The notes below the pieces were generated by a model. That model was not told where the DNA came from and made no database searches. It saw nothing but the letters and a program-made list of their open reading frames with translations. From Parachryseolinea silvisoli (GTDB lineage: Bacteria; Bacteroidota; Bacteroidia; Cytophagales; Cyclobacteriaceae): a DNA stretch of 64,000 bases. The position numbers were made by a program, and so were the translations under genes. The DNA lies in NCBI RefSeq assembly GCF_021190955.1, contig NZ_JAIOAO010000008.1, positions 1-64,000 on the forward strand, written 5' to 3'. Shown piece by piece: positions 1 to 64,000 of the stretch (within the stretch, counting starts at the first letter, position 1; each line of letters begins with the position of its first letter).

Positions 1-256
1 TCCGCACAACAATACCCGACCAGCTATCCATTACAGCGCTCGTGGCCGTCGCCGGCCAGGTGGCCAGCGTAGGCCAGTTTGTACGCCGTGTCGGTGTCCA
101 GCTGTCGCCATTCAGGCTGGTATACAGGTCTTTTAATGCCGCCAGCTCCACCGCATCAGGCACCACGTTCGTCTGTCCGAAGGAACGAATGCTCACCAAC
201 AGGCAAGTCAATATAATGATCAAAGAAAGTCGGCCAGCTTGTAGACGTTTTATCAT
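1..256 (-). CDS. Secreted leucine-rich-repeat protein, N-terminal fragment (runs off the left edge)
   Basis: Read on the minus strand from ATG at 256, this gives 85 residues that stay open to the window edge. It begins MIKRLQAGRLSLIIILTCLL and continues to a likely signal peptidase site after SFGQ. It then shows ELAALKDLYTSLNGDSW followed by a TNWP segment, the typical opening of Bacteroidota secreted LRR proteins (consensus ALxxLYxxTNGxxWxxxxNW). The start lies only 12 bp after the stop codon of the RHS gene at 269-3586, so it is probably the third gene of the same transcript. In related gene sets such a protein can carry an RHS core further on, but that part lies outside the window. The start and secretion are well supported; the full architecture is unknown. 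Confidence 0.8.
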   Translation of the reverse strand, partial: MIKRLQAGRLSLIIILTCLLVSIRSFGQTNVVPDAVELAALKDLYTSLNGDSWTPTRRTNWPTLATWPATATSAVMDSWSGIVVR

Positions 257-268
257 AAAGGACTCGCG

Positions 269-3200
269 TTAGCGGTTTGCAGGGTTACTGGTTGGGTGCT
301 GTAACATTTGGTGGTATAACGGGCTGCCCGCACTATAATCTTCGAGGGTGGGAAGATCTGTGCTGACGCCAGATTGTGGCGTCGGCAGGAAGCGAAGCAA
401 AGGTGCGTGTGTCGTGGTCGTGCTGCGCAACGCCACCGGCACACTGTGGCCCCGGTAAGGGTCAGCCATGCCAGCAGTCGGAAACAAATTATCCATGTCG
501 CTTTCATAATAATCCAGCACCATGCCGAAGGCGTCGTTTGTATCGCCGCCGGGATCTTGCAGCGGATCGGGGTGGTTGATCTGTCGCAGCCAACCCTGAA
601 TGTTATACACAAAGTCTACGCCCTGCGTTTTATTACCTAGCTCTATGCGCTTCAACGGGCCGTGCAGGTAATATTGATACGTTGCACGCAGGTACTTCTC
701 GCCTGTTTCGGTCTTGCTCGTATAGGCCTTATTTAGCCGTAGATCTGCATCGTAGGTGTAATGATGATAGAATTCCTCCTGAGGTTTTTCTCCCCCAATG
801 GCATATGTCAAGTTTGCGACTTGTTTCACGTGGCCAACGAAGTCATAGCTGTATTTTACGACAAAGACCATCGGCAGCTTCGCGGCCTTCTGCGCCATCC
901 ACGTTACGCGCCCCAGCTCATCATAGCTATACCAGGTGCGATTGTGCAGATTCTCCGTCATGGACACTGCCCCTAACACAAACTGCTGCTGATACGCCGT
1001 TGGCAAGTGCAGGTCATTTAAACCCGGATCGGCAAAGTCGTACGTAGTCTTAGACCAGCTACGCTTGTCGGCAGCTGACCAACTGATATCCGCATAGATT
1101 TTCTCTAATAGGCCATTTAGGCCCGACGATGCAAAAGCAGGATCGCTCATCGGTACGAACGTCAGCCCTGCACCTATATACTCACCCGACTCCACGGGCC
1201 GGTTTTGCGCATCGTAATGTGTATACGAAAAATGTTTGTCTTTGGCCTGTTGGGCGTTTTGTGAAAAACGAATGCCCCCGTCATTGCGATAAACATAGTG
1301 GGTGACGCCAGCATCCGTTTCCTGCATTTTCAACAGCCAACCCAGGAAGTTATACGTGTACGTTGTCTTATCGATACCATCGTAATGTATCCCGGCACTG
1401 GAGACGGCTTCCCAGGCCTTCATACCGTTGGGTGATATAGACGATAACAGACGACCTGCATCGTCGTAGAACTGGTAACTGGCTTCGCTCAGCGGAATGG
1501 CGTATGAAAGCGTAACGTCCGGGCCACTCTTCCATTGTGCGCGATAAAATCCGGGCCGCCAATTCAATTTGCCGTCGCCGTTGTCATCCTGCGGCACATA
1601 GGCCGCACCCGTCGCGATGTCGGTAAATTCCAGGATCCCCGCCCCCAGCACCGATACCTCCTGGGCTACCGGCATAACGACCAACACCACCGGACGAAGT
1701 GACGACACTTTTTCTGTATGGGGTAGCAACAGGAAGGCTGCTCCGGTCCCTGCATACCCCTTCACCAGTATACGGCCCGCCTTATCAACATAAGCGCACG
1801 TATATTTGCCGTTGACATCTTTTGTAATCTGTAACACGGCCTCCCCACGAAGCGGATCAAGGACAACCTTACCATCCGGGATGCCAATCTGTCGTCGGCA
1901 ATCGAGGTAGTGATTCAGGTCGCCCGATACGTTGAGTGTCGCTCCGATCGTTTCATGCCCCTGCCCGAGTCTGTGTTGCTCGCCGGGCGCCGACACCAGC
2001 GAAATGGATCCGTTCAGCATCCCCTCCACCGGGTAGGTCCTGGTGTAAGGAAATTTTGATGCCGGTACGCGAGTCTCAGCCACATGCCCTCCATAATACC
2101 ATCCCAACGTACCGGATACGCCGGTGCCTACTTCGGCCGGGCTCAAAACGTTATTGACATTATCAAAATCCTGGTAATCGTAGACGCCATTCACCGCATT
2201 CATTACAAAGTCGCGCTGGTATCGAAAATTCCCTTGCGACATCGGCGCGGGCAACGTCTGGCCTGCCGGTTGATCATAGCGATTCCATAGCGGCTGCTCT
2301 GCCAAAATCTCACCCGCGGAAAGATTGCGCGTTTGCGTCTGTAAGGCCTTGCCTGTGGGGCTATAGTACACTTTCGATTGGGCTACGATATGCTCTGTGG
2401 TGGCATTCTCGTCGTACGTACCATCATAGGCCGTGGTCACAATCCAGTTCAGGAGGTCCTCTGCCTGGCGTACCTGTATCGACAGCGTAAGCGTAGGCCC
2501 CCAGGTACCGGTCTCGTTGTCACGGCCTTTCAGGTAATGTGTACCCGCCGTTGACAGCCGGTCATACCGCATCATCTCCTGACTATTAAAGGGGGTTGAT
2601 ATCTCGGGGTTATCGCTTCCATCTTTCACCCAGTAATAAGTAGCATTCGTCAGCAAAAAGCCTTTGTCTGGATTGGTCATGATCACTTCCGTATAGCCTT
2701 CACGCTGTACCAGGCTCACCGTGGCCAGCGTAGGCCGGTAATCGATACTTACCATGAGTGGCCCTGTGGCGGCCAGCCAGCAATTGAGTGAGGACTCATA
2801 GCGACGTATATAATAATTGCCGCCCTCACTTACAGTCCAATCCGTGTTTGCTAGCCACGATTGATCCATGCCATCAATTGATCGCTGCCAATAATGAGGT
2901 CCCAACAGGTCGAAACCACGAAGCACCGTTTTGCGATACGACACGCTTCGTATCTGGGGGGTCACTGTCGTTTTGTAGATCGTTACATTGTAACCGTCGC
3001 TTTCGGGCCCTGCGCAGGCACCTGAACCAGGCTTTACATAATAAAACGCAGAGGTCCGAATATTGGAAATAGTCACCGACGTGCCCGTGGCGGTAAAACC
3101 AGCTGGATCCGAACGCCAGGTATAGGTTACACCAGCCATCGGATTGGCGACAGAGAGTGAAACGCTGCCAACATCACAAAACTTATTCGCACCTGCATTT

Positions 3201-3586
3201 ACTATGGTCGTCGTTGCCGGAACACCCACCACATTCACGGTTTGTTGCGAGGACAACCAGGAAGTAAGCGAGCATCCTGGCACATTTTCACATTTTGCTT
3301 CCAGCGTCACCGTATGCGTTCCTCCGGTTGGAAACCGATACGTAAAGGAGGGTACATTAGGACGCGGCGGGTTTGTCACCGGAAACGACTCCTCATGCTT
3401 TACCACGCCGTCTACAGACCATTTGAATTTATTAAATTTCTCCGTTATACAATCGCTAAAAAAATAGGCATCCGTGCTCGTGCAGATCTGGACCGGCGCC
3501 TCAAAGCAAACTTGTGCACGCAATACGGGCGCATACGACAACACCATCATTGCAGTTAAGCACACTGTGAGTAATCTCTTTGTCAT
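269..3586 (-). CDS. Secreted RHS/YD-repeat protein lacking the RHS core domain
   Basis: 1105 residues. The frame is open further upstream to 3826, but the start chosen is ATG at 3586 because it gives a clean signal peptide (MTKRLLTVCLTAMMVLSY, cleavage near LRAQ), has GGAAG just upstream, and avoids about 200 bp of overlap with the preceding gene. Residues of about 25-200 look like PKD/Ig-type domains. The second half has YD-repeat motifs such as YDDAGRLLSS, YDAQNRPVES and YDELGRVTW. It reaches YNIQGWLRQINHPDP, the segment that normally precedes the RHS core in Bacteroidota proteins, and then ends within about 80 residues on a low-complexity tail without a recognisable core or toxin tip. It lies 37 bp after the larger RHS-like gene and 12 bp before a secreted LRR gene. 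It is probably an exported surface or toxin-related shell component; the exact role is unknown. Confidence 0.8.
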   Translation of the reverse strand: MTKRLLTVCLTAMMVLSYAPVLRAQVCFEAPVQICTSTDAYFFSDCITEKFNKFKWSVDGVVKHEESFPVTNPPRPNVPSFTYRFPTGGTHTVTLEAKCENVPGCSLTSWLSSQQTVNVVGVPATTTIVNAGANKFCDVGSVSLSVANPMAGVTYTWRSDPAGFTATGTSVTISNIRTSAFYYVKPGSGACAGPESDGYNVTIYKTTVTPQIRSVSYRKTVLRGFDLLGPHYWQRSIDGMDQSWLANTDWTVSEGGNYYIRRYESSLNCWLAATGPLMVSIDYRPTLATVSLVQREGYTEVIMTNPDKGFLLTNATYYWVKDGSDNPEISTPFNSQEMMRYDRLSTAGTHYLKGRDNETGTWGPTLTLSIQVRQAEDLLNWIVTTAYDGTYDENATTEHIVAQSKVYYSPTGKALQTQTRNLSAGEILAEQPLWNRYDQPAGQTLPAPMSQGNFRYQRDFVMNAVNGVYDYQDFDNVNNVLSPAEVGTGVSGTLGWYYGGHVAETRVPASKFPYTRTYPVEGMLNGSISLVSAPGEQHRLGQGHETIGATLNVSGDLNHYLDCRRQIGIPDGKVVLDPLRGEAVLQITKDVNGKYTCAYVDKAGRILVKGYAGTGAAFLLLPHTEKVSSLRPVVLVVMPVAQEVSVLGAGILEFTDIATGAAYVPQDDNGDGKLNWRPGFYRAQWKSGPDVTLSYAIPLSEASYQFYDDAGRLLSSISPNGMKAWEAVSSAGIHYDGIDKTTYTYNFLGWLLKMQETDAGVTHYVYRNDGGIRFSQNAQQAKDKHFSYTHYDAQNRPVESGEYIGAGLTFVPMSDPAFASSGLNGLLEKIYADISWSAADKRSWSKTTYDFADPGLNDLHLPTAYQQQFVLGAVSMTENLHNRTWYSYDELGRVTWMAQKAAKLPMVFVVKYSYDFVGHVKQVANLTYAIGGEKPQEEFYHHYTYDADLRLNKAYTSKTETGEKYLRATYQYYLHGPLKRIELGNKTQGVDFVYNIQGWLRQINHPDPLQDPGGDTNDAFGMVLDYYESDMDNLFPTAGMADPYRGHSVPVALRSTTTTHAPLLRFLPTPQSGVSTDLPTLEDYSAGSPLYHQMLQHPTSNPANR

Positions 3587-3623
3587 AACTTCCAGTATAT
3601 TCAATACTCTTTCCGTACGATGA

Positions 3624-6600
3624 TTATTTATTTTCTTGGCAAGGACACGCCGGTTTATCGTGATTAAAGGCGCAACAATTGCCAGGTGTCTGCTCCCATA
3701 ACTCGGTGGGTATAGTTGACTTGTCTGTTGTGACATGCCACTGTACCTCTTCGCCGCAGTCGTTAAGATAGGTCCAGCGATAGGCGCCAGTAGCACAGTA
3801 GTTATTACCGTCCAATACACATTCAACTTTTCCGCCCGCCCGCGGAATAAAGAAAGCGTGTAGGGAGTGCGATGACTGAATATTCTTGAACGTCACAAGT
3901 GCTCCACCTTGCTCGATCAACACGATCGTGCCATCTACCAGTGTCAGCGATGGCTGCGATAGGTCAATCAATTTCCCATCGACAGCAATCGTCCACAAGC
4001 TGGATCGGCTACACGTACTTTTTACTTCGAATGCTTGATCACGATTCGGTCGGAGGCTTACCGTAGAAGGATAAATATTGCCGGTCGGACCTTCCGTGGA
4101 AACAGTAATCTGCACCTTGTAGTTTTCGGATGAACGGTGGCCGTAGGCGATATCTTTCACTTTTGCCACGCCGCCTGCGCCGTACTCCCGTTGGAAGCTT
4201 TCCTGGTAGACTGAGGTTAAACGCCCCAATCCGTCATACTGATAGGCGGTATACAAATTATTAGTTCCCAGTATGTGAGACAGCTCGCGCGACGTGTTGT
4301 AGGCATATGACATAATCCTCGCATCCGTGGCGTGTACGCGTAGATCGTCTACATACAGTGCTGTTGCATCGACATTGCCGATACGGCTTTGGAAAAGCGC
4401 TCCCGCGGCCAAGCCACCGGGTAGGGCCACATCCGCTTCACACAGATACCAATCTCCGGCCCGACGTTCTTTTGACGTCAACAGTGCCACCGTCGTTTCT
4501 GCCGAGGCTGCACCGCCACTCGGGACAAAGCGGTATACCAACGAAGCTTTCGGCTGTTGATCGGCGTCCGCACTACGCACCCAGGTGCTGATGTGCATTT
4601 TTCGGATACCATCGGCCGCTCTTACAGAGACCGATGAATACAGTCCGCGTGTACCGATGGGCAATCGGATGCTTTGAGAACCTGTATGCGCATAGTCCGC
4701 AGTAACAGCGCCCGCCTCAGACACTATACCACCTCCCGAGCGGCCATTCACGATATCTTCTCCTCCTGTATAGGCATATTCATTATACGCAGCATTTGAC
4801 GCCGCCGCCAACACCATTTGTTGATCTGCTGTCATTTTGTTGGACGTATACTGTTCGTTCATATCTTTCATTTCCAGCACGTGCGACTGCGCATCATACA
4901 AGGTGATTTCGTCATTTTTTTGCCATCCCGTCGGGGCCGCCTGGCCTGCCCAGGCTGCAAAAAGCGGTACGCTACCTGCCGGGTAGAAGCCGTTGGCATT
5001 TGGCAGTGCTCCGGGCTGACCGGTAAACACATAGTATGCGCGCTTTCGCCAGATGCCCGTTTGTTTAAAATTCGTTGCTAACGTTTCGGGGTTTGCTACA
5101 TTCACAGCATCCGACCACGTCTGCGCCCAGCCACTCACCAGGCTTTCACGAACCTCGTTATCTTGATTACTCATTTTGTAGGTATAACCGGAACGCAACT
5201 GGGTAAGCATGTTTGCGCCACCACTTGCCGTTGGGCCCATGTCACCATATTGTTTATACGCCGGCGCTGTTTCGCTTTCATAGGTGTTACCATAGCCATC
5301 CTTGTATCGCTCACGCGTTACGACGCCCGAATAAAAGTCGAACGCTTTACGGCTAGAAACTGTTTTTATACCAGTCTTAAAATCGGTCGCCGTTTGACCG
5401 GTTGCAATAGACGGATAGTACTCTCTTTTTGAAACAACACCGATCAAATTCGTTTCATCAGCCCTGAGGACATTACCGGCATCCGGACCGTAGGGAATTC
5501 GTCTTTCTTTCTCATACAATACCAGGCGCGCACGCACGGTACTTTCCTCCAGTACACCCTGCTTATTATAAATATTCAGGTGATCCTCGTATGCCTGATT
5601 GTCAACGAAATCATCGTGCGCGAAGCTATACTTTACTTGTGAAACAGGCATTCCGGTATCGCGGTCGTACACGTTTACTTCCCGCAAGTTTCCAATACGC
5701 GAGGTATAATCTTTCAGCGTCATTTTGTTTCGGTGTATCTTGGTGTAGGGAAAACCCTCGCCATAGTTACCGGCCACGGGCCAGGTAGATTGGGGGTGGC
5801 CCGGGTCAAGCGAAATCATGTCCTCCTTAAAGACATCAAATACATACTGCATATAGGTGGGAAGATTGACTACGACGCCGATTTTCGGAATAGACTGTTG
5901 CTTCACGGTGACCCGATTATACATCACTCCGGGCCCGGGCAATTCACGCGAGACCGCTAATAGTTTTGAGAAATTGGGCATCACCAGGTTGTAATATGCA
6001 CCACTGGCCTCGCGAATCCGTTTATACTCGTGCCATCCGACCAGCGGAGACAATTCCCATCCGGAAAAATCTAAATGAACATGGCCTATTCCGATCGGTT
6101 CGTATGACGTCACGCCTCCTTCATACGTATACGAGGTTACCATCTGTTTATCCATATCGCGTACGCGGATCTCCCGCACCCGCGTGCCGCCACCGTAGCT
6201 CTCCGCTGCTGTAGGATAATAAAACAAATTACCGGCCACCAGCACGGGATACCGTATAGAGATTTCAGGGTCGATTGCCCGGCCATCACTATCATAACAG
6301 TCCCCATCCGCGTCGCGGTAGAAGCTCTTGACCTTCTTATCGCTCACAACCATATATAAATAGTCGTACAACGCCTGGTCGGTAATTTCGATGGTGTTAT
6401 TTGTGATTTTCTCGATATTCGTATTCGTGAGTGTCACACTTTTTGTTTCGTAGTAACTGCCCAGGTAATTAAACTTTATACCATCACAAATACAAAACTG
6501 CTCCGGTGTGATCCATCTCCGGAACATAAAATCTAATTTGGATTGATTGAGCAGTTCCCGGTAATCCGCCAGGTTAGCCGGCGGGTTTGCGAATTTTATT

Positions 6601-9071
6601 ACCACGGTCTGGTCCGCTACGTTCACCTTGGCGGAGTCGACGGTCATCACGTTTCGTTTATGCAATGTCGGCGTTTGGTAACGATCGCTTTCGTATGCTA
6701 TTTCAATATCCGCGCCGGTCGGTGTCTGTATATTGGTAAGTGACCATGCGTCCACATCTTTTGCCGACGTTTCCGTTGTAAAGCGGTCGAGGTTTTGATT
6801 TTTCGAATCCTTATAATCGCTTTTGTAATAACCCCACATGTCGAATTTACCACGCTCATACGGTTTGTTTTTCGCATACTCAAAGGAGATTCCCGGCATT
6901 AGGTCAGCGCCGTCTTTACCCAGAAACTTGACACCTGTGAGCGTTAGTTTGCCCAAAAGCTGCACAGCGGCTGAGCCGAGCGTGGGATAAAAACTATTGG
7001 ATGTATGAGGTGCCAGTGAGTAATTATAGCTAAACGAGACCGTGCGAATGCTGTGTGTCATATCTTTCCGGTCATACAATGTAATCTTGTTCAATCCCAG
7101 CAGCGACAACGACCTGCCTGGCGTGCCGGCAAATCCTCCCGTCATCAAGTCCGACACCTCGTGTCCATCCGGCCGGCTGAACGTTTCAAATACCGCTACG
7201 TGAGACTGGGTTTGGATCTTATTGAGATAGTATATTTCTTTTTTACCGGCGGAAAAAACATCAAATCCATCGATGTCGGGATTATAACCCTCGCCGGGAT
7301 TACGCCATTTATAGTCATCCAGGTGTTTTTTATAATCAAACCGGACCCAGTATCCCCAGTCGCCGTCATTGACCATCCCGTCATTATTGCGGTCGACAAA
7401 GTCGGGACCGGTAACACTGGTCAGGTGCCATGTGTAGGCATACTTTTCCGGTCGGGTCACCTGGTTGTAATATAAGCCCCCTTTTTCTTGCTGGAGCTTG
7501 GTATTTTGTGATCGCGTGACCTCATCAAAGCTGTAGGCGGGCAGGGCGTAGTGGTACGTCACGCCGCTTTCATTGGTAATGGAAAAACCACCGATTTGCG
7601 CGTCGTTCGGTCGTGTGACACCAACGGCGTTCATAAAACCCTCGCGCGAAGCGGCATTCGACGATAAAATATCGCTATTCTTATACCAGTTTATATGCCG
7701 TGATCCGATCAGCCGACCGTCGTCGGTGTACCCGTCGTTATCGGTCAGGCCGGTTTTCAGATCACCACTAAACGAATAGCTCAGAGCCGTGCCCGACACC
7801 TCCAGCTCGGGAGCATCGTATTCTATCCGATTGGAAAAATCTCCGATAAATCGAAAATCGTTTTTGGCTCCGTTCAGCGCCCCTTGTAACACATAGCTGT
7901 GCACGAATGTCTTTTGTTGAGTGTCCGACACCTTCGTCTGGTGGTAAAGTTGTCGCTGGTAGAACATCGGCTTGATCGCACCTCCTAATCCCTGCGCTGT
8001 AACCGAATAAGAATCTACATCAGAAAAGCTGCCGCCCAATACGGTTTCGCCGTCGGTGTGATATCCCATACCCAGCTGGGTATCCAACAGGTCATAGGTA
8101 TCAAATGCCACATAGCGTCCAGGTGTTACGTTCTCTCCATAGAGTGAGCCATACGTGCTGATGTCTTCACTCTCATCGATCCAATACCGCTGATAGGATC
8201 GCCCCAAGCGCAAATTGATGTTGGCCTGTACGATGGGAATCTCGAGTACGTCGTCCTCGTTTTTAGTGCTCACTTTCCCGGCACGGCCATTGTGCACGGA
8301 GCTGACGCCGCCCAGGGTTACGCCAGGCGTATAGTGCCCTTTAAAATCCGTCCTGATGGAGACGTCCATAATAGACTTACTGGATACGCCTACACCGCCG
8401 CTTAGCCCGCCAGCCGTGTTAAACATGACATTTGCACGGACGCCTGTTTCTGTGCCGCTACCAAAGCTCCCCCCCGCTGTGACGCCTACCTGTGTGTATG
8501 CTTGTCCGTACGGCGTCTGTCCCGCCCCATAGGTGATGCCATTAACAGCGGCCGTTGCCGACCATCCAATGCCATTGCCGCGATACGTATCGTTGGCGTA
8601 GCTCAGCGAGCCGCTCACACTGGCGGCTTTGGCTAGGCCCACGGAAACACCCACGGTATACTCGTCTGTCTCGCCACCTTCCCAAAAATCACGCGTGATG
8701 TTGTTGACGCCACTGTGATCGTCCGGATAGCCGTTTACCATACGGTTGATCGCACCGGGGTTTACATTCCACGACAAACCCACCCAGGAGGCTTCCTGAT
8801 CCGGCTGAACATTTCCGTGATGCGACAGTACCACCGGATAGCTACCCGCTGGACCCGGCACCTCTAACAGTGGTACATTGTAGGTAAAGTCTCCGGTTTT
8901 TAGATCTACCACATCCGTCGTATCCACTGGCTCAAAGGTCGTCGCCTCCGGCGCTGTCGGCCCCGCCGTCAACGCCCACGATACCGCCGGTGCGACGGTA
9001 CTGGCAATGATCTCCAATAGAAAAAACACGGCAAATGCCTTCAGCAAAAAACGGCCACGGATATATTTCAT
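3624..9071 (-). CDS. Giant secreted SpvB/RHS-like protein
   Basis: 1815 residues with an N-terminal signal or anchor segment (about 1-34, hydrophobic, ending VSWA). Residues of about 45-115 carry the pattern KTGDFTYNVPLLEVPGPAGS ... LSHHGN ... SWVGLSWNVNPGAINR. This is the opening seen in SpvB/TcB-type and Bacteroidota RHS proteins, which build a beta-rich shell. A Gly/Ser/Thr-rich beta region follows at about 130-270. YD repeats appear late, for example YDGLGRLTSVYQ near residue 1612. The C-terminus is cysteine-rich (NNYCATGAY ... PGNCCAF ... CPCQENK). It is the first gene of a three-gene set on the minus strand with 37 bp to the next gene. Function is inferred only from family resemblance: it could belong to an insecticidal-toxin-like or contact-dependent system, or be a surface structural protein. 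Confidence 0.82.
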   Translation of the reverse strand: MKYIRGRFLLKAFAVFFLLEIIASTVAPAVSWALTAGPTAPEATTFEPVDTTDVVDLKTGDFTYNVPLLEVPGPAGSYPVVLSHHGNVQPDQEASWVGLSWNVNPGAINRMVNGYPDDHSGVNNITRDFWEGGETDEYTVGVSVGLAKAASVSGSLSYANDTYRGNGIGWSATAAVNGITYGAGQTPYGQAYTQVGVTAGGSFGSGTETGVRANVMFNTAGGLSGGVGVSSKSIMDVSIRTDFKGHYTPGVTLGGVSSVHNGRAGKVSTKNEDDVLEIPIVQANINLRLGRSYQRYWIDESEDISTYGSLYGENVTPGRYVAFDTYDLLDTQLGMGYHTDGETVLGGSFSDVDSYSVTAQGLGGAIKPMFYQRQLYHQTKVSDTQQKTFVHSYVLQGALNGAKNDFRFIGDFSNRIEYDAPELEVSGTALSYSFSGDLKTGLTDNDGYTDDGRLIGSRHINWYKNSDILSSNAASREGFMNAVGVTRPNDAQIGGFSITNESGVTYHYALPAYSFDEVTRSQNTKLQQEKGGLYYNQVTRPEKYAYTWHLTSVTGPDFVDRNNDGMVNDGDWGYWVRFDYKKHLDDYKWRNPGEGYNPDIDGFDVFSAGKKEIYYLNKIQTQSHVAVFETFSRPDGHEVSDLMTGGFAGTPGRSLSLLGLNKITLYDRKDMTHSIRTVSFSYNYSLAPHTSNSFYPTLGSAAVQLLGKLTLTGVKFLGKDGADLMPGISFEYAKNKPYERGKFDMWGYYKSDYKDSKNQNLDRFTTETSAKDVDAWSLTNIQTPTGADIEIAYESDRYQTPTLHKRNVMTVDSAKVNVADQTVVIKFANPPANLADYRELLNQSKLDFMFRRWITPEQFCICDGIKFNYLGSYYETKSVTLTNTNIEKITNNTIEITDQALYDYLYMVVSDKKVKSFYRDADGDCYDSDGRAIDPEISIRYPVLVAGNLFYYPTAAESYGGGTRVREIRVRDMDKQMVTSYTYEGGVTSYEPIGIGHVHLDFSGWELSPLVGWHEYKRIREASGAYYNLVMPNFSKLLAVSRELPGPGVMYNRVTVKQQSIPKIGVVVNLPTYMQYVFDVFKEDMISLDPGHPQSTWPVAGNYGEGFPYTKIHRNKMTLKDYTSRIGNLREVNVYDRDTGMPVSQVKYSFAHDDFVDNQAYEDHLNIYNKQGVLEESTVRARLVLYEKERRIPYGPDAGNVLRADETNLIGVVSKREYYPSIATGQTATDFKTGIKTVSSRKAFDFYSGVVTRERYKDGYGNTYESETAPAYKQYGDMGPTASGGANMLTQLRSGYTYKMSNQDNEVRESLVSGWAQTWSDAVNVANPETLATNFKQTGIWRKRAYYVFTGQPGALPNANGFYPAGSVPLFAAWAGQAAPTGWQKNDEITLYDAQSHVLEMKDMNEQYTSNKMTADQQMVLAAASNAAYNEYAYTGGEDIVNGRSGGGIVSEAGAVTADYAHTGSQSIRLPIGTRGLYSSVSVRAADGIRKMHISTWVRSADADQQPKASLVYRFVPSGGAASAETTVALLTSKERRAGDWYLCEADVALPGGLAAGALFQSRIGNVDATALYVDDLRVHATDARIMSYAYNTSRELSHILGTNNLYTAYQYDGLGRLTSVYQESFQREYGAGGVAKVKDIAYGHRSSENYKVQITVSTEGPTGNIYPSTVSLRPNRDQAFEVKSTCSRSSLWTIAVDGKLIDLSQPSLTLVDGTIVLIEQGGALVTFKNIQSSHSLHAFFIPRAGGKVECVLDGNNYCATGAYRWTYLNDCGEEVQWHVTTDKSTIPTELWEQTPGNCCAFNHDKPACPCQENK

Positions 9072-9453
9072 AGAAAAGACGAATTCAAAATCACAGACAA
9101 CCTACAGCCGGCATCCGGTTCATAGCGAACAACTCATGATCGACCACGCACGATAGGGTCAACGCAAACGAGGCGTTCTGAACAACGAAAACAACAACAG
9201 GTCGCGATAGATAGATAACCCCATGCAGCCTCAAAACAAATTGACGACGCGATTTGCAACGGAGACGTTATTGGGTAGCGCGAAGATAAAAACAACTTCG
9301 GACACATCCTGTTCAACGGTAAAAAAATATCTTCCATCGTCAAAAAACACCATTAAACAGGATTCCTTTCGTTTGCGCTGTTTTGCATAATGGACAAGGA
9401 GGCATTTGCCATGCATGGAATACACGAAGACACGGCAGTACCTTTAGTTTTGG
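9072..9453. other. Intergenic region upstream of the RHS gene set
   Basis: About 380 bp between the start of the giant RHS-like gene and the end of the PhnA-like gene. It should carry the promoter for the RHS set on the minus strand, but I could not find a convincing TTG-(about 20)-TAnnTTTG pair. A 64-codon minus frame at 9231-9425 contains a plausible stretch (FFDDGRYFFTVEQD), but there is no supporting ribosome site or recognisable family. I therefore leave it as unassigned. Confidence 0.4.
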
Positions 9454-10041
9454 TTATGCGGATTTTTTAACATACTGCGTCAGTATAACAATCTGCTGAC
9501 CATTAATACGACCTTCAATCTGACCAGCATTATCCTCCACGAGCGCGATGCCCTTCACGGCAGTACCACGCTTCGCCGTAAAACCACCTCCCTTTACATC
9601 AAGGTCTTTGATCAGCACAACCGTATCTCCCGCCGTTAGTATAGTGCCGTTACTATCCTTATGTACCACGTGCTGTTCCACTGCGGACTCCTCCTCACCT
9701 ACACCACTCTTCGCCCACGCGAGCGTGTCGTCATCCAGGTAAAGCATGTCCAGAAGATCTTGAGGCCACCCGTGATGCGATAGCCGGGTGAGCAAACGCC
9801 AGGCTGTTACCTGCACCGCCGGTACCGTGCTCCACATACTGGTAGTAAGACAACGCCAATGGTTGGCGTCCAAAGGTTTTATGCCTTGTAGCTGCTCGAG
9901 GCACGTCACACAAACAAGAATGCTTTTATCTGCGTCTCCCGTACCGGGCGACACGTCATAGACTTGTAACGTTTCAGTATTTCCACAAAGCTCGCATATC
10001 GATCCGCTTCGTTGGTGCAGTAGTTCTTCTCGTGTCATCAT
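9454..10041 (-). CDS. phnA: PhnA/YjdM-like zinc-ribbon protein
   Basis: 195 residues. The N-terminal part has two CxxC knuckles (CELCG near residue 16 and CVTCL near residue 43), a zinc ribbon. The last 70 residues form the PhnA domain: HKDSNGTILTAGDTVVLIKD, DVKGGG, KRGTAVKGI and IEGRINGQQIVILTQYVKKS. Proteins of this family were named after the E. coli phosphonate cluster, but their role in phosphonate use is not established, and no phn genes are nearby. The middle section (about 50-115) is typical of the longer bacterial forms. Family assignment is firm; the biochemical role is not known. Start could be Met1 or Met2. Confidence 0.92.
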   Translation of the reverse strand: MMTREELLHQRSGSICELCGNTETLQVYDVSPGTGDADKSILVCVTCLEQLQGIKPLDANHWRCLTTSMWSTVPAVQVTAWRLLTRLSHHGWPQDLLDMLYLDDDTLAWAKSGVGEEESAVEQHVVHKDSNGTILTAGDTVVLIKDLDVKGGGFTAKRGTAVKGIALVEDNAGQIEGRINGQQIVILTQYVKKSA

Positions 10042-10110
10042 TCCGGTAAATCTGGCCGCAATAATACACTTCTGCCTATATTCTTCCTATGACAAATGTC
10101 CGACTTGCAA

Positions 10111-10653
10111 TCACTTATTCACCTCAACACTTCCCTCCTGCCCATCCAACACCCGCAGGTACTTCGGCGACCGCATCATCAGCATCAACGACTTTAAATA
10201 ATCGTTGCCAAACCCCACCGAACGAACCACGTCGTACGAAAGGCTGCGCGTACCCAGAATAATCCCGCGACGATCGACCAACCGCAACCGGAAAGACCGC
10301 TCGTAAACCTCCTCTACCCAGCCCACCAAAATGCTGTGCTCCACGTGACGTGCAACCGAAATAAGTGCACCTTTTTTCTGGAAATGAGCGAAAAGCTCGC
10401 GATCAGCATCGAGATTCAGATCGAGATAATTGTCCGGGAACTCGCCTTTCAGATCGAAGATCTCACGTTTAAATGTGACGGCTTCCGACTCCACTTCGCG
10501 CAAAAGGAATTTCCTCCGCACAAATACAAATCCATCCAACAAATAATCATACGGATTATCGCGCAACAACGTCCACGTTCTCCCCGTCGATACCAGCAAG
10601 CCATCTAATAACCCCTTGTATCCCTTGATTTTAATACGCCTGAACCGCCTCAT
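10111..10653 (-). CDS. Conserved hypothetical protein
   Basis: 180 residues from ATG at 10653 (MRRFRRIKIKGYKGLLDG), preceded by AAGAGAAG. The frame is open 36 codons further upstream to 10761, but that extension is not protein-like. The sequence has the shape of a small regulatory beta-barrel protein found in Bacteroidota and Firmicutes: a first strand set around GYKGLLDGLLVSTGRTWTLL, then YDYLLDGFVFVRRKFL, and a closing half with HSILVGWVEEVYERSFRLRL and FGNDYLKSL. This match is from memory of similar unnamed proteins, so I give no function. It has no signal peptide or membrane segment and is probably cytoplasmic. Confidence 0.65.
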   Translation of the reverse strand: MRRFRRIKIKGYKGLLDGLLVSTGRTWTLLRDNPYDYLLDGFVFVRRKFLLREVESEAVTFKREIFDLKGEFPDNYLDLNLDADRELFAHFQKKGALISVARHVEHSILVGWVEEVYERSFRLRLVDRRGIILGTRSLSYDVVRSVGFGNDYLKSLMLMMRSPKYLRVLDGQEGSVEVNK

Positions 10654-10844
10654 GTCTTCTCTTAATCCGTTTCCCCCCGCATCTGTAACAGCGAAATGGC
10701 CGCGCAAGTAACGGCAACGTAAGAAAAAAGACACTATTCCATGTAAATAAATTTCACGCATCAGCCGGCACTTTACTTGACAGGCACTAACTCACATCCC
10801 GACACCACATTAGCAAAAAAAACCACGGCAGCACCTGCTGTCAT

Positions 10845-11150
10845 TTAAGATCCGAGTTTCCACAGGATCATAATGCCCGTGACGATAAAAAATACCGTAG
10901 CAAAACGCACCAGTGTTGTAAACTGCGCAAAGCCCGGATCCGCGTACAGCGAAGCATAGTGGCGATGATCCGGTAGCTTCACATAAAACCGCGTCCGCCC
11001 CGACCACTGGCCATACAAAGCTTTATACTCCGCGGCCGGCAGCAATCCCTTTTCCTGAAAATGCTGGAGATAACGCAACATGCCCGCTACCTTATACTGG
11101 CAGAAAAAAATAAATAACAAAAACCAACCGGCAATGAACCATCCTGTCAT
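10845..11150 (-). CDS. Small membrane protein, hypothetical
   Basis: 101 residues from ATG at 11150, chosen because AGGAAAG lies 7 bp upstream; a longer frame to 11255 looks unlikely. There are two hydrophobic segments, MTGWFIAGWFLLFIFFCQY at the N-terminus and LVRFATVFFIVTGIMILWKL at the C-terminus. Between them is a hydrophilic loop of about 55 residues (LRYLQHFQEKGLLPAAEYKA ... YASLYADPGF). The loop would lie on one side of the inner membrane. I recognise no family. Confidence 0.6.
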   Translation of the reverse strand: MTGWFIAGWFLLFIFFCQYKVAGMLRYLQHFQEKGLLPAAEYKALYGQWSGRTRFYVKLPDHRHYASLYADPGFAQFTTLVRFATVFFIVTGIMILWKLGS

Positions 11151-11541
11151 ACAATCTTTCCTTTGCTCCGCCAGAACATAGCCAATGGTATGCTGACAAG
11201 GGCCAAATATCCTCAAAAACCCAGTACCGAAAAAATACCATAGCCCGTGATTCAACCCATCATACCCGTATCAATCCCGGGGATTAACCATACATAAGCC
11301 GTACTAAAGCCATGGTTGACGTATCCCCGCCCTATCCCCGACAGTCTGTAAAGGATTTAAACAACAGTTATAGCAAGGGGACATACGGGGCGACCGCAGG
11401 GTTTATGCAGGATAATCATTTGAACCTATTTATGACTTCTCCACAATTTTCCCACAATCTTGCATAGAAAAAATCCAGAGTATAAATTCAGGGGTTACCA
11501 CACTACACGAACTGTATAAAACAAAAATACGACACGCAAGC
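11151..11541. other. Intergenic region, no gene seen
   Basis: About 390 bp between divergent genes. It contains AT-rich stretches suited to promoters for both sides (for example the run around 11410-11520), but no clear TAnnTTTG box. There is a short AACCAT/ATGGTT inverted repeat near 11287-11316. No RNA gene or protein-like frame was found. Confidence 0.4.
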
Positions 11542-12474
11542 ATGGGCAAACAAACAAGCATCATCAAACTGGAAGGCAAATGCGGCGACAAGGTATACTA
11601 CTGGCATCCGAAATACGGTTGGCTGATCCGTAACGTCACATCCGTGAACGCCGAACGTATCCTGACCGATCCCGCCTTTGCCCTCGTGCGCGAGCACAAT
11701 GCCCAGTTTGCGCGGGGCGCGATGTTTGTCAAAGCGCTACGCGCTGCATTCTATCCGCTATTCCAGCCACTGGCCGACACACACATGACCAGTCGCATAA
11801 CCAGCGCGATCGCAAAAGCGATCAAAGCCGACCCGGCAACATCTCTCAAAGAACGCCGCCTCGCGTACGGCGACCTTCGCTATCTGATCGATCTGAATTT
11901 TAACAACGAAACGTCGTTAAAGAAAATACTCACCGCCGATTATAGCACAACAAAAGCCCTCCACACCCACACAACGACCTTCACACCGCAAGGCCGCCAT
12001 TTCATAAAAGCCCCCAAAAGCGCCACACACTTCCGGCTCGTCAGCAGCATAGCAACCATCTCCTACGAAGCCACTGCGGTGGCTGTAGACACTACCTACA
12101 GTGACTACATCCCCACACGACAAGGCGACGCAACGCCCATTATACTGACCAACACCTGCGCGTCGCTTCCCGAATCATTTATGACACACGCAGTGGGCGT
12201 TGAGTTTTTTCAGGAGACAAATGGCGGATATTATCCCCTGAATGCCAGGGCCTGCAATGCCCTGGCTATAATCGCTGCGGAAAAAGTTATTCAGCCAAAA
12301 CGCAAAAATGTATATAAGCGAGGTGCGATCAATGTCCGAAAACATTGTCATGCTCCTCGTATACCGCTATTTGTTAGGATCGCACGGGAAAGATCGCCCG
12401 TAACCGTGCGTCGCGCAGCCAGAGACCACCCCAACCCAGGATCGCCAGGTATACCGGAAACAGAATATGGCTGA
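11542..12474 (+). CDS. Bacteroidota-specific hypothetical protein, probably with a read-through C-terminus
   Basis: 310 residues. The N-terminal two thirds resembles an unnamed Bacteroidota family: MGKQTSIIKLEGKCGDKVYY, then the turn DPAFALVREHNAQFARGAM, RAAFYPLFQPLADTHMTSRI, and later FFQETNGGYYPLNARACNAL. Members normally stop soon after the YPL...NALxI segment. Here the frame runs on for about 60 residues that are strongly basic and proline-rich (PKRKNVYKRGAINVRKHC ... RRAARDHPNPG). This tail lies antisense to the convergent DoxX-like gene, overlapping it by 101 bp. The tail probably results from loss of the ancestral stop, by mutation or frameshift, rather than being functional. Function unknown; no signal peptide. 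Confidence 0.65.
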   Translation: MGKQTSIIKLEGKCGDKVYYWHPKYGWLIRNVTSVNAERILTDPAFALVREHNAQFARGAMFVKALRAAFYPLFQPLADTHMTSRITSAIAKAIKADPATSLKERRLAYGDLRYLIDLNFNNETSLKKILTADYSTTKALHTHTTTFTPQGRHFIKAPKSATHFRLVSSIATISYEATAVAVDTTYSDYIPTRQGDATPIILTNTCASLPESFMTHAVGVEFFQETNGGYYPLNARACNALAIIAAEKVIQPKRKNVYKRGAINVRKHCHAPRIPLFVRIARERSPVTVRRAARDHPNPGSPGIPETEYG

Positions 12475-12772
12475 ACAACGGCTCGTCTATACGGAAATTA
12501 GCATTCATCGCACCGCCCCAGAAGCCGGTCAGCAGGACGATGCCCAGAATGGCCGTTTGAGGAATCGCATACAGAATCGTCGGGATCAGCGCCAGCAATC
12601 CCATCCACACGATGTGATGATCCTGGTACCCCAGTTTGACAGTGGTCGTGATCACCGGCTCGGGCTTGACAAATTTCATCACGCCGTCCATCAGCATAAA
12701 CAGGATAACGATGGCGCTCATGATACGGCCTGTCCACAGACGTGGCTTAGAGATGGTGTTATTGGTTTCCAT
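12374..12772 (-). CDS. DoxX-like membrane protein
   Basis: 132 residues with four hydrophobic segments (about 15-33, 55-72, 74-92, 103-118). Typical DoxX_2-type features are RIMSAIVILFMLMDGVMKF near the N-terminus, LGYQDHHIVWMGLL, and TGFWGGAMNANFRIDEPLFS, followed by LFPVYLAILGWGGLWLRD. The family is a small inner-membrane protein of poorly defined function, often linked to redox or thiol stress. On the minus strand CAAAGATA at 12796-12803 reads TATCTTTG, a good match to the -7 box TAnnTTTG, 24 bp before the ATG; I see no matching -33 element. Its 3' end overlaps the convergent hypothetical gene. Confidence 0.85.
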   Translation of the reverse strand: METNNTISKPRLWTGRIMSAIVILFMLMDGVMKFVKPEPVITTTVKLGYQDHHIVWMGLLALIPTILYAIPQTAILGIVLLTGFWGGAMNANFRIDEPLFSHILFPVYLAILGWGGLWLRDARLRAIFPVRS

Positions 12773-12878
12773 GGTATTTTGGTTGGTTTATGATACAAAG
12801 ATACCTTTCCACACCTATACCGCCGCGGTGCCCTTACGACAACAATACGGGCAAAAAGTGACAACTATCTAAAAAAAC

Positions 12879-12936
12879 GTGAGCGAGAGCGAACTCTTTC
12901 ACTCCGCTCTCACGCTCACACCCGATGGCTATCGGG
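12879..12936. terminator. Hairpin with dispersed-repeat loop, followed by a second short hairpin
   Basis: Left arm GTGAGCGAGAGCG (12879-12891) pairs with CGCTCT/CACGCTCAC (12905-12919), allowing a 2-nt bulge. Directly next to the adaptor stop is CCCGATGGCTATCGGG (12921-12936, 6-bp arms). Both sit between the end of the efflux operon and the DoxX-like gene, so they probably stop transcription of the operon. The segment 12892-12913 is identical to 25805-25826 downstream of the GntR gene. Confidence 0.6.
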
Positions 12937-14067
12937 TCACTCTGTTTTCTTCGTCTGTGGAACATCCGAACCGTCGCGCACCTCTTCGCTCGCCGCCAGC
13001 ACAATCTCATCGCCCACGTGCAAGTCACCATAAACCTCGGTCTTACCGTCTACCGTGCGGCCTGTGCGCACCGGCGTCCACTGCGCCTTACCGCCCACCA
13101 CCTTAATGACAAAGACCTTCTCCGGCGCATTGACCACGGCACGCTTCGGTACGACGAACGTGCTGTCCTTCGCCGGCAGCGGCACCACCACGTCGGCGAT
13201 CATACCCGGCAGTAGTCGCTTGTTATCATTCATCACATCCATCTCGATGCGCTCCGCCCGCAACCGTGCATCCAACGCACCCGCCAGACGTGCCACACGT
13301 GCATGAAATGCCTTGTCGGGTTGTGACTTCACAAAGAAATCAACGGTATCATTAGGCGACAGATAGGCAGTATACGCTTCCGGCACCGACACTACCAACC
13401 GCAGCTGCTTTTGCTCTTGCAACGTAAACATCGGTTTCTCCGAGCCACGTCCCGACGGTCCCACGTAGGCGCCCGGGTTTACATTACGCGCAGTGATAAC
13501 ACCCCTGAACGGCGCGCGGATCGTCAGGTAATCACGTGTGTTTCCCACCTCACGTTGTGTGGCGCGGGCCGCCTCCAGCTGCGCCAGATCGGAGTTCATG
13601 CGGGCACGCGCCTGGTCGAGATCGTTGGGCGAAATAGTACCCGGCGTTTTGCTCGTCTCCAGCAAGCGGTCGTAGTTAGCTTTGCTCGCCAGGTATACCG
13701 CCTCCTGCGACTTGCCGCGCGACTCCGCCCCTGCCAGGCGTGAAGAGATCTCCGGCGCCTCCAGCGACGCCAGCACCTGTCCTTCTTTTACTTCCGAGCC
13801 GACATCCACCAATATCGTTTTCACAAAGCTCGTCTCACGTGCATACAGGTCCACCTGCTGGTACGAGATCAGCTCGCCCGGCACATTCAGTACCGACGAC
13901 AACAACCCCTTCTTCAAGGACACCGTCTCCACGGCCGGCGCCGCCTGGGGTTTAGTTGAACCGGCCTCGCCCGCGGACGTGCTGCAACGCACCAGCGTGG
14001 CGGCCAGTACCAACGCGCCGGTAACTTTCAGGGTATTCAGATAAGCATTCATAGGATGTGCGATCAT
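12937..14067 (-). CDS. RND efflux periplasmic adaptor (membrane fusion protein)
   Basis: 376 residues, HlyD/AcrA type. An N-terminal hydrophobic segment ends at Cys28 (TLVRC), a possible but non-canonical lipobox. The barrel-sandwich half motifs are present: YARETSFVKTILVDVGSEVK with GQVLASLEAPE, and DYLTIRAPFRGVITARNVNP with GAYV. Between them is an alpha-hairpin (about 95-165). The beta-barrel and membrane-proximal domains follow (LRLVVSVPEAYTAYL, LLPGMIADVVVP, VVPKRAVVNAPEKVFVIKV). The start overlaps the pump stop codon as ATGA, so translation is likely coupled; Met6 (14052) is an alternative. It bridges the pump and the outer-membrane channel encoded just upstream. Substrate unknown. Confidence 0.93.
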   Translation of the reverse strand: MIAHPMNAYLNTLKVTGALVLAATLVRCSTSAGEAGSTKPQAAPAVETVSLKKGLLSSVLNVPGELISYQQVDLYARETSFVKTILVDVGSEVKEGQVLASLEAPEISSRLAGAESRGKSQEAVYLASKANYDRLLETSKTPGTISPNDLDQARARMNSDLAQLEAARATQREVGNTRDYLTIRAPFRGVITARNVNPGAYVGPSGRGSEKPMFTLQEQKQLRLVVSVPEAYTAYLSPNDTVDFFVKSQPDKAFHARVARLAGALDARLRAERIEMDVMNDNKRLLPGMIADVVVPLPAKDSTFVVPKRAVVNAPEKVFVIKVVGGKAQWTPVRTGRTVDGKTEVYGDLHVGDEIVLAASEEVRDGSDVPQTKKTE

Positions 14068-17000
14068 AGCGAAGTCGATGTATTCGGTATATAAAATTTG
14101 CTGTCTTTGTCTTCCGGGTCGAGCGACACGGAGTCGGTAGTAGTTTTTCCCTGCATCCAGGCAAAGGCCATCGGCAGTACGATCAGCGCGGCAAACGTCG
14201 AGGCAAACAGTCCGCCAATCACCGCCCGCGCCAGTGGCGCCACCTGGTCGCCGCCTTCGCCGTGGCCGATCGCCATGGGAATCATCCCCGCGATCATTGC
14301 AATCGACGTCATCAGGATCGGGCGCACGCGCAGCGCGACAGCCTCTTTCGCAGCCTCCAGGGCATTGCCCGTCTGTAACCGCAGCTGCTCGGCATTCGTT
14401 ACCAGCAGCACCGCGTTCGCGATCGACACCCCCACCGACATGATGATTCCCATGTACGATTGCAGGTTCAGTGTCGAGCCCGTGATCAGCAGCAGCAACA
14501 GCGCACCCAAAATTACCGCCGGCACCGTCACCAGCACCACCAGCGAAACTTTGAACGACTGGAAGTTCGCCGCCAGCATCAGGAAAATGACGATAATCGC
14601 CACCAGCAAGCCCGACTGCAGGCTGTCCAGTGTTTCTGTCAACACTTTACTTAAGCCGATGGTTTCCACCGTCAACCCGCGCGGCAGCTCGCCCAGCGAC
14701 GCCAGCGCCTTGTCAACATCCACCGTCGCCGCGCCCAGGTCTTTACCCGTCAGGTTCGCCGTCACCGACAGCACCGGCATGGCCCCCAGGTTATCGGCCT
14801 CTCCATACACTGTATCGGGTTCAATAGTGGCCACATCACTCAGGATCGGGCGCGTTGTATTGCGCAACAGCGGGATCTGACCTATGTCAGAAACATGCGT
14901 CATCTTATTTTCAGGTACTTGAATTTGTACACTATAGCTCAAGCCCGCCTTCTCATCCAGCCATACGTTCTTTTCGGTATACCGCGACGACGACGTCGAA
15001 GCAATCAGCGATCGCGATACATCACTCATATCCACTCCCAGCTGTGCCGCACGAACGCGATCGACGGTGATGTTCAGCGCTGGGTACTTCACCGACTGCC
15101 CCAGCTGCACATCGCGCAAGTAAGGTATTTCTTTCAGCCTGGCGATCACCTTGCGCGCATAGGCTTCGTTCTGCTTTTTATTCCGGCTGGCCACGCGCAC
15201 TTCAATGGGCGTCGGCGAACCCTGGCTCAGGATCTTATCAGTAAGCTCGATTGGCTCGAAGGACACCGCCACGTCGGGCAGGTGTTCGTGAATCTGGTTC
15301 CGGAATCGTTCTTTTAAGTCGTCCATGTCGAAGTGATGCTCCTTGTTCAAGCTCACTTGCAACACCGCTTCCTGCGGACCGCCCGTAAAGGTATAGATCG
15401 GGCTGATCGAGAACAGGGACGGGTGTTGCCCTATATACGCAGAGCTGACGCTGATGTTTTCTTTTCCTACAATCCCCTCCAGCAAATGAATGGATTCCGT
15501 CAGCTTTTGTTCCGTCCGCTCGATACGGGTACCGTCGGGGGCCCGCAGGCGCACCTGGAATTGCCCGGAGTTCGTTTTCGGTAACACGTCGCGGCCGATG
15601 CTGCTCAGCAACCACGCCGCCGCGCCGATCACCACCACCAGGTAGCACAGCACCACCAGCCGTCGCTGTGGAAACAGCCGTTCAATAAACGCCACGAAGC
15701 CTACGCGAAAGCGTTCGAAGCGACTCAGCTTACCACCACCATGAGTCGCCAGTTCCGCCGCCTGGTGTCGATCGAGCACCTGCTGATGCTTCGACGCATG
15801 ATCCTTCATAATCCAGTTCGCCAAAACCGGCACGAACGTCTGTGACAACAAGTACGATGTAATCATCGAGAAGCCGATCGCCAATGACAGCGGCAGGAAC
15901 AATGACCCCGGGATGCCGCTCATCGACAGCGCCGGTGCAAACACCGCCAGGATACAGAACAAGATCAACAGCTTCGGAAAGGCAATCTCCTTACACGCAT
16001 CCCAAATCGCCAGCGCCTTGGGTTTCCCCATATCCATGTGCTGGTGTATATTCTCGATCGTCACCGTCGACTCATCCACCAGGATCCCGATGGCCAGCGA
16101 AAGCCCGCTCAAGGTCATGATATTAATCGTCTGCCCAAACAGCTGCAGGAACAACACCCCCGAAATGATCGACGTCGGAATCGTCAGGATCACGATCAAC
16201 GCACCGCGGAGATCGCCCAGGAACAATACCACCATCAACCCCGTGAGTATCGCGCCAATCACACCTTCGCTGATCAGACTCTTCACTGCGTTGATCACAT
16301 ACGTAGACTGGTCGAACTCATACGACAACGTAACGTCTTCCGGCAGCTGCGCCTGGAACTTGGGAATGGCCGCTTTCAGGTTCTGCACCACCTCCCAGGT
16401 CGATGCATCGGCCGACTTGGCAATACTGATATACACCGAACGCTTGCCGTTCACCTGCGCATACCCCACCGTGATGTCCGCGCCGTCCTCTACCGTGGCC
16501 ACATCGCCCAGGTAAAGGTTCTGCACGTCGCCTTTAAAGAGCGGGATCTTTTCAAAGTCCTTAATATTCTTGATCGTCGTATTCGTGGGCGTGATATAGT
16601 TATAGTCGCCGATACGCACGTTACCCGACGGCGCCGTTTGATTGTTGATGCGCAGCGCCTCCACCAATTGATCGGGTGTCAGGTTGTGCGCACGCATGCG
16701 CTCGGGGTCCGCCTTGATCACGATCGTACGGATGTTCCCCCCAAAGGGCGGCGCTGCCACGAGGCCCGGAATCGTGGTAAAGGCCGAGCGCACATAGACG
16801 TTGGCCATGTCGGCCAGCTCATTATTTGAACGGCTCGGACTACTGACTACCAGTTGCCCTACCGGCAACGTCGAGGCGTCGAAGCGTATAATAAACGGCG
16901 GGTTGGACCCCGGTGGAAAGATCGCTTGCGCCCGGTTCGCAAAGGCACTCAGCTCCGCGGCCGCCTGCGCCATGTCTGTGCCCGGGTAAAAGGTAATCTT

Positions 17001-17273
17001 CATCAGGGTAAGGCCCTGAATGTTTTTGGTCTCGATGGCTTTGATCCCGTTCACAAACAGCATGATGTTGATGTACGGTTTGGCAAAGAAAGCTTCCATC
17101 TGCGCGGGAGTATAACCGCCGAACGGGTGAGAGAGATAAATCACCGGCAGGTTCATCGCCGGAAAAATGTCAATCTTAATGGTACGCGCGGCGTTAACGC
17201 CGAAGAACAGCATACCGGCGACAAGCACCAGGATCGAAATAGGCTTGCGAAGAGCAGATCGTATTAAATTCAT
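14064..17273 (-). CDS. RND efflux pump, inner-membrane permease
   Basis: 1069 residues, full AcrB/HAE-1 length. TM1 lies at about 12-32, followed by the first periplasmic porter/docking domain (IDIFPAMNLPVIYLSHPFGG). TM2-6 include GILVDESTVTIENIHQHMDM near 394, and a second periplasmic domain with TM8-12 follows (LQSYMGIIMSVGVSIANAVL, AVALRVRPILMTSIAMIAGM). The usual Asp-Asp pair of TM4 is Asp-Glu here, and the TM10 lysine of AcrB-type pumps is replaced in SIANAVLLV. The proton relay therefore resembles that of other RND subclasses rather than AcrB itself. It lies 3 bp after the TolC-like gene and overlaps the adaptor by 4 bp. Drug or small-molecule export is likely; substrate not readable. 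Confidence 0.94.
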   Translation of the reverse strand: MNLIRSALRKPISILVLVAGMLFFGVNAARTIKIDIFPAMNLPVIYLSHPFGGYTPAQMEAFFAKPYINIMLFVNGIKAIETKNIQGLTLMKITFYPGTDMAQAAAELSAFANRAQAIFPPGSNPPFIIRFDASTLPVGQLVVSSPSRSNNELADMANVYVRSAFTTIPGLVAAPPFGGNIRTIVIKADPERMRAHNLTPDQLVEALRINNQTAPSGNVRIGDYNYITPTNTTIKNIKDFEKIPLFKGDVQNLYLGDVATVEDGADITVGYAQVNGKRSVYISIAKSADASTWEVVQNLKAAIPKFQAQLPEDVTLSYEFDQSTYVINAVKSLISEGVIGAILTGLMVVLFLGDLRGALIVILTIPTSIISGVLFLQLFGQTINIMTLSGLSLAIGILVDESTVTIENIHQHMDMGKPKALAIWDACKEIAFPKLLILFCILAVFAPALSMSGIPGSLFLPLSLAIGFSMITSYLLSQTFVPVLANWIMKDHASKHQQVLDRHQAAELATHGGGKLSRFERFRVGFVAFIERLFPQRRLVVLCYLVVVIGAAAWLLSSIGRDVLPKTNSGQFQVRLRAPDGTRIERTEQKLTESIHLLEGIVGKENISVSSAYIGQHPSLFSISPIYTFTGGPQEAVLQVSLNKEHHFDMDDLKERFRNQIHEHLPDVAVSFEPIELTDKILSQGSPTPIEVRVASRNKKQNEAYARKVIARLKEIPYLRDVQLGQSVKYPALNITVDRVRAAQLGVDMSDVSRSLIASTSSSRYTEKNVWLDEKAGLSYSVQIQVPENKMTHVSDIGQIPLLRNTTRPILSDVATIEPDTVYGEADNLGAMPVLSVTANLTGKDLGAATVDVDKALASLGELPRGLTVETIGLSKVLTETLDSLQSGLLVAIIVIFLMLAANFQSFKVSLVVLVTVPAVILGALLLLLITGSTLNLQSYMGIIMSVGVSIANAVLLVTNAEQLRLQTGNALEAAKEAVALRVRPILMTSIAMIAGMIPMAIGHGEGGDQVAPLARAVIGGLFASTFAALIVLPMAFAWMQGKTTTDSVSLDPEDKDSKFYIPNTSTSL

Positions 17274-17276
17274 AAA

Positions 17277-18746
17277 CTAGTGAGCCTGATTGATAAATAA
17301 GGTAAAGTCGCCCGAAGCGGCTGCTTTCAGCAACAGCGCCTGCCACACATTGACATAGGCCACGCTCTGGTCGATCTCGGCGCGGTTCAGCGCATACATC
17401 GACTGCTGCAGGTCCACGATCGTCGTCAGTCCGTTTTTATACAGCACGTTCTTCTGCGTATAGGCATCCGAAGCAGCGTTATATTGCTGTGGTGCTTCTT
17501 GCAAGCTCTGCAGGCCGTTGGCCAGCCGCTGGTCCGCCAGGATCAACTGGTCCTCCAGCTGCACGCGCACCTGGTTGTATTCATGCCGGTATCCTTCTGC
17601 CACAAACTGTTGCGCCCGCGCCTGCTGCCGAACTTTGATCGGGCTGATCAAATTCCACGAAAAACTAATACCCGCCACATAGTTGTACCGCGACGGGTCT
17701 ACCCCATCGCTATACCGCGACGAATAACGATCGGGAAACTCCGGTGTATAATTATAGTCGAATCCCGAGCCACGGGCCTGGTACACGCCAAAAAGCGAAA
17801 TGCCCGGCAGAACACTGCGGCTCGCCACGCGGGCCGCCTGCGTAGCCTGCTCGATCCGCGCCTGATAAAATTTTACCTGGGGGTTATCCGCCACGGCCAC
17901 GCCGGCATCCAATTGTTGCGGCGACTTACCCAACAACGTGCTATCGAGGACAAACTCCGTAGGCGGTACATTTAAAAGCTGCGCCAGTTGATTGCGCACC
18001 TGCTGTTCGTTGGTCCGTAGCTCGATCAGCGACAGCCGCGCCCGCGACACTTCCGCATTCGCCAGCGACGAGTCCACCCCCGGATTCAACCCTGTCCTCG
18101 TCCGCGCCCGCACGGTGCGCTGCACCGCTTCCGCCCGTTCGAGATTAGACCGGCCGTTGCGCAGAAACTGCTGCGCCACCAACAAGTTGAGATAGGCCCC
18201 GGAAATGCGCACGCGCTGTACAAACTCCTCCTGCTCCAGGTCCGCCGAATCACGATGCACCTGCGCCTTCGCCAGGTCGATGCGCGACCGCACACGACCG
18301 AACGTAAACACCTCCCAGTTGGCGCTGACAATATACAGCGCCCCAAACGCCGCATTCCAACGCTGATCACTGTACGACGGCCCCGCCGACGCCACCCCCA
18401 ACACCCCCACGGCACCAAGCGGCCCAAACTGACCATTCACGGTACCATACGCCTGCTGTACTGCCGCGATCACGTTGGGCAGGTACTCATTGCGCGCATT
18501 GCGCGTAAGCGCCTCCGACGCATGCAGGTAACTGCGCTTCGCCTGAATGCTTTGATATTGTTGAACACCGGTCTCCACCGCCTCCGGCAGCGCAAGGTAT
18601 TGCGCCGGATGCTCACCGGCTGCCTGCGACTGCTGAGCCTTCGCACTCAGCGTACTGGCAAGCGCCAGCAAGACCAGCGCAGCGATCTTATAAATTCGAA
18701 AAGAAGGATGAACGGCAATCCTGCCATCCGGGATCATTAACTGCAT
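17277..18746 (-). CDS. TolC-family outer-membrane efflux channel
   Basis: 489 residues with a signal peptide (IYKIAALVLLALASTLSAKA, then QQ). The two OEP repeats are visible as long amphipathic helices rich in Gln, Ala and Arg. Strand signatures are WEVFTFGRVRSRIDLAKAQV in the first half and GISFSWNLISPIKVRQQA in the second. It ends YKNGLTTIVDLQQSMYALNR and ALLLKAAASGDFTLF, typical of Bacteroidota TolC proteins. It is the first gene of the efflux operon with 3 bp to the pump gene. Upstream (18784-18802) is a small CGACGT/ACGTCG inverted repeat that might be a regulator site; no local TetR or MarR gene is present. Start could also be Met4. Confidence 0.92.
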   Translation of the reverse strand: MQLMIPDGRIAVHPSFRIYKIAALVLLALASTLSAKAQQSQAAGEHPAQYLALPEAVETGVQQYQSIQAKRSYLHASEALTRNARNEYLPNVIAAVQQAYGTVNGQFGPLGAVGVLGVASAGPSYSDQRWNAAFGALYIVSANWEVFTFGRVRSRIDLAKAQVHRDSADLEQEEFVQRVRISGAYLNLLVAQQFLRNGRSNLERAEAVQRTVRARTRTGLNPGVDSSLANAEVSRARLSLIELRTNEQQVRNQLAQLLNVPPTEFVLDSTLLGKSPQQLDAGVAVADNPQVKFYQARIEQATQAARVASRSVLPGISLFGVYQARGSGFDYNYTPEFPDRYSSRYSDGVDPSRYNYVAGISFSWNLISPIKVRQQARAQQFVAEGYRHEYNQVRVQLEDQLILADQRLANGLQSLQEAPQQYNAASDAYTQKNVLYKNGLTTIVDLQQSMYALNRAEIDQSVAYVNVWQALLLKAAASGDFTLFINQAH

Positions 18747-18964
18747 AAGAAATATATAGCGTGTGTTGCGTTCAAAAAAGCTACGACGTGGGGGAAACGT
18801 CGCGACTCGAATACTCGTTCAATCGTTTTCTAAAGAGGTAGGCTTTGGAATAGCGTAGAGCCTTTATATAGTTAAGTATACGTCTATTTCCATCGTTCTG
18901 TATGCGTTATTACAAAAGCGGTTGAAAGGCCCGTCGCGTACCTGGTTCAAGTCTTCCGACCGAA

Positions 18965-19048
18965 GGGAGGGCGTTCCGATAGCTATCGGAATGGACGTAC
19001 CCCAATGCCAGTCTTCAGACTGGCGTGGACCACAGCCCACACCCTCCC
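18965..19048. repeat. 84-bp multi-hairpin intergenic element
   Basis: Outer arms GGGAGGG (18965-18971) and CCCTCCC (19042-19048) enclose three inverted repeats: a perfect 18-bp palindrome TTCCGATAGCTATCGGAA (18974-18991), GCCAGTCTTCAGACTGGC (19008-19025, 8-bp arms), and GTGGACCAC (19025-19033). It lies 6 bp past the aldo/keto reductase stop. It could act as a terminator, but its compact clover-like layout resembles a REP/MITE-type mobile repeat. No other copy is in this window. Confidence 0.55.
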
Positions 19049-19054
19049 CTAACG

Positions 19055-20035
19055 TCAGTTATTCACCAACTTCATCATACCCTCATTATACCGCGACCCC
19101 ACATCCGGATAGCGCCGCAGAATATCTGCAACCCAAGCCAAATCCCCAACACTCAGCTGAACATCCGCAGCTCCCGCATTCTCCTCCAGATACTTTCGCT
19201 TCTTCGTCCCCGGAATCGGAATCACATCCTCTCCTTGCGCCAGCACCCAAGCCAACGCCAGTTGTGCCGGCGTAATTCCCTTCTCCGCAGCAAACGCCGC
19301 CAACGCCTGCGTCAACTTCAAATTGTTATCCAGGTGCGCGTCCTGAAACCGTGGCAACGTGCGCCGGAAATCATCCGATGCCAACCCGGCCGTATCCAAT
19401 GTCGCCGTCACCAACCCGCGGGCTAGTGGACTAAATGGTATCAAGGTTATGCCCAATTCACGGCACAGTGGCAGGATCTCCGCCTCCACATCACGTGTTA
19501 TTAACGAGTACTCATTTTGCAACGCCGTGATCGGATGTACCGCATGCGCCTTCCGGATAGACGCCGCCGAAGCCTCCGACAATCCAAGGTAACGCACCTT
19601 GCCTTCCTTCACCAGCTCCGCCATGGCGCCCACCATCTCCTCTACCGGTACCGCAGGGTCTACGCGGTGAGCGTAATAGAGGTCGATCGTATCGATGCGC
19701 AGGCGCTTCAGGCTGGCCTCGACCGCGGTCTTCATATAGGCCGGCGAGCCGTCAAAATACGTCGTGCCGTCCGCGCGGTAGCGAAAGCCAAACTTGGTTG
19801 CCAGAAAGATCTTATTACGGTTCGGCACTAATACCTGCGACACCAGTTCTTCGTTGCGACCCTGACCATACATGTCGGCCGTGTCCCAGAAGTTGATGCC
19901 CAGGTCGAGTGCCCGGTGTAACGTGGCGATTGACTCCGCATTGTCGAGCGGCCCATAGGCATGGCTCATGCCCATACAGCCTAATCCGACGGCAGAGAGT
20001 TTTTCAGAAGTGTTGCGTAGGGTTCTGTAGATCAT
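19055..20035 (-). CDS. Aldo/keto reductase
   Basis: 326 residues, full length for the family. The AKR catalytic tetrad is visible: Asp51 and Tyr56 in WDTADMYG, Lys81 in ATKFGF, and His123 in YYAHRVD. The N-terminal GLGCMGMSHAYG and the NADP-binding end IPIPGTKKRKYLEENAGA match the AKR13/YajO-like group that reduces aldehydes and ketones with NADPH in the cytoplasm. It lies 72 bp downstream of an AraC-type regulator on the same strand, an arrangement common for regulator/target pairs. A 14-15-bp AT-rich sequence upstream (20088-20101) is repeated just upstream of the regulator. Physiological substrate unknown. Confidence 0.93.
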   Translation of the reverse strand: MIYRTLRNTSEKLSAVGLGCMGMSHAYGPLDNAESIATLHRALDLGINFWDTADMYGQGRNEELVSQVLVPNRNKIFLATKFGFRYRADGTTYFDGSPAYMKTAVEASLKRLRIDTIDLYYAHRVDPAVPVEEMVGAMAELVKEGKVRYLGLSEASAASIRKAHAVHPITALQNEYSLITRDVEAEILPLCRELGITLIPFSPLARGLVTATLDTAGLASDDFRRTLPRFQDAHLDNNLKLTQALAAFAAEKGITPAQLALAWVLAQGEDVIPIPGTKKRKYLEENAGAADVQLSVGDLAWVADILRRYPDVGSRYNEGMMKLVNN

Positions 20036-20087
20036 GTCGCAAAGCTAGGATGTCAAGCTTCGCAACGGATTATGGATTTCAAACCAA

Positions 20088-20101
20088 AAATTATAAAATT
20101 C
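20088..20101. promoter_or_regulatory. AT-rich repeat upstream of the aldo/keto reductase
   Basis: AAATTATAAAATTC lies about 52 bp before the aldo/keto reductase ATG (minus strand). The same string with one more A occurs at 21009-21023, directly before the AraC gene. On the minus strand it reads GAATTTTATAATTT. It is a candidate operator for the AraC regulator or a shared promoter part. Confidence 0.35.
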
Positions 20102-20107
20102 GAACAA

Positions 20108-21004
20108 TTATTTTCGCAGCGAACGAGGGGTCGCTTGGGTTTGCTTCTTGAAAAAGTTATTGAAATACGCCGGGTATTCAAACCCGAGCGAGTAGCCGAT
20201 CTGCGACACGCTCCAGTCGGTATGCATCAACAACGCCCGGGCCTCCCGGACGATGCGTTCGGAGATGTGATCAGTCGTAGTCTTGCCGGTAATTTCTTTC
20301 ACCGCGCGGTTCAGGTGATTGGGGTGTATAGACAATCGCTCGGCGTAATCGTTTGCCGTGCGCAGCTTCAGCGAATGCTCCGAGGCGACCGGAAACTGAC
20401 GCTCCAGCAGCTCTATAAAGAGCGACGCGATGCGCCCCGACGCGCTGGTGGGGTGATGCGTCTCCGCCGGGTGCATCTTCAGGGCCTCGTGAATGACCAG
20501 GTTGACGTAGTTACGCAATAGCTCAAATTTGTGCACATAGTCCGAATCCCGCTCGCAAACCATCTTTTCGAACAGCTCACCGATGTGCTCATCCTGCTTG
20601 GGTGATAAAAAGAATACCGGGTTGCATCCCACTTGAAACAACGGCGAATCCAGAATGCTCTCGTTGCCTTTTGTATGGATAAAACCGTCGGTAAACAAAC
20701 AAAAATGGCCCGCCTGCACCTCCGAGATCGCTTCCCATGCATACGGCACCTGGGGGTTAAAGAACACCAATGCATTCCGGTCGATCTCGATCGTCTTGTC
20801 TGCAAAGTATAAATTGCCCTGCCCGCGGATCAGCGAGATCTTATAATAGTCCCGGCGGTTATAGGGTGCATAGCGGTTGCAGCTGTCGCGGCGGTATACA
20901 TTAAAATGCCCGGTTTCCGAAGGCTTCGTGGGATCGTATGCCGCCGGCCGTTTGGCGGGGTAGCGGTTATAAAAATCTTCGAGCGTCTCGCTTTTTGGCT
21001 GCAT
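20108..21004 (-). CDS. AraC-family transcriptional regulator
   Basis: 298 residues from ATG at 21004 (MQPKSETLEDFYNRYPAKRP); a longer frame to 21178 reads through non-protein-like sequence and is rejected. The N-terminal half has a cupin-like sensor (YYKISLIRGQGNLYFADKTI, IDRNALVFFNPQVPYAWE). The C-terminal 100 residues form the double helix-turn-helix: LRTANDYAERLSIHPNHLNR, GKTTTDHISERIVREARALL and WSVSQIGYSLGFEYPAYFNN, ending FKKQTQATPRSLRK. It probably controls the downstream aldo/keto reductase and itself. The sequence between it and the divergent antiporter gene is about 156 bp. Confidence 0.92.
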   Translation of the reverse strand: MQPKSETLEDFYNRYPAKRPAAYDPTKPSETGHFNVYRRDSCNRYAPYNRRDYYKISLIRGQGNLYFADKTIEIDRNALVFFNPQVPYAWEAISEVQAGHFCLFTDGFIHTKGNESILDSPLFQVGCNPVFFLSPKQDEHIGELFEKMVCERDSDYVHKFELLRNYVNLVIHEALKMHPAETHHPTSASGRIASLFIELLERQFPVASEHSLKLRTANDYAERLSIHPNHLNRAVKEITGKTTTDHISERIVREARALLMHTDWSVSQIGYSLGFEYPAYFNNFFKKQTQATPRSLRK

Positions 21005-21008
21005 CCTC

Positions 21009-21023
21009 AAAATTATAAAATTC
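21009..21023. promoter_or_regulatory. AT-rich repeat upstream of the AraC gene
   Basis: AAAATTATAAAATTC matches the site before the aldo/keto reductase. On the minus strand it contains TAATTTTG, which fits the -7 box TAnnTTTG. It is only a few bases from the ATG, so as a promoter it would give an almost leaderless message; an operator role is equally possible. Confidence 0.35.
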
Positions 21024-21160
21024 AAATAACAAACGGAAGTTTGCGACGCAGGGTTACACCAACCTGCCCGGCGGCGCCACAAAAGTGATGAGCGGCAGTC
21101 TTTTGGTGACGGACGCCTTTTCTCATTGGCCAAACAATAAAAAAACGATATTTTGCCCGC

Positions 21161-23425
21161 ATGACGCACCTTCCGCAACTCATCACCGACCTCGGGCTCA
21201 TCCTGGCAGTAGCAGGCATCACCACCCTGCTCTTCAAGAAGATCCGTCAGCCAACGGTGCTGGGGTACATCCTGGCTGGCCTGCTCGTGGGGCCGTACGT
21301 CTCCCTCCTGCCCACCGTGGCAGACGCGGAAGGCATCCAGGTATGGTCCGAGATCGGCGTCATCTTCCTGCTCTTCAGCCTCGGTCTCGAGTTCAGCTTT
21401 AAGAAGCTTGTCGCCGTGGGCGGATCCGCCTCCATCACCGCCATCACCGAGATCGCCATTATGATCTTCGTCGGCTTTATCACCGGCAAGCTCCTGGGTT
21501 GGACCACCATGGACAGCATCTTCCTCGGCGCATTGCTGTCGATGTCGTCTACCACGATCATCCTGCGCGCATTTGACGAGCTCGGTGTCAAATCCAAGAA
21601 GTACGCTACGCTGGTCTTTGGCATCCTCATCGTCGAAGACCTCGTCGCCATCCTCCTGTTAGTATTGTTATCGACCATCGCCGTCAGCCAGCAGTTCGCG
21701 GGCGCGGAGCTCGGCATGCAGTTGCTCAAGCTCATCTTCTTCCTGATCCTGTGGTTCCTGGCCGGCATCTTCTTTATACCGACCTTCCTCAAGCGCACGC
21801 GCAACCTCATGAGCGATGAAAACATGCTCATCGTCTCCATCGGCATGTGCCTGCTCATGGTCATCCTCGCCGTCACCGTCGGCTTCTCCGCCGCCCTCGG
21901 CGCCTTCATCATGGGCTCGATCCTCGCCGAGACCACCCAGGCCGAACGCATCGAGCACCTGGTCAAGCCGGTAAAAGATCTCTTCGCCGCCGTATTCTTC
22001 GTCTCGGTAGGCATGATGATCAATCCGCAAGTGCTCATCGACTACGCCGTACCGGTGTTGGTGGTAACGCTCATCACCATCTTCGGCAAGCTCATCAGCA
22101 CCACCATCGGCGCGATCATCTCCGGCCAGTCACTCAAACACTCGGTACAGGCCGGCATGAGTCTCGCACAAATCGGCGAATTCTCTTTTATCATCGCCTC
22201 GCTCGGCATCAGCCTGAAAGTAACCAGCAACTTCCTCTACCCCATCGCCGTGGCCGCCTCGGCCGTCACCACGTTCACCACACCCTACTTCATCAAAAAA
22301 TCCGAAAGCGTTTATATTTTATTGGAACGGATGTTGCCCACCCGCTGGGTAAACGGCATCAACCGCTATAGCTCCAGCACACAGCAGCTGTCCGCCAGCA
22401 GCGATTGGAAGCTCCTGCTGCGCGCCTACGCCTTAAACATCGTCATCCACACCGTGCTGGCCATCGGCATCATCGTGCTGTCGCAGCGGTACCTCTACCC
22501 ATTCATGCACACACGCATCACCGGCAGCCCGCAAGACAAGATCATCACCGTGGCCATCACACTCATCGCCATGATCCCGCCCATCTGGACCATTGCCGTG
22601 CGCCGCATCGAACGCGAGGCCTATGCGCACCTCTGGCTCAACCGCAAGCTAAACCGCGGCCCGCTCATCATGCTGGAGGTCACGCGCATTGCTGTCGCCG
22701 TCGCCCTGGTCGGCGTCTTACTTGATCGCTACTTTTCCACACCCGTGGTCCTTATAGTAGCCGTGGCCGTCACCAGCCTGGTGGTCGTCCTATTCTCGCG
22801 CAAGCTGCAGCAATTCTACGACCGTGTGGAAAAACGGTTCCTGGGCAACCTCAACGAGCGCGAGACACAAAAGCGCCGCCCGGAGATCGCCCCCTGGGAC
22901 GCTCACCTGGCAGAATTCGAAGTCCCCGCCGAATCGCCCCTCATCGGCAACACCCTGCAAGAGCTCTCCCTGCGCGAGCTGTACGGCATAAACATCGGCC
23001 TGATCGAACGCGGCAACATCACCATCCTCACCCCCGACCGCTACGAGCGCCTATACCCCGGCGACCGCGTCTCCGTGATCGGCACCGACGAGCAGCTCAC
23101 AAAAGTCAAAGGCCTCTTCGAAGAGTCCATCAACGGCCGCAACGAAGAAGAAGCCGCCAGGAACGAGATCATGCTGCTAAACATCACCCTACAGAAGGAT
23201 ACCTGCCTGATCGGCCAATCCATCCGCAGCACCGGCATCCGCGAGCAAGCCAAAGCCCTCATCGTCGGCATCGAACGCAACGGCAACCGCATGCTTAATC
23301 CAGAATCAACGGCGGTATTGGAAGAAGGCGACGTGCTTTGGATAGCGGGCAACAAAAAACGGATCAAAGACTTTATGAAAGCGCAGAAGTTACCCGCGAA
23401 GAAGTCGTCCGAAAAAGATACTTAA
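21161..23425 (+). CDS. KefB-like cation:proton antiporter with TrkA-C domains
   Basis: 754 residues. The first about 385 form a CPA2-type transporter with about 12 membrane segments. Its signatures are KKIRQPTVLGYILAGLLVGP, SEIGVIFLLFSLGLEFSFKK, SMSSTTIILRAFDELG, GILIVEDLVAILLLV, FSAALGAFIMGSILAET and SLAQIGEFSFIIASLG. A second set of hydrophobic segments at about 415-550 is an extra membrane region. The C-terminus (about 585-745) has two TrkA-C-like regulatory domains (IGNTLQELSLREL ... LTPDRYERLYPGDRVSVIGT; LIGQSIRSTGIREQ ... LEEGDVLWIAGNKKRI). It would exchange K+ or Na+ for protons, gated by the cytoplasmic domains. It is divergent from the AraC gene. Confidence 0.93.
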   Translation: MTHLPQLITDLGLILAVAGITTLLFKKIRQPTVLGYILAGLLVGPYVSLLPTVADAEGIQVWSEIGVIFLLFSLGLEFSFKKLVAVGGSASITAITEIAIMIFVGFITGKLLGWTTMDSIFLGALLSMSSTTIILRAFDELGVKSKKYATLVFGILIVEDLVAILLLVLLSTIAVSQQFAGAELGMQLLKLIFFLILWFLAGIFFIPTFLKRTRNLMSDENMLIVSIGMCLLMVILAVTVGFSAALGAFIMGSILAETTQAERIEHLVKPVKDLFAAVFFVSVGMMINPQVLIDYAVPVLVVTLITIFGKLISTTIGAIISGQSLKHSVQAGMSLAQIGEFSFIIASLGISLKVTSNFLYPIAVAASAVTTFTTPYFIKKSESVYILLERMLPTRWVNGINRYSSSTQQLSASSDWKLLLRAYALNIVIHTVLAIGIIVLSQRYLYPFMHTRITGSPQDKIITVAITLIAMIPPIWTIAVRRIEREAYAHLWLNRKLNRGPLIMLEVTRIAVAVALVGVLLDRYFSTPVVLIVAVAVTSLVVVLFSRKLQQFYDRVEKRFLGNLNERETQKRRPEIAPWDAHLAEFEVPAESPLIGNTLQELSLRELYGINIGLIERGNITILTPDRYERLYPGDRVSVIGTDEQLTKVKGLFEESINGRNEEEAARNEIMLLNITLQKDTCLIGQSIRSTGIREQAKALIVGIERNGNRMLNPESTAVLEEGDVLWIAGNKKRIKDFMKAQKLPAKKSSEKDT

Positions 23426-23543
23426 AACGAAAAAATTATAATGCTGTCGCTAGCTACGCAGCAGGCACGGGCGATAAATCCGTAACCCTTCACCGCACAA
23501 TCCAGTTAAATACGACTATACTATAGCTAAAAAAGTTAACCAT

Positions 23544-24122
23544 ATGTACCTCGACTGGAAGAGCCGAATGTTTTTCCTCACAAAAGAAGACGTTACCCCC
23601 ATCATCACCGTCATAGAAGAAGAGTTTGACGTCTGCTACCACCAGGCCGGCATGTTCAGCCGCCAGCACAGACGTGTCTTTCCTGCAGCGAAAAAGCTCC
23701 CCCACTTCGGAGCTCCCATCGCCGAAGACTGGTCCAGAGACAACCGTTACCTCATGCTGCCGCAAAAGCAGAAGCTCATCGTCCGTGACGTGCCCCAACA
23801 AAAAGGAGGAATTCGGTATGCCGTAGACATGGAGAAAAACAAAAAGAACGTAGTATACTTCCAGTTCGGCGGAATCGTCCGTGACGGCTTATTACTCGCC
23901 GGTAAAATCTCCATTTCAGACCAGGGCGGCATAGAATGCAAGATCCTCAAACGATTTGCCTCAATGCTCCGCAAGAACACCCGCTACATGGCGCCCTTCT
24001 ACGTCGGAAGAAATGCCGAAGAAAAACTAAAAGCCGGCTGGCGTCTCGTCTGCTCTGAGCTACAACCCGAAGCATGCGACATGGTATGGTATAAGCCAAA
24101 AAAAATCAGAGTCGTCCGATAA
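23544..24122 (+). CDS. Hypothetical protein, partly duplicated downstream
   Basis: 192 residues without signal peptide or membrane segment. Notable stretches are MFFLTKEDVTPIITVIEEEF at the start, VVYFQFGGIVRDGLLLAGKI in the middle, and KRFASMLRKNTRYMAPFYVG followed by AEEKLKAGWRLV near the end. The overall shape (N-terminal TKED segment, central beta strands, terminal arm with FYVGxxA) is faintly like an unnamed family of small cytoplasmic proteins, but I do not recognise it with confidence. A copy of its 5' end, with part of the upstream AGTTAAC sequence, follows 24 bp after its stop. It lies 118 bp after the antiporter gene; a link to that gene is not evident. Confidence 0.55.
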   Translation: MYLDWKSRMFFLTKEDVTPIITVIEEEFDVCYHQAGMFSRQHRRVFPAAKKLPHFGAPIAEDWSRDNRYLMLPQKQKLIVRDVPQQKGGIRYAVDMEKNKKNVVYFQFGGIVRDGLLLAGKISISDQGGIECKILKRFASMLRKNTRYMAPFYVGRNAEEKLKAGWRLVCSELQPEACDMVWYKPKKIRVVR

Positions 24123-24146
24123 CAGTCAAACTAGTTAACTGAATCT

Positions 24147-24308
24147 ATGCACAGAAAACGTTCCATGTTCTTCACAACAAAAGAAGACATTTCCCCGATC
24201 ATAAACGCCGTAGAAGTTCCCGAGGGTACTTCGAGTGTCCCTCATAGATGTCCCACGGATGTCCTACAGATGTCCCACGGATGTCCTACGGATGACCTTA
24301 TCCTTTAA
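24147..24308 (+). pseudogene. Truncated paralogue of the preceding hypothetical gene
   Basis: A 53-codon frame begins MHRKRSMFFTTKEDISPIIN, closely matching residues 1-22 of the preceding gene (SRMFFLTKEDVTPIIT). After about 24 residues the likeness stops, and the frame enters an 11-bp tandem array before a stop at 24306. It looks like a partial tandem duplication whose 3' part was replaced or degraded, so no functional protein is expected. Confidence 0.7.
24247..24297 (+). repeat. 11-bp tandem array
   Basis: Four full units, GATGTCCCACG, GATGTCCTACA, GATGTCCCACG and GATGTCCTACG (24247-24290), then a partial GATGACC. Alternation of C and T at position 8 gives a 22-bp higher-order repeat. An inverted copy, GTGGGACATCC, lies close by at 24313-24323, so the array can fold back. 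It sits inside the truncated paralogue. Confidence 0.8.
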
Positions 24309-24730
24309 AGGGGTGGGACATCCATGGATCAAGCGAGGATCTTGGTAAGGAAGGGGGAAAATTAAACTGGAAATATACTGGCATCGTACGGCCTTGTTTG
24401 ACACGTTGGATGACCAATCACAATTCGGTAGGTATCCCACACATCCTTCGATCACCACAGCCCAGCGTACGGCCACCGATGCCGACAATCGTAATTCGCC
24501 GTTTCCGGTCAACGGGCGATCGCCGTACCGGCTGTTTTCACAAAATTCCGCCAACTAAAAATACTCCTGGTGTGCCTGATAACGGGGTTAGTGGTCATAT
24601 AAAGACCGAAATTAAGGCCCAACGTCAATTTCGCGATCGGGCCTAAACCGTTTGAAATCCGTCAGAAATCGGTTGATCTTGATGATAGTTTAGCGAAAAT
24701 TTTTAAGATTGCAGGATGAGAGGTCAGACT
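24309..24730. other. Intergenic region upstream of the rhamnose regulator
   Basis: About 420 bp with no convincing gene. It contains the inverted copy of the 11-bp repeat at its left end. The right end is AT-rich (24660-24715) with TAGTTTAG at about 24700, a weak -7-like box for the GntR gene. Confidence 0.4.
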
Positions 24731-25777
24731 ATGGAGTACATCCACCCGATACGGATCGACAGCGAGTCGCGCATTCCCAAATATCACCAGATCGTCAACT
24801 CGATCGTCGGCGATATCGAAAAAGGTATTTTGACCGTGGGCCAGCGCATACCGTCCATCAACGAGATCAGCGAAGAATATTACCTCTCGCGCGATACCGT
24901 CGAGAAAGCCTATAATTACCTCAAGGAAAAACAAATCATCGTCTCCGCAAAGGGCAAAGGCTACTACGTCGCCCGCACGGTGCTTCCCTCACGCATCAAC
25001 ATCCTCTGCCTGCTCAACAAGCTCAGCTCCTATAAATTACAGATTTACAATTCCTTCGTCAGCAGCCTGGGCACAAACGCCCACGTAGACCTCACCATCT
25101 TCCACGCAGATCCCAACATTTTTCTCACAGCCCTGCGCGAAGGCACCGGCCGCTACGACTACTTCGTCGTCATGCCCCACTTCAAAGACGAGCACCTCGC
25201 CCACGAAAGCACCACCGCCGACGTACTCGAAGCCCTGCGCAAAATCCCCGAAGACCGGTTGTTATTACTCGACAACTATCTCCCCGAGCTCAAACGCGAC
25301 GTTGCCTCCGTCTACCAGGACTTCAAAACCGACATCTACGATGCCCTGCGCGAAGGCCAGTCACGCCTGAAGCAATACGACAAGCTCATCCTGGTATACC
25401 CGCGCAAAACCGTCTACCCTTACCCTCTCGAAATCCTCCAGGGCTTCCAAAAGTTCTGTTCCGACGCCGGCTTCGACTTCGAAATACTGGAAGAACTTTA
25501 TAACGATATGGAGCTGCAGCCTAAGGATGCGTATATTACCATAGAAGAAAATGATTTGGTGCGGCTGATCAAGCAGGTGCGTGATAAAAAGTTTGTATTG
25601 GGGAAGGATATAGGAGTGATCTCGTATAATGATACTCCGTTAAAAGACCTGCTCGGTATAACGGTAATCTCCACTGACTTTCAGGTCATGGGAGAAACCG
25701 CAGCCTACATGATTTTAAAGAAGAAACGCGAAACCGTAAAAAACGTATTCCGCTTCATCGACCGCGGATCCGTATAA
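24731..25777 (+). CDS. GntR-type regulator with LacI-like sensor domain (probable rhamnose regulator)
   Basis: 348 residues from ATG at 24731, chosen because GAGAGG lies 8 bp upstream; an in-frame ATG at 24716 has no good ribosome site. Residues of about 10-80 form the GntR winged helix: RIPKYHQIVNSIVGDIEKGI, VGQRIPSINEISEEYYLSRD, TVEKAYNYLKEKQIIVSAKG. The rest is a periplasmic-binding-protein-like effector domain (YKLQIYNSFVSSLG, YDYFVVMPHF, FVLGKDIGVISYNDTPLKDL, GITVISTDFQVMGETAAYMI), as in AraR-type sugar regulators. Its position ahead of rhamnose transport and catabolic genes, on the same strand, argues that it senses rhamnose or a breakdown product. A hairpin separates it from rhaT, so the two are probably separate transcripts. 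Confidence 0.85.
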   Translation: MEYIHPIRIDSESRIPKYHQIVNSIVGDIEKGILTVGQRIPSINEISEEYYLSRDTVEKAYNYLKEKQIIVSAKGKGYYVARTVLPSRINILCLLNKLSSYKLQIYNSFVSSLGTNAHVDLTIFHADPNIFLTALREGTGRYDYFVVMPHFKDEHLAHESTTADVLEALRKIPEDRLLLLDNYLPELKRDVASVYQDFKTDIYDALREGQSRLKQYDKLILVYPRKTVYPYPLEILQGFQKFCSDAGFDFEILEELYNDMELQPKDAYITIEENDLVRLIKQVRDKKFVLGKDIGVISYNDTPLKDLLGITVISTDFQVMGETAAYMILKKKRETVKNVFRFIDRGSV

Positions 25778-25780
25778 AAA

Positions 25781-25843
25781 ATCAGCGCGAGTGTGAGCGA
25801 CCGCCAACTCTTTCACTCCGCTCTCACACTCACACTCACGCTG
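25781..25843. terminator. Long hairpin after the GntR gene, with the dispersed-repeat loop
   Basis: The left arm begins ATCAGCGCGAGTGTGAGCG (25781-25799), and the right arm ends with the near-complement ACACTCACGCTGAT (about 25830-25843). The stem is about 18 bp with a mismatch. The loop side (25805-25826) is identical over 22 bp to 12892-12913. It lies 4 bp after the GntR stop and before rhaT, and probably acts as a terminator. Confidence 0.6.
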
Positions 25844-25911
25844 ATTCCATGATAGTACATGACAGTTGTGCCCACGCTCAAACACTACCTTAGCCCAACA
25901 ACCCCTACGTT

Positions 25912-26967
25912 ATGCAGGCAGTCCTTGGCATCATCTTCCACTTCATCGGCGGCTTCGCCTCCGGCAGTTTTTATATTCCCTATAAAAAAGTACAACGCTG
26001 GTCCTGGGAAAGCTACTGGATCGTCGGCGGCTTCTTCTCCTGGCTGATCATCCCCCCCATTGCGGCGTGGCTCACCCTGCCCGGCTTCGCCGAGATCATC
26101 TCCCATACCTCCGCCTCCACGCTCCGCTATACTATTTTATTCGGCGTACTCTGGGGCATCGGCGGACTCACCTACGGCCTGGGCGTACGCTACCTCGGCA
26201 TGTCCCTCGGCAACTCTGTCGTCCTCGGCTTTTGCTCCGCCTTCGGCGCCTTGCTGCCTTCTATATACTATACCTTTGTCCCTACGCCCGGCAAAACAAG
26301 CTTCACGGAAATGATCACCAACCCCTGGGGCCGCGTCATCCTGGCCGGCGTCGCGATCTGCCTGCTCGGCATCTATATCTGCGGACGTGCCGGCGTGCTC
26401 AAAGAAAAAGAAATGTCTGCCGAAGCGAAACAGCAAAGCGTATCCGAGTTTAACCTCACGCGTGGCCTACTGGTCGCCATTACCTCCGGCATCCTCAGCT
26501 CGTGCTTTAACTTCGGCATCGAAGCCGGCAAGCCCATGGCCGACGAAGCCGTCGCGCTGGGCTACAACCCGCTCTACCAAAACAATGTGACGTATGTCGT
26601 ATTACTCTGGGGCGGCCTGGCGACAAACCTGTTCTGGTGCATGCTGCTCAATTTCCGCCATCGCTCGTTCGGTGACTATACCAACAGCGACACGCCCTTG
26701 CTGCGCAACTACCTCTTTTCTGCATTGGCCGGAACCACCTGGTTCCTGCAGTTCTTCTTTTACGGCATGGGAGAAAGCAAGCTGGGTAACGGCGCCAGCT
26801 CGTGGATTCTCCACATGGCGTTTATCATCCTGATCGCCAACCTGTGGGGCATCTGGCTGCGCGAGTGGCACGGCGTCAGTAAACGCACGAAGACAACCAT
26901 CGTTGCCGGCATTTTCACGATCGTCCTGTCGGTCCTGGTGGTGGGCCTGGGCAACGCCATTAAATAA
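25912..26967 (+). CDS. rhaT: L-rhamnose/H+ symporter
   Basis: 351 residues with ten hydrophobic segments, full length for RhaT. Family signatures are FHFIGGFASGSFYIPYKKVQ at the N-terminus, WESYWIVGGFFSWLIIPPIA, FGVLWGIGGLTYGLGVRYLG, SLGNSVVLGFCSAFGALLPS and ATNLFWCMLLNFRHRS, ending in a membrane helix. It imports L-rhamnose with protons across the inner membrane. It starts the catabolic gene run: 85 bp to the aldolase/dehydrogenase gene. Upstream, TTG (25866-25868) and TACCTTAG (25886-25893) are a weak promoter pair with a short spacer of 17. Confidence 0.96.
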   Translation: MQAVLGIIFHFIGGFASGSFYIPYKKVQRWSWESYWIVGGFFSWLIIPPIAAWLTLPGFAEIISHTSASTLRYTILFGVLWGIGGLTYGLGVRYLGMSLGNSVVLGFCSAFGALLPSIYYTFVPTPGKTSFTEMITNPWGRVILAGVAICLLGIYICGRAGVLKEKEMSAEAKQQSVSEFNLTRGLLVAITSGILSSCFNFGIEAGKPMADEAVALGYNPLYQNNVTYVVLLWGGLATNLFWCMLLNFRHRSFGDYTNSDTPLLRNYLFSALAGTTWFLQFFFYGMGESKLGNGASSWILHMAFIILIANLWGIWLREWHGVSKRTKTTIVAGIFTIVLSVLVVGLGNAIK

Positions 26968-27052
26968 CCCGGCGGGAGGCCGGTAAGCACAGGATGCCCC
27001 CCGTCACAACGGTCGGTAGTTTTACCGCACGAGCAATACAAAGATTTGATAC

Positions 27053-29164
27053 ATGATGGAAATTCTTGAGAAACCCTTTCAATACGTAACCTACTCCTGG
27101 GACAAGGAAAAGGCAGCCGCGCTGCAAGGTGACGAAGTAGCGTTATTGATATACCGTTCCAACCTGCTGGGCGCCGACCTGCGCATTACTAACTATGGCG
27201 GTGGCAACACCAGCTGCAAGACGATTGAAAAAGATCCGCTCACCGGCCGCGAGACACCCGTCATGTGGGTAAAAGGATCCGGTGGTGACATCGGCACCCT
27301 GACCAAAAGCGGCCTGGCCGCCCTCTACGTCGACCGGCTCCACGCGCTGAAGAATATATACCGTGGTCTCGCGCACGAAGACGAGATGGTCGGGCTGTTC
27401 AACCATTGCATCTACGACCTCAACTCCAAGGCGCCGTCCATCGACACGCCCCTGCACGCCTTCCTGCCGTTCAACCACATCGACCACTTACACCCCGACG
27501 CCGCCATTGCCATCGCGGCCTCGAAGAATGGCCAGGAAATCACGCGCACGTTATTCGACGGCCGGATCGCCTGGGTGCCCTGGCAGCGCCCCGGCTTCGA
27601 CCTCGGCCTGCAGCTGGCGAAAGCGCTCGAAGAAAACCCGGGCATCCGCGGCATCATGCTCGGCGGCCACGGCCTCTTCACCTGGGGCGATACCGCGTAC
27701 GCCTGCTATCGCAATAGCTTAGAGGTAATCGAAAAAGCCTCAGCGTTTTTATATAAAAACTACGGCAAAAAACGCGCAGTCTTCGGCGGCGCAAAGCTCA
27801 CGGCGCTTCCCGCGGAAGAACGCCGGCAACAGGCCGCCATACTCGCCCCAGTACTACGCGGACTGGCCTCCAGCCACGCCCGCATGGTCGGCCACTTCAC
27901 CGACGACGACAAAGTACTGGAATTCATCAACAGTCACGACCTCGAGAAGCTTGCCCCGCTGGGCACCAGCTGCCCAGACCATTTTTTACGAACCAAGATT
28001 CGTCCGCTGGTCCTCAACCTGCCGCCCCATGCCGATCTCTCCAACACAACGGCCCTGCGCGAATCGCTTACAAAAGATTTCGAAGAATACCGGCAGTACT
28101 ATACGCAGTACTACGAAAAACATAAACACCCCAACAGTCCCGCCATACGCGATCCGAACCCGGTCATCATCCTGTGGCCCGGCGTAGGCATGTTCTCCTT
28201 TTCCAAAGACAAACAGACGACGCGTGTCGCCAGCGAGTTTTATATCAACGCCATCAACGTCATGAAAGGCGCCGAGGCCATCTCGGAATATGTATCCCTG
28301 CCGTTGCAAGAAGCCTTCGACATCGAATACTGGTTGCTGGAAGAAGCCAAGCTGCAGCGCATGCCCAAAGAGAAACCGCTGTCGCGGAAGATCGCGCTGG
28401 TGACCGGCGGCGCCGGTGGCATCGGACTGGCTATCGCACGCAAGCTCGCCGCAGAAGGCGCCTGCGTCTTCCTGACCGATATACACGAAGGAAACCTGGC
28501 GCTCGCCGTAAACAGCTTCTCCAAAGATGTCGCCGCGGGCGCATCCGCCGATGTCACGAGTGGAAGCTCCATCCAACAAGCCCTGCGCCAGGCATGCCTG
28601 GCGTTTGGGGGTATCGATATACTCGTCAACTGTGCCGGGCTGGCCATCTCCAAGCCGCTGGAGCAAACCACCGAACAAGACTGGGACCTCCTGCAAGATG
28701 TGATCGTAAAAGGGCAATTCTCCGTATCGCAGCGTGGCGTGGAGATTCTGCGCGCCCAGGCACTCGGTGGCGACATCGTCAACATCGCCAGCAAGAACGC
28801 GCTGGTATCCGGCCCGAACAACGTCGGCTATGGCACCGCCAAAGCCGCGCAGGTACACATGAGCCGCCTGCTGGCCGCTGAGCTCGGCAAAGACAAGATC
28901 CGCGTCAACATCGTAAACCCCGACGCCGTAATCGAAGGCAGCAAGATCTGGGAAGGCGAATGGGCCGCCGGCCGCGCCAAAGCGTATGGCATTACCGTAG
29001 ACGAGCTACCCGCATTCTACGCCAGGCGCACCATCCTCAACGAGATCATCACCACCGGCGACATCGCCAACGGCGTGTTTGTCCTCGTCGGCGGCCACCT
29101 CAGCAAAAGCACTGGAAATATTATCAACGTAGACGGCGGCGTAGCACCTGCCTTTGTTCGATAG
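27053..29164 (+). CDS. rhaD: Bifunctional rhamnulose-1-phosphate aldolase / lactaldehyde dehydrogenase
   Basis: 703 residues, the fused form also called RhaEW. The N-terminal about 420 residues are a class II aldolase: RITNYGGGNTSCK, WVKGSGGDIGTLTKSGLAAL, DTPLHAFLPFNHIDHLHPDA, and the metal-binding GIMLGGHGLFTWGDT. From about 445 there is a short-chain dehydrogenase: KIALVTGGAGGIGLAIARKL for NAD(P) binding, ILVNCAGLAISKPLEQTTEQ, VNIASKNALVSGPNNVGYGT with the active-site Tyr-x-x-x-Lys, and NVDGGVAPAFVR at the end. Rhamnulose-1-phosphate is split to dihydroxyacetone phosphate and L-lactaldehyde, which is then oxidised to lactate. Three bp separate it from the isomerase gene. Confidence 0.95.
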   Translation: MMEILEKPFQYVTYSWDKEKAAALQGDEVALLIYRSNLLGADLRITNYGGGNTSCKTIEKDPLTGRETPVMWVKGSGGDIGTLTKSGLAALYVDRLHALKNIYRGLAHEDEMVGLFNHCIYDLNSKAPSIDTPLHAFLPFNHIDHLHPDAAIAIAASKNGQEITRTLFDGRIAWVPWQRPGFDLGLQLAKALEENPGIRGIMLGGHGLFTWGDTAYACYRNSLEVIEKASAFLYKNYGKKRAVFGGAKLTALPAEERRQQAAILAPVLRGLASSHARMVGHFTDDDKVLEFINSHDLEKLAPLGTSCPDHFLRTKIRPLVLNLPPHADLSNTTALRESLTKDFEEYRQYYTQYYEKHKHPNSPAIRDPNPVIILWPGVGMFSFSKDKQTTRVASEFYINAINVMKGAEAISEYVSLPLQEAFDIEYWLLEEAKLQRMPKEKPLSRKIALVTGGAGGIGLAIARKLAAEGACVFLTDIHEGNLALAVNSFSKDVAAGASADVTSGSSIQQALRQACLAFGGIDILVNCAGLAISKPLEQTTEQDWDLLQDVIVKGQFSVSQRGVEILRAQALGGDIVNIASKNALVSGPNNVGYGTAKAAQVHMSRLLAAELGKDKIRVNIVNPDAVIEGSKIWEGEWAAGRAKAYGITVDELPAFYARRTILNEIITTGDIANGVFVLVGGHLSKSTGNIINVDGGVAPAFVR

Positions 29165-29167
29165 CCT

Positions 29168-30451
29168 ATGAAACTCGACGCACAACACCTTCAGGCACAC
29201 AACCAGCAGGCGATAGCCGATCACCGCGCAGCCTTCGATTATACGGCCGCCCGTCTGACCGGGCAAGGCCTCGACGTCCCACAACTCCTCGACAAGATCG
29301 CGGCACTGCAGATCGCCATCCCGTCATGGGCGCTCGGTACCGGCGGCACCCGCTTCGCCCGGTTCTCTGGTGGCGGCGAGCCCCGCACGCTGGAAGAAAA
29401 GATTGCCGACGTCGGCCTGCTGCATGCCATCAACCGCTCCAGTGGCGCCATCTCCCTGCACATCCCCTGGGATATACCCGAAGATGCCGCCGCTATCCGC
29501 GCCCTCGCACAAGCACACGACCTGGTGTTTGACGCCGTCAACTCCAATACCTTCCAGGACCAGCCGAACCAATCGCTGTCCTATAAATTCGGCTCGCTGT
29601 CGCATAGTGACAAAGCCCATCGCCAGCTGGCCGTCCGGCACAACATCGACGTCATCCGCCATGGCGAAGGTCTGGGCTCCAAAGCCCTCACGGTATGGCT
29701 GTCCGACGGCTCGTGTTTCCCCGGCCAGCAAAACTTCCGCAAAGCCTTCCAGCGTACGCTGGAATCCTTGCAGGAAATTTATACCGCCCTGCCCGTCGAC
29801 TGGAAGATCCTGATCGAGTATAAGCCCTACGAACCGAACTTCTACTCCACCGTCATACAAGACTGGGGTACCTCGCACCTGCTGGCCTCCAAGCTGGGCA
29901 AGAAAGCGTATAGCCTGGTCGATCTGGGCCACCACCTGCCCAATACCAACATCGAGCAGATCGTCGCCACCCTCATGATGGAAGGCAAGCTCGGCGGCTT
30001 CCACTTCAACGACTCCAAATACGGCGACGACGACCTCACAGTCGGCAGCATCCGCCCGTACCAGCTCTTCCTCATCTTCAACGAGCTGGTCTATGGCATG
30101 GAAGACCCCGCCTCGATCAACCCCACGCCCGCGTGGATGATCGACGCCAGCCACAACGTCAAAGACCCGCTGGAAGACCTGCTTCAATCCGTCGAAGCCA
30201 TCAAGATCGCCTACACCCAGGCCCTCCTGGTCAATCGCGAAGAGCTCGAAGCCGCACGCGAGAACAACGACGCCGCACGCGCGCAGGAAATCCTACAGGA
30301 TGCCTTCCGCACCGACGTGCGCCCGCTGGTCGCCGAGGCAAGACAACGGAGTGGCGGTGCGCTGAACCCCATCGGCCTCTTCCGCCATGCCAACGTACGC
30401 CGCCAGCTGGTACAAGAGCGTGGACTCAAAACCATTTCCACCGGACTCTGA
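29168..30451 (+). CDS. rhaI: L-rhamnose isomerase, RhaI type
   Basis: 427 residues, TIM-barrel sugar isomerase of the Pseudomonas-type RhaI group, not the E. coli RhaA type. Characteristic stretches are PSWALGTGGTRFARFSGGGE, ISLHIPWDIPEDAAAIRALA, SYKFGSLSHSDKAHRQLAVR, and the metal-ligand segments WKILIEYKPYEPNFYSTVIQ, LVDLGHHLPNTNIEQIVATL and KLGGFHFNDSKYGDDDLTVG. It converts L-rhamnose to L-rhamnulose in the cytoplasm. It is tightly packed between the aldolase (3 bp) and the kinase (10 bp). Confidence 0.94.
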   Translation: MKLDAQHLQAHNQQAIADHRAAFDYTAARLTGQGLDVPQLLDKIAALQIAIPSWALGTGGTRFARFSGGGEPRTLEEKIADVGLLHAINRSSGAISLHIPWDIPEDAAAIRALAQAHDLVFDAVNSNTFQDQPNQSLSYKFGSLSHSDKAHRQLAVRHNIDVIRHGEGLGSKALTVWLSDGSCFPGQQNFRKAFQRTLESLQEIYTALPVDWKILIEYKPYEPNFYSTVIQDWGTSHLLASKLGKKAYSLVDLGHHLPNTNIEQIVATLMMEGKLGGFHFNDSKYGDDDLTVGSIRPYQLFLIFNELVYGMEDPASINPTPAWMIDASHNVKDPLEDLLQSVEAIKIAYTQALLVNREELEAARENNDAARAQEILQDAFRTDVRPLVAEARQRSGGALNPIGLFRHANVRRQLVQERGLKTISTGL

Positions 30452-30461
30452 TCATACCATC

Positions 30462-31805
30462 ATGCCTATACCCGTTACCGCCATCTTTGACATCGGAAAG
30501 ACCAACAAAAAGTTCTTTCTCTTCGACGACGCCCTACGCCAGCAGCACCGCGAATACCAGAAGCTGCCCACCGTCACCGACGACGACGGCTTCGACTGCG
30601 ACGACCTGCCCGCCCTCACACACTGGATCCGCGACACCGTCGCCCGCATCATCACGGACGGCAAGTATACCCTCCGGTACCTCAACTTCTCCACCTACGG
30701 CGCCACCCTCGTGCACCTCGACGCCGACGGCCACCCCGTCACGCCTCTCTACAATTACCTCAAAACCATCCCCGACGAGATCGTCCGCGAATTCTTTCAC
30801 CGCTACCCCGAAGCCGAGAACAACATCGAAACCGCATCCCCATCCCTCGGCATGCTCAATGCCGGACTGCAGCTTTACTGGCTCAAAAAAAGCAAGCCGG
30901 CAGTCTTCGCCCGCATTCGGCATACGTTACATTTTCCGCAATACCTCTCCTACCTCTTCACCGGCGTCCTCGCCAGTGAGCCAACCTCCATCGGCTGCCA
31001 TACCCGCCTGTGGGACTATACCCACCGTCGCTACCACCGGTGGCTGGTAGAAGAGCAGCTCGACCATCTCTTCCCCGCGACGGTCCACACCACCCACACG
31101 TCCCAGGTAACGCTGCACGGCCAGCCCGTCACGGTTGGCGTAGGCATTCACGACAGCTCCTCTGCGCTGGCCGCCTACATGCTGCGCACGCAAGATCCCT
31201 TCGCGTTAATCTCCACCGGTACGTGGAGCATCACACTAAACCCGTTCACGCACGAGCCCCTCTCTGTCGGTGAGCTAAGCCGCGACTGTCTGAACTATAT
31301 GACCATCTTCGGCGCGCCGGTCAAAGCGTCGCGGCTATTCCTCGGCCACGAGCTCGACCACCAGCTCAACCGCCTCAATACATTATTCGGTAAAGAACCA
31401 CAGTATTACAAACAAGTAGACTTAAACCCTGCATGGGTCCGGCTTGATACTCCCGAAACAAATACATTCTACCCCGAGACGTTAAACAATCCAACGCTCG
31501 TCCACGACCTCTTCCCCCAGAACCGATGGTCACCCGCGCACTACAGCACGTTTGAAGAAGCCTATCATCAAGTCATGTGGGGATTGGCCCGACTGCAAGT
31601 AGCCTCCGTCCGCCTGGCCCTCGGCAGCAGCCCTATCCGTAAATTATACCTCGACGGCGGCTTTGTCGGCAATGATATCTTCCTCAAATTATTGCAACAG
31701 CTATTACCCACCTATTCTCTCGAAGTTTCCCAGCAACCCCTGGGTTCCGCGCAAGGCGCCGCACTCATCGTCCGCAGCCAGGACCATGCGCCGGCAGTAG
31801 CATAA
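30462..31805 (+). CDS. rhaB: FGGY-family carbohydrate kinase, probable rhamnulokinase
   Basis: 447 residues from ATG at 30462; an upstream in-frame start at 30387 would overlap the isomerase gene and is rejected. The ATPase-fold motifs are present: PVTAIFDIGKTNKKFFLFDD (phosphate 1), VGVGIHDSSSALAAYM, LISTGTWSITLNPF (phosphate 2) and KLYLDGGFVGNDIFLKLLQQ (adenosine), with PLGSAQGAALIV at the end. It would phosphorylate L-rhamnulose. It is diverged from E. coli RhaB, so the assignment rests mainly on its place as the last gene of the rhamnose set. Confidence 0.88.
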   Translation: MPIPVTAIFDIGKTNKKFFLFDDALRQQHREYQKLPTVTDDDGFDCDDLPALTHWIRDTVARIITDGKYTLRYLNFSTYGATLVHLDADGHPVTPLYNYLKTIPDEIVREFFHRYPEAENNIETASPSLGMLNAGLQLYWLKKSKPAVFARIRHTLHFPQYLSYLFTGVLASEPTSIGCHTRLWDYTHRRYHRWLVEEQLDHLFPATVHTTHTSQVTLHGQPVTVGVGIHDSSSALAAYMLRTQDPFALISTGTWSITLNPFTHEPLSVGELSRDCLNYMTIFGAPVKASRLFLGHELDHQLNRLNTLFGKEPQYYKQVDLNPAWVRLDTPETNTFYPETLNNPTLVHDLFPQNRWSPAHYSTFEEAYHQVMWGLARLQVASVRLALGSSPIRKLYLDGGFVGNDIFLKLLQQLLPTYSLEVSQQPLGSAQGAALIVRSQDHAPAVA

Positions 31806-32081
31806 CCTTTCAGTCACCGTTTGTCCCACTACTTCCTCAAAAAAAGAAGCTAACCATAAATATGCAGTCGCCGTAGTGGTAAACCCTCAGGTTGCTGCCG
31901 GCTGCCGTGTCCGGTGGCATGATAAGATATGGTGAATCAGGAATTTCTTATTATCTTTTTAACCGACGAATCCGCATCCACCATCCGATAGCACCGAAGG
32001 TCCGGGCTACCATTTTTGACACTTCTAACTATGCGTGACATCGGGTGATCTTCACGGCGCTTTTAAATCGTTTTGAATGTT

Positions 32082-35000
32082 ATGGCAAGAGCACTATTCA
32101 CTATATCATTTCTGTTGAGCTTCACCGTATCCGCACAAAAAAGCGATGTAAAATTCCACCATTTGAATACCAACAATGGTCTTTCTCAAAGCCATATAGT
32201 ATGCATGGCGCAAGATAAAAAAGGCTTTATGTGGTTTGGTACAGAGAATGGATTAAACAAATACGATGGTTATAAATTTACAGTGTATCTCCACAACAGA
32301 AAGGACACGACGACCGTACGCGATAATCGAATAGCGGTCACGCGTGTTGATAGCAAGGGCAGATTTTGGGTGGGTACCGCTATAGGATTAGATCAATTTG
32401 ATTTTCAAAAGAATGCGTTTGTGCATTTCAATATTAATGAGCCGATCTTCGATATCCTGGAAGACAAAAAAGGCAATATCTGGATTTGTACCAATACGGG
32501 ATTGGGTCTGGTTGACAGCACTGGTCTTTCTGCAACAACGTACCGACCGTTGAACAAACAAGATATGTTGCTTCGATCAGTGTATGAAGATAGCAAAGGA
32601 AATCTCTGGACAGGTTCATTAGCAAACCCAACGGGTGTATTCATATTTGATCCTAAACAAAAGGCTTTTACGTTCCACCCATTTCGAAAGGAAGGAACCG
32701 ACCCGGAAAAATTCAAACCGATAGAATTCAAAATCTTTGAAGATCATTCGGGCATAATATGGGTCTCTACAAACAATGGCCTTTATCGGGTTGATGCCGA
32801 CACCAATAACTTTATAAAATATCCACATCAGGAGGGCAACACGAATTCCGTTGCCAGTGATAATATCCGTTGTTTAGGAGAAGATGCGGATGGAAATTTG
32901 TGGGTTGGAAATGCCAACGGCATCAGTGTACTGGATAAAACCAGACGAAATTTCGCACATCATCAATATGATCTGGACAATCCCGAGGGATTAACAGAAA
33001 ATTTCATGACAACCTTTTTTCGGGACAACGCTGATAATTTATGGATAGGAAGCAGAAACACCGGAATCAATGTTCTCTTCCGAACAGGAAATAATTTCAA
33101 GCTTTATGCGCACGAAATAAATAACGACCACAGCCTGAATAACAACGTAGTAAAGGCCATTGTAAAAGACAAAGAAGGACGATTATGGCTGGGCACAGAT
33201 GGTGGCGGCTTGAATCTGCTCCAGCACGATGGCTCTTTCAAGGCCTATAAACATGATCCCAAAGACCCCAACAGCTTGCCGAATAACTTAATTCTTGCCT
33301 TGTATGAAGATACGCGGGAAAATCTTTGGGTCAGTACCTATCAGGGAGGATTAAGCAGGCTGGATAAAGCAACAGGAAAATTCGAAAACATACTTTCCGG
33401 ATCCGATAGCACCTCATTAACTTCACCCAGTATTTCTGTCATGCGTGAAGATAGCCACGGCAACTTTTGGATAGGAACCTGGTATGGGGGATTGTATCTG
33501 TTTGACCGATCGACTAAAAAATTCAAAAATTACAGACCCAAAAACAACGACCCGGGAAGTCTTTCTGATTTGGATGTCGGGGAAATTTATGAGGACAAAC
33601 GAGGCAACTTGTGGATAGGCACGAGAAATGGGTTGAATCTTTTCAATCACGCAACTAAAAAATTTACCCACTTCTTTCATGAAGAAAATAAAGAAAACAC
33701 GCTGAGTAATAACTGCATCAACTCCATCGCGGAAGATAAAAATGGAAACCTGGTAATTGGAACGCTTGATGGGTTGAATATATTTGACCCACAAAAATCC
33801 ATCTTTACCGTCTATTCAAAAACATATGGCTTACCCTGCAAGTTTATTCAGGGCGCACTCTGTGATGAAGACGGGAATATCTGGATGAGCTCGTTGAAGG
33901 GGATCTGTAAATTTAATCCTCAAACAGGTGCGTATCGAAATTACGGAGTGGCCGATGGTCTGCAGGGAAACGAATTTATCAAGCATTCATTTTTCCACTA
34001 TGGCGGAGAGCTTTTTTTCGGTGGCAACAATGGCGCCAATTGTATTACGCCTGCGTTAATCAGGCCTAATGTATATGTCCCGCCTATTGTCTTAACGGAT
34101 TTTAAAATATTCAATAAATCCGTAGAGATCGGCGATGAGGCCCCTGAGCTCCCGCAGCATATCAATTACACAAAGACAATCGAACTTTCCCACCGAGAAT
34201 CGGTCATTTCCTTCGAGTTCTCGGCGTTAAACTTTACAAACCCGGAAGACAACCAGTATGCTTATAAGCTGGAAGGCTTTGATGACCACTGGAATTATAT
34301 CGGCCATAAGAATTCCGTTACCTATACGAATTTGAATGGAGGAGAATATACCCTTAAAGTCATAGGAGCCAACAACGACGGCCTCTGGAATAAGGAAGGT
34401 TTGTCGGTAAAAATTATTATTACGCCTCCTTTTTGGCTCACAACATGGTTCAAAGTACTATCGGTCCTGCTCATTGGCGTAATCTTGACAACCTTTTTTA
34501 AGGCACGCATGGGGACCGTGCACAAGCAAAAAGCAGAGCTTCAACGGCAGGTACACGAGCGCACGAAACAATTAGCATTGACCGCCGAGGAAGCACAGCA
34601 AGCTCGTCAGGAAGCTGAGCAGGCTAATCAGGCTAAAAGTACATTCCTGGCAACCATGAGCCACGAGATTCGAACACCGATGAATGGAGTATTAGGAATG
34701 TCTGCCCTGTTAGCGGAGACTTCACTTACCGCGGAACAACGCGAATATAACAACATCATTCAAAATTCAGGAGAAGCCCTGTTAACCGTCATCAATGATA
34801 TTTTAGACTTCTCCAAAATCGAATCCGGTAAAATGGAACTGGAAGCAAAGGATTTTAATTTGCGTGACTGTATAGAAGAAGTCATGGATGTCTTTGGGCC
34901 TAAAGCGGCTCACCTGGGGCTGGACCTGATTTATGAAATTGAGTACAATGTGCCTTCACAAATTATTGGCGATGGCTTACGATTAAGACAGGTGTTGCTA

Positions 35001-36185
35001 AACCTCGTAAGCAATGCCATTAAGTTTACCGAAAAGGGAGAAATTTTCCTGGGCGTTGAGCTACAAAAAACATCCGATGTGGATAATCTGGTCCTTGCCT
35101 TTACCGTAAGAGATACAGGCATTGGTATACCACCAGACAAGCTGGAGCGCCTGTTCAAAGCCTTTTCTCAGGTAGATTCTTCCACCACGCGTAAGTATGG
35201 TGGTACAGGCTTGGGGCTGGTTATATCAGAAAAACTGATCGGGTTGATGGGAGGCGAGATCTACGTGGAAAGTACGGCAGGGGCAGGAACGAAATTCATG
35301 TTCACCATAAAAGCAGCCCCCAGCACCGAATCCACAAAAGCCTATGTACATCTCAATGTTAAGGGAATTGAAGGAAAGCATGTTCTTATCGTGGATGACA
35401 ATGAGACTAACCGAACCATTCTCAAAAATCAGATGGACCAATGGAAGCTCATTCCCGTTATTGCGCAATCCGGTGAAGAAGCTATCGGTATTCTATCCGG
35501 GAAGCAGATCAACTTTGACCTGGTACTGACCGACATGCAAATGCATGGAATGGATGGAATAGAGCTTGCTCAGTATATTCGAAAGGTATATCCCCTGATC
35601 CCTATACTCTTGCTCACGTCCATGGGCGACGAGCAAGCTAAACTTCATGGCAATCTCTTTGCTGCTATATTGACAAAACCTGTTAAACAGCTGGTGCTTC
35701 ACCGGCACATTGTCAACCAACTCCGTACGGGAACCAAATCTATACAGGAAGAAGATGTCGATAAGAAAAAGCTCGCTGAAAATTTCGCCCTGGAACATCC
35801 GATGAGTATCCTTGTTGCAGAAGATAACGTGGTAAATCAAAAATTAGCCGAAAGAATACTGGGTAAACTAGGATACAAGCCTGGTCTTGCTGTTAACGGA
35901 AAAGAAGTATTGAACGTTATGAAGAAAATAGACTATGATCTCATCTTCATGGATGTTCAAATGCCTGAGATGGACGGGCTGGAGACCACGCGCTTGTTGC
36001 GGCGTACAAGCCAACATCAGCCTGTCATCATTGCCATGACCGCCAACGCCATGCTGGGAGATCGAAAAATATGCTTGGACGCAGGCATGGATGACTACAT
36101 CAGCAAACCCATTAAATTGGATGAGCTGGTGGTCATGCTGGAAAAATACAGCCTCGAAATTCTTAAGAAAAAAGAAAACGGGTAG
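32082..36185 (+). CDS. Hybrid sensor histidine kinase with two seven-bladed propellers
   Basis: 1367 residues from ATG at 32082 (signal peptide [19 protein letters not shown]); a TTG at 32073 in frame is less likely. The periplasmic part has about 14 Reg_prop blades (for example [50 protein letters not shown]), then a Y_Y_Y domain. One membrane segment follows near 790-806 ([18 protein letters not shown]) and then a coiled coil. The kinase core has its phospho-His in [15 protein letters not shown] near 861 and an ATP domain ([36 protein letters not shown]). Two receiver domains have Asp in VLTDMQM (near 1149) and IFMDVQM (near 1289). There is no AraC-type helix-turn-helix, unlike classical HTCS proteins, so output must go through another protein. 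It lies just after the rhamnose locus and is more AT-rich than it. Ligand unknown. Confidence 0.93.
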
Positions 36186-36197
36186 CGAACAAGGCGC

Positions 36198-37364
36198 CTA
36201 AAAACTATCGGTAGATCCACCCCCTGCGAAATCTCCGCCGCCGCCTGTTTCTTGAACTGTCCCGGTGTTGCCGCCCAGCGATTGTGCGATCACAAACGAT
36301 TCTATGTTCATATCGGACCACTTCTCACGCAGTACATTTTCGCGCGTGTAACCGTATTTAGGGCTTTTCAGATAGCGGAACAAGAGTAAACTGACAGTCA
36401 GCAGCACAGCGCCCGCGGCAGTCAGCGAAATCTCCGGATGTCCAAGACTAAAATAGTATTTGAAGGTAACCACCGAAAATGCTATCGCCAGCAGGCTTAC
36501 GCGAATGAGCACGAGATCCTTTCTTTTGATACCGAAGTACAGATACCCCACGGGAATGGCCACGGTCAGGGAATAAAACACGTATGCAAAAGGAATATCC
36601 TGGCCTTCTTCAATCACCAGGTCCATAAGCTCCAGGCTGAGCTCGCGGACCACAAAATAATTCCCGGCGGCATAGATCAGCAGCAAGCTCAGTGCTTCTA
36701 AAAGCGTAAGACAAGGGCGCCACGGATTGGCCGCAGCATATGCCTTTATTTTCTTAACAGCAAAATACAGCGGTGTAAACAATGCAATGACAGCCATCGG
36801 TATAATCTGCTGCATATATCCACCGGCGTCATACAAAACGTAAAATAATAAGAATGCAAGTGAAGCAAAGGCACACGCGGTCGAGATCAGGTCGATATAA
36901 CGGAAAGCAGCAATAGAAAATACAACGAAAAACGCAGACGCCATCAGCAATGGCTCCCACTCCGTCATGCCGGCAATCCCAACAAGCGTATATCCCAGGG
37001 CGTGATAGAGCAGTGCTTCGGTCACGCCCGACTTATAGTGTTTGGCGTTGTAGATAAACACACGATCGAGGAAAATGAACGAGACGATCCCATAGACCAG
37101 CGACACACCAAAAGCATACTCTTCATTGCTCCTGGTGTTGAAAACCACCAGCGCGCCCAGCCCCGTCACCCCTGCCAGGGCAATAAGCGTTGCCAGGAAC
37201 AGAAGAATGCGAATAATGACATTCGGGTGGTAAAACGACGAGGGGTATTCGCTGCTGATTACCAAAAACTGCTCCTGGGAGAGCATCTCATAGTCGCGCC
37301 ATTGCTTTACTTCCTTTACAATAGAAAGATTGTGAAGCCAGGTAGCGTTATAGGCACTTTTCAT
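36198..37364 (-). CDS. Multi-pass membrane protein with Gly-rich tail
   Basis: 388 residues from ATG at 37364, which overlaps the stop of the upstream gene as ATGA; a longer frame to 37445 is rejected. A cytoplasmic N-terminal part (LHNLSIVKEVKQWRDYEMLS ... SYPSSFYH-like region) precedes about ten hydrophobic segments. The C-terminus is ETGGGGDFAGGGSTDSF, the Gly-rich ending seen on several Bacteroidota membrane proteins. It is related in layout to the upstream DUF2157-like gene and is probably its partner. It ends 12 bp from the convergent hybrid kinase gene. Function unknown. Confidence 0.75.
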   Translation of the reverse strand: MKSAYNATWLHNLSIVKEVKQWRDYEMLSQEQFLVISSEYPSSFYHPNVIIRILLFLATLIALAGVTGLGALVVFNTRSNEEYAFGVSLVYGIVSFIFLDRVFIYNAKHYKSGVTEALLYHALGYTLVGIAGMTEWEPLLMASAFFVVFSIAAFRYIDLISTACAFASLAFLLFYVLYDAGGYMQQIIPMAVIALFTPLYFAVKKIKAYAAANPWRPCLTLLEALSLLLIYAAGNYFVVRELSLELMDLVIEEGQDIPFAYVFYSLTVAIPVGYLYFGIKRKDLVLIRVSLLAIAFSVVTFKYYFSLGHPEISLTAAGAVLLTVSLLLFRYLKSPKYGYTRENVLREKWSDMNIESFVIAQSLGGNTGTVQETGGGGDFAGGGSTDSF

Positions 37365-38320
37365 TCGGCGCGTTTGAAGTAATTTTTGTACTGTACGATG
37401 AAAAAGATAAATGCTCCGCAGGAAGCAAACAAATAAAACAGCCAAAGTATGACATTCTGAATCAGGTCTATCAGCATATACGTCGTACCGATGTAGGCAT
37501 ACACGAAGGCATAAAGCAAAAACAGAAATGATTTACGCCTGTGTGCAGAGTAAACAATAACGCCGCATCCCGCATACAGCAAGAGCAGATAAAGCGCGAA
37601 ATAATCGGGGTTGACAAAGACGCCGGTGAGGGCCGCCGTCAGAAAGATCAGCGCGCTGAAGTTCATATACGTGAAGGTAAAGTGCCGCTTAACGCCCCTC
37701 CTGTCAAGTACCACGGCAACCGTGGCCAATACTGCCCCGAACACCAGCGCAATATTATAGAGCTCACCTTCTGAAAAGAAATCGCTGCTATACCATTTCT
37801 GAGGCGATACACTGATCCCCCAGAAGGAGGCCAGCGCTGTTATCGCCAGCGAGAGCACACCGAGGTGATCGAACCGATAAGCGGCATAAAAGAAAAACGC
37901 AGCGGTAACCAGTGTGGTAGCCCCCAGCCCATCGTCAAACAGCTCGTACTGAATTTGCAAATAGGTAAGGGCGGAAATAAAAAGCAGAGACCCGAGCAAT
38001 ACAACGTAGTCGAAATACGGCGTAGGCGCTTTCGTTTTTCCGTTCGAATACCCCGGTGCGTATCGAAAGGCATACCAGAAACACGCGCCGGTAAGAATAA
38101 AGAGACCAATAACAGCCAGGATATGACCCATGTCCCCGATGTTCTGATAAATAAGGATTCCGACACCCGTCGTAAAGAGCATAACCCCCAGATACAGGAG
38201 GATGCGAAGCTCATAGAACACAGAAAGCACCTTGCGGGTTGCGATGGGTTCGATCGTATTGTACTGATGTTCCGTGATAAGACCCTTCTCTCGCAGCTCG
38301 CGCAGATGCTCAATCCTCAT
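37361..38320 (-). CDS. DUF2157-like membrane protein
   Basis: 319 residues. A short N-terminal helical region (MRIEHLRELREKGLITEHQY) is followed by nine or so membrane segments (ELRILLYLGVMLFTTGVGIL, HILAVIGLFILTGACFWYAF, and others). The opening, with a regulatory helix pair and then LLYLGVMLF, is the DUF2157 pattern. It is translationally coupled (ATGA) with the next membrane gene. The family has no established activity. It is divergent from the SRPBCC gene, with about 130 bp between them. Confidence 0.8.
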   Translation of the reverse strand: MRIEHLRELREKGLITEHQYNTIEPIATRKVLSVFYELRILLYLGVMLFTTGVGILIYQNIGDMGHILAVIGLFILTGACFWYAFRYAPGYSNGKTKAPTPYFDYVVLLGSLLFISALTYLQIQYELFDDGLGATTLVTAAFFFYAAYRFDHLGVLSLAITALASFWGISVSPQKWYSSDFFSEGELYNIALVFGAVLATVAVVLDRRGVKRHFTFTYMNFSALIFLTAALTGVFVNPDYFALYLLLLYAGCGVIVYSAHRRKSFLFLLYAFVYAYIGTTYMLIDLIQNVILWLFYLFASCGAFIFFIVQYKNYFKRAE

Positions 38321-38450
38321 GATATTGCTTTAAAAGCTCGAAAGATACAGGATTTCGGTCAATGCGCTGACCAAATCAACCCCTGATATTGTCCAAATTA
38401 CACACCCTGAGCTTCTAAAACAGGTACTAGCTTTGGTAAAAAAAGAAATC

Positions 38451-38897
38451 ATGCCAGACATCTTACACAAAGTTGGAATCAAATCGTCATCGATGAACCA
38501 AGTTTATCATGCATTGACCACACAAGCCGGCCTTGCCGGATGGTGGACAAGCAATGTTCGGGGAGAAGGCAATCACGTAGGCAACGTAATTGAATTCCGT
38601 TTCGGGGCCGGCGGCTTCGATATGAAGGTCGTCGATCTCAGGGAGCCGACCTTCGTTCAGTGGAAGGTCATTGCCGGGCCGGAAGAATGGGTAGGCACGA
38701 CAATCGAATTTGACCTCAAACAAGACGGAGATTATACCATTGTACTTTTCAAACACCTGCACTGGAAAGAACCAATTGAATTTATGCACCATTGCAGCAC
38801 AAAATGGGCGATCTTTCTCATGAGCCTAAAGTCGCTCTTCGAATCAGGCCAGGGAAACCCCGACCCACGTGATATTAAAATTGACAACTGGAATTAG
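38451..38897 (+). CDS. SRPBCC (AHSA1-like) domain protein
   Basis: 148 residues from ATG at 38451; a TTG 18 bp upstream in frame is less likely. The START/AHSA1 pattern is clear: ILHKVGIKSSSMNQVYHALT, TQAGLAGWWTSNV, GNVIEFRFGAGGFDMKVVDL, WVGTTIEFDLKQDGDYTIVL, and a final helix TKWAIFLMSLKSLFESGQG. Such proteins form a hydrophobic ligand cavity in the cytoplasm. The ligand cannot be read from sequence. It is a single gene with a terminator hairpin 28 bp after the stop. Confidence 0.9.
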   Translation: MPDILHKVGIKSSSMNQVYHALTTQAGLAGWWTSNVRGEGNHVGNVIEFRFGAGGFDMKVVDLREPTFVQWKVIAGPEEWVGTTIEFDLKQDGDYTIVLFKHLHWKEPIEFMHHCSTKWAIFLMSLKSLFESGQGNPDPRDIKIDNWN

Positions 38898-38924
38898 TAA
38901 CATCATAAATAACACTAAAAACAA

Positions 38925-38956
38925 AGAACCCTCTCTGCCTGCGCAAAGAGGGTTCT
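38925..38956. terminator. Bidirectional terminator
   Basis: AGAACCCTCT (38925-38934) pairs perfectly with AGAGGGTTCT (38947-38956) across a 12-nt loop. On the minus strand the stem is followed by TTTGTTTTTAG, so it ends the secreted PHP gene; on the plus strand the T-run is weak, but it also follows the SRPBCC gene. Confidence 0.85.
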
Positions 38957-39004
38957 CTTATTAAGCGATTTATTCAGAATTCATATATTAACAGACATTC
39001 CAGA

Positions 39005-42000
39005 TCAATTGATAATAATCTTTTTATAGTCTGATTGATCCCTCCAACGGATCTGCATATAATAGATTCCCTTCGCAAGTTTTAGCTCGTAATCTTTACG
39101 GAAACTTCCATCGGTCTTTTCCCCTGAATAAATATCTACTGCTTTACCAGCCGAATTATAGATGGTTACATGGAACGAACCTATCCTCTCATCATTCATC
39201 TGAAGCGTAAAGTTTCCGGATGTCGGGTTGGGATAAACTAACGTGGTTGAAGGTTCCGCTCCTTCCTGGGTTTTAAGGTTTTTCTCAAAAGGACTATCCG
39301 TTGTATTCGTCCGTGCAGCTGAATTCTCCGTAGCTGGCTCTGTCCCATACACCAGTTGTCCCTGGTAATAGATAGTAATCCCTGAATTTTCAGCCATCGT
39401 TCCGGTTTTGTACGAATGATCGTTTAGCTGGTTAAAGTTCGACCAATCACTCTTGGAGATACGATACTGGATGTTCCCCGTCGAGGTAAGCGGGTAGAAC
39501 GTAATAGCCGACGGCTTGACTTTCAATTCGAGGTAAACATTCGCGTCTGTCCGCACGGGGTTGAGGGCAACGAAACTTCCACTGATCGCACCGTTGCCGA
39601 TCTTGGCGTAGTCCAGCCAGAACTTTAGCGGAGACGTACCGTCTGAAGTAAACCAGTAACGTGCTGTAATGTCATTGTAATTCACGGGAACATTTCCTTC
39701 GTTCTTTATATCGACAAAGGTGCTAATGCTGTTCGAATTTCCAGCGCTTTTGGCTTCCGCGAAAACCTTCAGCTTTACTACCGGAGCTTCCGCCACAGGT
39801 TCTGTTCCCCATACGAGCACTCCATTGCGGTATAGTGTGATCGTACTCTTATCAGCATACGAAGCGTTCATACCGATGGAATGATCGTTTGCTTCATTGA
39901 AAATTGACCAATCCGTATTGGCATATCGCGACTGAATATCTCCTGAATTACCTCCCGCTGCAAGGGAGCCTGCCGAAGATGTGAAACTATATTCAATGTA
40001 TCCAAGGGCATTCACTCCTGGGTTGCCAAGCGATACATATTTCATGATCACCTTACTATTTCCTAACTGTGCGTAATCAATCCACATGCCCAGGCTGCCT
40101 TTATAATTTTCTGGCGTGATCCAGTATCGCGCGGTCAGCTGATTGTACGGCACCGCTGTTATTCCCGTATTGACAATCTTCAAATGAGGTTTACCCTCGC
40201 TATTCGTAAGCGATCCGTCTGCATTGCGATACTGAATTTTCAGGTTCAGCGGCTGAGTTATCGTGAGCGTCGCGGAAGCTGGTTCGGCAGTATAATTGAT
40301 ATTGGTCAAAGTAGCTGCAACAGAATAGGTTCCTACCGCCGAAGGTACAATGGATGAGCCGTTATACGTTACGGTGACACTATCCAATCCGGAAGGGTTG
40401 GTCGTTACTGTTGCACCTTTAGGGGTTCCATCAAATGCCTGTGACAGGTTGCTCAAGGTAATCGTAGCGGCGGCTTTGTTAATGGTAAAGATGGCTGAAT
40501 CAAAATCAAGTGTGTAGTTGTTGCTCAAAGCCAAAGTACCCTGAGTGATGACATAAGTTCCCGCATCCTCTCCAAGCTCGCGGGTCAATGAACCTGAGAA
40601 GGTGTCACCCATTACCAGCGCAGGTGTGACTGTGTACGTCCATTCAGGATCGGCAGCACCGTATTCTTTCGTCTTCGCATCAACGGATGCTGTTACAGCT
40701 TTACGTGCAATGATCAGCGTTTGTGTTTTTGGCACCGCGGAGTTAAAGAGCGCATTTCCTGCCTGGCTTGCTGTAATGTTTACGTTGCCCGCCTTGCGAA
40801 TATGCACCTGGCCACTGACGATCGTTGCAACAGTAGTATCACTACTCGTATACGTAACAGGAATCGAAGCATTTGTGCTTGTAGCAGCAGGGCTAAAATC
40901 CGCATCGCCATATGTTTTAATGGGAAGAGTATTAAATGTGATTACTTGTTCTGACTTCAGGGAATCATTACGGGTATACCAGATCGGTGAAGTAATGATC
41001 CGGCTGCCATCGGCTTCTGTGATGTCTGCATAATAATAGCCCGTAGCGAGATGCGCAAGTGTGCTGTCTGTGTAAGAGAGTGTGCTTGTCGCGCTGGTGA
41101 CTAACGGCGGAGGTATGACACCACTGCCGGGAGTTCCACGTATAATGGTGATGTTTGTTATCGGGCTTGTCGTAGAGCCGCTGACTGAAATTCTTGCCAA
41201 CCCGTTCCCTGTAAACTCGCTCCCTACAGGTTGCTCGTTGATCGTGTAAGAAATTCTTGCCGCTGAATCTTCGCTGGCATAAAACCGCATTTTCCGCATC
41301 GCGTCAAGCAGATCGTTTTCGGTGAGTGCCGGAGCGAGAACAACCAGTCGTGCGCGTGTATGTCTTCCGAACGTCATGTTATGGTTATCATGATCAATGG
41401 TCGCGCCCATATGATAACCTTTGGCGAGCATCTTGTTATAATAGTTATAGTACTTCGCCAAAACAGTCGCAGGATTGGAATACGTTGTATTGGTCGAAAA
41501 AGCCGGACCACTTTCCAGTGCCGATCCAACAATGGCGTTATCTGCACTGGCATCATAGTTTGCTTCGACATTATTAAAGTCTCCGAAGTTCGGATGTGCT
41601 AATGTGGCGAAAGCATTTAGTCCGTGGCGGTTAATGATATTGAATAACCCGGTGCTTCCGGTATACGTGCTCTTGGGAACAAAGATCTGATGCTCCCCTG
41701 GCTCCCAACCGATGAGCGAATCAACTCCGTACACAAGGACATGGCCGCCACCACTGATCACCCCCCACTCCATGCCATACAACGCGACAAAATCAGGAGT
41801 GGTTGCATTCTTCGCGGCTGTCATACCCGGCACCCAGTTTGCCAGACGCATACCCGCCTGTGTGTGATTATGCTCTGATATTCCCAGGAAGTCCATGTTC
41901 ATGGAGTTCTTCGCGAATGCATAATCATCTTCAGGCTTTTTAGTTTTATCGTCCGCGTTGCCGTCAGAATAGCTGCTGTGCGCATGCAGGTTGCCGAAAT

Positions 42001-44569
42001 AAAAATTCAGTGTATTATTATCAAAGACTCCTGTCTGTTGTTTCCCGGTTAACGGTGCCGTCGTCAGGTATAACGGTCCACCGCTACAGTTACTGTTCAG
42101 GGAGAAGATATAGAAATAATAATTTGTATTCTGCGTAAGTCCGCTTCTGTTAAACGTTCCCTGGGCTCCTTTTTTTATGACGATACCCCCGCCAATGGAA
42201 TCCCCCACAACATAACTGGTCTGATCAACAGGCAAAGAACTCCATGCGCTGTCTTTACTCATGATCACCAGGAACTCGTCGACTCCAGTAGCCGGAGTAA
42301 AAGCTCCCTGGATCAATTGGTAGTTCGAAAAACTGATGTGAAAATTGGTCGGCTGAGAAACAGGAGTCACACAAACGGGCAAGGGAGCAGTAGCCTGGGT
42401 GCCGGATAATGGATCTGTGATCAGATATTTCGGTCCGCCATCACAGGCAATGTTGTTTAATGCATAAATGAAATAATAAAAAGTGGTTCCGCTGGCAAGG
42501 TTGTTGTCCGTGAAGCTGCTGCCGGAAATTCTGGCCGCGACCGTTCCACCCCCCAGACTGCTGCCTGGATTATATATTGTTTCATCGGCTGGAGTTGCGC
42601 TTAAAGTACTATTGAGACTTCGTACAATCAGATACTCACCAGCATCCGTGGAAGCAGTAAAATTAAGTGTTATCGTTTTTGTTCCTACAGACGTAAATAG
42701 TAAGCCTGTCGGCTGATTGACGGGGCTTACACATTCGGGAAGATCTGCCTGAACATGAACACCGAGACGGTCAGGATCATCAAGGTCGACTGCATTTTGA
42801 ACAGTAGCGAGAGGTGTCAGGATCCATTCTGCGGAGTTAAAAGTCGCTGAAGGAGTGGTAGCGCTCAGGCTCCTCACATAGCTATCGTCTTTCGCGTTGA
42901 TGCCGGTTCCAAATGCATCAATGATGTTGTTGGCCGCATCTAAAAGTGCAATACCATCGTTCCCGTTAAAGTTGATGACTGCGTTACTGGTCTGCTGTGC
43001 ACTTGCAGCCGTTAAATAAGGCACTTCGTTTCCATTCCCTGTATTTCCGATCAGTACACTACTCTTCGCCGGGATAATCATGTTCAGATTCACGATCTGG
43101 GCAGGACTTCCGGAGATTACAATGTTTCCGGCATCGCCCGAAATACTGTAAAGACCAAGCTTTAGCTGAGGTGATGCCGTGTTTACCGGAGAACTTGTTG
43201 GGTTGGTTAATTCAACCCATTTATTGACCGATGCACCTTCGTAATACTGGCTGATAAATATTTTCGATTGCTCCGCCAGCGTGATCGTTACGGTTGCTTC
43301 AGCCGCTGAGCCATCGGTATTCGCTGCCCGGTACGTAAACGTTTGAGTGGCTGCACTTCCTACCACAGACTGGTATGAAAATGTTCCATCCGCATTAAAA
43401 GTAAGTGTTCCGTCCTGGGGATCAGTAAGCTTGCTAAAGGTTAAGGCAAGCCCTTGCGGATCGTTGTCATTTGACGATACATTGCCTGTGATCAGGTCTC
43501 CATATAAGCCTGAAAAGGTATCATTTAAGGCAACCGGTGTAAGACTGGCTCCCGTACCGGTTAGCAAAACAGTAGCAGATCCGGAAACACCACCCCCGGT
43601 ATGCGTGATCGTACCGCCGGCCGATCCTGTTGTTACCGGACTGAATTGGCTATACACTATAGTTGAAGTGGCACCAAGTTCGGTAGACGTATATAGTAAG
43701 TCAGTAGAAAAAGGCCCTTCGGCCAATTTTGAAATAGTAAAAGGCGCAGCAGTGGAGACCACTACATTGCTCCCATTCAGGTTGGCATAGGTAAGTGTAT
43801 GAGATTGAGCTGCACTGGTTGTGCCCACGGCCTGATTGCCAAAATTAATCGCCGAAGGATTCACAGAAAAAGTAGGTGTTGCTACAGTTCCGGAAGTATA
43901 CGTCAGTGAAAGATCATCAATGGCACTGGAAGGTCTGTTGCCGCTGCCGGTGCTCGTTGTTATGGCAACGATGCGGATCCAGACATTATCAGCCTGATTA
44001 TCCAGGCTGCTGCCGAAATCAACTGTAATCGTGTTGTTTGTAAATGTGCTTCCGCCTGTAGTCAAAGTACCTGTTGCCGTGGCTGCTGTAAAACTTGTAG
44101 GACTGGCCCCAAAACCATAGTCCACTCTCCAGGTGGTCACGCGAGGTGAAGTGGCATCGAGGGATTGAAGTTTAAAATCTAATTTGAAATCCTTTAAATC
44201 CGATGTATTGGCCAGTTGAAGCACAAAGGCTGCACCGGGATCTCCAAAGGCTCCGGTTTGCCGTATCCCGAGACTGCGATTAGCGGAACTGCTTTGCTCG
44301 GCCGTAGTAGCCGTTGAGGTAAGATCGGTTGCGGATGCAAAATTCTTTACTGCTCCTGAAGTATTGTTCCAGGCCACTGTGGTACCACTGTATGCCTGGG
44401 TCGTCCCCAAGGCTGTTGCGCTGGCGCCAGTCCTCGCGGTAAATCCTGTTGGAAGGCCGGAGGCGATCGGATTAAAATCCTGGTTGTACGGAGACGGCCC
44501 TAAAGTGAGCTGTGCAAATGCAAAGCTGGAGGTAAAAAGGGCAAGGATAACAGGTAAGAGTTTCTTCAC
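39005..44569 (-). CDS. Giant secreted PHP-type metallohydrolase with lamin-tail, MBG and two CBM3-like modules
   Basis: 1854 residues. Signal peptide 1-19 (ending FAFA). Domains in order: a jellyroll-like region (about 20-230), an abnormal-spindle-like Ig domain (235-335, NPSAINFGNQAVGTTS), a VCBS-like repeat (337-433), a lamin-tail domain (436-600, SKIFISQYYEGASVNKWVEL), and two fibronectin-like modules (615-850). A PHP/CehA-like catalytic domain follows at 855-1165 with metal motifs NLHAHSSYSDGN, ISEHNHT, ATLAHPNFGDF and GATIDHDNHN. Then come MBG domains (1205-1435), two CBM3-like cellulose-binding modules (1441-1590, 1595-1750; LTARYWITPE and ITARYWFTSD), and a T9SS sorting tail (1776-1854, LVYPNPTSGNFTLQMNDE). 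It is exported and probably surface-held. The PHP fold hydrolyses phosphoesters in most relatives; the substrate here is unknown. Confidence 0.88.
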   Translation of the reverse strand: MKKLLPVILALFTSSFAFAQLTLGPSPYNQDFNPIASGLPTGFTARTGASATALGTTQAYSGTTVAWNNTSGAVKNFASATDLTSTATTAEQSSSANRSLGIRQTGAFGDPGAAFVLQLANTSDLKDFKLDFKLQSLDATSPRVTTWRVDYGFGASPTSFTAATATGTLTTGGSTFTNNTITVDFGSSLDNQADNVWIRIVAITTSTGSGNRPSSAIDDLSLTYTSGTVATPTFSVNPSAINFGNQAVGTTSAAQSHTLTYANLNGSNVVVSTAAPFTISKLAEGPFSTDLLYTSTELGATSTIVYSQFSPVTTGSAGGTITHTGGGVSGSATVLLTGTGASLTPVALNDTFSGLYGDLITGNVSSNDNDPQGLALTFSKLTDPQDGTLTFNADGTFSYQSVVGSAATQTFTYRAANTDGSAAEATVTITLAEQSKIFISQYYEGASVNKWVELTNPTSSPVNTASPQLKLGLYSISGDAGNIVISGSPAQIVNLNMIIPAKSSVLIGNTGNGNEVPYLTAASAQQTSNAVINFNGNDGIALLDAANNIIDAFGTGINAKDDSYVRSLSATTPSATFNSAEWILTPLATVQNAVDLDDPDRLGVHVQADLPECVSPVNQPTGLLFTSVGTKTITLNFTASTDAGEYLIVRSLNSTLSATPADETIYNPGSSLGGGTVAARISGSSFTDNNLASGTTFYYFIYALNNIACDGGPKYLITDPLSGTQATAPLPVCVTPVSQPTNFHISFSNYQLIQGAFTPATGVDEFLVIMSKDSAWSSLPVDQTSYVVGDSIGGGIVIKKGAQGTFNRSGLTQNTNYYFYIFSLNSNCSGGPLYLTTAPLTGKQQTGVFDNNTLNFYFGNLHAHSSYSDGNADDKTKKPEDDYAFAKNSMNMDFLGISEHNHTQAGMRLANWVPGMTAAKNATTPDFVALYGMEWGVISGGGHVLVYGVDSLIGWEPGEHQIFVPKSTYTGSTGLFNIINRHGLNAFATLAHPNFGDFNNVEANYDASADNAIVGSALESGPAFSTNTTYSNPATVLAKYYNYYNKMLAKGYHMGATIDHDNHNMTFGRHTRARLVVLAPALTENDLLDAMRKMRFYASEDSAARISYTINEQPVGSEFTGNGLARISVSGSTTSPITNITIIRGTPGSGVIPPPLVTSATSTLSYTDSTLAHLATGYYYADITEADGSRIITSPIWYTRNDSLKSEQVITFNTLPIKTYGDADFSPAATSTNASIPVTYTSSDTTVATIVSGQVHIRKAGNVNITASQAGNALFNSAVPKTQTLIIARKAVTASVDAKTKEYGAADPEWTYTVTPALVMGDTFSGSLTRELGEDAGTYVITQGTLALSNNYTLDFDSAIFTINKAAATITLSNLSQAFDGTPKGATVTTNPSGLDSVTVTYNGSSIVPSAVGTYSVAATLTNINYTAEPASATLTITQPLNLKIQYRNADGSLTNSEGKPHLKIVNTGITAVPYNQLTARYWITPENYKGSLGMWIDYAQLGNSKVIMKYVSLGNPGVNALGYIEYSFTSSAGSLAAGGNSGDIQSRYANTDWSIFNEANDHSIGMNASYADKSTITLYRNGVLVWGTEPVAEAPVVKLKVFAEAKSAGNSNSISTFVDIKNEGNVPVNYNDITARYWFTSDGTSPLKFWLDYAKIGNGAISGSFVALNPVRTDANVYLELKVKPSAITFYPLTSTGNIQYRISKSDWSNFNQLNDHSYKTGTMAENSGITIYYQGQLVYGTEPATENSAARTNTTDSPFEKNLKTQEGAEPSTTLVYPNPTSGNFTLQMNDERIGSFHVTIYNSAGKAVDIYSGEKTDGSFRKDYELKLAKGIYYMQIRWRDQSDYKKIIIN

Positions 44570-44734
44570 AATAAACTTGGTTAGGTGATTGCTTGGACAA
44601 GCGAAGGTAAGTGTCGCTTGTTAAATTAATGTTAGTTGTGGGAAGCTATTGTGAGAATTCGGTAGCCCGTAGTCGTTAGACTTAGCAGCAAATGTGTTGG
44701 CGACATGCCATTAGAAAAAGTACTATTGTTGTTT

Positions 44735-45919
44735 TTAATGATTCTTTTTGATTCTGAAGATCCGCTCCGCATTACCCCATGCAATTTTTTCGCGTTCCGC
44801 TTCAGTAATAGCAGCTGAGTCGATGAAAGCCACCGCCGACGGCGTGGGCTGAAAAGGGTAATCGATCGCCCACATGATTCGGTCTGCACCGATCTTATCA
44901 ATGCAATAGCGAAGAGCCAGCGGATCCTCAACGCCACTGGTCGTAATCGTGATGTTACGTTTAAAATATTCGCTGGGCATCAATTGGTTTTTGCGTCCGG
45001 CGCGGGCACCCGGTGCGCCCATAAAGTCGAGCCTGCCCAGCCAAAACGGTAACGCTTCACCCATATGACCAATGACTACCTGCAACTTTGGGAAACGATC
45101 GAAAACACCGCCAAAGATCAATCGTAAAATGTGGGTACCCGTCTCTATACCATATCCCCATACCGCACCCTCGAGACGATAATCCCGAAAAGGCGCGGCC
45201 ATACCGTCTGATGGAGCCCGCGGGTGAATATAAAGAGGCATCTCAAGCGCTTCCGCAGCTTCCAGTATGGGCAGGAACTGCGGATCATCGAGATACGCAT
45301 TCCCCGTATGGGAGTTGACTATAAATCCATTTAGTTTCAGCGTTGTGATGGCCCGTTCCATTTCCTTCGCGGCGCCCGTTGGATCTTGTGGTGCAAAACT
45401 TGCCAGGCCGGCAAATCGATCGGGATGACGTTGTATAACATCACGTAAGCGATTGTTGGCAAGCTGCGCAAGCTCCATAGCCTGCACCCGCTCGAACATT
45501 TGAACGCCGGGCATGACCAACGATAGAATCTGCATGTCAACACCACTGGCATCCATCGTCGCCAGTCGTGCCTTATCGAAGTCCAGCAATTTCGGCAACA
45601 TATCTTTTGCCGCACGGTCACGGTTAGAGACCTGCATACTATCCGACGGAGCCTCGGCCGGTAGCGAAGCAGGCACCTCGTAAAGCTGTTTCAAAAGAAG
45701 GAGATCTAAATTGGGTCCGCCTTGCCGAATCACGTTACGTATGGCATCCGCTATTTCAGGAATAGTAAACGCCTCCTCGGTAGCAATTTTTCTCACGTGC
45801 GGCCTGGATTCAACACCCGGTGCTGCCTTGGGTGAAGAAATACTGCCTGTTACAAACGGCGGCAATGTTGACGCTGCCGCAAAAGCGGATAAATTTCTCA
45901 AAACAGATCTGCGTTTCAT
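44735..45919 (-). CDS. Amidohydrolase-2 family protein, decarboxylase-like (ACMSD subfamily)
   Basis: 394 residues with an Arg-Arg signal (MKRRSVLRNLSAFAAASTLP), so probably exported by Tat. The mature part has ATEEAF near residue 47. In resorcylate and 2,3-dihydroxybenzoate decarboxylases this Glu replaces the HxH metal site. Other likely ligands are His in LYIHPRAP, His in VIGHMGEALPF, and Asp in MWAIDYPFQPT. The family fold is a TIM barrel with one divalent metal. A non-oxidative aromatic acid decarboxylase or a related hydrolase is most likely. A periplasmic location is unusual for such decarboxylases. It follows the NmrA-like gene on the same strand with 103 bp between them. Confidence 0.85.
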   Translation of the reverse strand: MKRRSVLRNLSAFAAASTLPPFVTGSISSPKAAPGVESRPHVRKIATEEAFTIPEIADAIRNVIRQGGPNLDLLLLKQLYEVPASLPAEAPSDSMQVSNRDRAAKDMLPKLLDFDKARLATMDASGVDMQILSLVMPGVQMFERVQAMELAQLANNRLRDVIQRHPDRFAGLASFAPQDPTGAAKEMERAITTLKLNGFIVNSHTGNAYLDDPQFLPILEAAEALEMPLYIHPRAPSDGMAAPFRDYRLEGAVWGYGIETGTHILRLIFGGVFDRFPKLQVVIGHMGEALPFWLGRLDFMGAPGARAGRKNQLMPSEYFKRNITITTSGVEDPLALRYCIDKIGADRIMWAIDYPFQPTPSAVAFIDSAAITEAEREKIAWGNAERIFRIKKNH

Positions 45920-46022
45920 CGTTCAAATATTTTTGCCCTAAAAGGATGTAAAAAGGCAAGTAAACCATTACCATTCAATAACCCTTTTGGGTGAGCGCTG
46001 ACCTGGCTGGGGGGCCTTCACG

Positions 46023-46997
46023 TCAGTATGAACGTCTTTCACCTTCCCAAGCAGTCGCACGCAGAAACTGTTCCCAATTATAGCTGTCCGGATTTGTTTG
46101 CCGACTCCATAGCAGATCACGATCCTGGCCAAAATAACCATATTCAACCGCGTACTCTGCCATTCCCAAAATCTCGCGCACTAACATTTCGTTTGCGCTA
46201 AACGCGGGGAAATAATGAATAAAATCTTCTCGTGTGAATGCGGAACGATACACAGCCTTTTTACCTGTAACACGCGCAAACACCTCAACCATCTCCTGCG
46301 GTGATATCATATCGCCAATGACCGGCAAAACCTTACCAGCATAATACCCTGGATTGGACAAAATTTCCAACACAGCAGGCCCGGTAGCCGTAAGGGGATC
46401 CACAAACGGCGCACGAAAGTCCTTTGGTAAATAGATCGGGAATATAAGCGTGTCGCCCGCTCGCTGGGGCGGGTAAAACTCCATCAGGTTTGTGTAAAAA
46501 AAAGCCATATAGATAAACGAGCTTGTCACGGGAAGCGCGCGAATATATTCTTCGATCCTGGCCTTGTCTGTAAAATGAGGCGCGAACTTTTTCCCGGCGG
46601 TGATTCTATCTACATTTTCCAAACTACTGAAGACGATGTGTTGAACCCCTGCTTTCACGGCCGCGTCGGCCAACTGTTTACCGAGCTCGAACTCGTGCGT
46701 CTGCGGAGGTGCAATACCGGGTGTCATCATGAAAATCCCATCCGAGCCCCGAAAGGCTTCCACGAAATCTTTTTCATACCCAAGATCAAGTGGCAAATTC
46801 ACGAGCTCAGCGCCCTGTCCGGCCAAATCAAGCGCTTCCGGTGAGTGAACCCGTCGCGTAATGCCGCGTACACGATAGCGTCCGCTCTGTAACAGCGTAT
46901 GTGCAGCACTACGCCCCTGCTTGCCTGAAACCCCGACGATGGTGATGAGCGGCTTATGGCCGTGGGCCTCCTCATTTGACTTTAAATTCGACGCCAT
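46023..46997 (-). CDS. NmrA-like NAD(P)-binding oxidoreductase
   Basis: 324 residues, atypical SDR. The Rossmann start is PLITIVGVSGKQGRSAAHTL (GxxGxxG-type), with ITRRVHSPEAL at the end of strand 2 suggesting NADP. FRGSDGIFMMTPGIAPPQTH, GVQHIVFSSLENVDR and TSSFIYMAFFYTNLMEFYPP follow, matching NmrA/HSCARG-like and quinone-reductase-2-like proteins. It is divergently transcribed from an HxlR regulator with 115 bp between the ATGs. On the minus strand ATTG (47073-47076) and TAGTTTTG (47045-47052) are spaced by 20 bp, a near-consensus promoter, with a 19-bp palindrome over the start site. A role in quinone or aldehyde stress is an inference from the regulator type. Confidence 0.88.
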   Translation of the reverse strand: MASNLKSNEEAHGHKPLITIVGVSGKQGRSAAHTLLQSGRYRVRGITRRVHSPEALDLAGQGAELVNLPLDLGYEKDFVEAFRGSDGIFMMTPGIAPPQTHEFELGKQLADAAVKAGVQHIVFSSLENVDRITAGKKFAPHFTDKARIEEYIRALPVTSSFIYMAFFYTNLMEFYPPQRAGDTLIFPIYLPKDFRAPFVDPLTATGPAVLEILSNPGYYAGKVLPVIGDMISPQEMVEVFARVTGKKAVYRSAFTREDFIHYFPAFSANEMLVREILGMAEYAVEYGYFGQDRDLLWSRQTNPDSYNWEQFLRATAWEGERRSY

Positions 46998-47024
46998 TCC
47001 CTGTGTTCTGTAAGTGAAAAATTG

Positions 47025-47043
47025 AACTATAAATATTATAGTT
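47025..47043. promoter_or_regulatory. Palindromic operator candidate at the NmrA gene start site
   Basis: AACTATAAATATTATAGTT, with 8-bp perfect arms. It covers the predicted transcription start of the NmrA-like gene, just downstream of its -7 box. The ACTAT/ATAGT core is like HxlR-family sites and recurs in the second palindrome. Confidence 0.6.
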
Positions 47044-47072
47044 GCAAAACTATCTTGAGCATGCTACGTTTG
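47042..47072 (+). promoter_or_regulatory. Promoter of the HxlR gene
   Basis: TTG at 47042-47044 and TACGTTTG at 47065-47072 with a 20-bp spacer fit the Bacteroidota -33/-7 consensus exactly (TAnnTTTG). The expected start near 47079 falls in the second palindrome. Confidence 0.65.
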
Positions 47073-47076
47073 CAAT
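47045..47076 (-). promoter_or_regulatory. Promoter of the NmrA-like gene
   Basis: Read on the minus strand: ATTG at 47076-47073, a 20-bp spacer, then TAGTTTTG at 47052-47045. It is interleaved with the HxlR promoter. Confidence 0.65.
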
Positions 47077-47077
47077 A

Positions 47078-47095
47078 ACTATCCAGATGGATAGT
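47078..47095. promoter_or_regulatory. Palindromic operator candidate at the HxlR gene start site
   Basis: ACTATCC-AGAT-GGATAGT, with 7-bp perfect arms, lies on the predicted start site of the HxlR gene. A half-site ACTATC also occurs at 47049-47054, between the two promoters. Confidence 0.6.
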
Positions 47096-47112
47096 CCCCA
47101 AAAAAAAACCGG

Positions 47113-47517
47113 ATGAAAACAGAATGTGTGGGTGACTATGTTAAACTGAACGGGGAAGTCTATCCTTGTACAGTCAGCCTTACAATGGATTTAGTGGGTG
47201 GAAAATGGAAAGCGGTCATCCTTTACCACTTAAAGGACGAAGCAAAAAGATACAACGAGCTTCGCAAGGAGATGCCTTCCGTTACAGAAATGACACTAAG
47301 CTTACAGCTAAAGCAGTTAGAGAAAGACGGACTGGTTTGCAGGAAGGTCTACGGCAAGAAGCCGCCCATCAAAGTCATCTATAGTTTAACCGATTTTGGT
47401 AAAACGTTCGTCCCTGTGTTAGAAGCAATTACAGCTTGGGGCAATCAGGTCGTCCGGGAGAAAGGTGAGTTTATTTCTATTAAACCGCTTGAAAATCGCA
47501 GGTCGCGACGTGCGTAA
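47113..47517 (+). CDS. HxlR-family transcriptional regulator
   Basis: 134 residues, typical HxlR length. It has CVGDYVKLNGEVYPCTVSLT at the N-terminus, LVGGKWKAVILYHLKDEAKR, YNELRKEMPSVTEMTLSLQL (recognition helix), QLEKDGLVCRKVYGKKPPIK (wing) and YSLTDFGKTFVPVLEAITAW (dimer helix). Cys5 and Cys19 precede the DNA-binding domain; in relatives such as YodB and HypR an N-terminal Cys senses quinones or disulfide stress. It is divergent from an NmrA-like gene and has its own palindrome at the start site, so autoregulation and control of the NmrA gene are likely. Confidence 0.94.
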   Translation: MKTECVGDYVKLNGEVYPCTVSLTMDLVGGKWKAVILYHLKDEAKRYNELRKEMPSVTEMTLSLQLKQLEKDGLVCRKVYGKKPPIKVIYSLTDFGKTFVPVLEAITAWGNQVVREKGEFISIKPLENRRSRRA

Positions 47518-47607
47518 GAATGGCCGAAATACCCCCGATCGATTTCGCAAATGGCCACCCTGTTTGAACGGGTTACAGACTATTTTTGAATCATAAACCT
47601 TTAGCAT

Positions 47608-47994
47608 ATGAAAACAAAAAAAGTTTGGGCCAACTTCAGCGTCCAGGATTTAGAACGAACCACGAAGTTCTATAAACAACTCGGCTTTAAACATAACGGA
47701 GCGTCAGACCAACTGACCAGCTTCTTCTTTAGCGACGAGAATTTTATCATCCATTTCTTTTTGAGAGATATACTTGAACCTGCCATGAAGGGGCCAATAA
47801 TCGATCCAAACGTTGGGAATGAAATTATATTTACTCTTTCTGCCGACAGTAAGGAAGTGGTTGATCGTTGGGAGGAAGAGGTGCGGCAAGCGAGGGGCAC
47901 GATAGTTTCTACTCCGGAAGAGTTTGGAGAGGGGTATTATGGTTTTGTGTTTGCTGATCCGGATGGGCATCGGTTTAATGTGTTTCATATGTAG
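47608..47994 (+). CDS. VOC-family (glyoxalase-like) protein
   Basis: 128 residues. It has the VOC beta-alpha-beta-beta-beta pattern twice: KKVWANFSVQDLERTTKFYK with QLGFKHNGA, and a second half ending YYGFVFADPDGHRFNVFHM. The DPDGHxFNVFHM ending is typical of PhnB/glyoxalase-like proteins with possible metal ligands His and Glu, although an early His ligand is not evident. It follows the HxlR gene by 90 bp on the same strand and may belong to the same stress response. Substrate unknown. Confidence 0.9.
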   Translation: MKTKKVWANFSVQDLERTTKFYKQLGFKHNGASDQLTSFFFSDENFIIHFFLRDILEPAMKGPIIDPNVGNEIIFTLSADSKEVVDRWEEEVRQARGTIVSTPEEFGEGYYGFVFADPDGHRFNVFHM

Positions 47995-48273
47995 GATCGT
48001 TGGCTCCCGGTAGCGACGGGGCTAAAAATCGCCAGTCGACAGCTAAGCCGATGCGGAATGACAGGTTGACATTTTGCAGATAATGGCGAGGCGAAATTTT
48101 GTCACCGCAGTGCGAATCAATGTTGGGCTCATCAGAATTTTTGACAGTTTTTTTAGTGGATTTTTTTGATTGACGGACAGGCATGTATTTTGAAAAAGGT
48201 GTTTCTGAATCGCGATTTCAAAATCGAATTTAAAACAACATGTTTAACCAAATCTTGAAAGGAGAACCAAGTT

Positions 48274-48726
48274 ATGAGAACCCTGGTAAGACAGAACAGT
48301 AATTTATTTCCATCCCTTCCGTCATTACTTGAAGATTTCTTTAGCAGGGATTGGGCAGATTCCAGGCCGGGAAACCGCAGCTATGATTCAACTCTTCCTG
48401 CCGTAAACGTCAGGGAAACAAATGACAACTTTGCCATTGAGGTCGCTGCGCCGGGTATGAAGCGTGATGACTTCAAAGTGGAGCTGGATAACAATGTGCT
48501 CACGATCTCTTCACAGCGTGAAGAGCAGCAGGACCAGCAGCAAGAGGACAATTATACGCGCCGGGAATTCAGCTATCGATATTTCCAGCGGAGCTTCACA
48601 CTGCCGGAGAACAAGGTAGAAGGCGAAAAAATAGCCGCCCGCTACGTAGACGGCATCCTTCACATCACCGTGCCGAAAAAAGAAGAAGCGAAAGTAAAGC
48701 CCGTTAAGCAGATCACCATTGGCTAA
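48274..48726 (+). CDS. hsp20: Small heat shock protein, Hsp20 family
   Basis: 150 residues. Alpha-crystallin domain at about 45-140 (PAVNVRETNDNFAIEVAAPG, DDFKVELDNNVLTISSQREE, YRYFQRSFTLPENKVEGEKI, AARYVDGILHITVPKKEE). It ends with the VKPVKQITIG tail holding an I-x-I motif for oligomer assembly. It is an ATP-independent chaperone holding unfolded proteins in the cytoplasm. AAAGGAG lies 9 bp before the ATG, a strong Shine-Dalgarno sequence for this phylum. Further upstream is a CGATTT-CA-AAATCG inverted repeat (48213-48226) that could be a control site. Confidence 0.96.
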   Translation: MRTLVRQNSNLFPSLPSLLEDFFSRDWADSRPGNRSYDSTLPAVNVRETNDNFAIEVAAPGMKRDDFKVELDNNVLTISSQREEQQDQQQEDNYTRREFSYRYFQRSFTLPENKVEGEKIAARYVDGILHITVPKKEEAKVKPVKQITIG

Positions 48727-48857
48727 TAACCGGCATATCGAACGCCGTCTCAATAGATAGCTGCGGTATGACATCCGACATGGCCTTAACCATCCGGCCT
48801 GTCATACCGCGCCTATCATGTTCATTTTTATGTCTGACGCCAACCTCGTTACTTTTA

Positions 48858-50030
48858 ATGGACTTCGGAGAACACCTTTTGAAAGGGATCGTGGGAATGC
48901 TCCTGACGATCCTGTTATTGAGTTGGGTGCTCAAGCGTTTCCGTCAGCCCTACTTCAGTGCTTATATCATTGCAGGAATCTTGCTCGGGCCGCACGGTTT
49001 AAAGCTCTTCACCGATGTAACAACCATTGCCCAGATAGGATCGCTGGGTTTGATCATGCAAATGTTCTTTATTGGGGCGGAAATTGAAGTTCCCGCCCTG
49101 GTAAAGAATATCCGAACCTCAGCGGTTGGAACCCTGGTGCAGTTGCTCCTCAGCTTCATTTTTATCGCTGTTATCGGCAATCAGCTCGATTGGCCGACGG
49201 GCAGAATTATACTCTTTAGTTTTATTATTAGTCTGAGCAGCTCTGCCATCATTCTGGAATACCTGCACAAGAATCACGAAATCAACTCGCGCCTCGGAAA
49301 CCTCACCACGGGCATCTTAATTCTTCAGGACTTCCTCATCGTTCCGATGATCATGGTGTTAAATTTCCTGGCCAATGGCGAATCAAACCCGAGGAATTTG
49401 ATACTGGGGGTAGCCGTAACGCTTCTCTTCGTGTTATTGCTTCGTTTGACCGTTCTGAAGAAAAAAATATTCATACCATGGCTCGCTGGATTTAAACCGG
49501 ATCATGAGTTACAGGTATTTATCGGTTTGCTACTGTGTTTCGGTTTTGCCTGGATCACCAGTTCACTGAACTTATCGGCTGCCTTGGGCGCAATGTTTGC
49601 CGGTGTTCTAATTTCTCAGAATAAATCCATGAAATGGCTGGACCACACGCTGGTACCATTCCGCATATTTTTCCTATCACTTTTTTTTATGTCCATCGGC
49701 TTACAGTTGGATTGGAGCTTTGTCGAAGGACACTTTATATTAATAGGAACGCTGGTTATGTTGATTTTCTGCATCAATAGTTTGATAAACGCTTGCGTAT
49801 TCCGACTGTTTAATGAAACCTGGAAAAACAGTGTATATGCCGGAGCGTTGCTTTCTCAGATCGGTGAATTCAGTCTTGTACTCTGCACCGTTGCCCGCAG
49901 TTTGAAACTTGTCGATGATTTTTCTTTTCAATTAACCCTCGCTGTCATTTCTATTACGATGCTATTGTCTTCCGCATGGATAAGCATTATCCGGAACTCG
50001 TTGTTTCGAAATAAAATACTACAGAATTGA
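48858..50030 (+). CDS. Cation:proton antiporter, CPA2 type without regulatory domain
   Basis: 390 residues from ATG at 48858 (MDFGEHLLKGIVGMLLTILL). An upstream in-frame ATG at 48768 would add a non-hydrophobic, unlikely leader. About 11-12 membrane segments show CPA2 motifs: KRFRQPYFSAYIIAGILLGP, GLIMQMFFIGAEIEVPALVK, SLSSSAIILEYLHKNHEINS, GILILQDFLIVPMIMVLNFL, NLSAALGAMFAGVLISQNKS and GALLSQIGEFSLVLCTVARS. It lacks the TrkA-C tail seen in the antiporter at 21-23 kb. It probably exchanges K+ or Na+ for protons. It lies 131 bp after the Hsp20 gene and may be part of a stress-related cluster. Confidence 0.92.
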   Translation: MDFGEHLLKGIVGMLLTILLLSWVLKRFRQPYFSAYIIAGILLGPHGLKLFTDVTTIAQIGSLGLIMQMFFIGAEIEVPALVKNIRTSAVGTLVQLLLSFIFIAVIGNQLDWPTGRIILFSFIISLSSSAIILEYLHKNHEINSRLGNLTTGILILQDFLIVPMIMVLNFLANGESNPRNLILGVAVTLLFVLLLRLTVLKKKIFIPWLAGFKPDHELQVFIGLLLCFGFAWITSSLNLSAALGAMFAGVLISQNKSMKWLDHTLVPFRIFFLSLFFMSIGLQLDWSFVEGHFILIGTLVMLIFCINSLINACVFRLFNETWKNSVYAGALLSQIGEFSLVLCTVARSLKLVDDFSFQLTLAVISITMLLSSAWISIIRNSLFRNKILQN

Positions 50031-50092
50031 CAGGGGTAAAACTCTTCACACTTGAAGTATCGGAAATGAATTTCGATGCGCTGGTATATCAA

Positions 50093-50131
50093 AAAAAACA
50101 AGACCACTCATGGGGAGCGGTCTTGTTTTTT
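50093..50131. terminator. Bidirectional terminator
   Basis: AAAAAACAAGACC (50093-50105) pairs with GGTCTTGTTTTTT (50119-50131). T-runs are present in both directions, between the convergent antiporter and sigma factor genes. Confidence 0.92.
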
Positions 50132-50142
50132 CTAATGATACT

Positions 50143-51006
50143 TCAACCCAGGTAGGTCTTTAGTGTAGTGCTTCTGGATGTATGCCGCAATCGCCTGGTG
50201 GCTTTTTCTTTTATCTGTCTTACGCGCTCGCGTGTGAGATTGAATTTGTCGCCGATCTCTTCCAACGTCATAGCGCTATTCTGATTTAGCCCAAAGTATG
50301 ACACGATCACATCAGCTTCCCGCCTCGTCAACGTAGATAACGCACGCTGAACTTCTTGCGATAATGAATCCGTCATTAGCTGTTTCTCAGGGTTTGACTC
50401 GTTGATGTCATACAGAACATCCAGCAAACTACCGTCCTCACCCTGGGCGAACGGTGCGTCCATCGAGACATGCCGACCGGATACTTTGAGATTGCCTACC
50501 ACTTCTTCATTTGTCACGCCGATCTCGTCAGCAACCTCTTCTGTTGTTGGCTCCCGTTGAAATTTTTGCTCGAGATCCGAAAACGTTTTTGATATTTTAC
50601 TTAAGGAACCGACCCGATTCAGGGGCAGTCGAACAATACGCGATTGCTCCGCCAGCGCCTGCATAATGGATTGGCGGATCCACCAAACTGCGTACGATAT
50701 AAACTTAAATCCACGTTTCTCATCAAACCGCTTAGCGGCCTTGATCAGCCCCAGATTTCCTTCGTTAATCAAGTCACCGAGTGTAAGCCCGTGGTTTTGG
50801 TATTGCTTTGCCACGGAAACTACAAAGCGCAGATTCGCCTTCGTCAATTTCTCCAACGCAACCTCGTCTCCTTGCCTGATTCGTTGCGCAAGCTCTACCT
50901 CAACTTCGGAAGTAATCAAATCCACCTTACCGATCTCCTGTAAATACTTATCGAGTGACTGGCTTTCACGGTTGGTTATTTGCTTACTGATTTTCAGTTG
51001 TCTCAT
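50143..51006 (-). CDS. rpoD: RpoD-type primary-like sigma factor
   Basis: 287 residues, the short Bacteroidota form without region 1.1. Region 1.2/2: [60 protein letters not shown] and [20 protein letters not shown]. Region 3: [20 protein letters not shown]. Region 4: [40 protein letters not shown] and [17 protein letters not shown]. It recognises the -33/-7 promoters. Several positions differ from the form I recall as the housekeeping protein (for example [19 protein letters not shown] and VIVSYFGLN), so it may be a second copy; its neighbours are stress genes. Confidence 0.9.
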
Positions 51007-51826
51007 TGAATAATATTTAGTTGAAAACAGACTTCGAAGACGAAAAATACCTTACAACACCCGCTGCTTTAGAAAACCGCGCGAGAGAAGTGAATCGGAT
51101 CGTGAAATATGGTGGCTGAATGCTGAATTACTACAATATACACAGTATTTTCCTTAATTCAATGAAACGAGTCATTTAAAGTTCCCGTCACGCCATCGCC
51201 AACACTTTTAGCCTCGCACCCTGCTGGCAGGCTGAACCGCCCGTGGATGGTCGTTTCGGCAGGTTTATCACCAGCGCCGTCTCCGCTGCGCGTATGCCTG
51301 TGGCAGCCATGCCGTGACCGGTATACACACCTTAACCGAACATGAACCACGGATAAAGCAACGCCCCTCCTGTTGGCTGATCTATGCTTTATCCATGCTT
51401 TATCCTTGGAATATCTATGCTATAGCGATGGCTTTGCCCGGCTCATCACAGCCCTTCATGACAGGGCGTCTCTGACGGATGAATAAAACAATTACCAAAA
51501 TCTGAAAATTGGATGGGCTTGCTCATTATCATTTAAATTGTTTTGAATGTTTGTATTGTTTATATAGTTTATAGTATGTGTACCCAGCTTGGTATCATCC
51601 CTGGACTCACCTGTGGGATCACGTTGGGGATCACAAATGTCGCTCGTCAGTGACCTGTTGTCGGGCTCACCACTGGGCTCCCGCTGTGGATCATAAACAT
51701 CCGCATTTTGTTAAACGATAATATTACATCCGCTTGGGTTACCTTTTCAAAATACGTAAATTCATCTATCCTCAAAGTTGGCCTCATTTCTGCTATCCAA
51801 CGCACTAACTACCAAATGCTTGATAT
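51007..51826. other. 820-bp gene-free region between the sigma factor and the propeller protein
   Basis: No protein-like frame or tRNA-like fold was found. It holds an 11-bp tandem pair (51384-51405) with an inverted partner, and a degenerate run of TGGGATCAC/GGGCTCACC-like units at about 51590-51690. It should also hold the promoters of both flanking divergent genes. TTTGTATTG...TATAGTTTATAG at about 51548-51575 is AT-rich and promoter-like. Confidence 0.5.
51384..51405 (+). repeat. 11-bp tandem pair
   Basis: ATGCTTTATCC occurs twice head to tail (51384-51394, 51395-51405). An inverted GGATAAAGC lies at about 51353-51361, so the segment can fold back. The unit length equals that of the array at 24247. 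Confidence 0.65.
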
Positions 51827-53866
51827 ATGAAGAAAGCCTTACGAACATTTTTTTCTGCGTTCATGTGCATTTTCGCGCTGATCGTGAATGCGCAGCCCAA
51901 AACTGCGCCGGCATGGTCCGCGAAATTCAAAAGTGCTGTAAACTGGCAGCGGGTCCACTCGCTGGGATACCTGATCGTCAGCACCAACGATGGGCTATAC
52001 GGCGTAAATCCCGGCGATGGCAAGATCCTCTGGGAGAATAAAAGTTATCCGGCATTGGACCCGGCACGTTTTCAGGAAGTAGAGGGCACGGAATTCGTCA
52101 CGGTTTCTTTTCTGACGGAAAAGAGCTCGACCATTCCCATGCAGGCCATCATGGAGGTGGTTGGCGGAAAAGTGTTGTTCGATTCTCAGAAAGAACAGAT
52201 CGGTGTGCTGAGCCGGCATGTGCTGCCTGGCTCGGGAAGGTTACTCGTGATCGGCGTACGTCCGAATACATTATCGGCGTCCCTGTTCATGTACGAGATC
52301 GCCTCGGGAAAACAACTGTGGACCAACGACGATCTCTTCAAGGCCGAGCCAGCCGCTACAAAAGGTTTTTTAGGAAAGCTTCAGGCCATGGGCCAGCAGC
52401 TGAGCAATCTGCAGTCGCTCACCAGCGAGCCGGTTGAGCTTCAGGATCAGAGCATGATCATCACGCATCCCAACTATGTGATCAGGCTGAATTCCGGCGA
52501 TGGTAAAGTGCTCTGGAAAAACAGCATCCAGGCATCTAAACGTGCACAGGTATATTTCTCTCCATTCAAAAAGAACAACGTCTATATTGGAACGGAAGTC
52601 GAGTCGGAAACCGGCTCGGGCTTCACAAGCTCATCGTCTGCCAATAAGGGCGAGCCGCAAAAATTTTACACCAATCTTTACTACGCGTTCGACGTTGGTT
52701 CAGGAGCTGCCGTATGGAAGGAGCCTGCCAAAGAAAATGACAAGCTCAACCAGGTAATCATGCACGAGAAAGGTATTATCATCTGCCCGCGTTCATCGCA
52801 AAAGCCTACCATCAATCTGGTGGATTATGAAACCGGCAAAACCACCTGGGGCAACAAAGGCAAGGGTGTGAAGGCTCAGGGAAGCGTCGTGAGCTATATC
52901 ACCACGGAGAAAGGCATTCTCATCACCACGGCCTTCGACAATGCCTGGAACAACAAGGCTGAAGAATATTACCTCAACCTGCTCGATCCCAATACTGGTA
53001 CGCTGAAATACGAAAAATCCCTTAAGCTTAAGGGAGACCTGGTACAATCGGAGATCGTGTCAAAAGGATTGTTGTTCATTACCACGCGCGAAGTGAATAT
53101 CCTCGACACCCATACAGGAAGCCTGCTCTGGAGCAACTCCATAGAGGCGGGTGTACCGTTTACAGGCGATAAAGTGCGTCCGTTCCCGTCCGGATCAAAG
53201 GGCGATAAAGTATATGTCTTCTCTCCCAAAGAGAGCGGTTTGTTCGAAGTCGATAAAACCAACGGCACATTTAAAAAGATCACGCCCGCAAAGGTAGAGT
53301 TTGGCGGCAAGGAGCTGCCGAAGGCAATTGATGTTGTCAGTGACGGTGTGCTGTTGTATTCCGATCAGAACGTGATGAAATTCGGATTCGACGGGTTGCT
53401 CAAGTACAGCAAATATTATCCGGCGCCACGTCAGCCGGCACTCATGCGTGCCCTGCTGGTAGCCGAGGCAGTGCGTGCCGCTTATATCGGTGCTGCTGCA
53501 TCAGCGTATTCGGCTGCCTTTGCGCAGGCATCGGCGCAGACGACCGACCCTACCGGCAAAGCGGTAAGCCAGGAATTATCAAAAGGGTTCGGACAGCTGG
53601 GGCAGGCCGGGTTTGCCTATTCGTCGCGGGCTATGAAAGAGTTCAATGCCCGTTACAAGGCATCACAGAATACGCCGAACTTTGTCATGATGATGACCAC
53701 GCAGCAGAAAGGCAACCAGCTTATTCAGGTAAACAAAGCGAATGGCGAGGTCGCCAGCGCGGTGGATATCAAAAACGACAAGGAACCTGAATATGACGTC
53801 GACCAGATCTTTAATTACGTTTACTACAGGCCAACCCCTTCGGAAATAGTCTGCTATAAATTGTAA
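51827..53866 (+). CDS. Secreted PQQ-like beta-propeller protein
   Basis: 679 residues with a signal peptide (FFSAFMCIFALIVNA, then QPK). PQQ-like blades recur with Trp/Gly motifs: GDGKILWENKSY, ASGKQLWTNDD, GDGKVLWKNSIQ, GSGAAVWKEPAK, ETGKTTWGNKGK, NTGTLKYEKSL and HTGSLLWSNSIE. At about 540-620 an alanine-rich helical insertion (ALMRALLVAEAVRAAYIGAA) interrupts the propeller pattern before a last blade (NGEVASAVDIKNDKEPEYDV). It has no T9SS tail, so it is probably periplasmic. The enzyme or scaffold role is unknown; the domain often mediates protein contacts without PQQ. A hairpin terminator follows. Confidence 0.9.
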   Translation: MKKALRTFFSAFMCIFALIVNAQPKTAPAWSAKFKSAVNWQRVHSLGYLIVSTNDGLYGVNPGDGKILWENKSYPALDPARFQEVEGTEFVTVSFLTEKSSTIPMQAIMEVVGGKVLFDSQKEQIGVLSRHVLPGSGRLLVIGVRPNTLSASLFMYEIASGKQLWTNDDLFKAEPAATKGFLGKLQAMGQQLSNLQSLTSEPVELQDQSMIITHPNYVIRLNSGDGKVLWKNSIQASKRAQVYFSPFKKNNVYIGTEVESETGSGFTSSSSANKGEPQKFYTNLYYAFDVGSGAAVWKEPAKENDKLNQVIMHEKGIIICPRSSQKPTINLVDYETGKTTWGNKGKGVKAQGSVVSYITTEKGILITTAFDNAWNNKAEEYYLNLLDPNTGTLKYEKSLKLKGDLVQSEIVSKGLLFITTREVNILDTHTGSLLWSNSIEAGVPFTGDKVRPFPSGSKGDKVYVFSPKESGLFEVDKTNGTFKKITPAKVEFGGKELPKAIDVVSDGVLLYSDQNVMKFGFDGLLKYSKYYPAPRQPALMRALLVAEAVRAAYIGAAASAYSAAFAQASAQTTDPTGKAVSQELSKGFGQLGQAGFAYSSRAMKEFNARYKASQNTPNFVMMMTTQQKGNQLIQVNKANGEVASAVDIKNDKEPEYDVDQIFNYVYYRPTPSEIVCYKL

Positions 53867-53883
53867 TGGATAACACTTCCTGG

Positions 53884-53920
53884 AAAGAGAGGGCCTTCAC
53901 TGAAGTGCTCTCTTTTTTTT
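53884..53920 (+). terminator. Rho-independent terminator of the propeller gene
   Basis: AAAGAGAG (53884-53891) pairs with CTCTCTTT (53908-53915), with an inner CTTCA/TGAAG stem and a run of eight T's after it. Confidence 0.92.
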
Positions 53921-53978
53921 ATCAACTTCCACCCCACAAGTCCCTGCATGGGCAATGAAGTCAGTCTATCAGCAAACC

Positions 53979-54887
53979 TTAAAAATATACCTCACAACCG
54001 GGCAGCGCTTTCCGGATACGCTCCTGCTCCGACGGGCCAAAGCGGTTGTTGACGGCGATCAGCGTCTTTAAGTTTTTCAACCTGCTTATCTCCTTCGGCA
54101 GATATTCTAATTTATTATCCGACAACACCAGCAGCTCCAGCGACGCCAGCGCGGTAATCTCATCCGGCAGGCTGGCCAGCTTATTGTGCGTCAGGATCAA
54201 CGTCTTTAACTGCTGCAGGCCTTTGATCTGCGGTGTCAGGCGCTGTAAGTAATTATATTCCAGGTTCAACTGCTCCAGGCTCCTGAACCGGCCCCAGGCG
54301 GGGTCAAATTCATTCAGCTGATTATAGCCCAGCTGTAGTTGCTTCAGGTGTTTCAGCGCGCGCAGCGTTGCCGGCACGTGGCTCAGCTGATTGTGTGCCA
54401 GTTCCAATACCTCCAACTGTCGGCATGCGCCAATCGTAGCGGGGAGCGATGTCAGTGCGTTTAAGGATAAATGCAAGAAGCGCAGGTCTTGAAGGCGTCC
54501 GATTTCTTCGGGGATAACGGTGATACTGTTGGCCGCGGCATCGAGCTTTACGAGTTTCAACAAGGAGGCGATGTCCGGGGGAATGGCTTTGAGCTTGTTG
54601 TTCCGGATGTTTAGTACTTCCAGGCGAGACAACGCAAAGATGTCCTCGTCCCAGGTTTCGAAGTGATTGCGCATGACGTTCAGAAACCGGAGGTTGGTCA
54701 ACCGCACAAGATCCGATGGCACCGAAAAGAGTGACTGATCACGGAGGTTCAACTGTGTCGCCGCCGCGTCTTTGGCAAGCGCATCCTGTACGGCATAGTA
54801 TACCGGTGCGTCCAACGGGTTCGCATGTTGCGCAGAGGCGGTATACGTCGTTGCCACCAGGACAGACAGGAACAGGTACTTTTTCAT
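53979..54887 (-). CDS. Secreted leucine-rich-repeat protein
   Basis: 302 residues with a signal peptide (MKKYLFLSVLVATTYTASAQ). From about 45 it has ten or so 23-residue LRRs of the plant/Ras-like bacterial type: LRFLNVMRNHFETWDEDIFA, LEVLNIRNNKLKAIPPDIAS, LRFLHLSLNALTSLPATIGA, LKTLILTHNKLASLPDEITA and LELLVLSDNKLEYLPKEISR. It ends with a short cap (SEQERIRKALPGCEVYF). No T9SS tail is seen. It probably forms a binding solenoid in the periplasm or on the outer membrane. A hairpin separates it from the giant gene upstream on the same strand. Confidence 0.92.
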   Translation of the reverse strand: MKKYLFLSVLVATTYTASAQHANPLDAPVYYAVQDALAKDAAATQLNLRDQSLFSVPSDLVRLTNLRFLNVMRNHFETWDEDIFALSRLEVLNIRNNKLKAIPPDIASLLKLVKLDAAANSITVIPEEIGRLQDLRFLHLSLNALTSLPATIGACRQLEVLELAHNQLSHVPATLRALKHLKQLQLGYNQLNEFDPAWGRFRSLEQLNLEYNYLQRLTPQIKGLQQLKTLILTHNKLASLPDEITALASLELLVLSDNKLEYLPKEISRLKNLKTLIAVNNRFGPSEQERIRKALPGCEVYF

Positions 54888-54909
54888 GGCATCGCTTTAC
54901 AACAGCAAA

Positions 54910-54937
54910 AGCGCCCGGGCTTTCACCCGGACGCGCT
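54910..54937 (-). terminator. GC-rich hairpin between the giant gene and the LRR gene
   Basis: AGCGC-CCGGG (54910-54919) pairs with CCCGG-AC-GCGCT (54926-54937). On the minus strand it follows the giant PhoD/PhoX gene and ends with TTTTGCTGTTG. Confidence 0.75.
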
Positions 54938-54955
54938 GCCATTGCGTCACACAAA

Positions 54956-57900
54956 CTATTTTAACACTTGAATTTTATATTGGCTTTCGCCTTCGTCGAT
55001 CTTAACCTTGAGGATCACCAGCTGGCTCGCCGCGGTCACGTCGTGCAGATCATACGTCAGCGTCTGCTCACCACGCCTGCCCTTGCCGCTAGCGAGTGTG
55101 GCCAGCTTGCGGCCCATCAGGTCGAACAGCTCGAGGGCGAGGTCTTCGCCGCCGGCTAAGTTCAACCGCACGACGATCATGCCGTGTGACGGGTTCGGGA
55201 ATACCGACACGTGACTGTTGCCCGGTCCTTCCGGCAAGCCTGTTACCGGATCCCCTTCTTTCTCTACCACGATATAGTCTGCTTTCGTTACCGGGGCGCT
55301 GACGCCGGTGGCGTTGGTGGCTACGAGCGTTACGTCATATACACCCGGCGTTGCGTAGGTCACTACCGGCGACGTTTCACTCGAAGTGGCCGGCGTACCG
55401 CCTTCGAATGTCCACGCCCATGCGGTGGCGCCGTGTGTGCTCAGGTCGGTGAACGTTACGTTTTCGCCTGTTTTGATCTTTACGCGGTCTGCCGAGAAGT
55501 CCGCTACCGGCGGCTGCGCGCCCAGGTCGGCGTTCAAGGCAAATATCACCGTGGCGGAGGCATCAAACTTCACATCGTTGCCGGTCGCATCGGGTTGTGC
55601 GGCGTTGTTGCCGTTCGGGTGCTGTACGGAGAAGAAGCCATATTTGAAGTCAGGCGAGAAGGTCAAGCCCGTAGGCTCCGAACCGGCCGGCATCGACGCG
55701 AACAGCTCCACTTTCGGGTTGGACTGCGTGTGGTCGGGACGTACTACCCAGATGTAGTAGTTGTCGCCGTCCTGCAGCACCCACAGGTTGCCTTTGTCGT
55801 CGAAGGTGAGGTTGTCGTTACCGCCACCCCAGGCTTCGGTTACTACACCTTCTTTGGTGGTGATGCTGTACGACGTGCCGCCCACAAACGTTTCGAAATC
55901 AGTTACGGTTCCACCGTCACGGAATCGGTACACGCGGCCTTTGCCTTTGGACGTGAAGTAGATCTTGCCGTCAATCGGGCTGATCTCCACATCTTCTACC
56001 CCATCGAAGTTTGTGCCGCCCAGCGAAGACGCCAGGCTGATGGTATTGTTGCGATCGTCTTTGGTCGTGTTCGGCACTTTCACCCAGACCGCTGTGCTGC
56101 CGGTAGGGTCGTTGCTCGACAGCGGCTGGTCGAGCTTCAGTACATACAGTGTACCGGCGGTGAGGTTACCGGCCACGTCGGCTACGAACTTATATACGCA
56201 GTGTGTACCACCGTCTTCGCCGTAGTATACGGTCTTGCCGTCGGCATGTACGACCACGTTTTCGTGGTTCATGCGACCCAGCGCCCACAGCTTATCTTGT
56301 TTACCGTCGCCATCGTAGTCTTTCACTTTCGAGGTGACCGGGTCGATCTCCACGGCCCAGCCTGCATCCTGGTAGCCATCGCCGTTTGAGTCGCCACCGT
56401 CAAGACTTTCCTCGCAGGTGATTACGGTACCCCATAGCGTAATACCACCGGAGCAGTTACGGGTTGTAGTCACCAGGGCATTGTTATACAGGTCCACGGC
56501 TTGCGTCGTGTCTACCACCCACAGGTTATTGTCCTTGTCGAGGTGCAGGTCAACGATCGATACACCGCCGGGGGTATTCTCGTGGTTCACCGACAGGTGT
56601 CCAAGCTCGCTGCTACCATCGATCGGTACATAGGCTGTAAAGTCGTGGTTGCCTGGTACGGTGCCGCTACCCTTTGTAAACGGGGTGCCTTGCTTGAAGA
56701 TCAGCTGGAAACGGTGTTGCTCCGGTATGATCATCTTTGTGGTCTGCCCCGTGGGGTGGATCGACGTGAAGCAGGCAATATGGTTGTCGGTACATTGTAC
56801 CGGCGGGTTCACGGACGGTGCATCTTTGATGTACAGGTCGAAGCCCAGGTCGGAGCTGCTGCCGTCGCGGTTGTGAATCTCTACCGCTAGCTGGTTGCGG
56901 CCGTTGCGGAAGACAGTCTTCGGCAATCGGAAGGTATAATAAGTGGTCTCTGCAGCACCGTCCACGATCGTAGACGAGAATGTCTGTGCGTTGATCGCAC
57001 CTTCGGGCATGTTGTCGCGGATCACTTCCAAGCCGTTGATGTATACCAGTGCGCCGTCGTCGCGGCGCATACCGATCTCGACTTCGTCGGCGATAACCGA
57101 GGTATCGACCATGATATCGCGGCGGAAGTAGGTCGTGATATACTTGTTGCCTCCGTCCGGACCATACGAAATGGTCGTTTTCACGGGGTCGCCATAGCCG
57201 AGGGCGCCTTGTCCGATGGCCCATGCGCGGTCGTCAGTATACGTGGTGTCTTTCCAGGCTACGGCGTCCAGGCTGATACCCTTGTCCAGGTAACGCCAGA
57301 GTGACTCTTTCACCAGGGGGTACGTTGCCGCCGGCAGCGGCGGTTCGGTAAAGCCTACCGCCAGATCAAAGCTCAGGTCCGAGCTGCTGGCCGAAGCCTG
57401 GTGCAGCTCCACAGCGATCACATTCGTGCCGTTGCGCAGCAGGTTCTTTGTCTTATAGCGGTAGTATGCGCGCTCGTCGGCGTTGTTTACCGTCGCCGAG
57501 GCGAATGTGTTGTAGGCTACGGGACCTTCCGGCATGTTGGTGCGGAAAGCTTCGGTGCCGTTTACGTATACAATCGCGCCGTCGTCGCGCAGCACATCAA
57601 AGAGCAGGGAGTCGTACGCCGTGCGATCTTTTACTTCGAAGAGATGACGCAGGTAGTAGGTCGTACGTTTGTTCTGCGCATCGCTGCCAAAGTTCAGTGT
57701 GGTGCTTTCGTTGCCGTCGCCGTAGCCGAGGATGGCATTGCCATACCGCCAGGCAGCGTCGTTGTAGTCCAGTGACTTCCAGTCGGCGCTTGTCAGGTCG
57801 GCACCGCTGTCGTCATATTTCCACGAGGCGCTTCTGGCCACGGGGAATGTACCGTTGTAATAACGATCCGGAATGACGTAAGTCACGATCAGGCGCGGCG

Positions 57901-60900
57901 CGTTGGCCGGGTTGTTCTCATACGCCTGCGCTACACGCTTGTCGGTATTTGCCGTATAGCCTTTGATCGCGCGGGCAGCCGGGTCGATCAGGGTAAACAG
58001 TACCGAGTTACCTTCTTTCCAGTTCGGGCGGCTTACGATCTCGTTCAGCAGCTCCGCCAGGTCGGGGGTGCGCTGGTCTGCACCGGCATCGCCAACCTTG
58101 GCAAATGGACCGGGCCGCCAGACGATCGTGTCACCCAGGAATTGGATGCGGTGGTAGATGTCGAAGTCGAAACTGCTCATCTCGTTCGGGCTGTCGGTAT
58201 CTTCGATGCCAATCAGGATATTCGGCTGACCGGTAGTATTTACCTCGTCTACCACAAACTGCAGATAGGCGTGCTCGATCACCGACCCTTGCGGAATGTT
58301 GATGCCGTTGAAGCGCACGCCGATCAGCTGATCGCTCGCGCCATCTTTCGTAAATTCAATGTCGCTGCTGGTGAGGTACATTTTACCCGAAGCAATGTCT
58401 TGCTCCGCATCGTCGTTGCCGGTATTTACCTGGTATTCTGCAGACACCGGTGCCGCCGTTCCCACTTTCCAGGCCAGGTGGTAGATTTCTTCCTGTAATG
58501 TCACGGATGCAAACTCTACTTCCTTGCCGTTGAAGGTGCCCTCGGCAGCGATGGTTGGTTTCGCGGCCATGTCACCCTGCAGGAGCAGAAACTTTGTCGC
58601 TTTCGCGGCGATCGTGTTGGGATTCGCAACCAGTTTGCTCAGGTCGATCTTTACCGTAGCGCGCGTCAGGTTCAGCGGCTTTACTTTCCAGCCGCCTTTC
58701 ATGTATACTGTATCCGTTGTATTGGGCACCGGAATGATCTGGTTGTTGGCTTCGCGGCCCGCCACCAGGTTGCTATAGTAGTCGGTCACACGGTCTTTCA
58801 GTAAAAGGCCATTGGTGCCGGCATTCTTCAGGCTCCAGCTTGCGGACACTGCTTCGTTATAGGGAGCTGTGAACGTTCCTACCGGGGTCGTGGCCGGAAC
58901 CAGGGAAGCCTTCGTATACGGAATGGAACCGCCTTGCGAACCGGTGTTGATGATGTTCTGACCGGTTGCCTGATCGAAGCTGAAGTGGTACACCAGGTTC
59001 TTCTCACCTGACGGCAAGGTCTGGTGCATTTGCTGGCGGATCTCCGCTTGTGTCTTCGCTTTGTTCCAGATGCGGAACTCGTCAATCGTTACCAGGCTCT
59101 CGTTGTTGTTGAACAGGTTTGTCGCAAACGCCATGTTGTAGGCATTGGGTTGGAACGTACCCGTGGCAACGCTGTCGATCAGCTCGCCGTTGATATAGAA
59201 ACGGAAGTATTTGTTCGGTGTTACGGTCACCGCTGCGTGGTTCCACTCGCCAATATTCCAGGGAGTGGTCGAGCTGATGGTATTCCAGCCGCCGCTCTGA
59301 CCTTTTCCGAGGATCGTCTGCAGCGCATTGTTGCCGCGGAACTCGAACTCAAACCCGGCAAAGTAGCCGTCGCGACTGCTGCTGAAGCCGATCAGTTTGC
59401 CGTACTCGGCAGGATCAGCGTTCAGCTTCGCCCATACCTCGATCGTGAACTCACCCGACAGGGCATTGTTGACATCTGCATAGGGAATCGAAACATTGTG
59501 ACCGGCGGCCAGGTCCAGGGCACCACCCTGCTTGCCAATGATGCCGTCCATGTCGGTTTCATACCCCAGGTAGTACACGCCAAAGTCCAGCGCCAGGTCT
59601 GTAAACTCGACCAGGTTGCCCGTGCGTTTACCGGTCGCGACAATCTCGTGCTTGCCTTCGGGATCACCTTGTAACAAGTAGAACGATTTCGCCAGCGCCG
59701 TCACCGAGTCGGGACGGTGAAAGACAGACGCCAGGTCGATCAATGTCGTCGCACGCTCGATGTTCTGCGCGTTGAGCAACCAACCGCCTTTCACATAGTA
59801 GTGGTTCGCGTCGCTACCGATGGTGGCCAGGCCGTTGTTACGGTCTCTGCCGACGATCACGTTATTTGCCGGGCCTTTGATGGCTTCCTTCAGGTAAAGG
59901 CCGTTCGTGACGGTATTCTGACGGCTCCAGTTGCCCGTGATGTATTTGCTGTATAGCGGCGCCATGTCGTTAACGACCGGGCTGGTCGCATCGACGATGT
60001 TTGCTTTCGCATAGGCAATGCTGTCTTTCTTTACACCGCGGTTGATCAGGTAACCTTTGTCGGCCTGATCGGCCGTATAATTATAGATCAGTGTAGGATC
60101 TTCATCGGTCACGCTCAGGTGCATTTGGGCACGGATCTCGGCTTCGGTCTTCACCTTGTTCCATACCCGGACTTCGTCCATCATCGACACGGCTTCGCTC
60201 TTATAGTTGACGCTGTGCGAGATGCCGAAGTTCCAGTTTGTGTTGGTTGCAAATGTGTTGAACGCTTTCGTACCGACCAGCACGCCGTTGACGTACATCC
60301 TGGCGGTCTTGCCGGCCGGCGACACCGTCACAGCGAGGTGGTTCCACTCGTCGAGGTTCAGGGGTGTACCGGTATCGATCTTGTTCCAGTCGGCGGTATT
60401 CGTACCAAAGGAAGCCGAAACAATTTTATTGCTGTTGTACTCGATCACCATGCCGGAGGTATTGTTGTTGATCCGGCCGTGGTTGGAGACCAGCGGCACG
60501 TTGCCCCCGGCGGCAGGTGCCTTCATGACACGCGCCCACAGCTCGAGTGTAAACTCGCCTGCAAACACCGGGTTGATGTCCGCGAACGGAATCTGGGCCG
60601 AATGCCCCCCAAGGAACGACACGTTCCCCCCGCGGTCGAACAGCGCCGTGGTGTCGGCCTTCCAACCCAGGTAATACACGCCTTCTTCCAGCACGGTGTT
60701 ACGGAATGTTACCGTGCGGCCGTCAAAGCTGCCTTCGTTCACAACGGAGAACGCTCCCGCTTCATCTTGCTGCATCCAGAAATATTCGCGGGCAATACGA
60801 CGGATCGAGTCCGCCTTCGGCAAGCTCTCGTCCAGGTCGATTGTAAAATTGCCAAACGGATAGTTCTGCGGTTCGAGCTGCCAGCCACCGGCCAGGTAGT

Positions 60901-63703
60901 ACGTCTGACTTTCTTTCGCCGTCGGCAGCATGCCCAGGTCAACTTGTTTCCCCACTACCAGGTTGCTGGTGTAGGACGTGATCGGCTCGGTCAGCGCAAA
61001 GCCTACGTTGGATTTAAGCGCGCCTTTGCTCCAATAGCCCGTAACAGACTGCCGGTAGGCCGGTGTCAACTCGGCGACAGGCGATGTGCCCGCCGTCAAC
61101 GATGCGCCTGCGAGCGGAAGTGTGTACGCAATTTTTCCTTTGCTGGCAACGGTGGTACCGGTTGCCTCCGAGAAGTCATAGTAGATTTCAAGTCCTTGTT
61201 CTTTTCCGGTCAGGGTGTGGAACATGTATTTGCGAATGCTGTCTTGCGGCAGGGCGCGGCTCCAGATGCGGAACTCGTCCAGCTCGGACTGCGTACCGCC
61301 GCCGGTATACGACGGGCTGTGGCCAATGCCCATACCCTTGGGGTTGGGTGTATACGGCGAGATTACTTCGCCGGCCATTTCACCGTTGATATAGTAGGTC
61401 CATTTGCCACCGGCATACGACAGCGCGATGTGGTTCCATTCGCCGATGTTCCAGGCGGAACCTTTGTTTTGCAGGCCTGTCTGCCAGCTGCCGGTGTTGT
61501 TTCCCAGCGTCACGCTGAGCTTGTTCGAGCTGGGGTATTCAAAGCCGATGCCGGTTGTATTGTTGTTGGGCAGACGGCCGTTGCTGGCCACGATCTTTGT
61601 GTTGTCGCCCGGGTCGGCATTCAGCTTGCCCCAGAACTCCAGCGTGAAGTCGCCCTTCATGGCGGCGCCGATAACTTCTTCCGGTAATGTCGTGGTGGAA
61701 GAACCTCCGAGCTTCAAGACGTTCCCCCGGGTGCTGACAAAATCCGCCAGGTCTTTTACCGTGTTGTCGGAAACCAACTTGCCGTACACGCTCACTTCAT
61801 CCAGTAAACCGATAAAGTGACGGTTGTTTGCATCGTTGCCCAGCATCCACGCTGTGGCCGATGCTACAGAAGGATCGACGTTAGACCATTGCTGTACCAA
61901 CTGACCATTGTAATAAAGCGACAACTGGTGCCTTACGTTATCGTATTGCCACAGCATGTGTGCCCAGCGATTGACCAGCACTTTTTGCGTGCCGGTATAT
62001 TGTTTCTTTGATGACAGGTCGGTGTACTGCGGGTAACCATCTTTGTCAAAGCCCAACGTCACACCGGTGTTGCCGCCGGTGGAGATCAGGGCCGATCCAT
62101 TCGCACCAAACTGCGACGGGTTCACCCAATATCCTACGGTAAACGGACGATCGTGCAGATCGAGTACGCCCGTGTGCGTCAGTTGTAACGACGAACCACC
62201 GCTGAATTGCAGCGCGTGGCCGGCTACTCCATTTTTATCCGTGCCGTAAGAAACGCCTGTGCCCTGTACGTTGTGGTCATAGGTCGAAGAGTCTTTCAGC
62301 GCGCCGGCAAAGCTCAGGAACAGCTTACGGGTGTCGGCGTCCACACTCTTTAACATGTCGGCGTGAATGACGCTGGTGAAATACGGCTGCCCTTGCACGT
62401 TCACATACTCGATCTTCATGCGACGGTCGTTTGCTTCGCCATACACATTGACACGCAGGTAGGTTTGTTTCACGCCGCGCAGGATGCGGTCGCTCGTGTA
62501 ATCAACCGTATGTTGACCGTTGCCGATGTCGGAGTTCAGGTTGCCGGAGATCATGTCGAACAGCGGATATTTTACATCGCCGTAGCGGCCGTAAAATTCC
62601 TGTTCGTGAATGTCCGCGCTGAAACACAACACACCGTCGATATTCTTCTCTTGAATATACGCGATGAGCTCGGTGGCTTGCCGGGTGACGGAGAAGTTAC
62701 GACCGCCCCAATGCTTTGCAAAAGACGGGGTGCCGTTGATCAGCACCTTGAACGTTGCTTTCGAGTTCAACAGCGCTTGCTTCAGCCATGCCAGCTGTTC
62801 GGGGCCGAGGTGCTGCTCGACGCCGTCGCGGTAGCTGCGGTTGTCGAGCAGGAAATACTCGACGTCTTTATATACATACGACGAAAAAAGCCCCTGCCCT
62901 TCTTTGGTGCGTCCATAGTGCGGGTTGGGCCACCAGTCCATAAAGATCTCTTTCATCTCGCCCAGTGTGGGCAAGGTCTTGTTGAATTCGTTGGGGCCGG
63001 TATCGTGGTTGTCGGTAATGGCCAGCTGCGGCATGGCGCGCGTCAGCGAGTCGTGGTAGGTGCGGTAGAACGCATACCGTGCAAAGGCCATGTCTTTATT
63101 GGCCCAGTCGTCGATGCCGTCGGGGCATTGGCCCATGGCGTGTTGTAAGCCCAGCAGATACGTTGCGTCACCCGTCCAGATCATCAGGTCACTTCCTTCA
63201 CCCGCCATTCGGTTATACATTCCCGGATCGCCGTTGACGTGGGTCTGTGCCTCCGGGCGGTCTATACAGCGGCGCAGGTCATAGATCCGTCCGCAGCCAC
63301 CGGTCAGGAACTCGAAGTCGGAGAGCTGCTCGGCGGTGTTGCGAATAGTCGCGGTACGACCCTTCGCACGCGTACCGTTGCGCTTGATCACTGCGGTATA
63401 CGTGGCGCCCGGCGTCAGCTTTGGATACACAAACGACCGGAGGTTATATCCCAACCGGTCATCACTGTTATATACTGTTCCTTCCAACGGGGCCCCCGGG
63501 GCCGTTCCGGTCACTTCCAGCGTGATCGCGTCGCCTAGACCCGTGTTCGACTTGGTGACCACCCAAACTCGTACAGAGTCGTGGTAGACCGGACTGAACA
63601 TCGGGCCGAAGACGATGGAGTCGCCTGGCAGCACCTGACCCATTACCGTCATGGATGTCATCCAGGCAAACAGCAACAGCGTCCAGATCATCATTCTTTT
63701 CAT
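54956..63703 (-). CDS. Giant T9SS protein joining PhoD-like and PhoX-like phosphatases
   Basis: 2915 residues. Signal peptide 1-22 (SMTVMG, then Q). PhoD-like metallophosphatase at about 25-450: GGCGRIYDLRRC, MIWTGDATYL near 174, AITDNHDTGPNEFN near 229, CFSADIHEQEFYG near 361. Four LamG/concanavalin-like domains begin near 465, 661, 1024 and 1394 (each with FTVGYWV, FTLEFWG, FTLELWA or FTIEVWA); the last three form about 360-residue repeated modules. At about 1750-1945 lies a DNRLRE-like domain, then two sister modules (about 1950 and 2121). A PhoX/DUF839-like domain follows at about 2300-2720: SVNHENTPGG, CSGGITLWGTVITCEES (family iron-ligand Cys), GRMNHENV, YYGEDGGTHCVYKF. Finally PKD (about 2733-2815) and a T9SS tail (VFPNPSHGMIVVRLNLAGG). 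It probably releases phosphate outside the cell. It is the only gene on its minus-strand message before the hairpin. Confidence 0.9.
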   Translation of the reverse strand: MKRMMIWTLLLFAWMTSMTVMGQVLPGDSIVFGPMFSPVYHDSVRVWVVTKSNTGLGDAITLEVTGTAPGAPLEGTVYNSDDRLGYNLRSFVYPKLTPGATYTAVIKRNGTRAKGRTATIRNTAEQLSDFEFLTGGCGRIYDLRRCIDRPEAQTHVNGDPGMYNRMAGEGSDLMIWTGDATYLLGLQHAMGQCPDGIDDWANKDMAFARYAFYRTYHDSLTRAMPQLAITDNHDTGPNEFNKTLPTLGEMKEIFMDWWPNPHYGRTKEGQGLFSSYVYKDVEYFLLDNRSYRDGVEQHLGPEQLAWLKQALLNSKATFKVLINGTPSFAKHWGGRNFSVTRQATELIAYIQEKNIDGVLCFSADIHEQEFYGRYGDVKYPLFDMISGNLNSDIGNGQHTVDYTSDRILRGVKQTYLRVNVYGEANDRRMKIEYVNVQGQPYFTSVIHADMLKSVDADTRKLFLSFAGALKDSSTYDHNVQGTGVSYGTDKNGVAGHALQFSGGSSLQLTHTGVLDLHDRPFTVGYWVNPSQFGANGSALISTGGNTGVTLGFDKDGYPQYTDLSSKKQYTGTQKVLVNRWAHMLWQYDNVRHQLSLYYNGQLVQQWSNVDPSVASATAWMLGNDANNRHFIGLLDEVSVYGKLVSDNTVKDLADFVSTRGNVLKLGGSSTTTLPEEVIGAAMKGDFTLEFWGKLNADPGDNTKIVASNGRLPNNNTTGIGFEYPSSNKLSVTLGNNTGSWQTGLQNKGSAWNIGEWNHIALSYAGGKWTYYINGEMAGEVISPYTPNPKGMGIGHSPSYTGGGTQSELDEFRIWSRALPQDSIRKYMFHTLTGKEQGLEIYYDFSEATGTTVASKGKIAYTLPLAGASLTAGTSPVAELTPAYRQSVTGYWSKGALKSNVGFALTEPITSYTSNLVVGKQVDLGMLPTAKESQTYYLAGGWQLEPQNYPFGNFTIDLDESLPKADSIRRIAREYFWMQQDEAGAFSVVNEGSFDGRTVTFRNTVLEEGVYYLGWKADTTALFDRGGNVSFLGGHSAQIPFADINPVFAGEFTLELWARVMKAPAAGGNVPLVSNHGRINNNTSGMVIEYNSNKIVSASFGTNTADWNKIDTGTPLNLDEWNHLAVTVSPAGKTARMYVNGVLVGTKAFNTFATNTNWNFGISHSVNYKSEAVSMMDEVRVWNKVKTEAEIRAQMHLSVTDEDPTLIYNYTADQADKGYLINRGVKKDSIAYAKANIVDATSPVVNDMAPLYSKYITGNWSRQNTVTNGLYLKEAIKGPANNVIVGRDRNNGLATIGSDANHYYVKGGWLLNAQNIERATTLIDLASVFHRPDSVTALAKSFYLLQGDPEGKHEIVATGKRTGNLVEFTDLALDFGVYYLGYETDMDGIIGKQGGALDLAAGHNVSIPYADVNNALSGEFTIEVWAKLNADPAEYGKLIGFSSSRDGYFAGFEFEFRGNNALQTILGKGQSGGWNTISSTTPWNIGEWNHAAVTVTPNKYFRFYINGELIDSVATGTFQPNAYNMAFATNLFNNNESLVTIDEFRIWNKAKTQAEIRQQMHQTLPSGEKNLVYHFSFDQATGQNIINTGSQGGSIPYTKASLVPATTPVGTFTAPYNEAVSASWSLKNAGTNGLLLKDRVTDYYSNLVAGREANNQIIPVPNTTDTVYMKGGWKVKPLNLTRATVKIDLSKLVANPNTIAAKATKFLLLQGDMAAKPTIAAEGTFNGKEVEFASVTLQEEIYHLAWKVGTAAPVSAEYQVNTGNDDAEQDIASGKMYLTSSDIEFTKDGASDQLIGVRFNGINIPQGSVIEHAYLQFVVDEVNTTGQPNILIGIEDTDSPNEMSSFDFDIYHRIQFLGDTIVWRPGPFAKVGDAGADQRTPDLAELLNEIVSRPNWKEGNSVLFTLIDPAARAIKGYTANTDKRVAQAYENNPANAPRLIVTYVIPDRYYNGTFPVARSASWKYDDSGADLTSADWKSLDYNDAAWRYGNAILGYGDGNESTTLNFGSDAQNKRTTYYLRHLFEVKDRTAYDSLLFDVLRDDGAIVYVNGTEAFRTNMPEGPVAYNTFASATVNNADERAYYRYKTKNLLRNGTNVIAVELHQASASSSDLSFDLAVGFTEPPLPAATYPLVKESLWRYLDKGISLDAVAWKDTTYTDDRAWAIGQGALGYGDPVKTTISYGPDGGNKYITTYFRRDIMVDTSVIADEVEIGMRRDDGALVYINGLEVIRDNMPEGAINAQTFSSTIVDGAAETTYYTFRLPKTVFRNGRNQLAVEIHNRDGSSSDLGFDLYIKDAPSVNPPVQCTDNHIACFTSIHPTGQTTKMIIPEQHRFQLIFKQGTPFTKGSGTVPGNHDFTAYVPIDGSSELGHLSVNHENTPGGVSIVDLHLDKDNNLWVVDTTQAVDLYNNALVTTTRNCSGGITLWGTVITCEESLDGGDSNGDGYQDAGWAVEIDPVTSKVKDYDGDGKQDKLWALGRMNHENVVVHADGKTVYYGEDGGTHCVYKFVADVAGNLTAGTLYVLKLDQPLSSNDPTGSTAVWVKVPNTTKDDRNNTISLASSLGGTNFDGVEDVEISPIDGKIYFTSKGKGRVYRFRDGGTVTDFETFVGGTSYSITTKEGVVTEAWGGGNDNLTFDDKGNLWVLQDGDNYYIWVVRPDHTQSNPKVELFASMPAGSEPTGLTFSPDFKYGFFSVQHPNGNNAAQPDATGNDVKFDASATVIFALNADLGAQPPVADFSADRVKIKTGENVTFTDLSTHGATAWAWTFEGGTPATSSETSPVVTYATPGVYDVTLVATNATGVSAPVTKADYIVVEKEGDPVTGLPEGPGNSHVSVFPNPSHGMIVVRLNLAGGEDLALELFDLMGRKLATLASGKGRRGEQTLTYDLHDVTAASQLVILKVKIDEGESQYKIQVLK

Positions 63704-64000
63704 ACTTGGGGAGATGTGAGATGTGTGTAATTTTCGATGCGCAAAAATGAGATTCTCAGGGAGACGTAGTATAGGGAAGAGATTAAGGTATTTTTAACAA
63801 TTCACTGAATTGACGGGAGAAACTTCATGTTGTGTTCATGCGGGGCGGAGCTGGTATAGATAAAGAGGGAAATTTGTTTATTGGGAGTAAACAGGGCGGT
63901 AATACGGATATATACTGCATCGTTTGCAGCAGGCGGTGAGTGGTAAAGATTTGTTGTAGGTGGGTTAGGGCGGATGCACCAGGTAATATTAAGTATAACG
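63704..64000. other. Upstream region of the giant phosphatase gene, to the window edge
   Basis: About 300 bp. It should contain the promoter of the giant gene on the minus strand; the stretch 63720-63810 is AT-rich, but I could not fix a -33/-7 pair. A Pho-box-like direct repeat was looked for and not found. No gene is seen. Confidence 0.35.

What the first reader, a model, noticed from the sequence alone, without database searches (positions are those of the whole stretch)
54956..63703. PhoD-like and PhoX-like phosphatases fused in one 2915-residue T9SS protein
The N-terminus shows PhoD signatures (WTGDATYL, DNHDTGPNEFN, SADIHEQEF). The C-terminal third shows the PhoX set (SVNHENTPGG, CSGGITLWGT, CEES, GRMNHENV, DVEISP). 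The two families have unrelated folds and usually occur as separate secreted enzymes. A single surface-delivered protein holding both, with LamG modules between, would be a two-enzyme phosphate scavenger or a phosphate-linked polymer degrader.
Basis: partly seen in the sequence, partly recalled or inferred. Interest (0 to 1): 0.85.

Follow-up and report, generated by a model that had tools for sequence, protein, structure and literature searches.

The report
PhoD–PhoX fused cell-surface double phosphatase
A soil bacterium and scattered relatives in its phylum carry one giant exported protein with two unrelated phosphate-releasing enzyme domains at its two ends, encoded beside haem peroxidases that may help to activate such enzymes; the activities themselves are untested.

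Summary

The fusion is a conserved but rare family: one ORF in 14 of 16 named Bacteroidota loci, two adjacent secreted proteins in 2. The locus is usually di-haem peroxidase A, peroxidase B, fusion, LRR protein.

Named metal ligands are kept, with D266N and N272E in PhoD; PhoX Arg385 is Gly throughout the clade. Most likely a surface two-step phosphate scavenger (PhoD opens diesters, PhoX finishes monoesters); activity is not shown.

A MauG-like gene beside Flavobacterium PhoX is already published. New here: the fusion family, its second peroxidase, and an export split: peroxidase beside 24 of 29 non-Tat PhoX genes, 0 of 23 Tat ones, resting on few evolutionary events.

The parts
54956..63703 (-). 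whole ORF, 2915 aa, PhoD-LamG-PhoX fusion
63638..63703 (-). signal peptide by eye (residues 1-22), Sec-like, no twin-arginine motif
   Evidence: sequence; no signal-peptide predictor was run
62354..63637 (-). PhoD / purple-acid-phosphatase-like domain, residues 23-450; C137, D179, Y182, D231, N232, H233, N238, E239, D364, H366
58334..62353 (-). residues 451-1790, the region of the four LamG matches (only the best stretch, 1035-1190, is given with coordinates)
56897..58333 (-). residues 1791-2269, unassigned, with internal repeats resembling carbohydrate-binding beta-sandwiches (by eye)
   Evidence: no Pfam match; self-similar stretches seen
55559..56776 (-). PhoX propeller domain, residues 2310-2715; C2417, E2431/E2432, E2481, D2497, G2568 (Arg385 position), E2570
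55265..55516 (-). PKD domain, residues 2730-2813
54959..55204 (-). T9SS-type C-terminal tail, residues 2834-2915, below the Pfam cut-off
   Evidence: 17 bits
53979..54887 (-). 302-aa LRR protein, conserved downstream neighbour, 68 bp after the fusion
   Evidence: The two upstream di-haem peroxidases lie outside the window, on the same contig at 64134-66044 and 66025-67869 (L066)

Best explanation
A cell-surface, two-enzyme phosphate scavenger. The protein leaves through Sec and, most likely, the type IX system. LamG and other beta-rich modules hold it to glycan-rich material. The N-terminal PhoD-type domain (Fe3+/Ca2+ metallophosphatase) cuts phosphodiesters (nucleic-acid fragments, teichoic-type polymers, phospholipid head groups) and the C-terminal PhoX domain removes phosphate from the monoesters produced, so the intermediate need not diffuse away. 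It is made from one operon with two di-haem MauG-type peroxidases and an LRR protein. Shown: domains, folds, ligand positions, selection, conserved operon. Inferred: catalysis, the division diester/monoester, surface anchoring, phosphate regulation, the role of the peroxidases.
Against: No activity, expression or phosphate-control data for this protein or any of its fused relatives. PhoX Arg385, named as an active-site residue (passage of PMC11098088), is Gly in 31 of 31 clade members. PhoD D266 is Asn and N272 is Glu (17 of 17); D266A drastically lowers and N272A abolishes B. subtilis PhoD activity. phmmer of the PhoD part alone finds no solved structure; the profile finds 2YEQ only at E 7.2e-4 for the whole sequence (best domain 0.022). 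Models have mean pLDDT 68.9 and 67.3. The T9SS tail is below cut-off.
Confidence: 0.6

Rival explanations
1. Specialist polymer degrader: the protein serves a particular phosphate-linked polymer (teichoic acid or phosphoglycan of prey or debris), recognised by the LamG modules, rather than general phosphate scavenging.
For: Four LamG matches and further beta-rich repeats; PhoD exemplars act on teichoic acid and phospholipid (passage of PMC4223295); fold neighbours include phosphodiesterases such as GpdQ and sphingomyelinase.
Against: LamG number varies between relatives (2 stretches in L069, 4 in L073 and L083), so no fixed ligand is implied; the solo PhoX relatives, which keep peroxidase and LRR, are mostly 550-950 aa long, too short for such an array, though they were not scanned for LamG; no polymer-uptake genes are among the conserved neighbours.
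Confidence: 0.2
2. One domain, or both, has lost or changed its catalytic activity: Arg385Gly in PhoX and D266N/N272E in PhoD mark new substrates or a binding role.
For: The changes are invariant in the clade. Arg is kept in 23 of 23 Tat-type PhoX and in 14 of 14 other non-Tat PhoX tallied; Asp is kept at the D266 position in 18 of 18 PhoD-like rows outside the family. F. johnsoniae PhoX expressed alone in P. putida gave no detectable activity (passage of PMC8812569).
Against: The Cys, Asp, Glu, His and Asn positions are kept and dN/dS is low; Psip1, a phosphatase with a PhoX-like site, also has a substitution at Arg385 (Lys) and is active (passage of PMC11098088).
Confidence: 0.17
3. Artefact: misassembly or chance joining of two genes.
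For: Large repetitive ORF; two relatives have the halves as separate genes.
Against: Same architecture in 14 of 16 named loci of many genera, strong purifying selection across the junction regions.
Confidence: 0.01

Closest known systems
PhoD (B. subtilis PhoD, 2YEQ; Pfam PF09423)
   Different: D266 to N and N272 to E with a one-residue insertion before the Asn; no twin-arginine signal; fused to LamG and PhoX.
Purple acid phosphatases (4DSY, 1XZW)
   Different: Cys where PAPs have Asp at the iron site (passage of PMC4223295); Pfam assigns PhoD.
PhoX (P. fluorescens, 3ZWU; Pfam PF05787)
   Same: Pfam, profile and fold matches; conserved Cys and acidic positions.
   Different: Arg385 to Gly; Sec signal instead of Tat; C-terminal part of a giant protein.
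Flavobacterium PhoX-MauG operon (Fjoh_2478/Fjoh_2477; PMC8115612, PMC8812569, passages seen)
   Same: PhoX beside a PF03150 di-haem peroxidase, non-canonical PhoX clade, 9 of 10 key residues kept.
   Different: Fjoh_2478 is a predicted lipoprotein with one peroxidase and no PhoD; here there are two peroxidases, an LRR gene and a PhoD part. Fjoh_2478 itself was not compared here.

Membership tests
PhoD (PF09423) | curated HMM score | tested here: met
   30.7 bits vs 27
PhoD (PF09423) | metallophosphatase/PAP-like fold | tested here: met
PhoD (PF09423) | ligand set C180 D207 Y210 D265 D266 H267 N271 N272 D436 H438 | tested here: inconclusive
   8 of 10 identical; D266 is N, N272 is E; invariant in 17 of 17. 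Mapping by HMMER alignment to 2YEQ except C180, placed by alignment with solo PhoD proteins
PhoD (PF09423) | phosphodiesterase activity | not testable with these tools
   needs enzyme assay
PhoX (PF05787) | curated HMM score and fold | tested here: met
PhoX (PF05787) | metal-site residues | tested here: met
   Cys (C179 position), D292, E273 and E387 positions kept in 31 of 31. D292 is named in PMC11098088; that C179, E273 and E387 are ligands is recalled
PhoX (PF05787) | active-site Arg385 | tested here: not met
   Gly in 31 of 31 of the clade; so it is called PhoX-like by fold and HMM, not shown to be a PhoX enzyme
PhoX (PF05787) | Tat export | tested here: not met
   no RRx[FLMVI] in the first 48 residues of 17 of 17; not part of the HMM definition
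MauG-associated Bacteroidota PhoX | adjacent PF03150 peroxidase gene | tested here: met
   two, E 7.5e-45 and 1.7e-44
MauG-associated Bacteroidota PhoX | induction by phosphate depletion | not testable with these tools
   needs expression data
T9SS cargo | C-terminal sorting domain | tested here: inconclusive
   17 bits vs cut-off 27; 4 of 7 related proteins pass; SprA present

The most novel reading that the evidence does not exclude
Each phosphatase has its own di-haem peroxidase that activates it after export. Canonical PhoX and PhoD load Fe3+ in the cytoplasm and leave folded through Tat; here the enzymes leave unfolded through Sec and T9SS, and a periplasmic MauG-type peroxidase oxidises iron or a side chain to build or keep the ferric, Cys-ligated site. 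PeroxA serves PhoX and peroxB came with PhoD. If so, one operon encodes a new, post-export route to Fe-Ca phosphatases.
Probability: 0.3. Interest if true: 0.8.

Novelty: new variant of a known kind. Interest (0 to 1): 0.6.

Why it matters
PhoD and PhoX are counted separately in phosphorus-cycle surveys, yet here one gene carries both, in a conserved operon. The gene neighbourhood offers a concrete, testable reason why Bacteroidota PhoX can fail in foreign hosts (published for F. johnsoniae PhoX) and poses a general question: how do exported iron enzymes get their ferric centre when they do not use Tat?

Tried and rejected
Misassembly: rejected. NCBIfam: no family. Pfam hits Toxin_R_bind_N and TS_C fall on the LamG stretches and are read as the shared jellyroll fold, not as toxin or sialidase. 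Literature searches for a PhoD-PhoX fusion or for PhoX with peroxidase, T9SS or LamG terms (open-licence PMC only) gave no paper in their listings that describes the fusion; a subscription paper would be missed. Search for PhoX residue numbers in print: 0 papers.

Rule 'every Sec-exported Fe phosphatase has a peroxidase': weakened. 9 solo PhoD-like genes with Sec-like starts have no peroxidase hit in the 6-20 kb fetched (0 of 9); 5 of 29 non-Tat PhoX have none within 1.5 kb: L089 (one 5.4 kb away), L094, L095, and L136 and L138, which lack the Cys ligand. One of the 24 counted (L137) has its peroxidase on the opposite strand. On the tree of 70 PhoX rows (L136, L138 dropped; the program warned of long branches meeting) Tat changes only twice and peroxidase linkage four times, so the Fisher p of 3e-10 overstates independence. 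52 loci were compared: 40 places I chose and the 12 solo loci.

'PeroxA for PhoX, peroxB for PhoD': suggestive, not proven. PeroxA rows and peroxB rows are not each one clade; the tree left out L079 and a fragment from L072. In one search the wrong ORF was taken for L116; corrected.

Full report
What is there. The ORF 54956-63703(-) gives 2915 aa without a stop. Pfam finds PhoD (30.7 bits, cut-off 27), four Laminin_G_3 stretches, PhoX (135 bits, cut-off 24), PKD and a sub-threshold T9SS tail; NCBIfam finds nothing. In the whole genome the only PhoX matches (2 places) and the only PhoD match (1 place) lie in this ORF.

Active sites. Using B. subtilis PhoD residues named in passages of PMC4223295 and the list in PMC5768637, the fusion has C137, D179, Y182, D231, H233, N238, D364 and H366 at the C180, D207, Y210, D265, H267, N271, D436 and H438 positions, but N232 for D266 and E239 for N272; all ten are invariant in 17 of 17 family members. 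The D266 position is Asp in 18 of 18 PhoD-like rows outside the family. In the PhoX part the Cys at the C179 position, E273, D292 and E387 positions are kept in 31 of 31 clade members, 23 of 23 Tat-type and 14 of 14 other non-Tat PhoX tallied; the Arg385 position is Gly in 31 of 31 of this clade and Arg in the other 37 (L095, L136, L137, L138 are not in this tally: L095 has Arg, L137 and L136 Asn, L138 Lys). Arg385 and D292 are named in a passage of PMC11098088; the role of C179, E273 and E387 is recalled.

A conserved family. In the genome's family sample, 3 of 196 genomes hold the fusion (own, G156 of the same genus, G101 of another genus); within the genus sample, 2 of 5. In a phylum sample the PhoD part is found in 1 of 395 genomes (the own one) at E 1e-60 and the PhoX part in 13 of 395, 12 of them as solo PhoX with open frames of 552-954 aa. 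A scan of species genomes with two peptide patterns gave 16 loci (a lower bound): Dawidia soli, Niastella, Chitinophaga (2), Cesiribacter, Flavobacterium (2), Mesonia (2), a Crocinitomicaceae MAG, Pustulibacterium, Winogradskyella (2), Tamlana, Salegentibacter and an Owenweeksia MAG. In 14 of 16 both domains are in one ORF (2177-3442 aa); in Mesonia phycicola and Salegentibacter they are two adjacent ORFs, each with a signal-like start (by eye) and a T9SS-tail match, three of the four tails above the cut-off. Against D. soli, dN/dS is 0.070 overall, 0.053 for PhoD and 0.066 for PhoX (one pair).

The operon. Of 17 loci (own + 16), 14 show peroxidase A, peroxidase B, fusion (or its two halves), LRR in that order; L072 has all four rearranged; L073 and L083 have peroxidase B only beside the fusion. 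The peroxidases match PF03150 CCP_MauG (E 1.7e-44 and 7.5e-45). In the genomes of L073 (F. akiainvivens) and L083 (Owenweeksia MAG) a peroxidase A lies elsewhere, with its own solo PhoX and LRR gene. In Mesonia oceanica an extra PhoX lies between A and B. Of the 12 solo PhoX loci, 10 have a peroxidase and 10 an LRR gene in the fetched stretch; seven of these ten peroxidases (L084-L090) fall with flavobacterial peroxidase A (89/98), the other three are long branches. So peroxidase + PhoX + LRR looks like the core module and PhoD + peroxidase B an addition; that is inference.

Export and peroxidase. Of 52 PhoX loci compared, 23 have a twin-arginine start and none of these has a peroxidase within 1.5 kb; of 29 without, 24 do (corrected in 79; Fisher 3e-10). 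Two weak peroxidase hits lie 4 kb from one Tat-type gene (L105). The states change only 2 and 4 times on the PhoX tree, and solo PhoD genes with Sec-like starts lack peroxidases (0 of 9). Passages of PMC8812569 report that Flavobacterium PhoX is in an operon with a MauG-like gene, gave no activity when expressed in P. putida, and that deletion of phoX lowers inducible phosphomonoesterase; the authors suggest that MauG makes a cofactor. Passages of PMC8115612 list both genes as strongly induced on phosphate depletion. PMC4223295 argues that Tat export lets PhoD and PhoX load iron in the cytoplasm. All 17 fusion-family N-termini lack the twin-arginine motif. Together these suggest post-export maturation by the peroxidases.

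Evolution. On the PhoX trees split and solo members sit inside the fused clade, while more distant solos lie outside; fusion state needs 6 changes. This fits one early fusion with later losses, splits and duplications, but some supports are below 95 and transfer between lineages is possible.

Verdict. The best reading is a surface two-step phosphate scavenger; its peroxidase-linked maturation is the boldest open reading. No activity has been shown for this family here or in the papers seen.

Noticed in passing
window 39005-44569 (-): 1854-aa T9SS-tailed protein with LTD, cadherin-like, MBG and two CBM_3 cellulose-binding stretches.
   Followed up: no
window 3624-9071 (-): 1815-aa ORF without any Pfam match at E 0.001.
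   Followed up: no
L066:11876-17989 (own contig beyond the window): Four tandem ORFs of 459-482 aa, alike by eye, esterase-like with T9SS-type tails.
   Followed up: no
L077:3917-7396: Mesonia oceanica: extra 1159-aa PhoX protein between peroxidase A and B, its PhoX domain sister to that of the neighbouring fusion.
   Followed up: partly
PhoX alignment column C161 (window residue 2430, CEES): The second Cys is Cys in 23 of 23 Tat-type PhoX but Ala, Ser or Pro in 39 of 45 non-Tat ones tallied; the window protein keeps Cys.
   Followed up: partly
L125-L135: Eleven solo PhoX-like proteins of 609-642 aa, Sec-like start, each with a peroxidase gene 67-171 bp away: a second peroxidase-linked PhoX class.
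   Followed up: partly
L136, L138: PhoX-family proteins lacking the Cys and other ligand positions, with no peroxidase neighbour: probably not PhoX enzymes.
   Followed up: no
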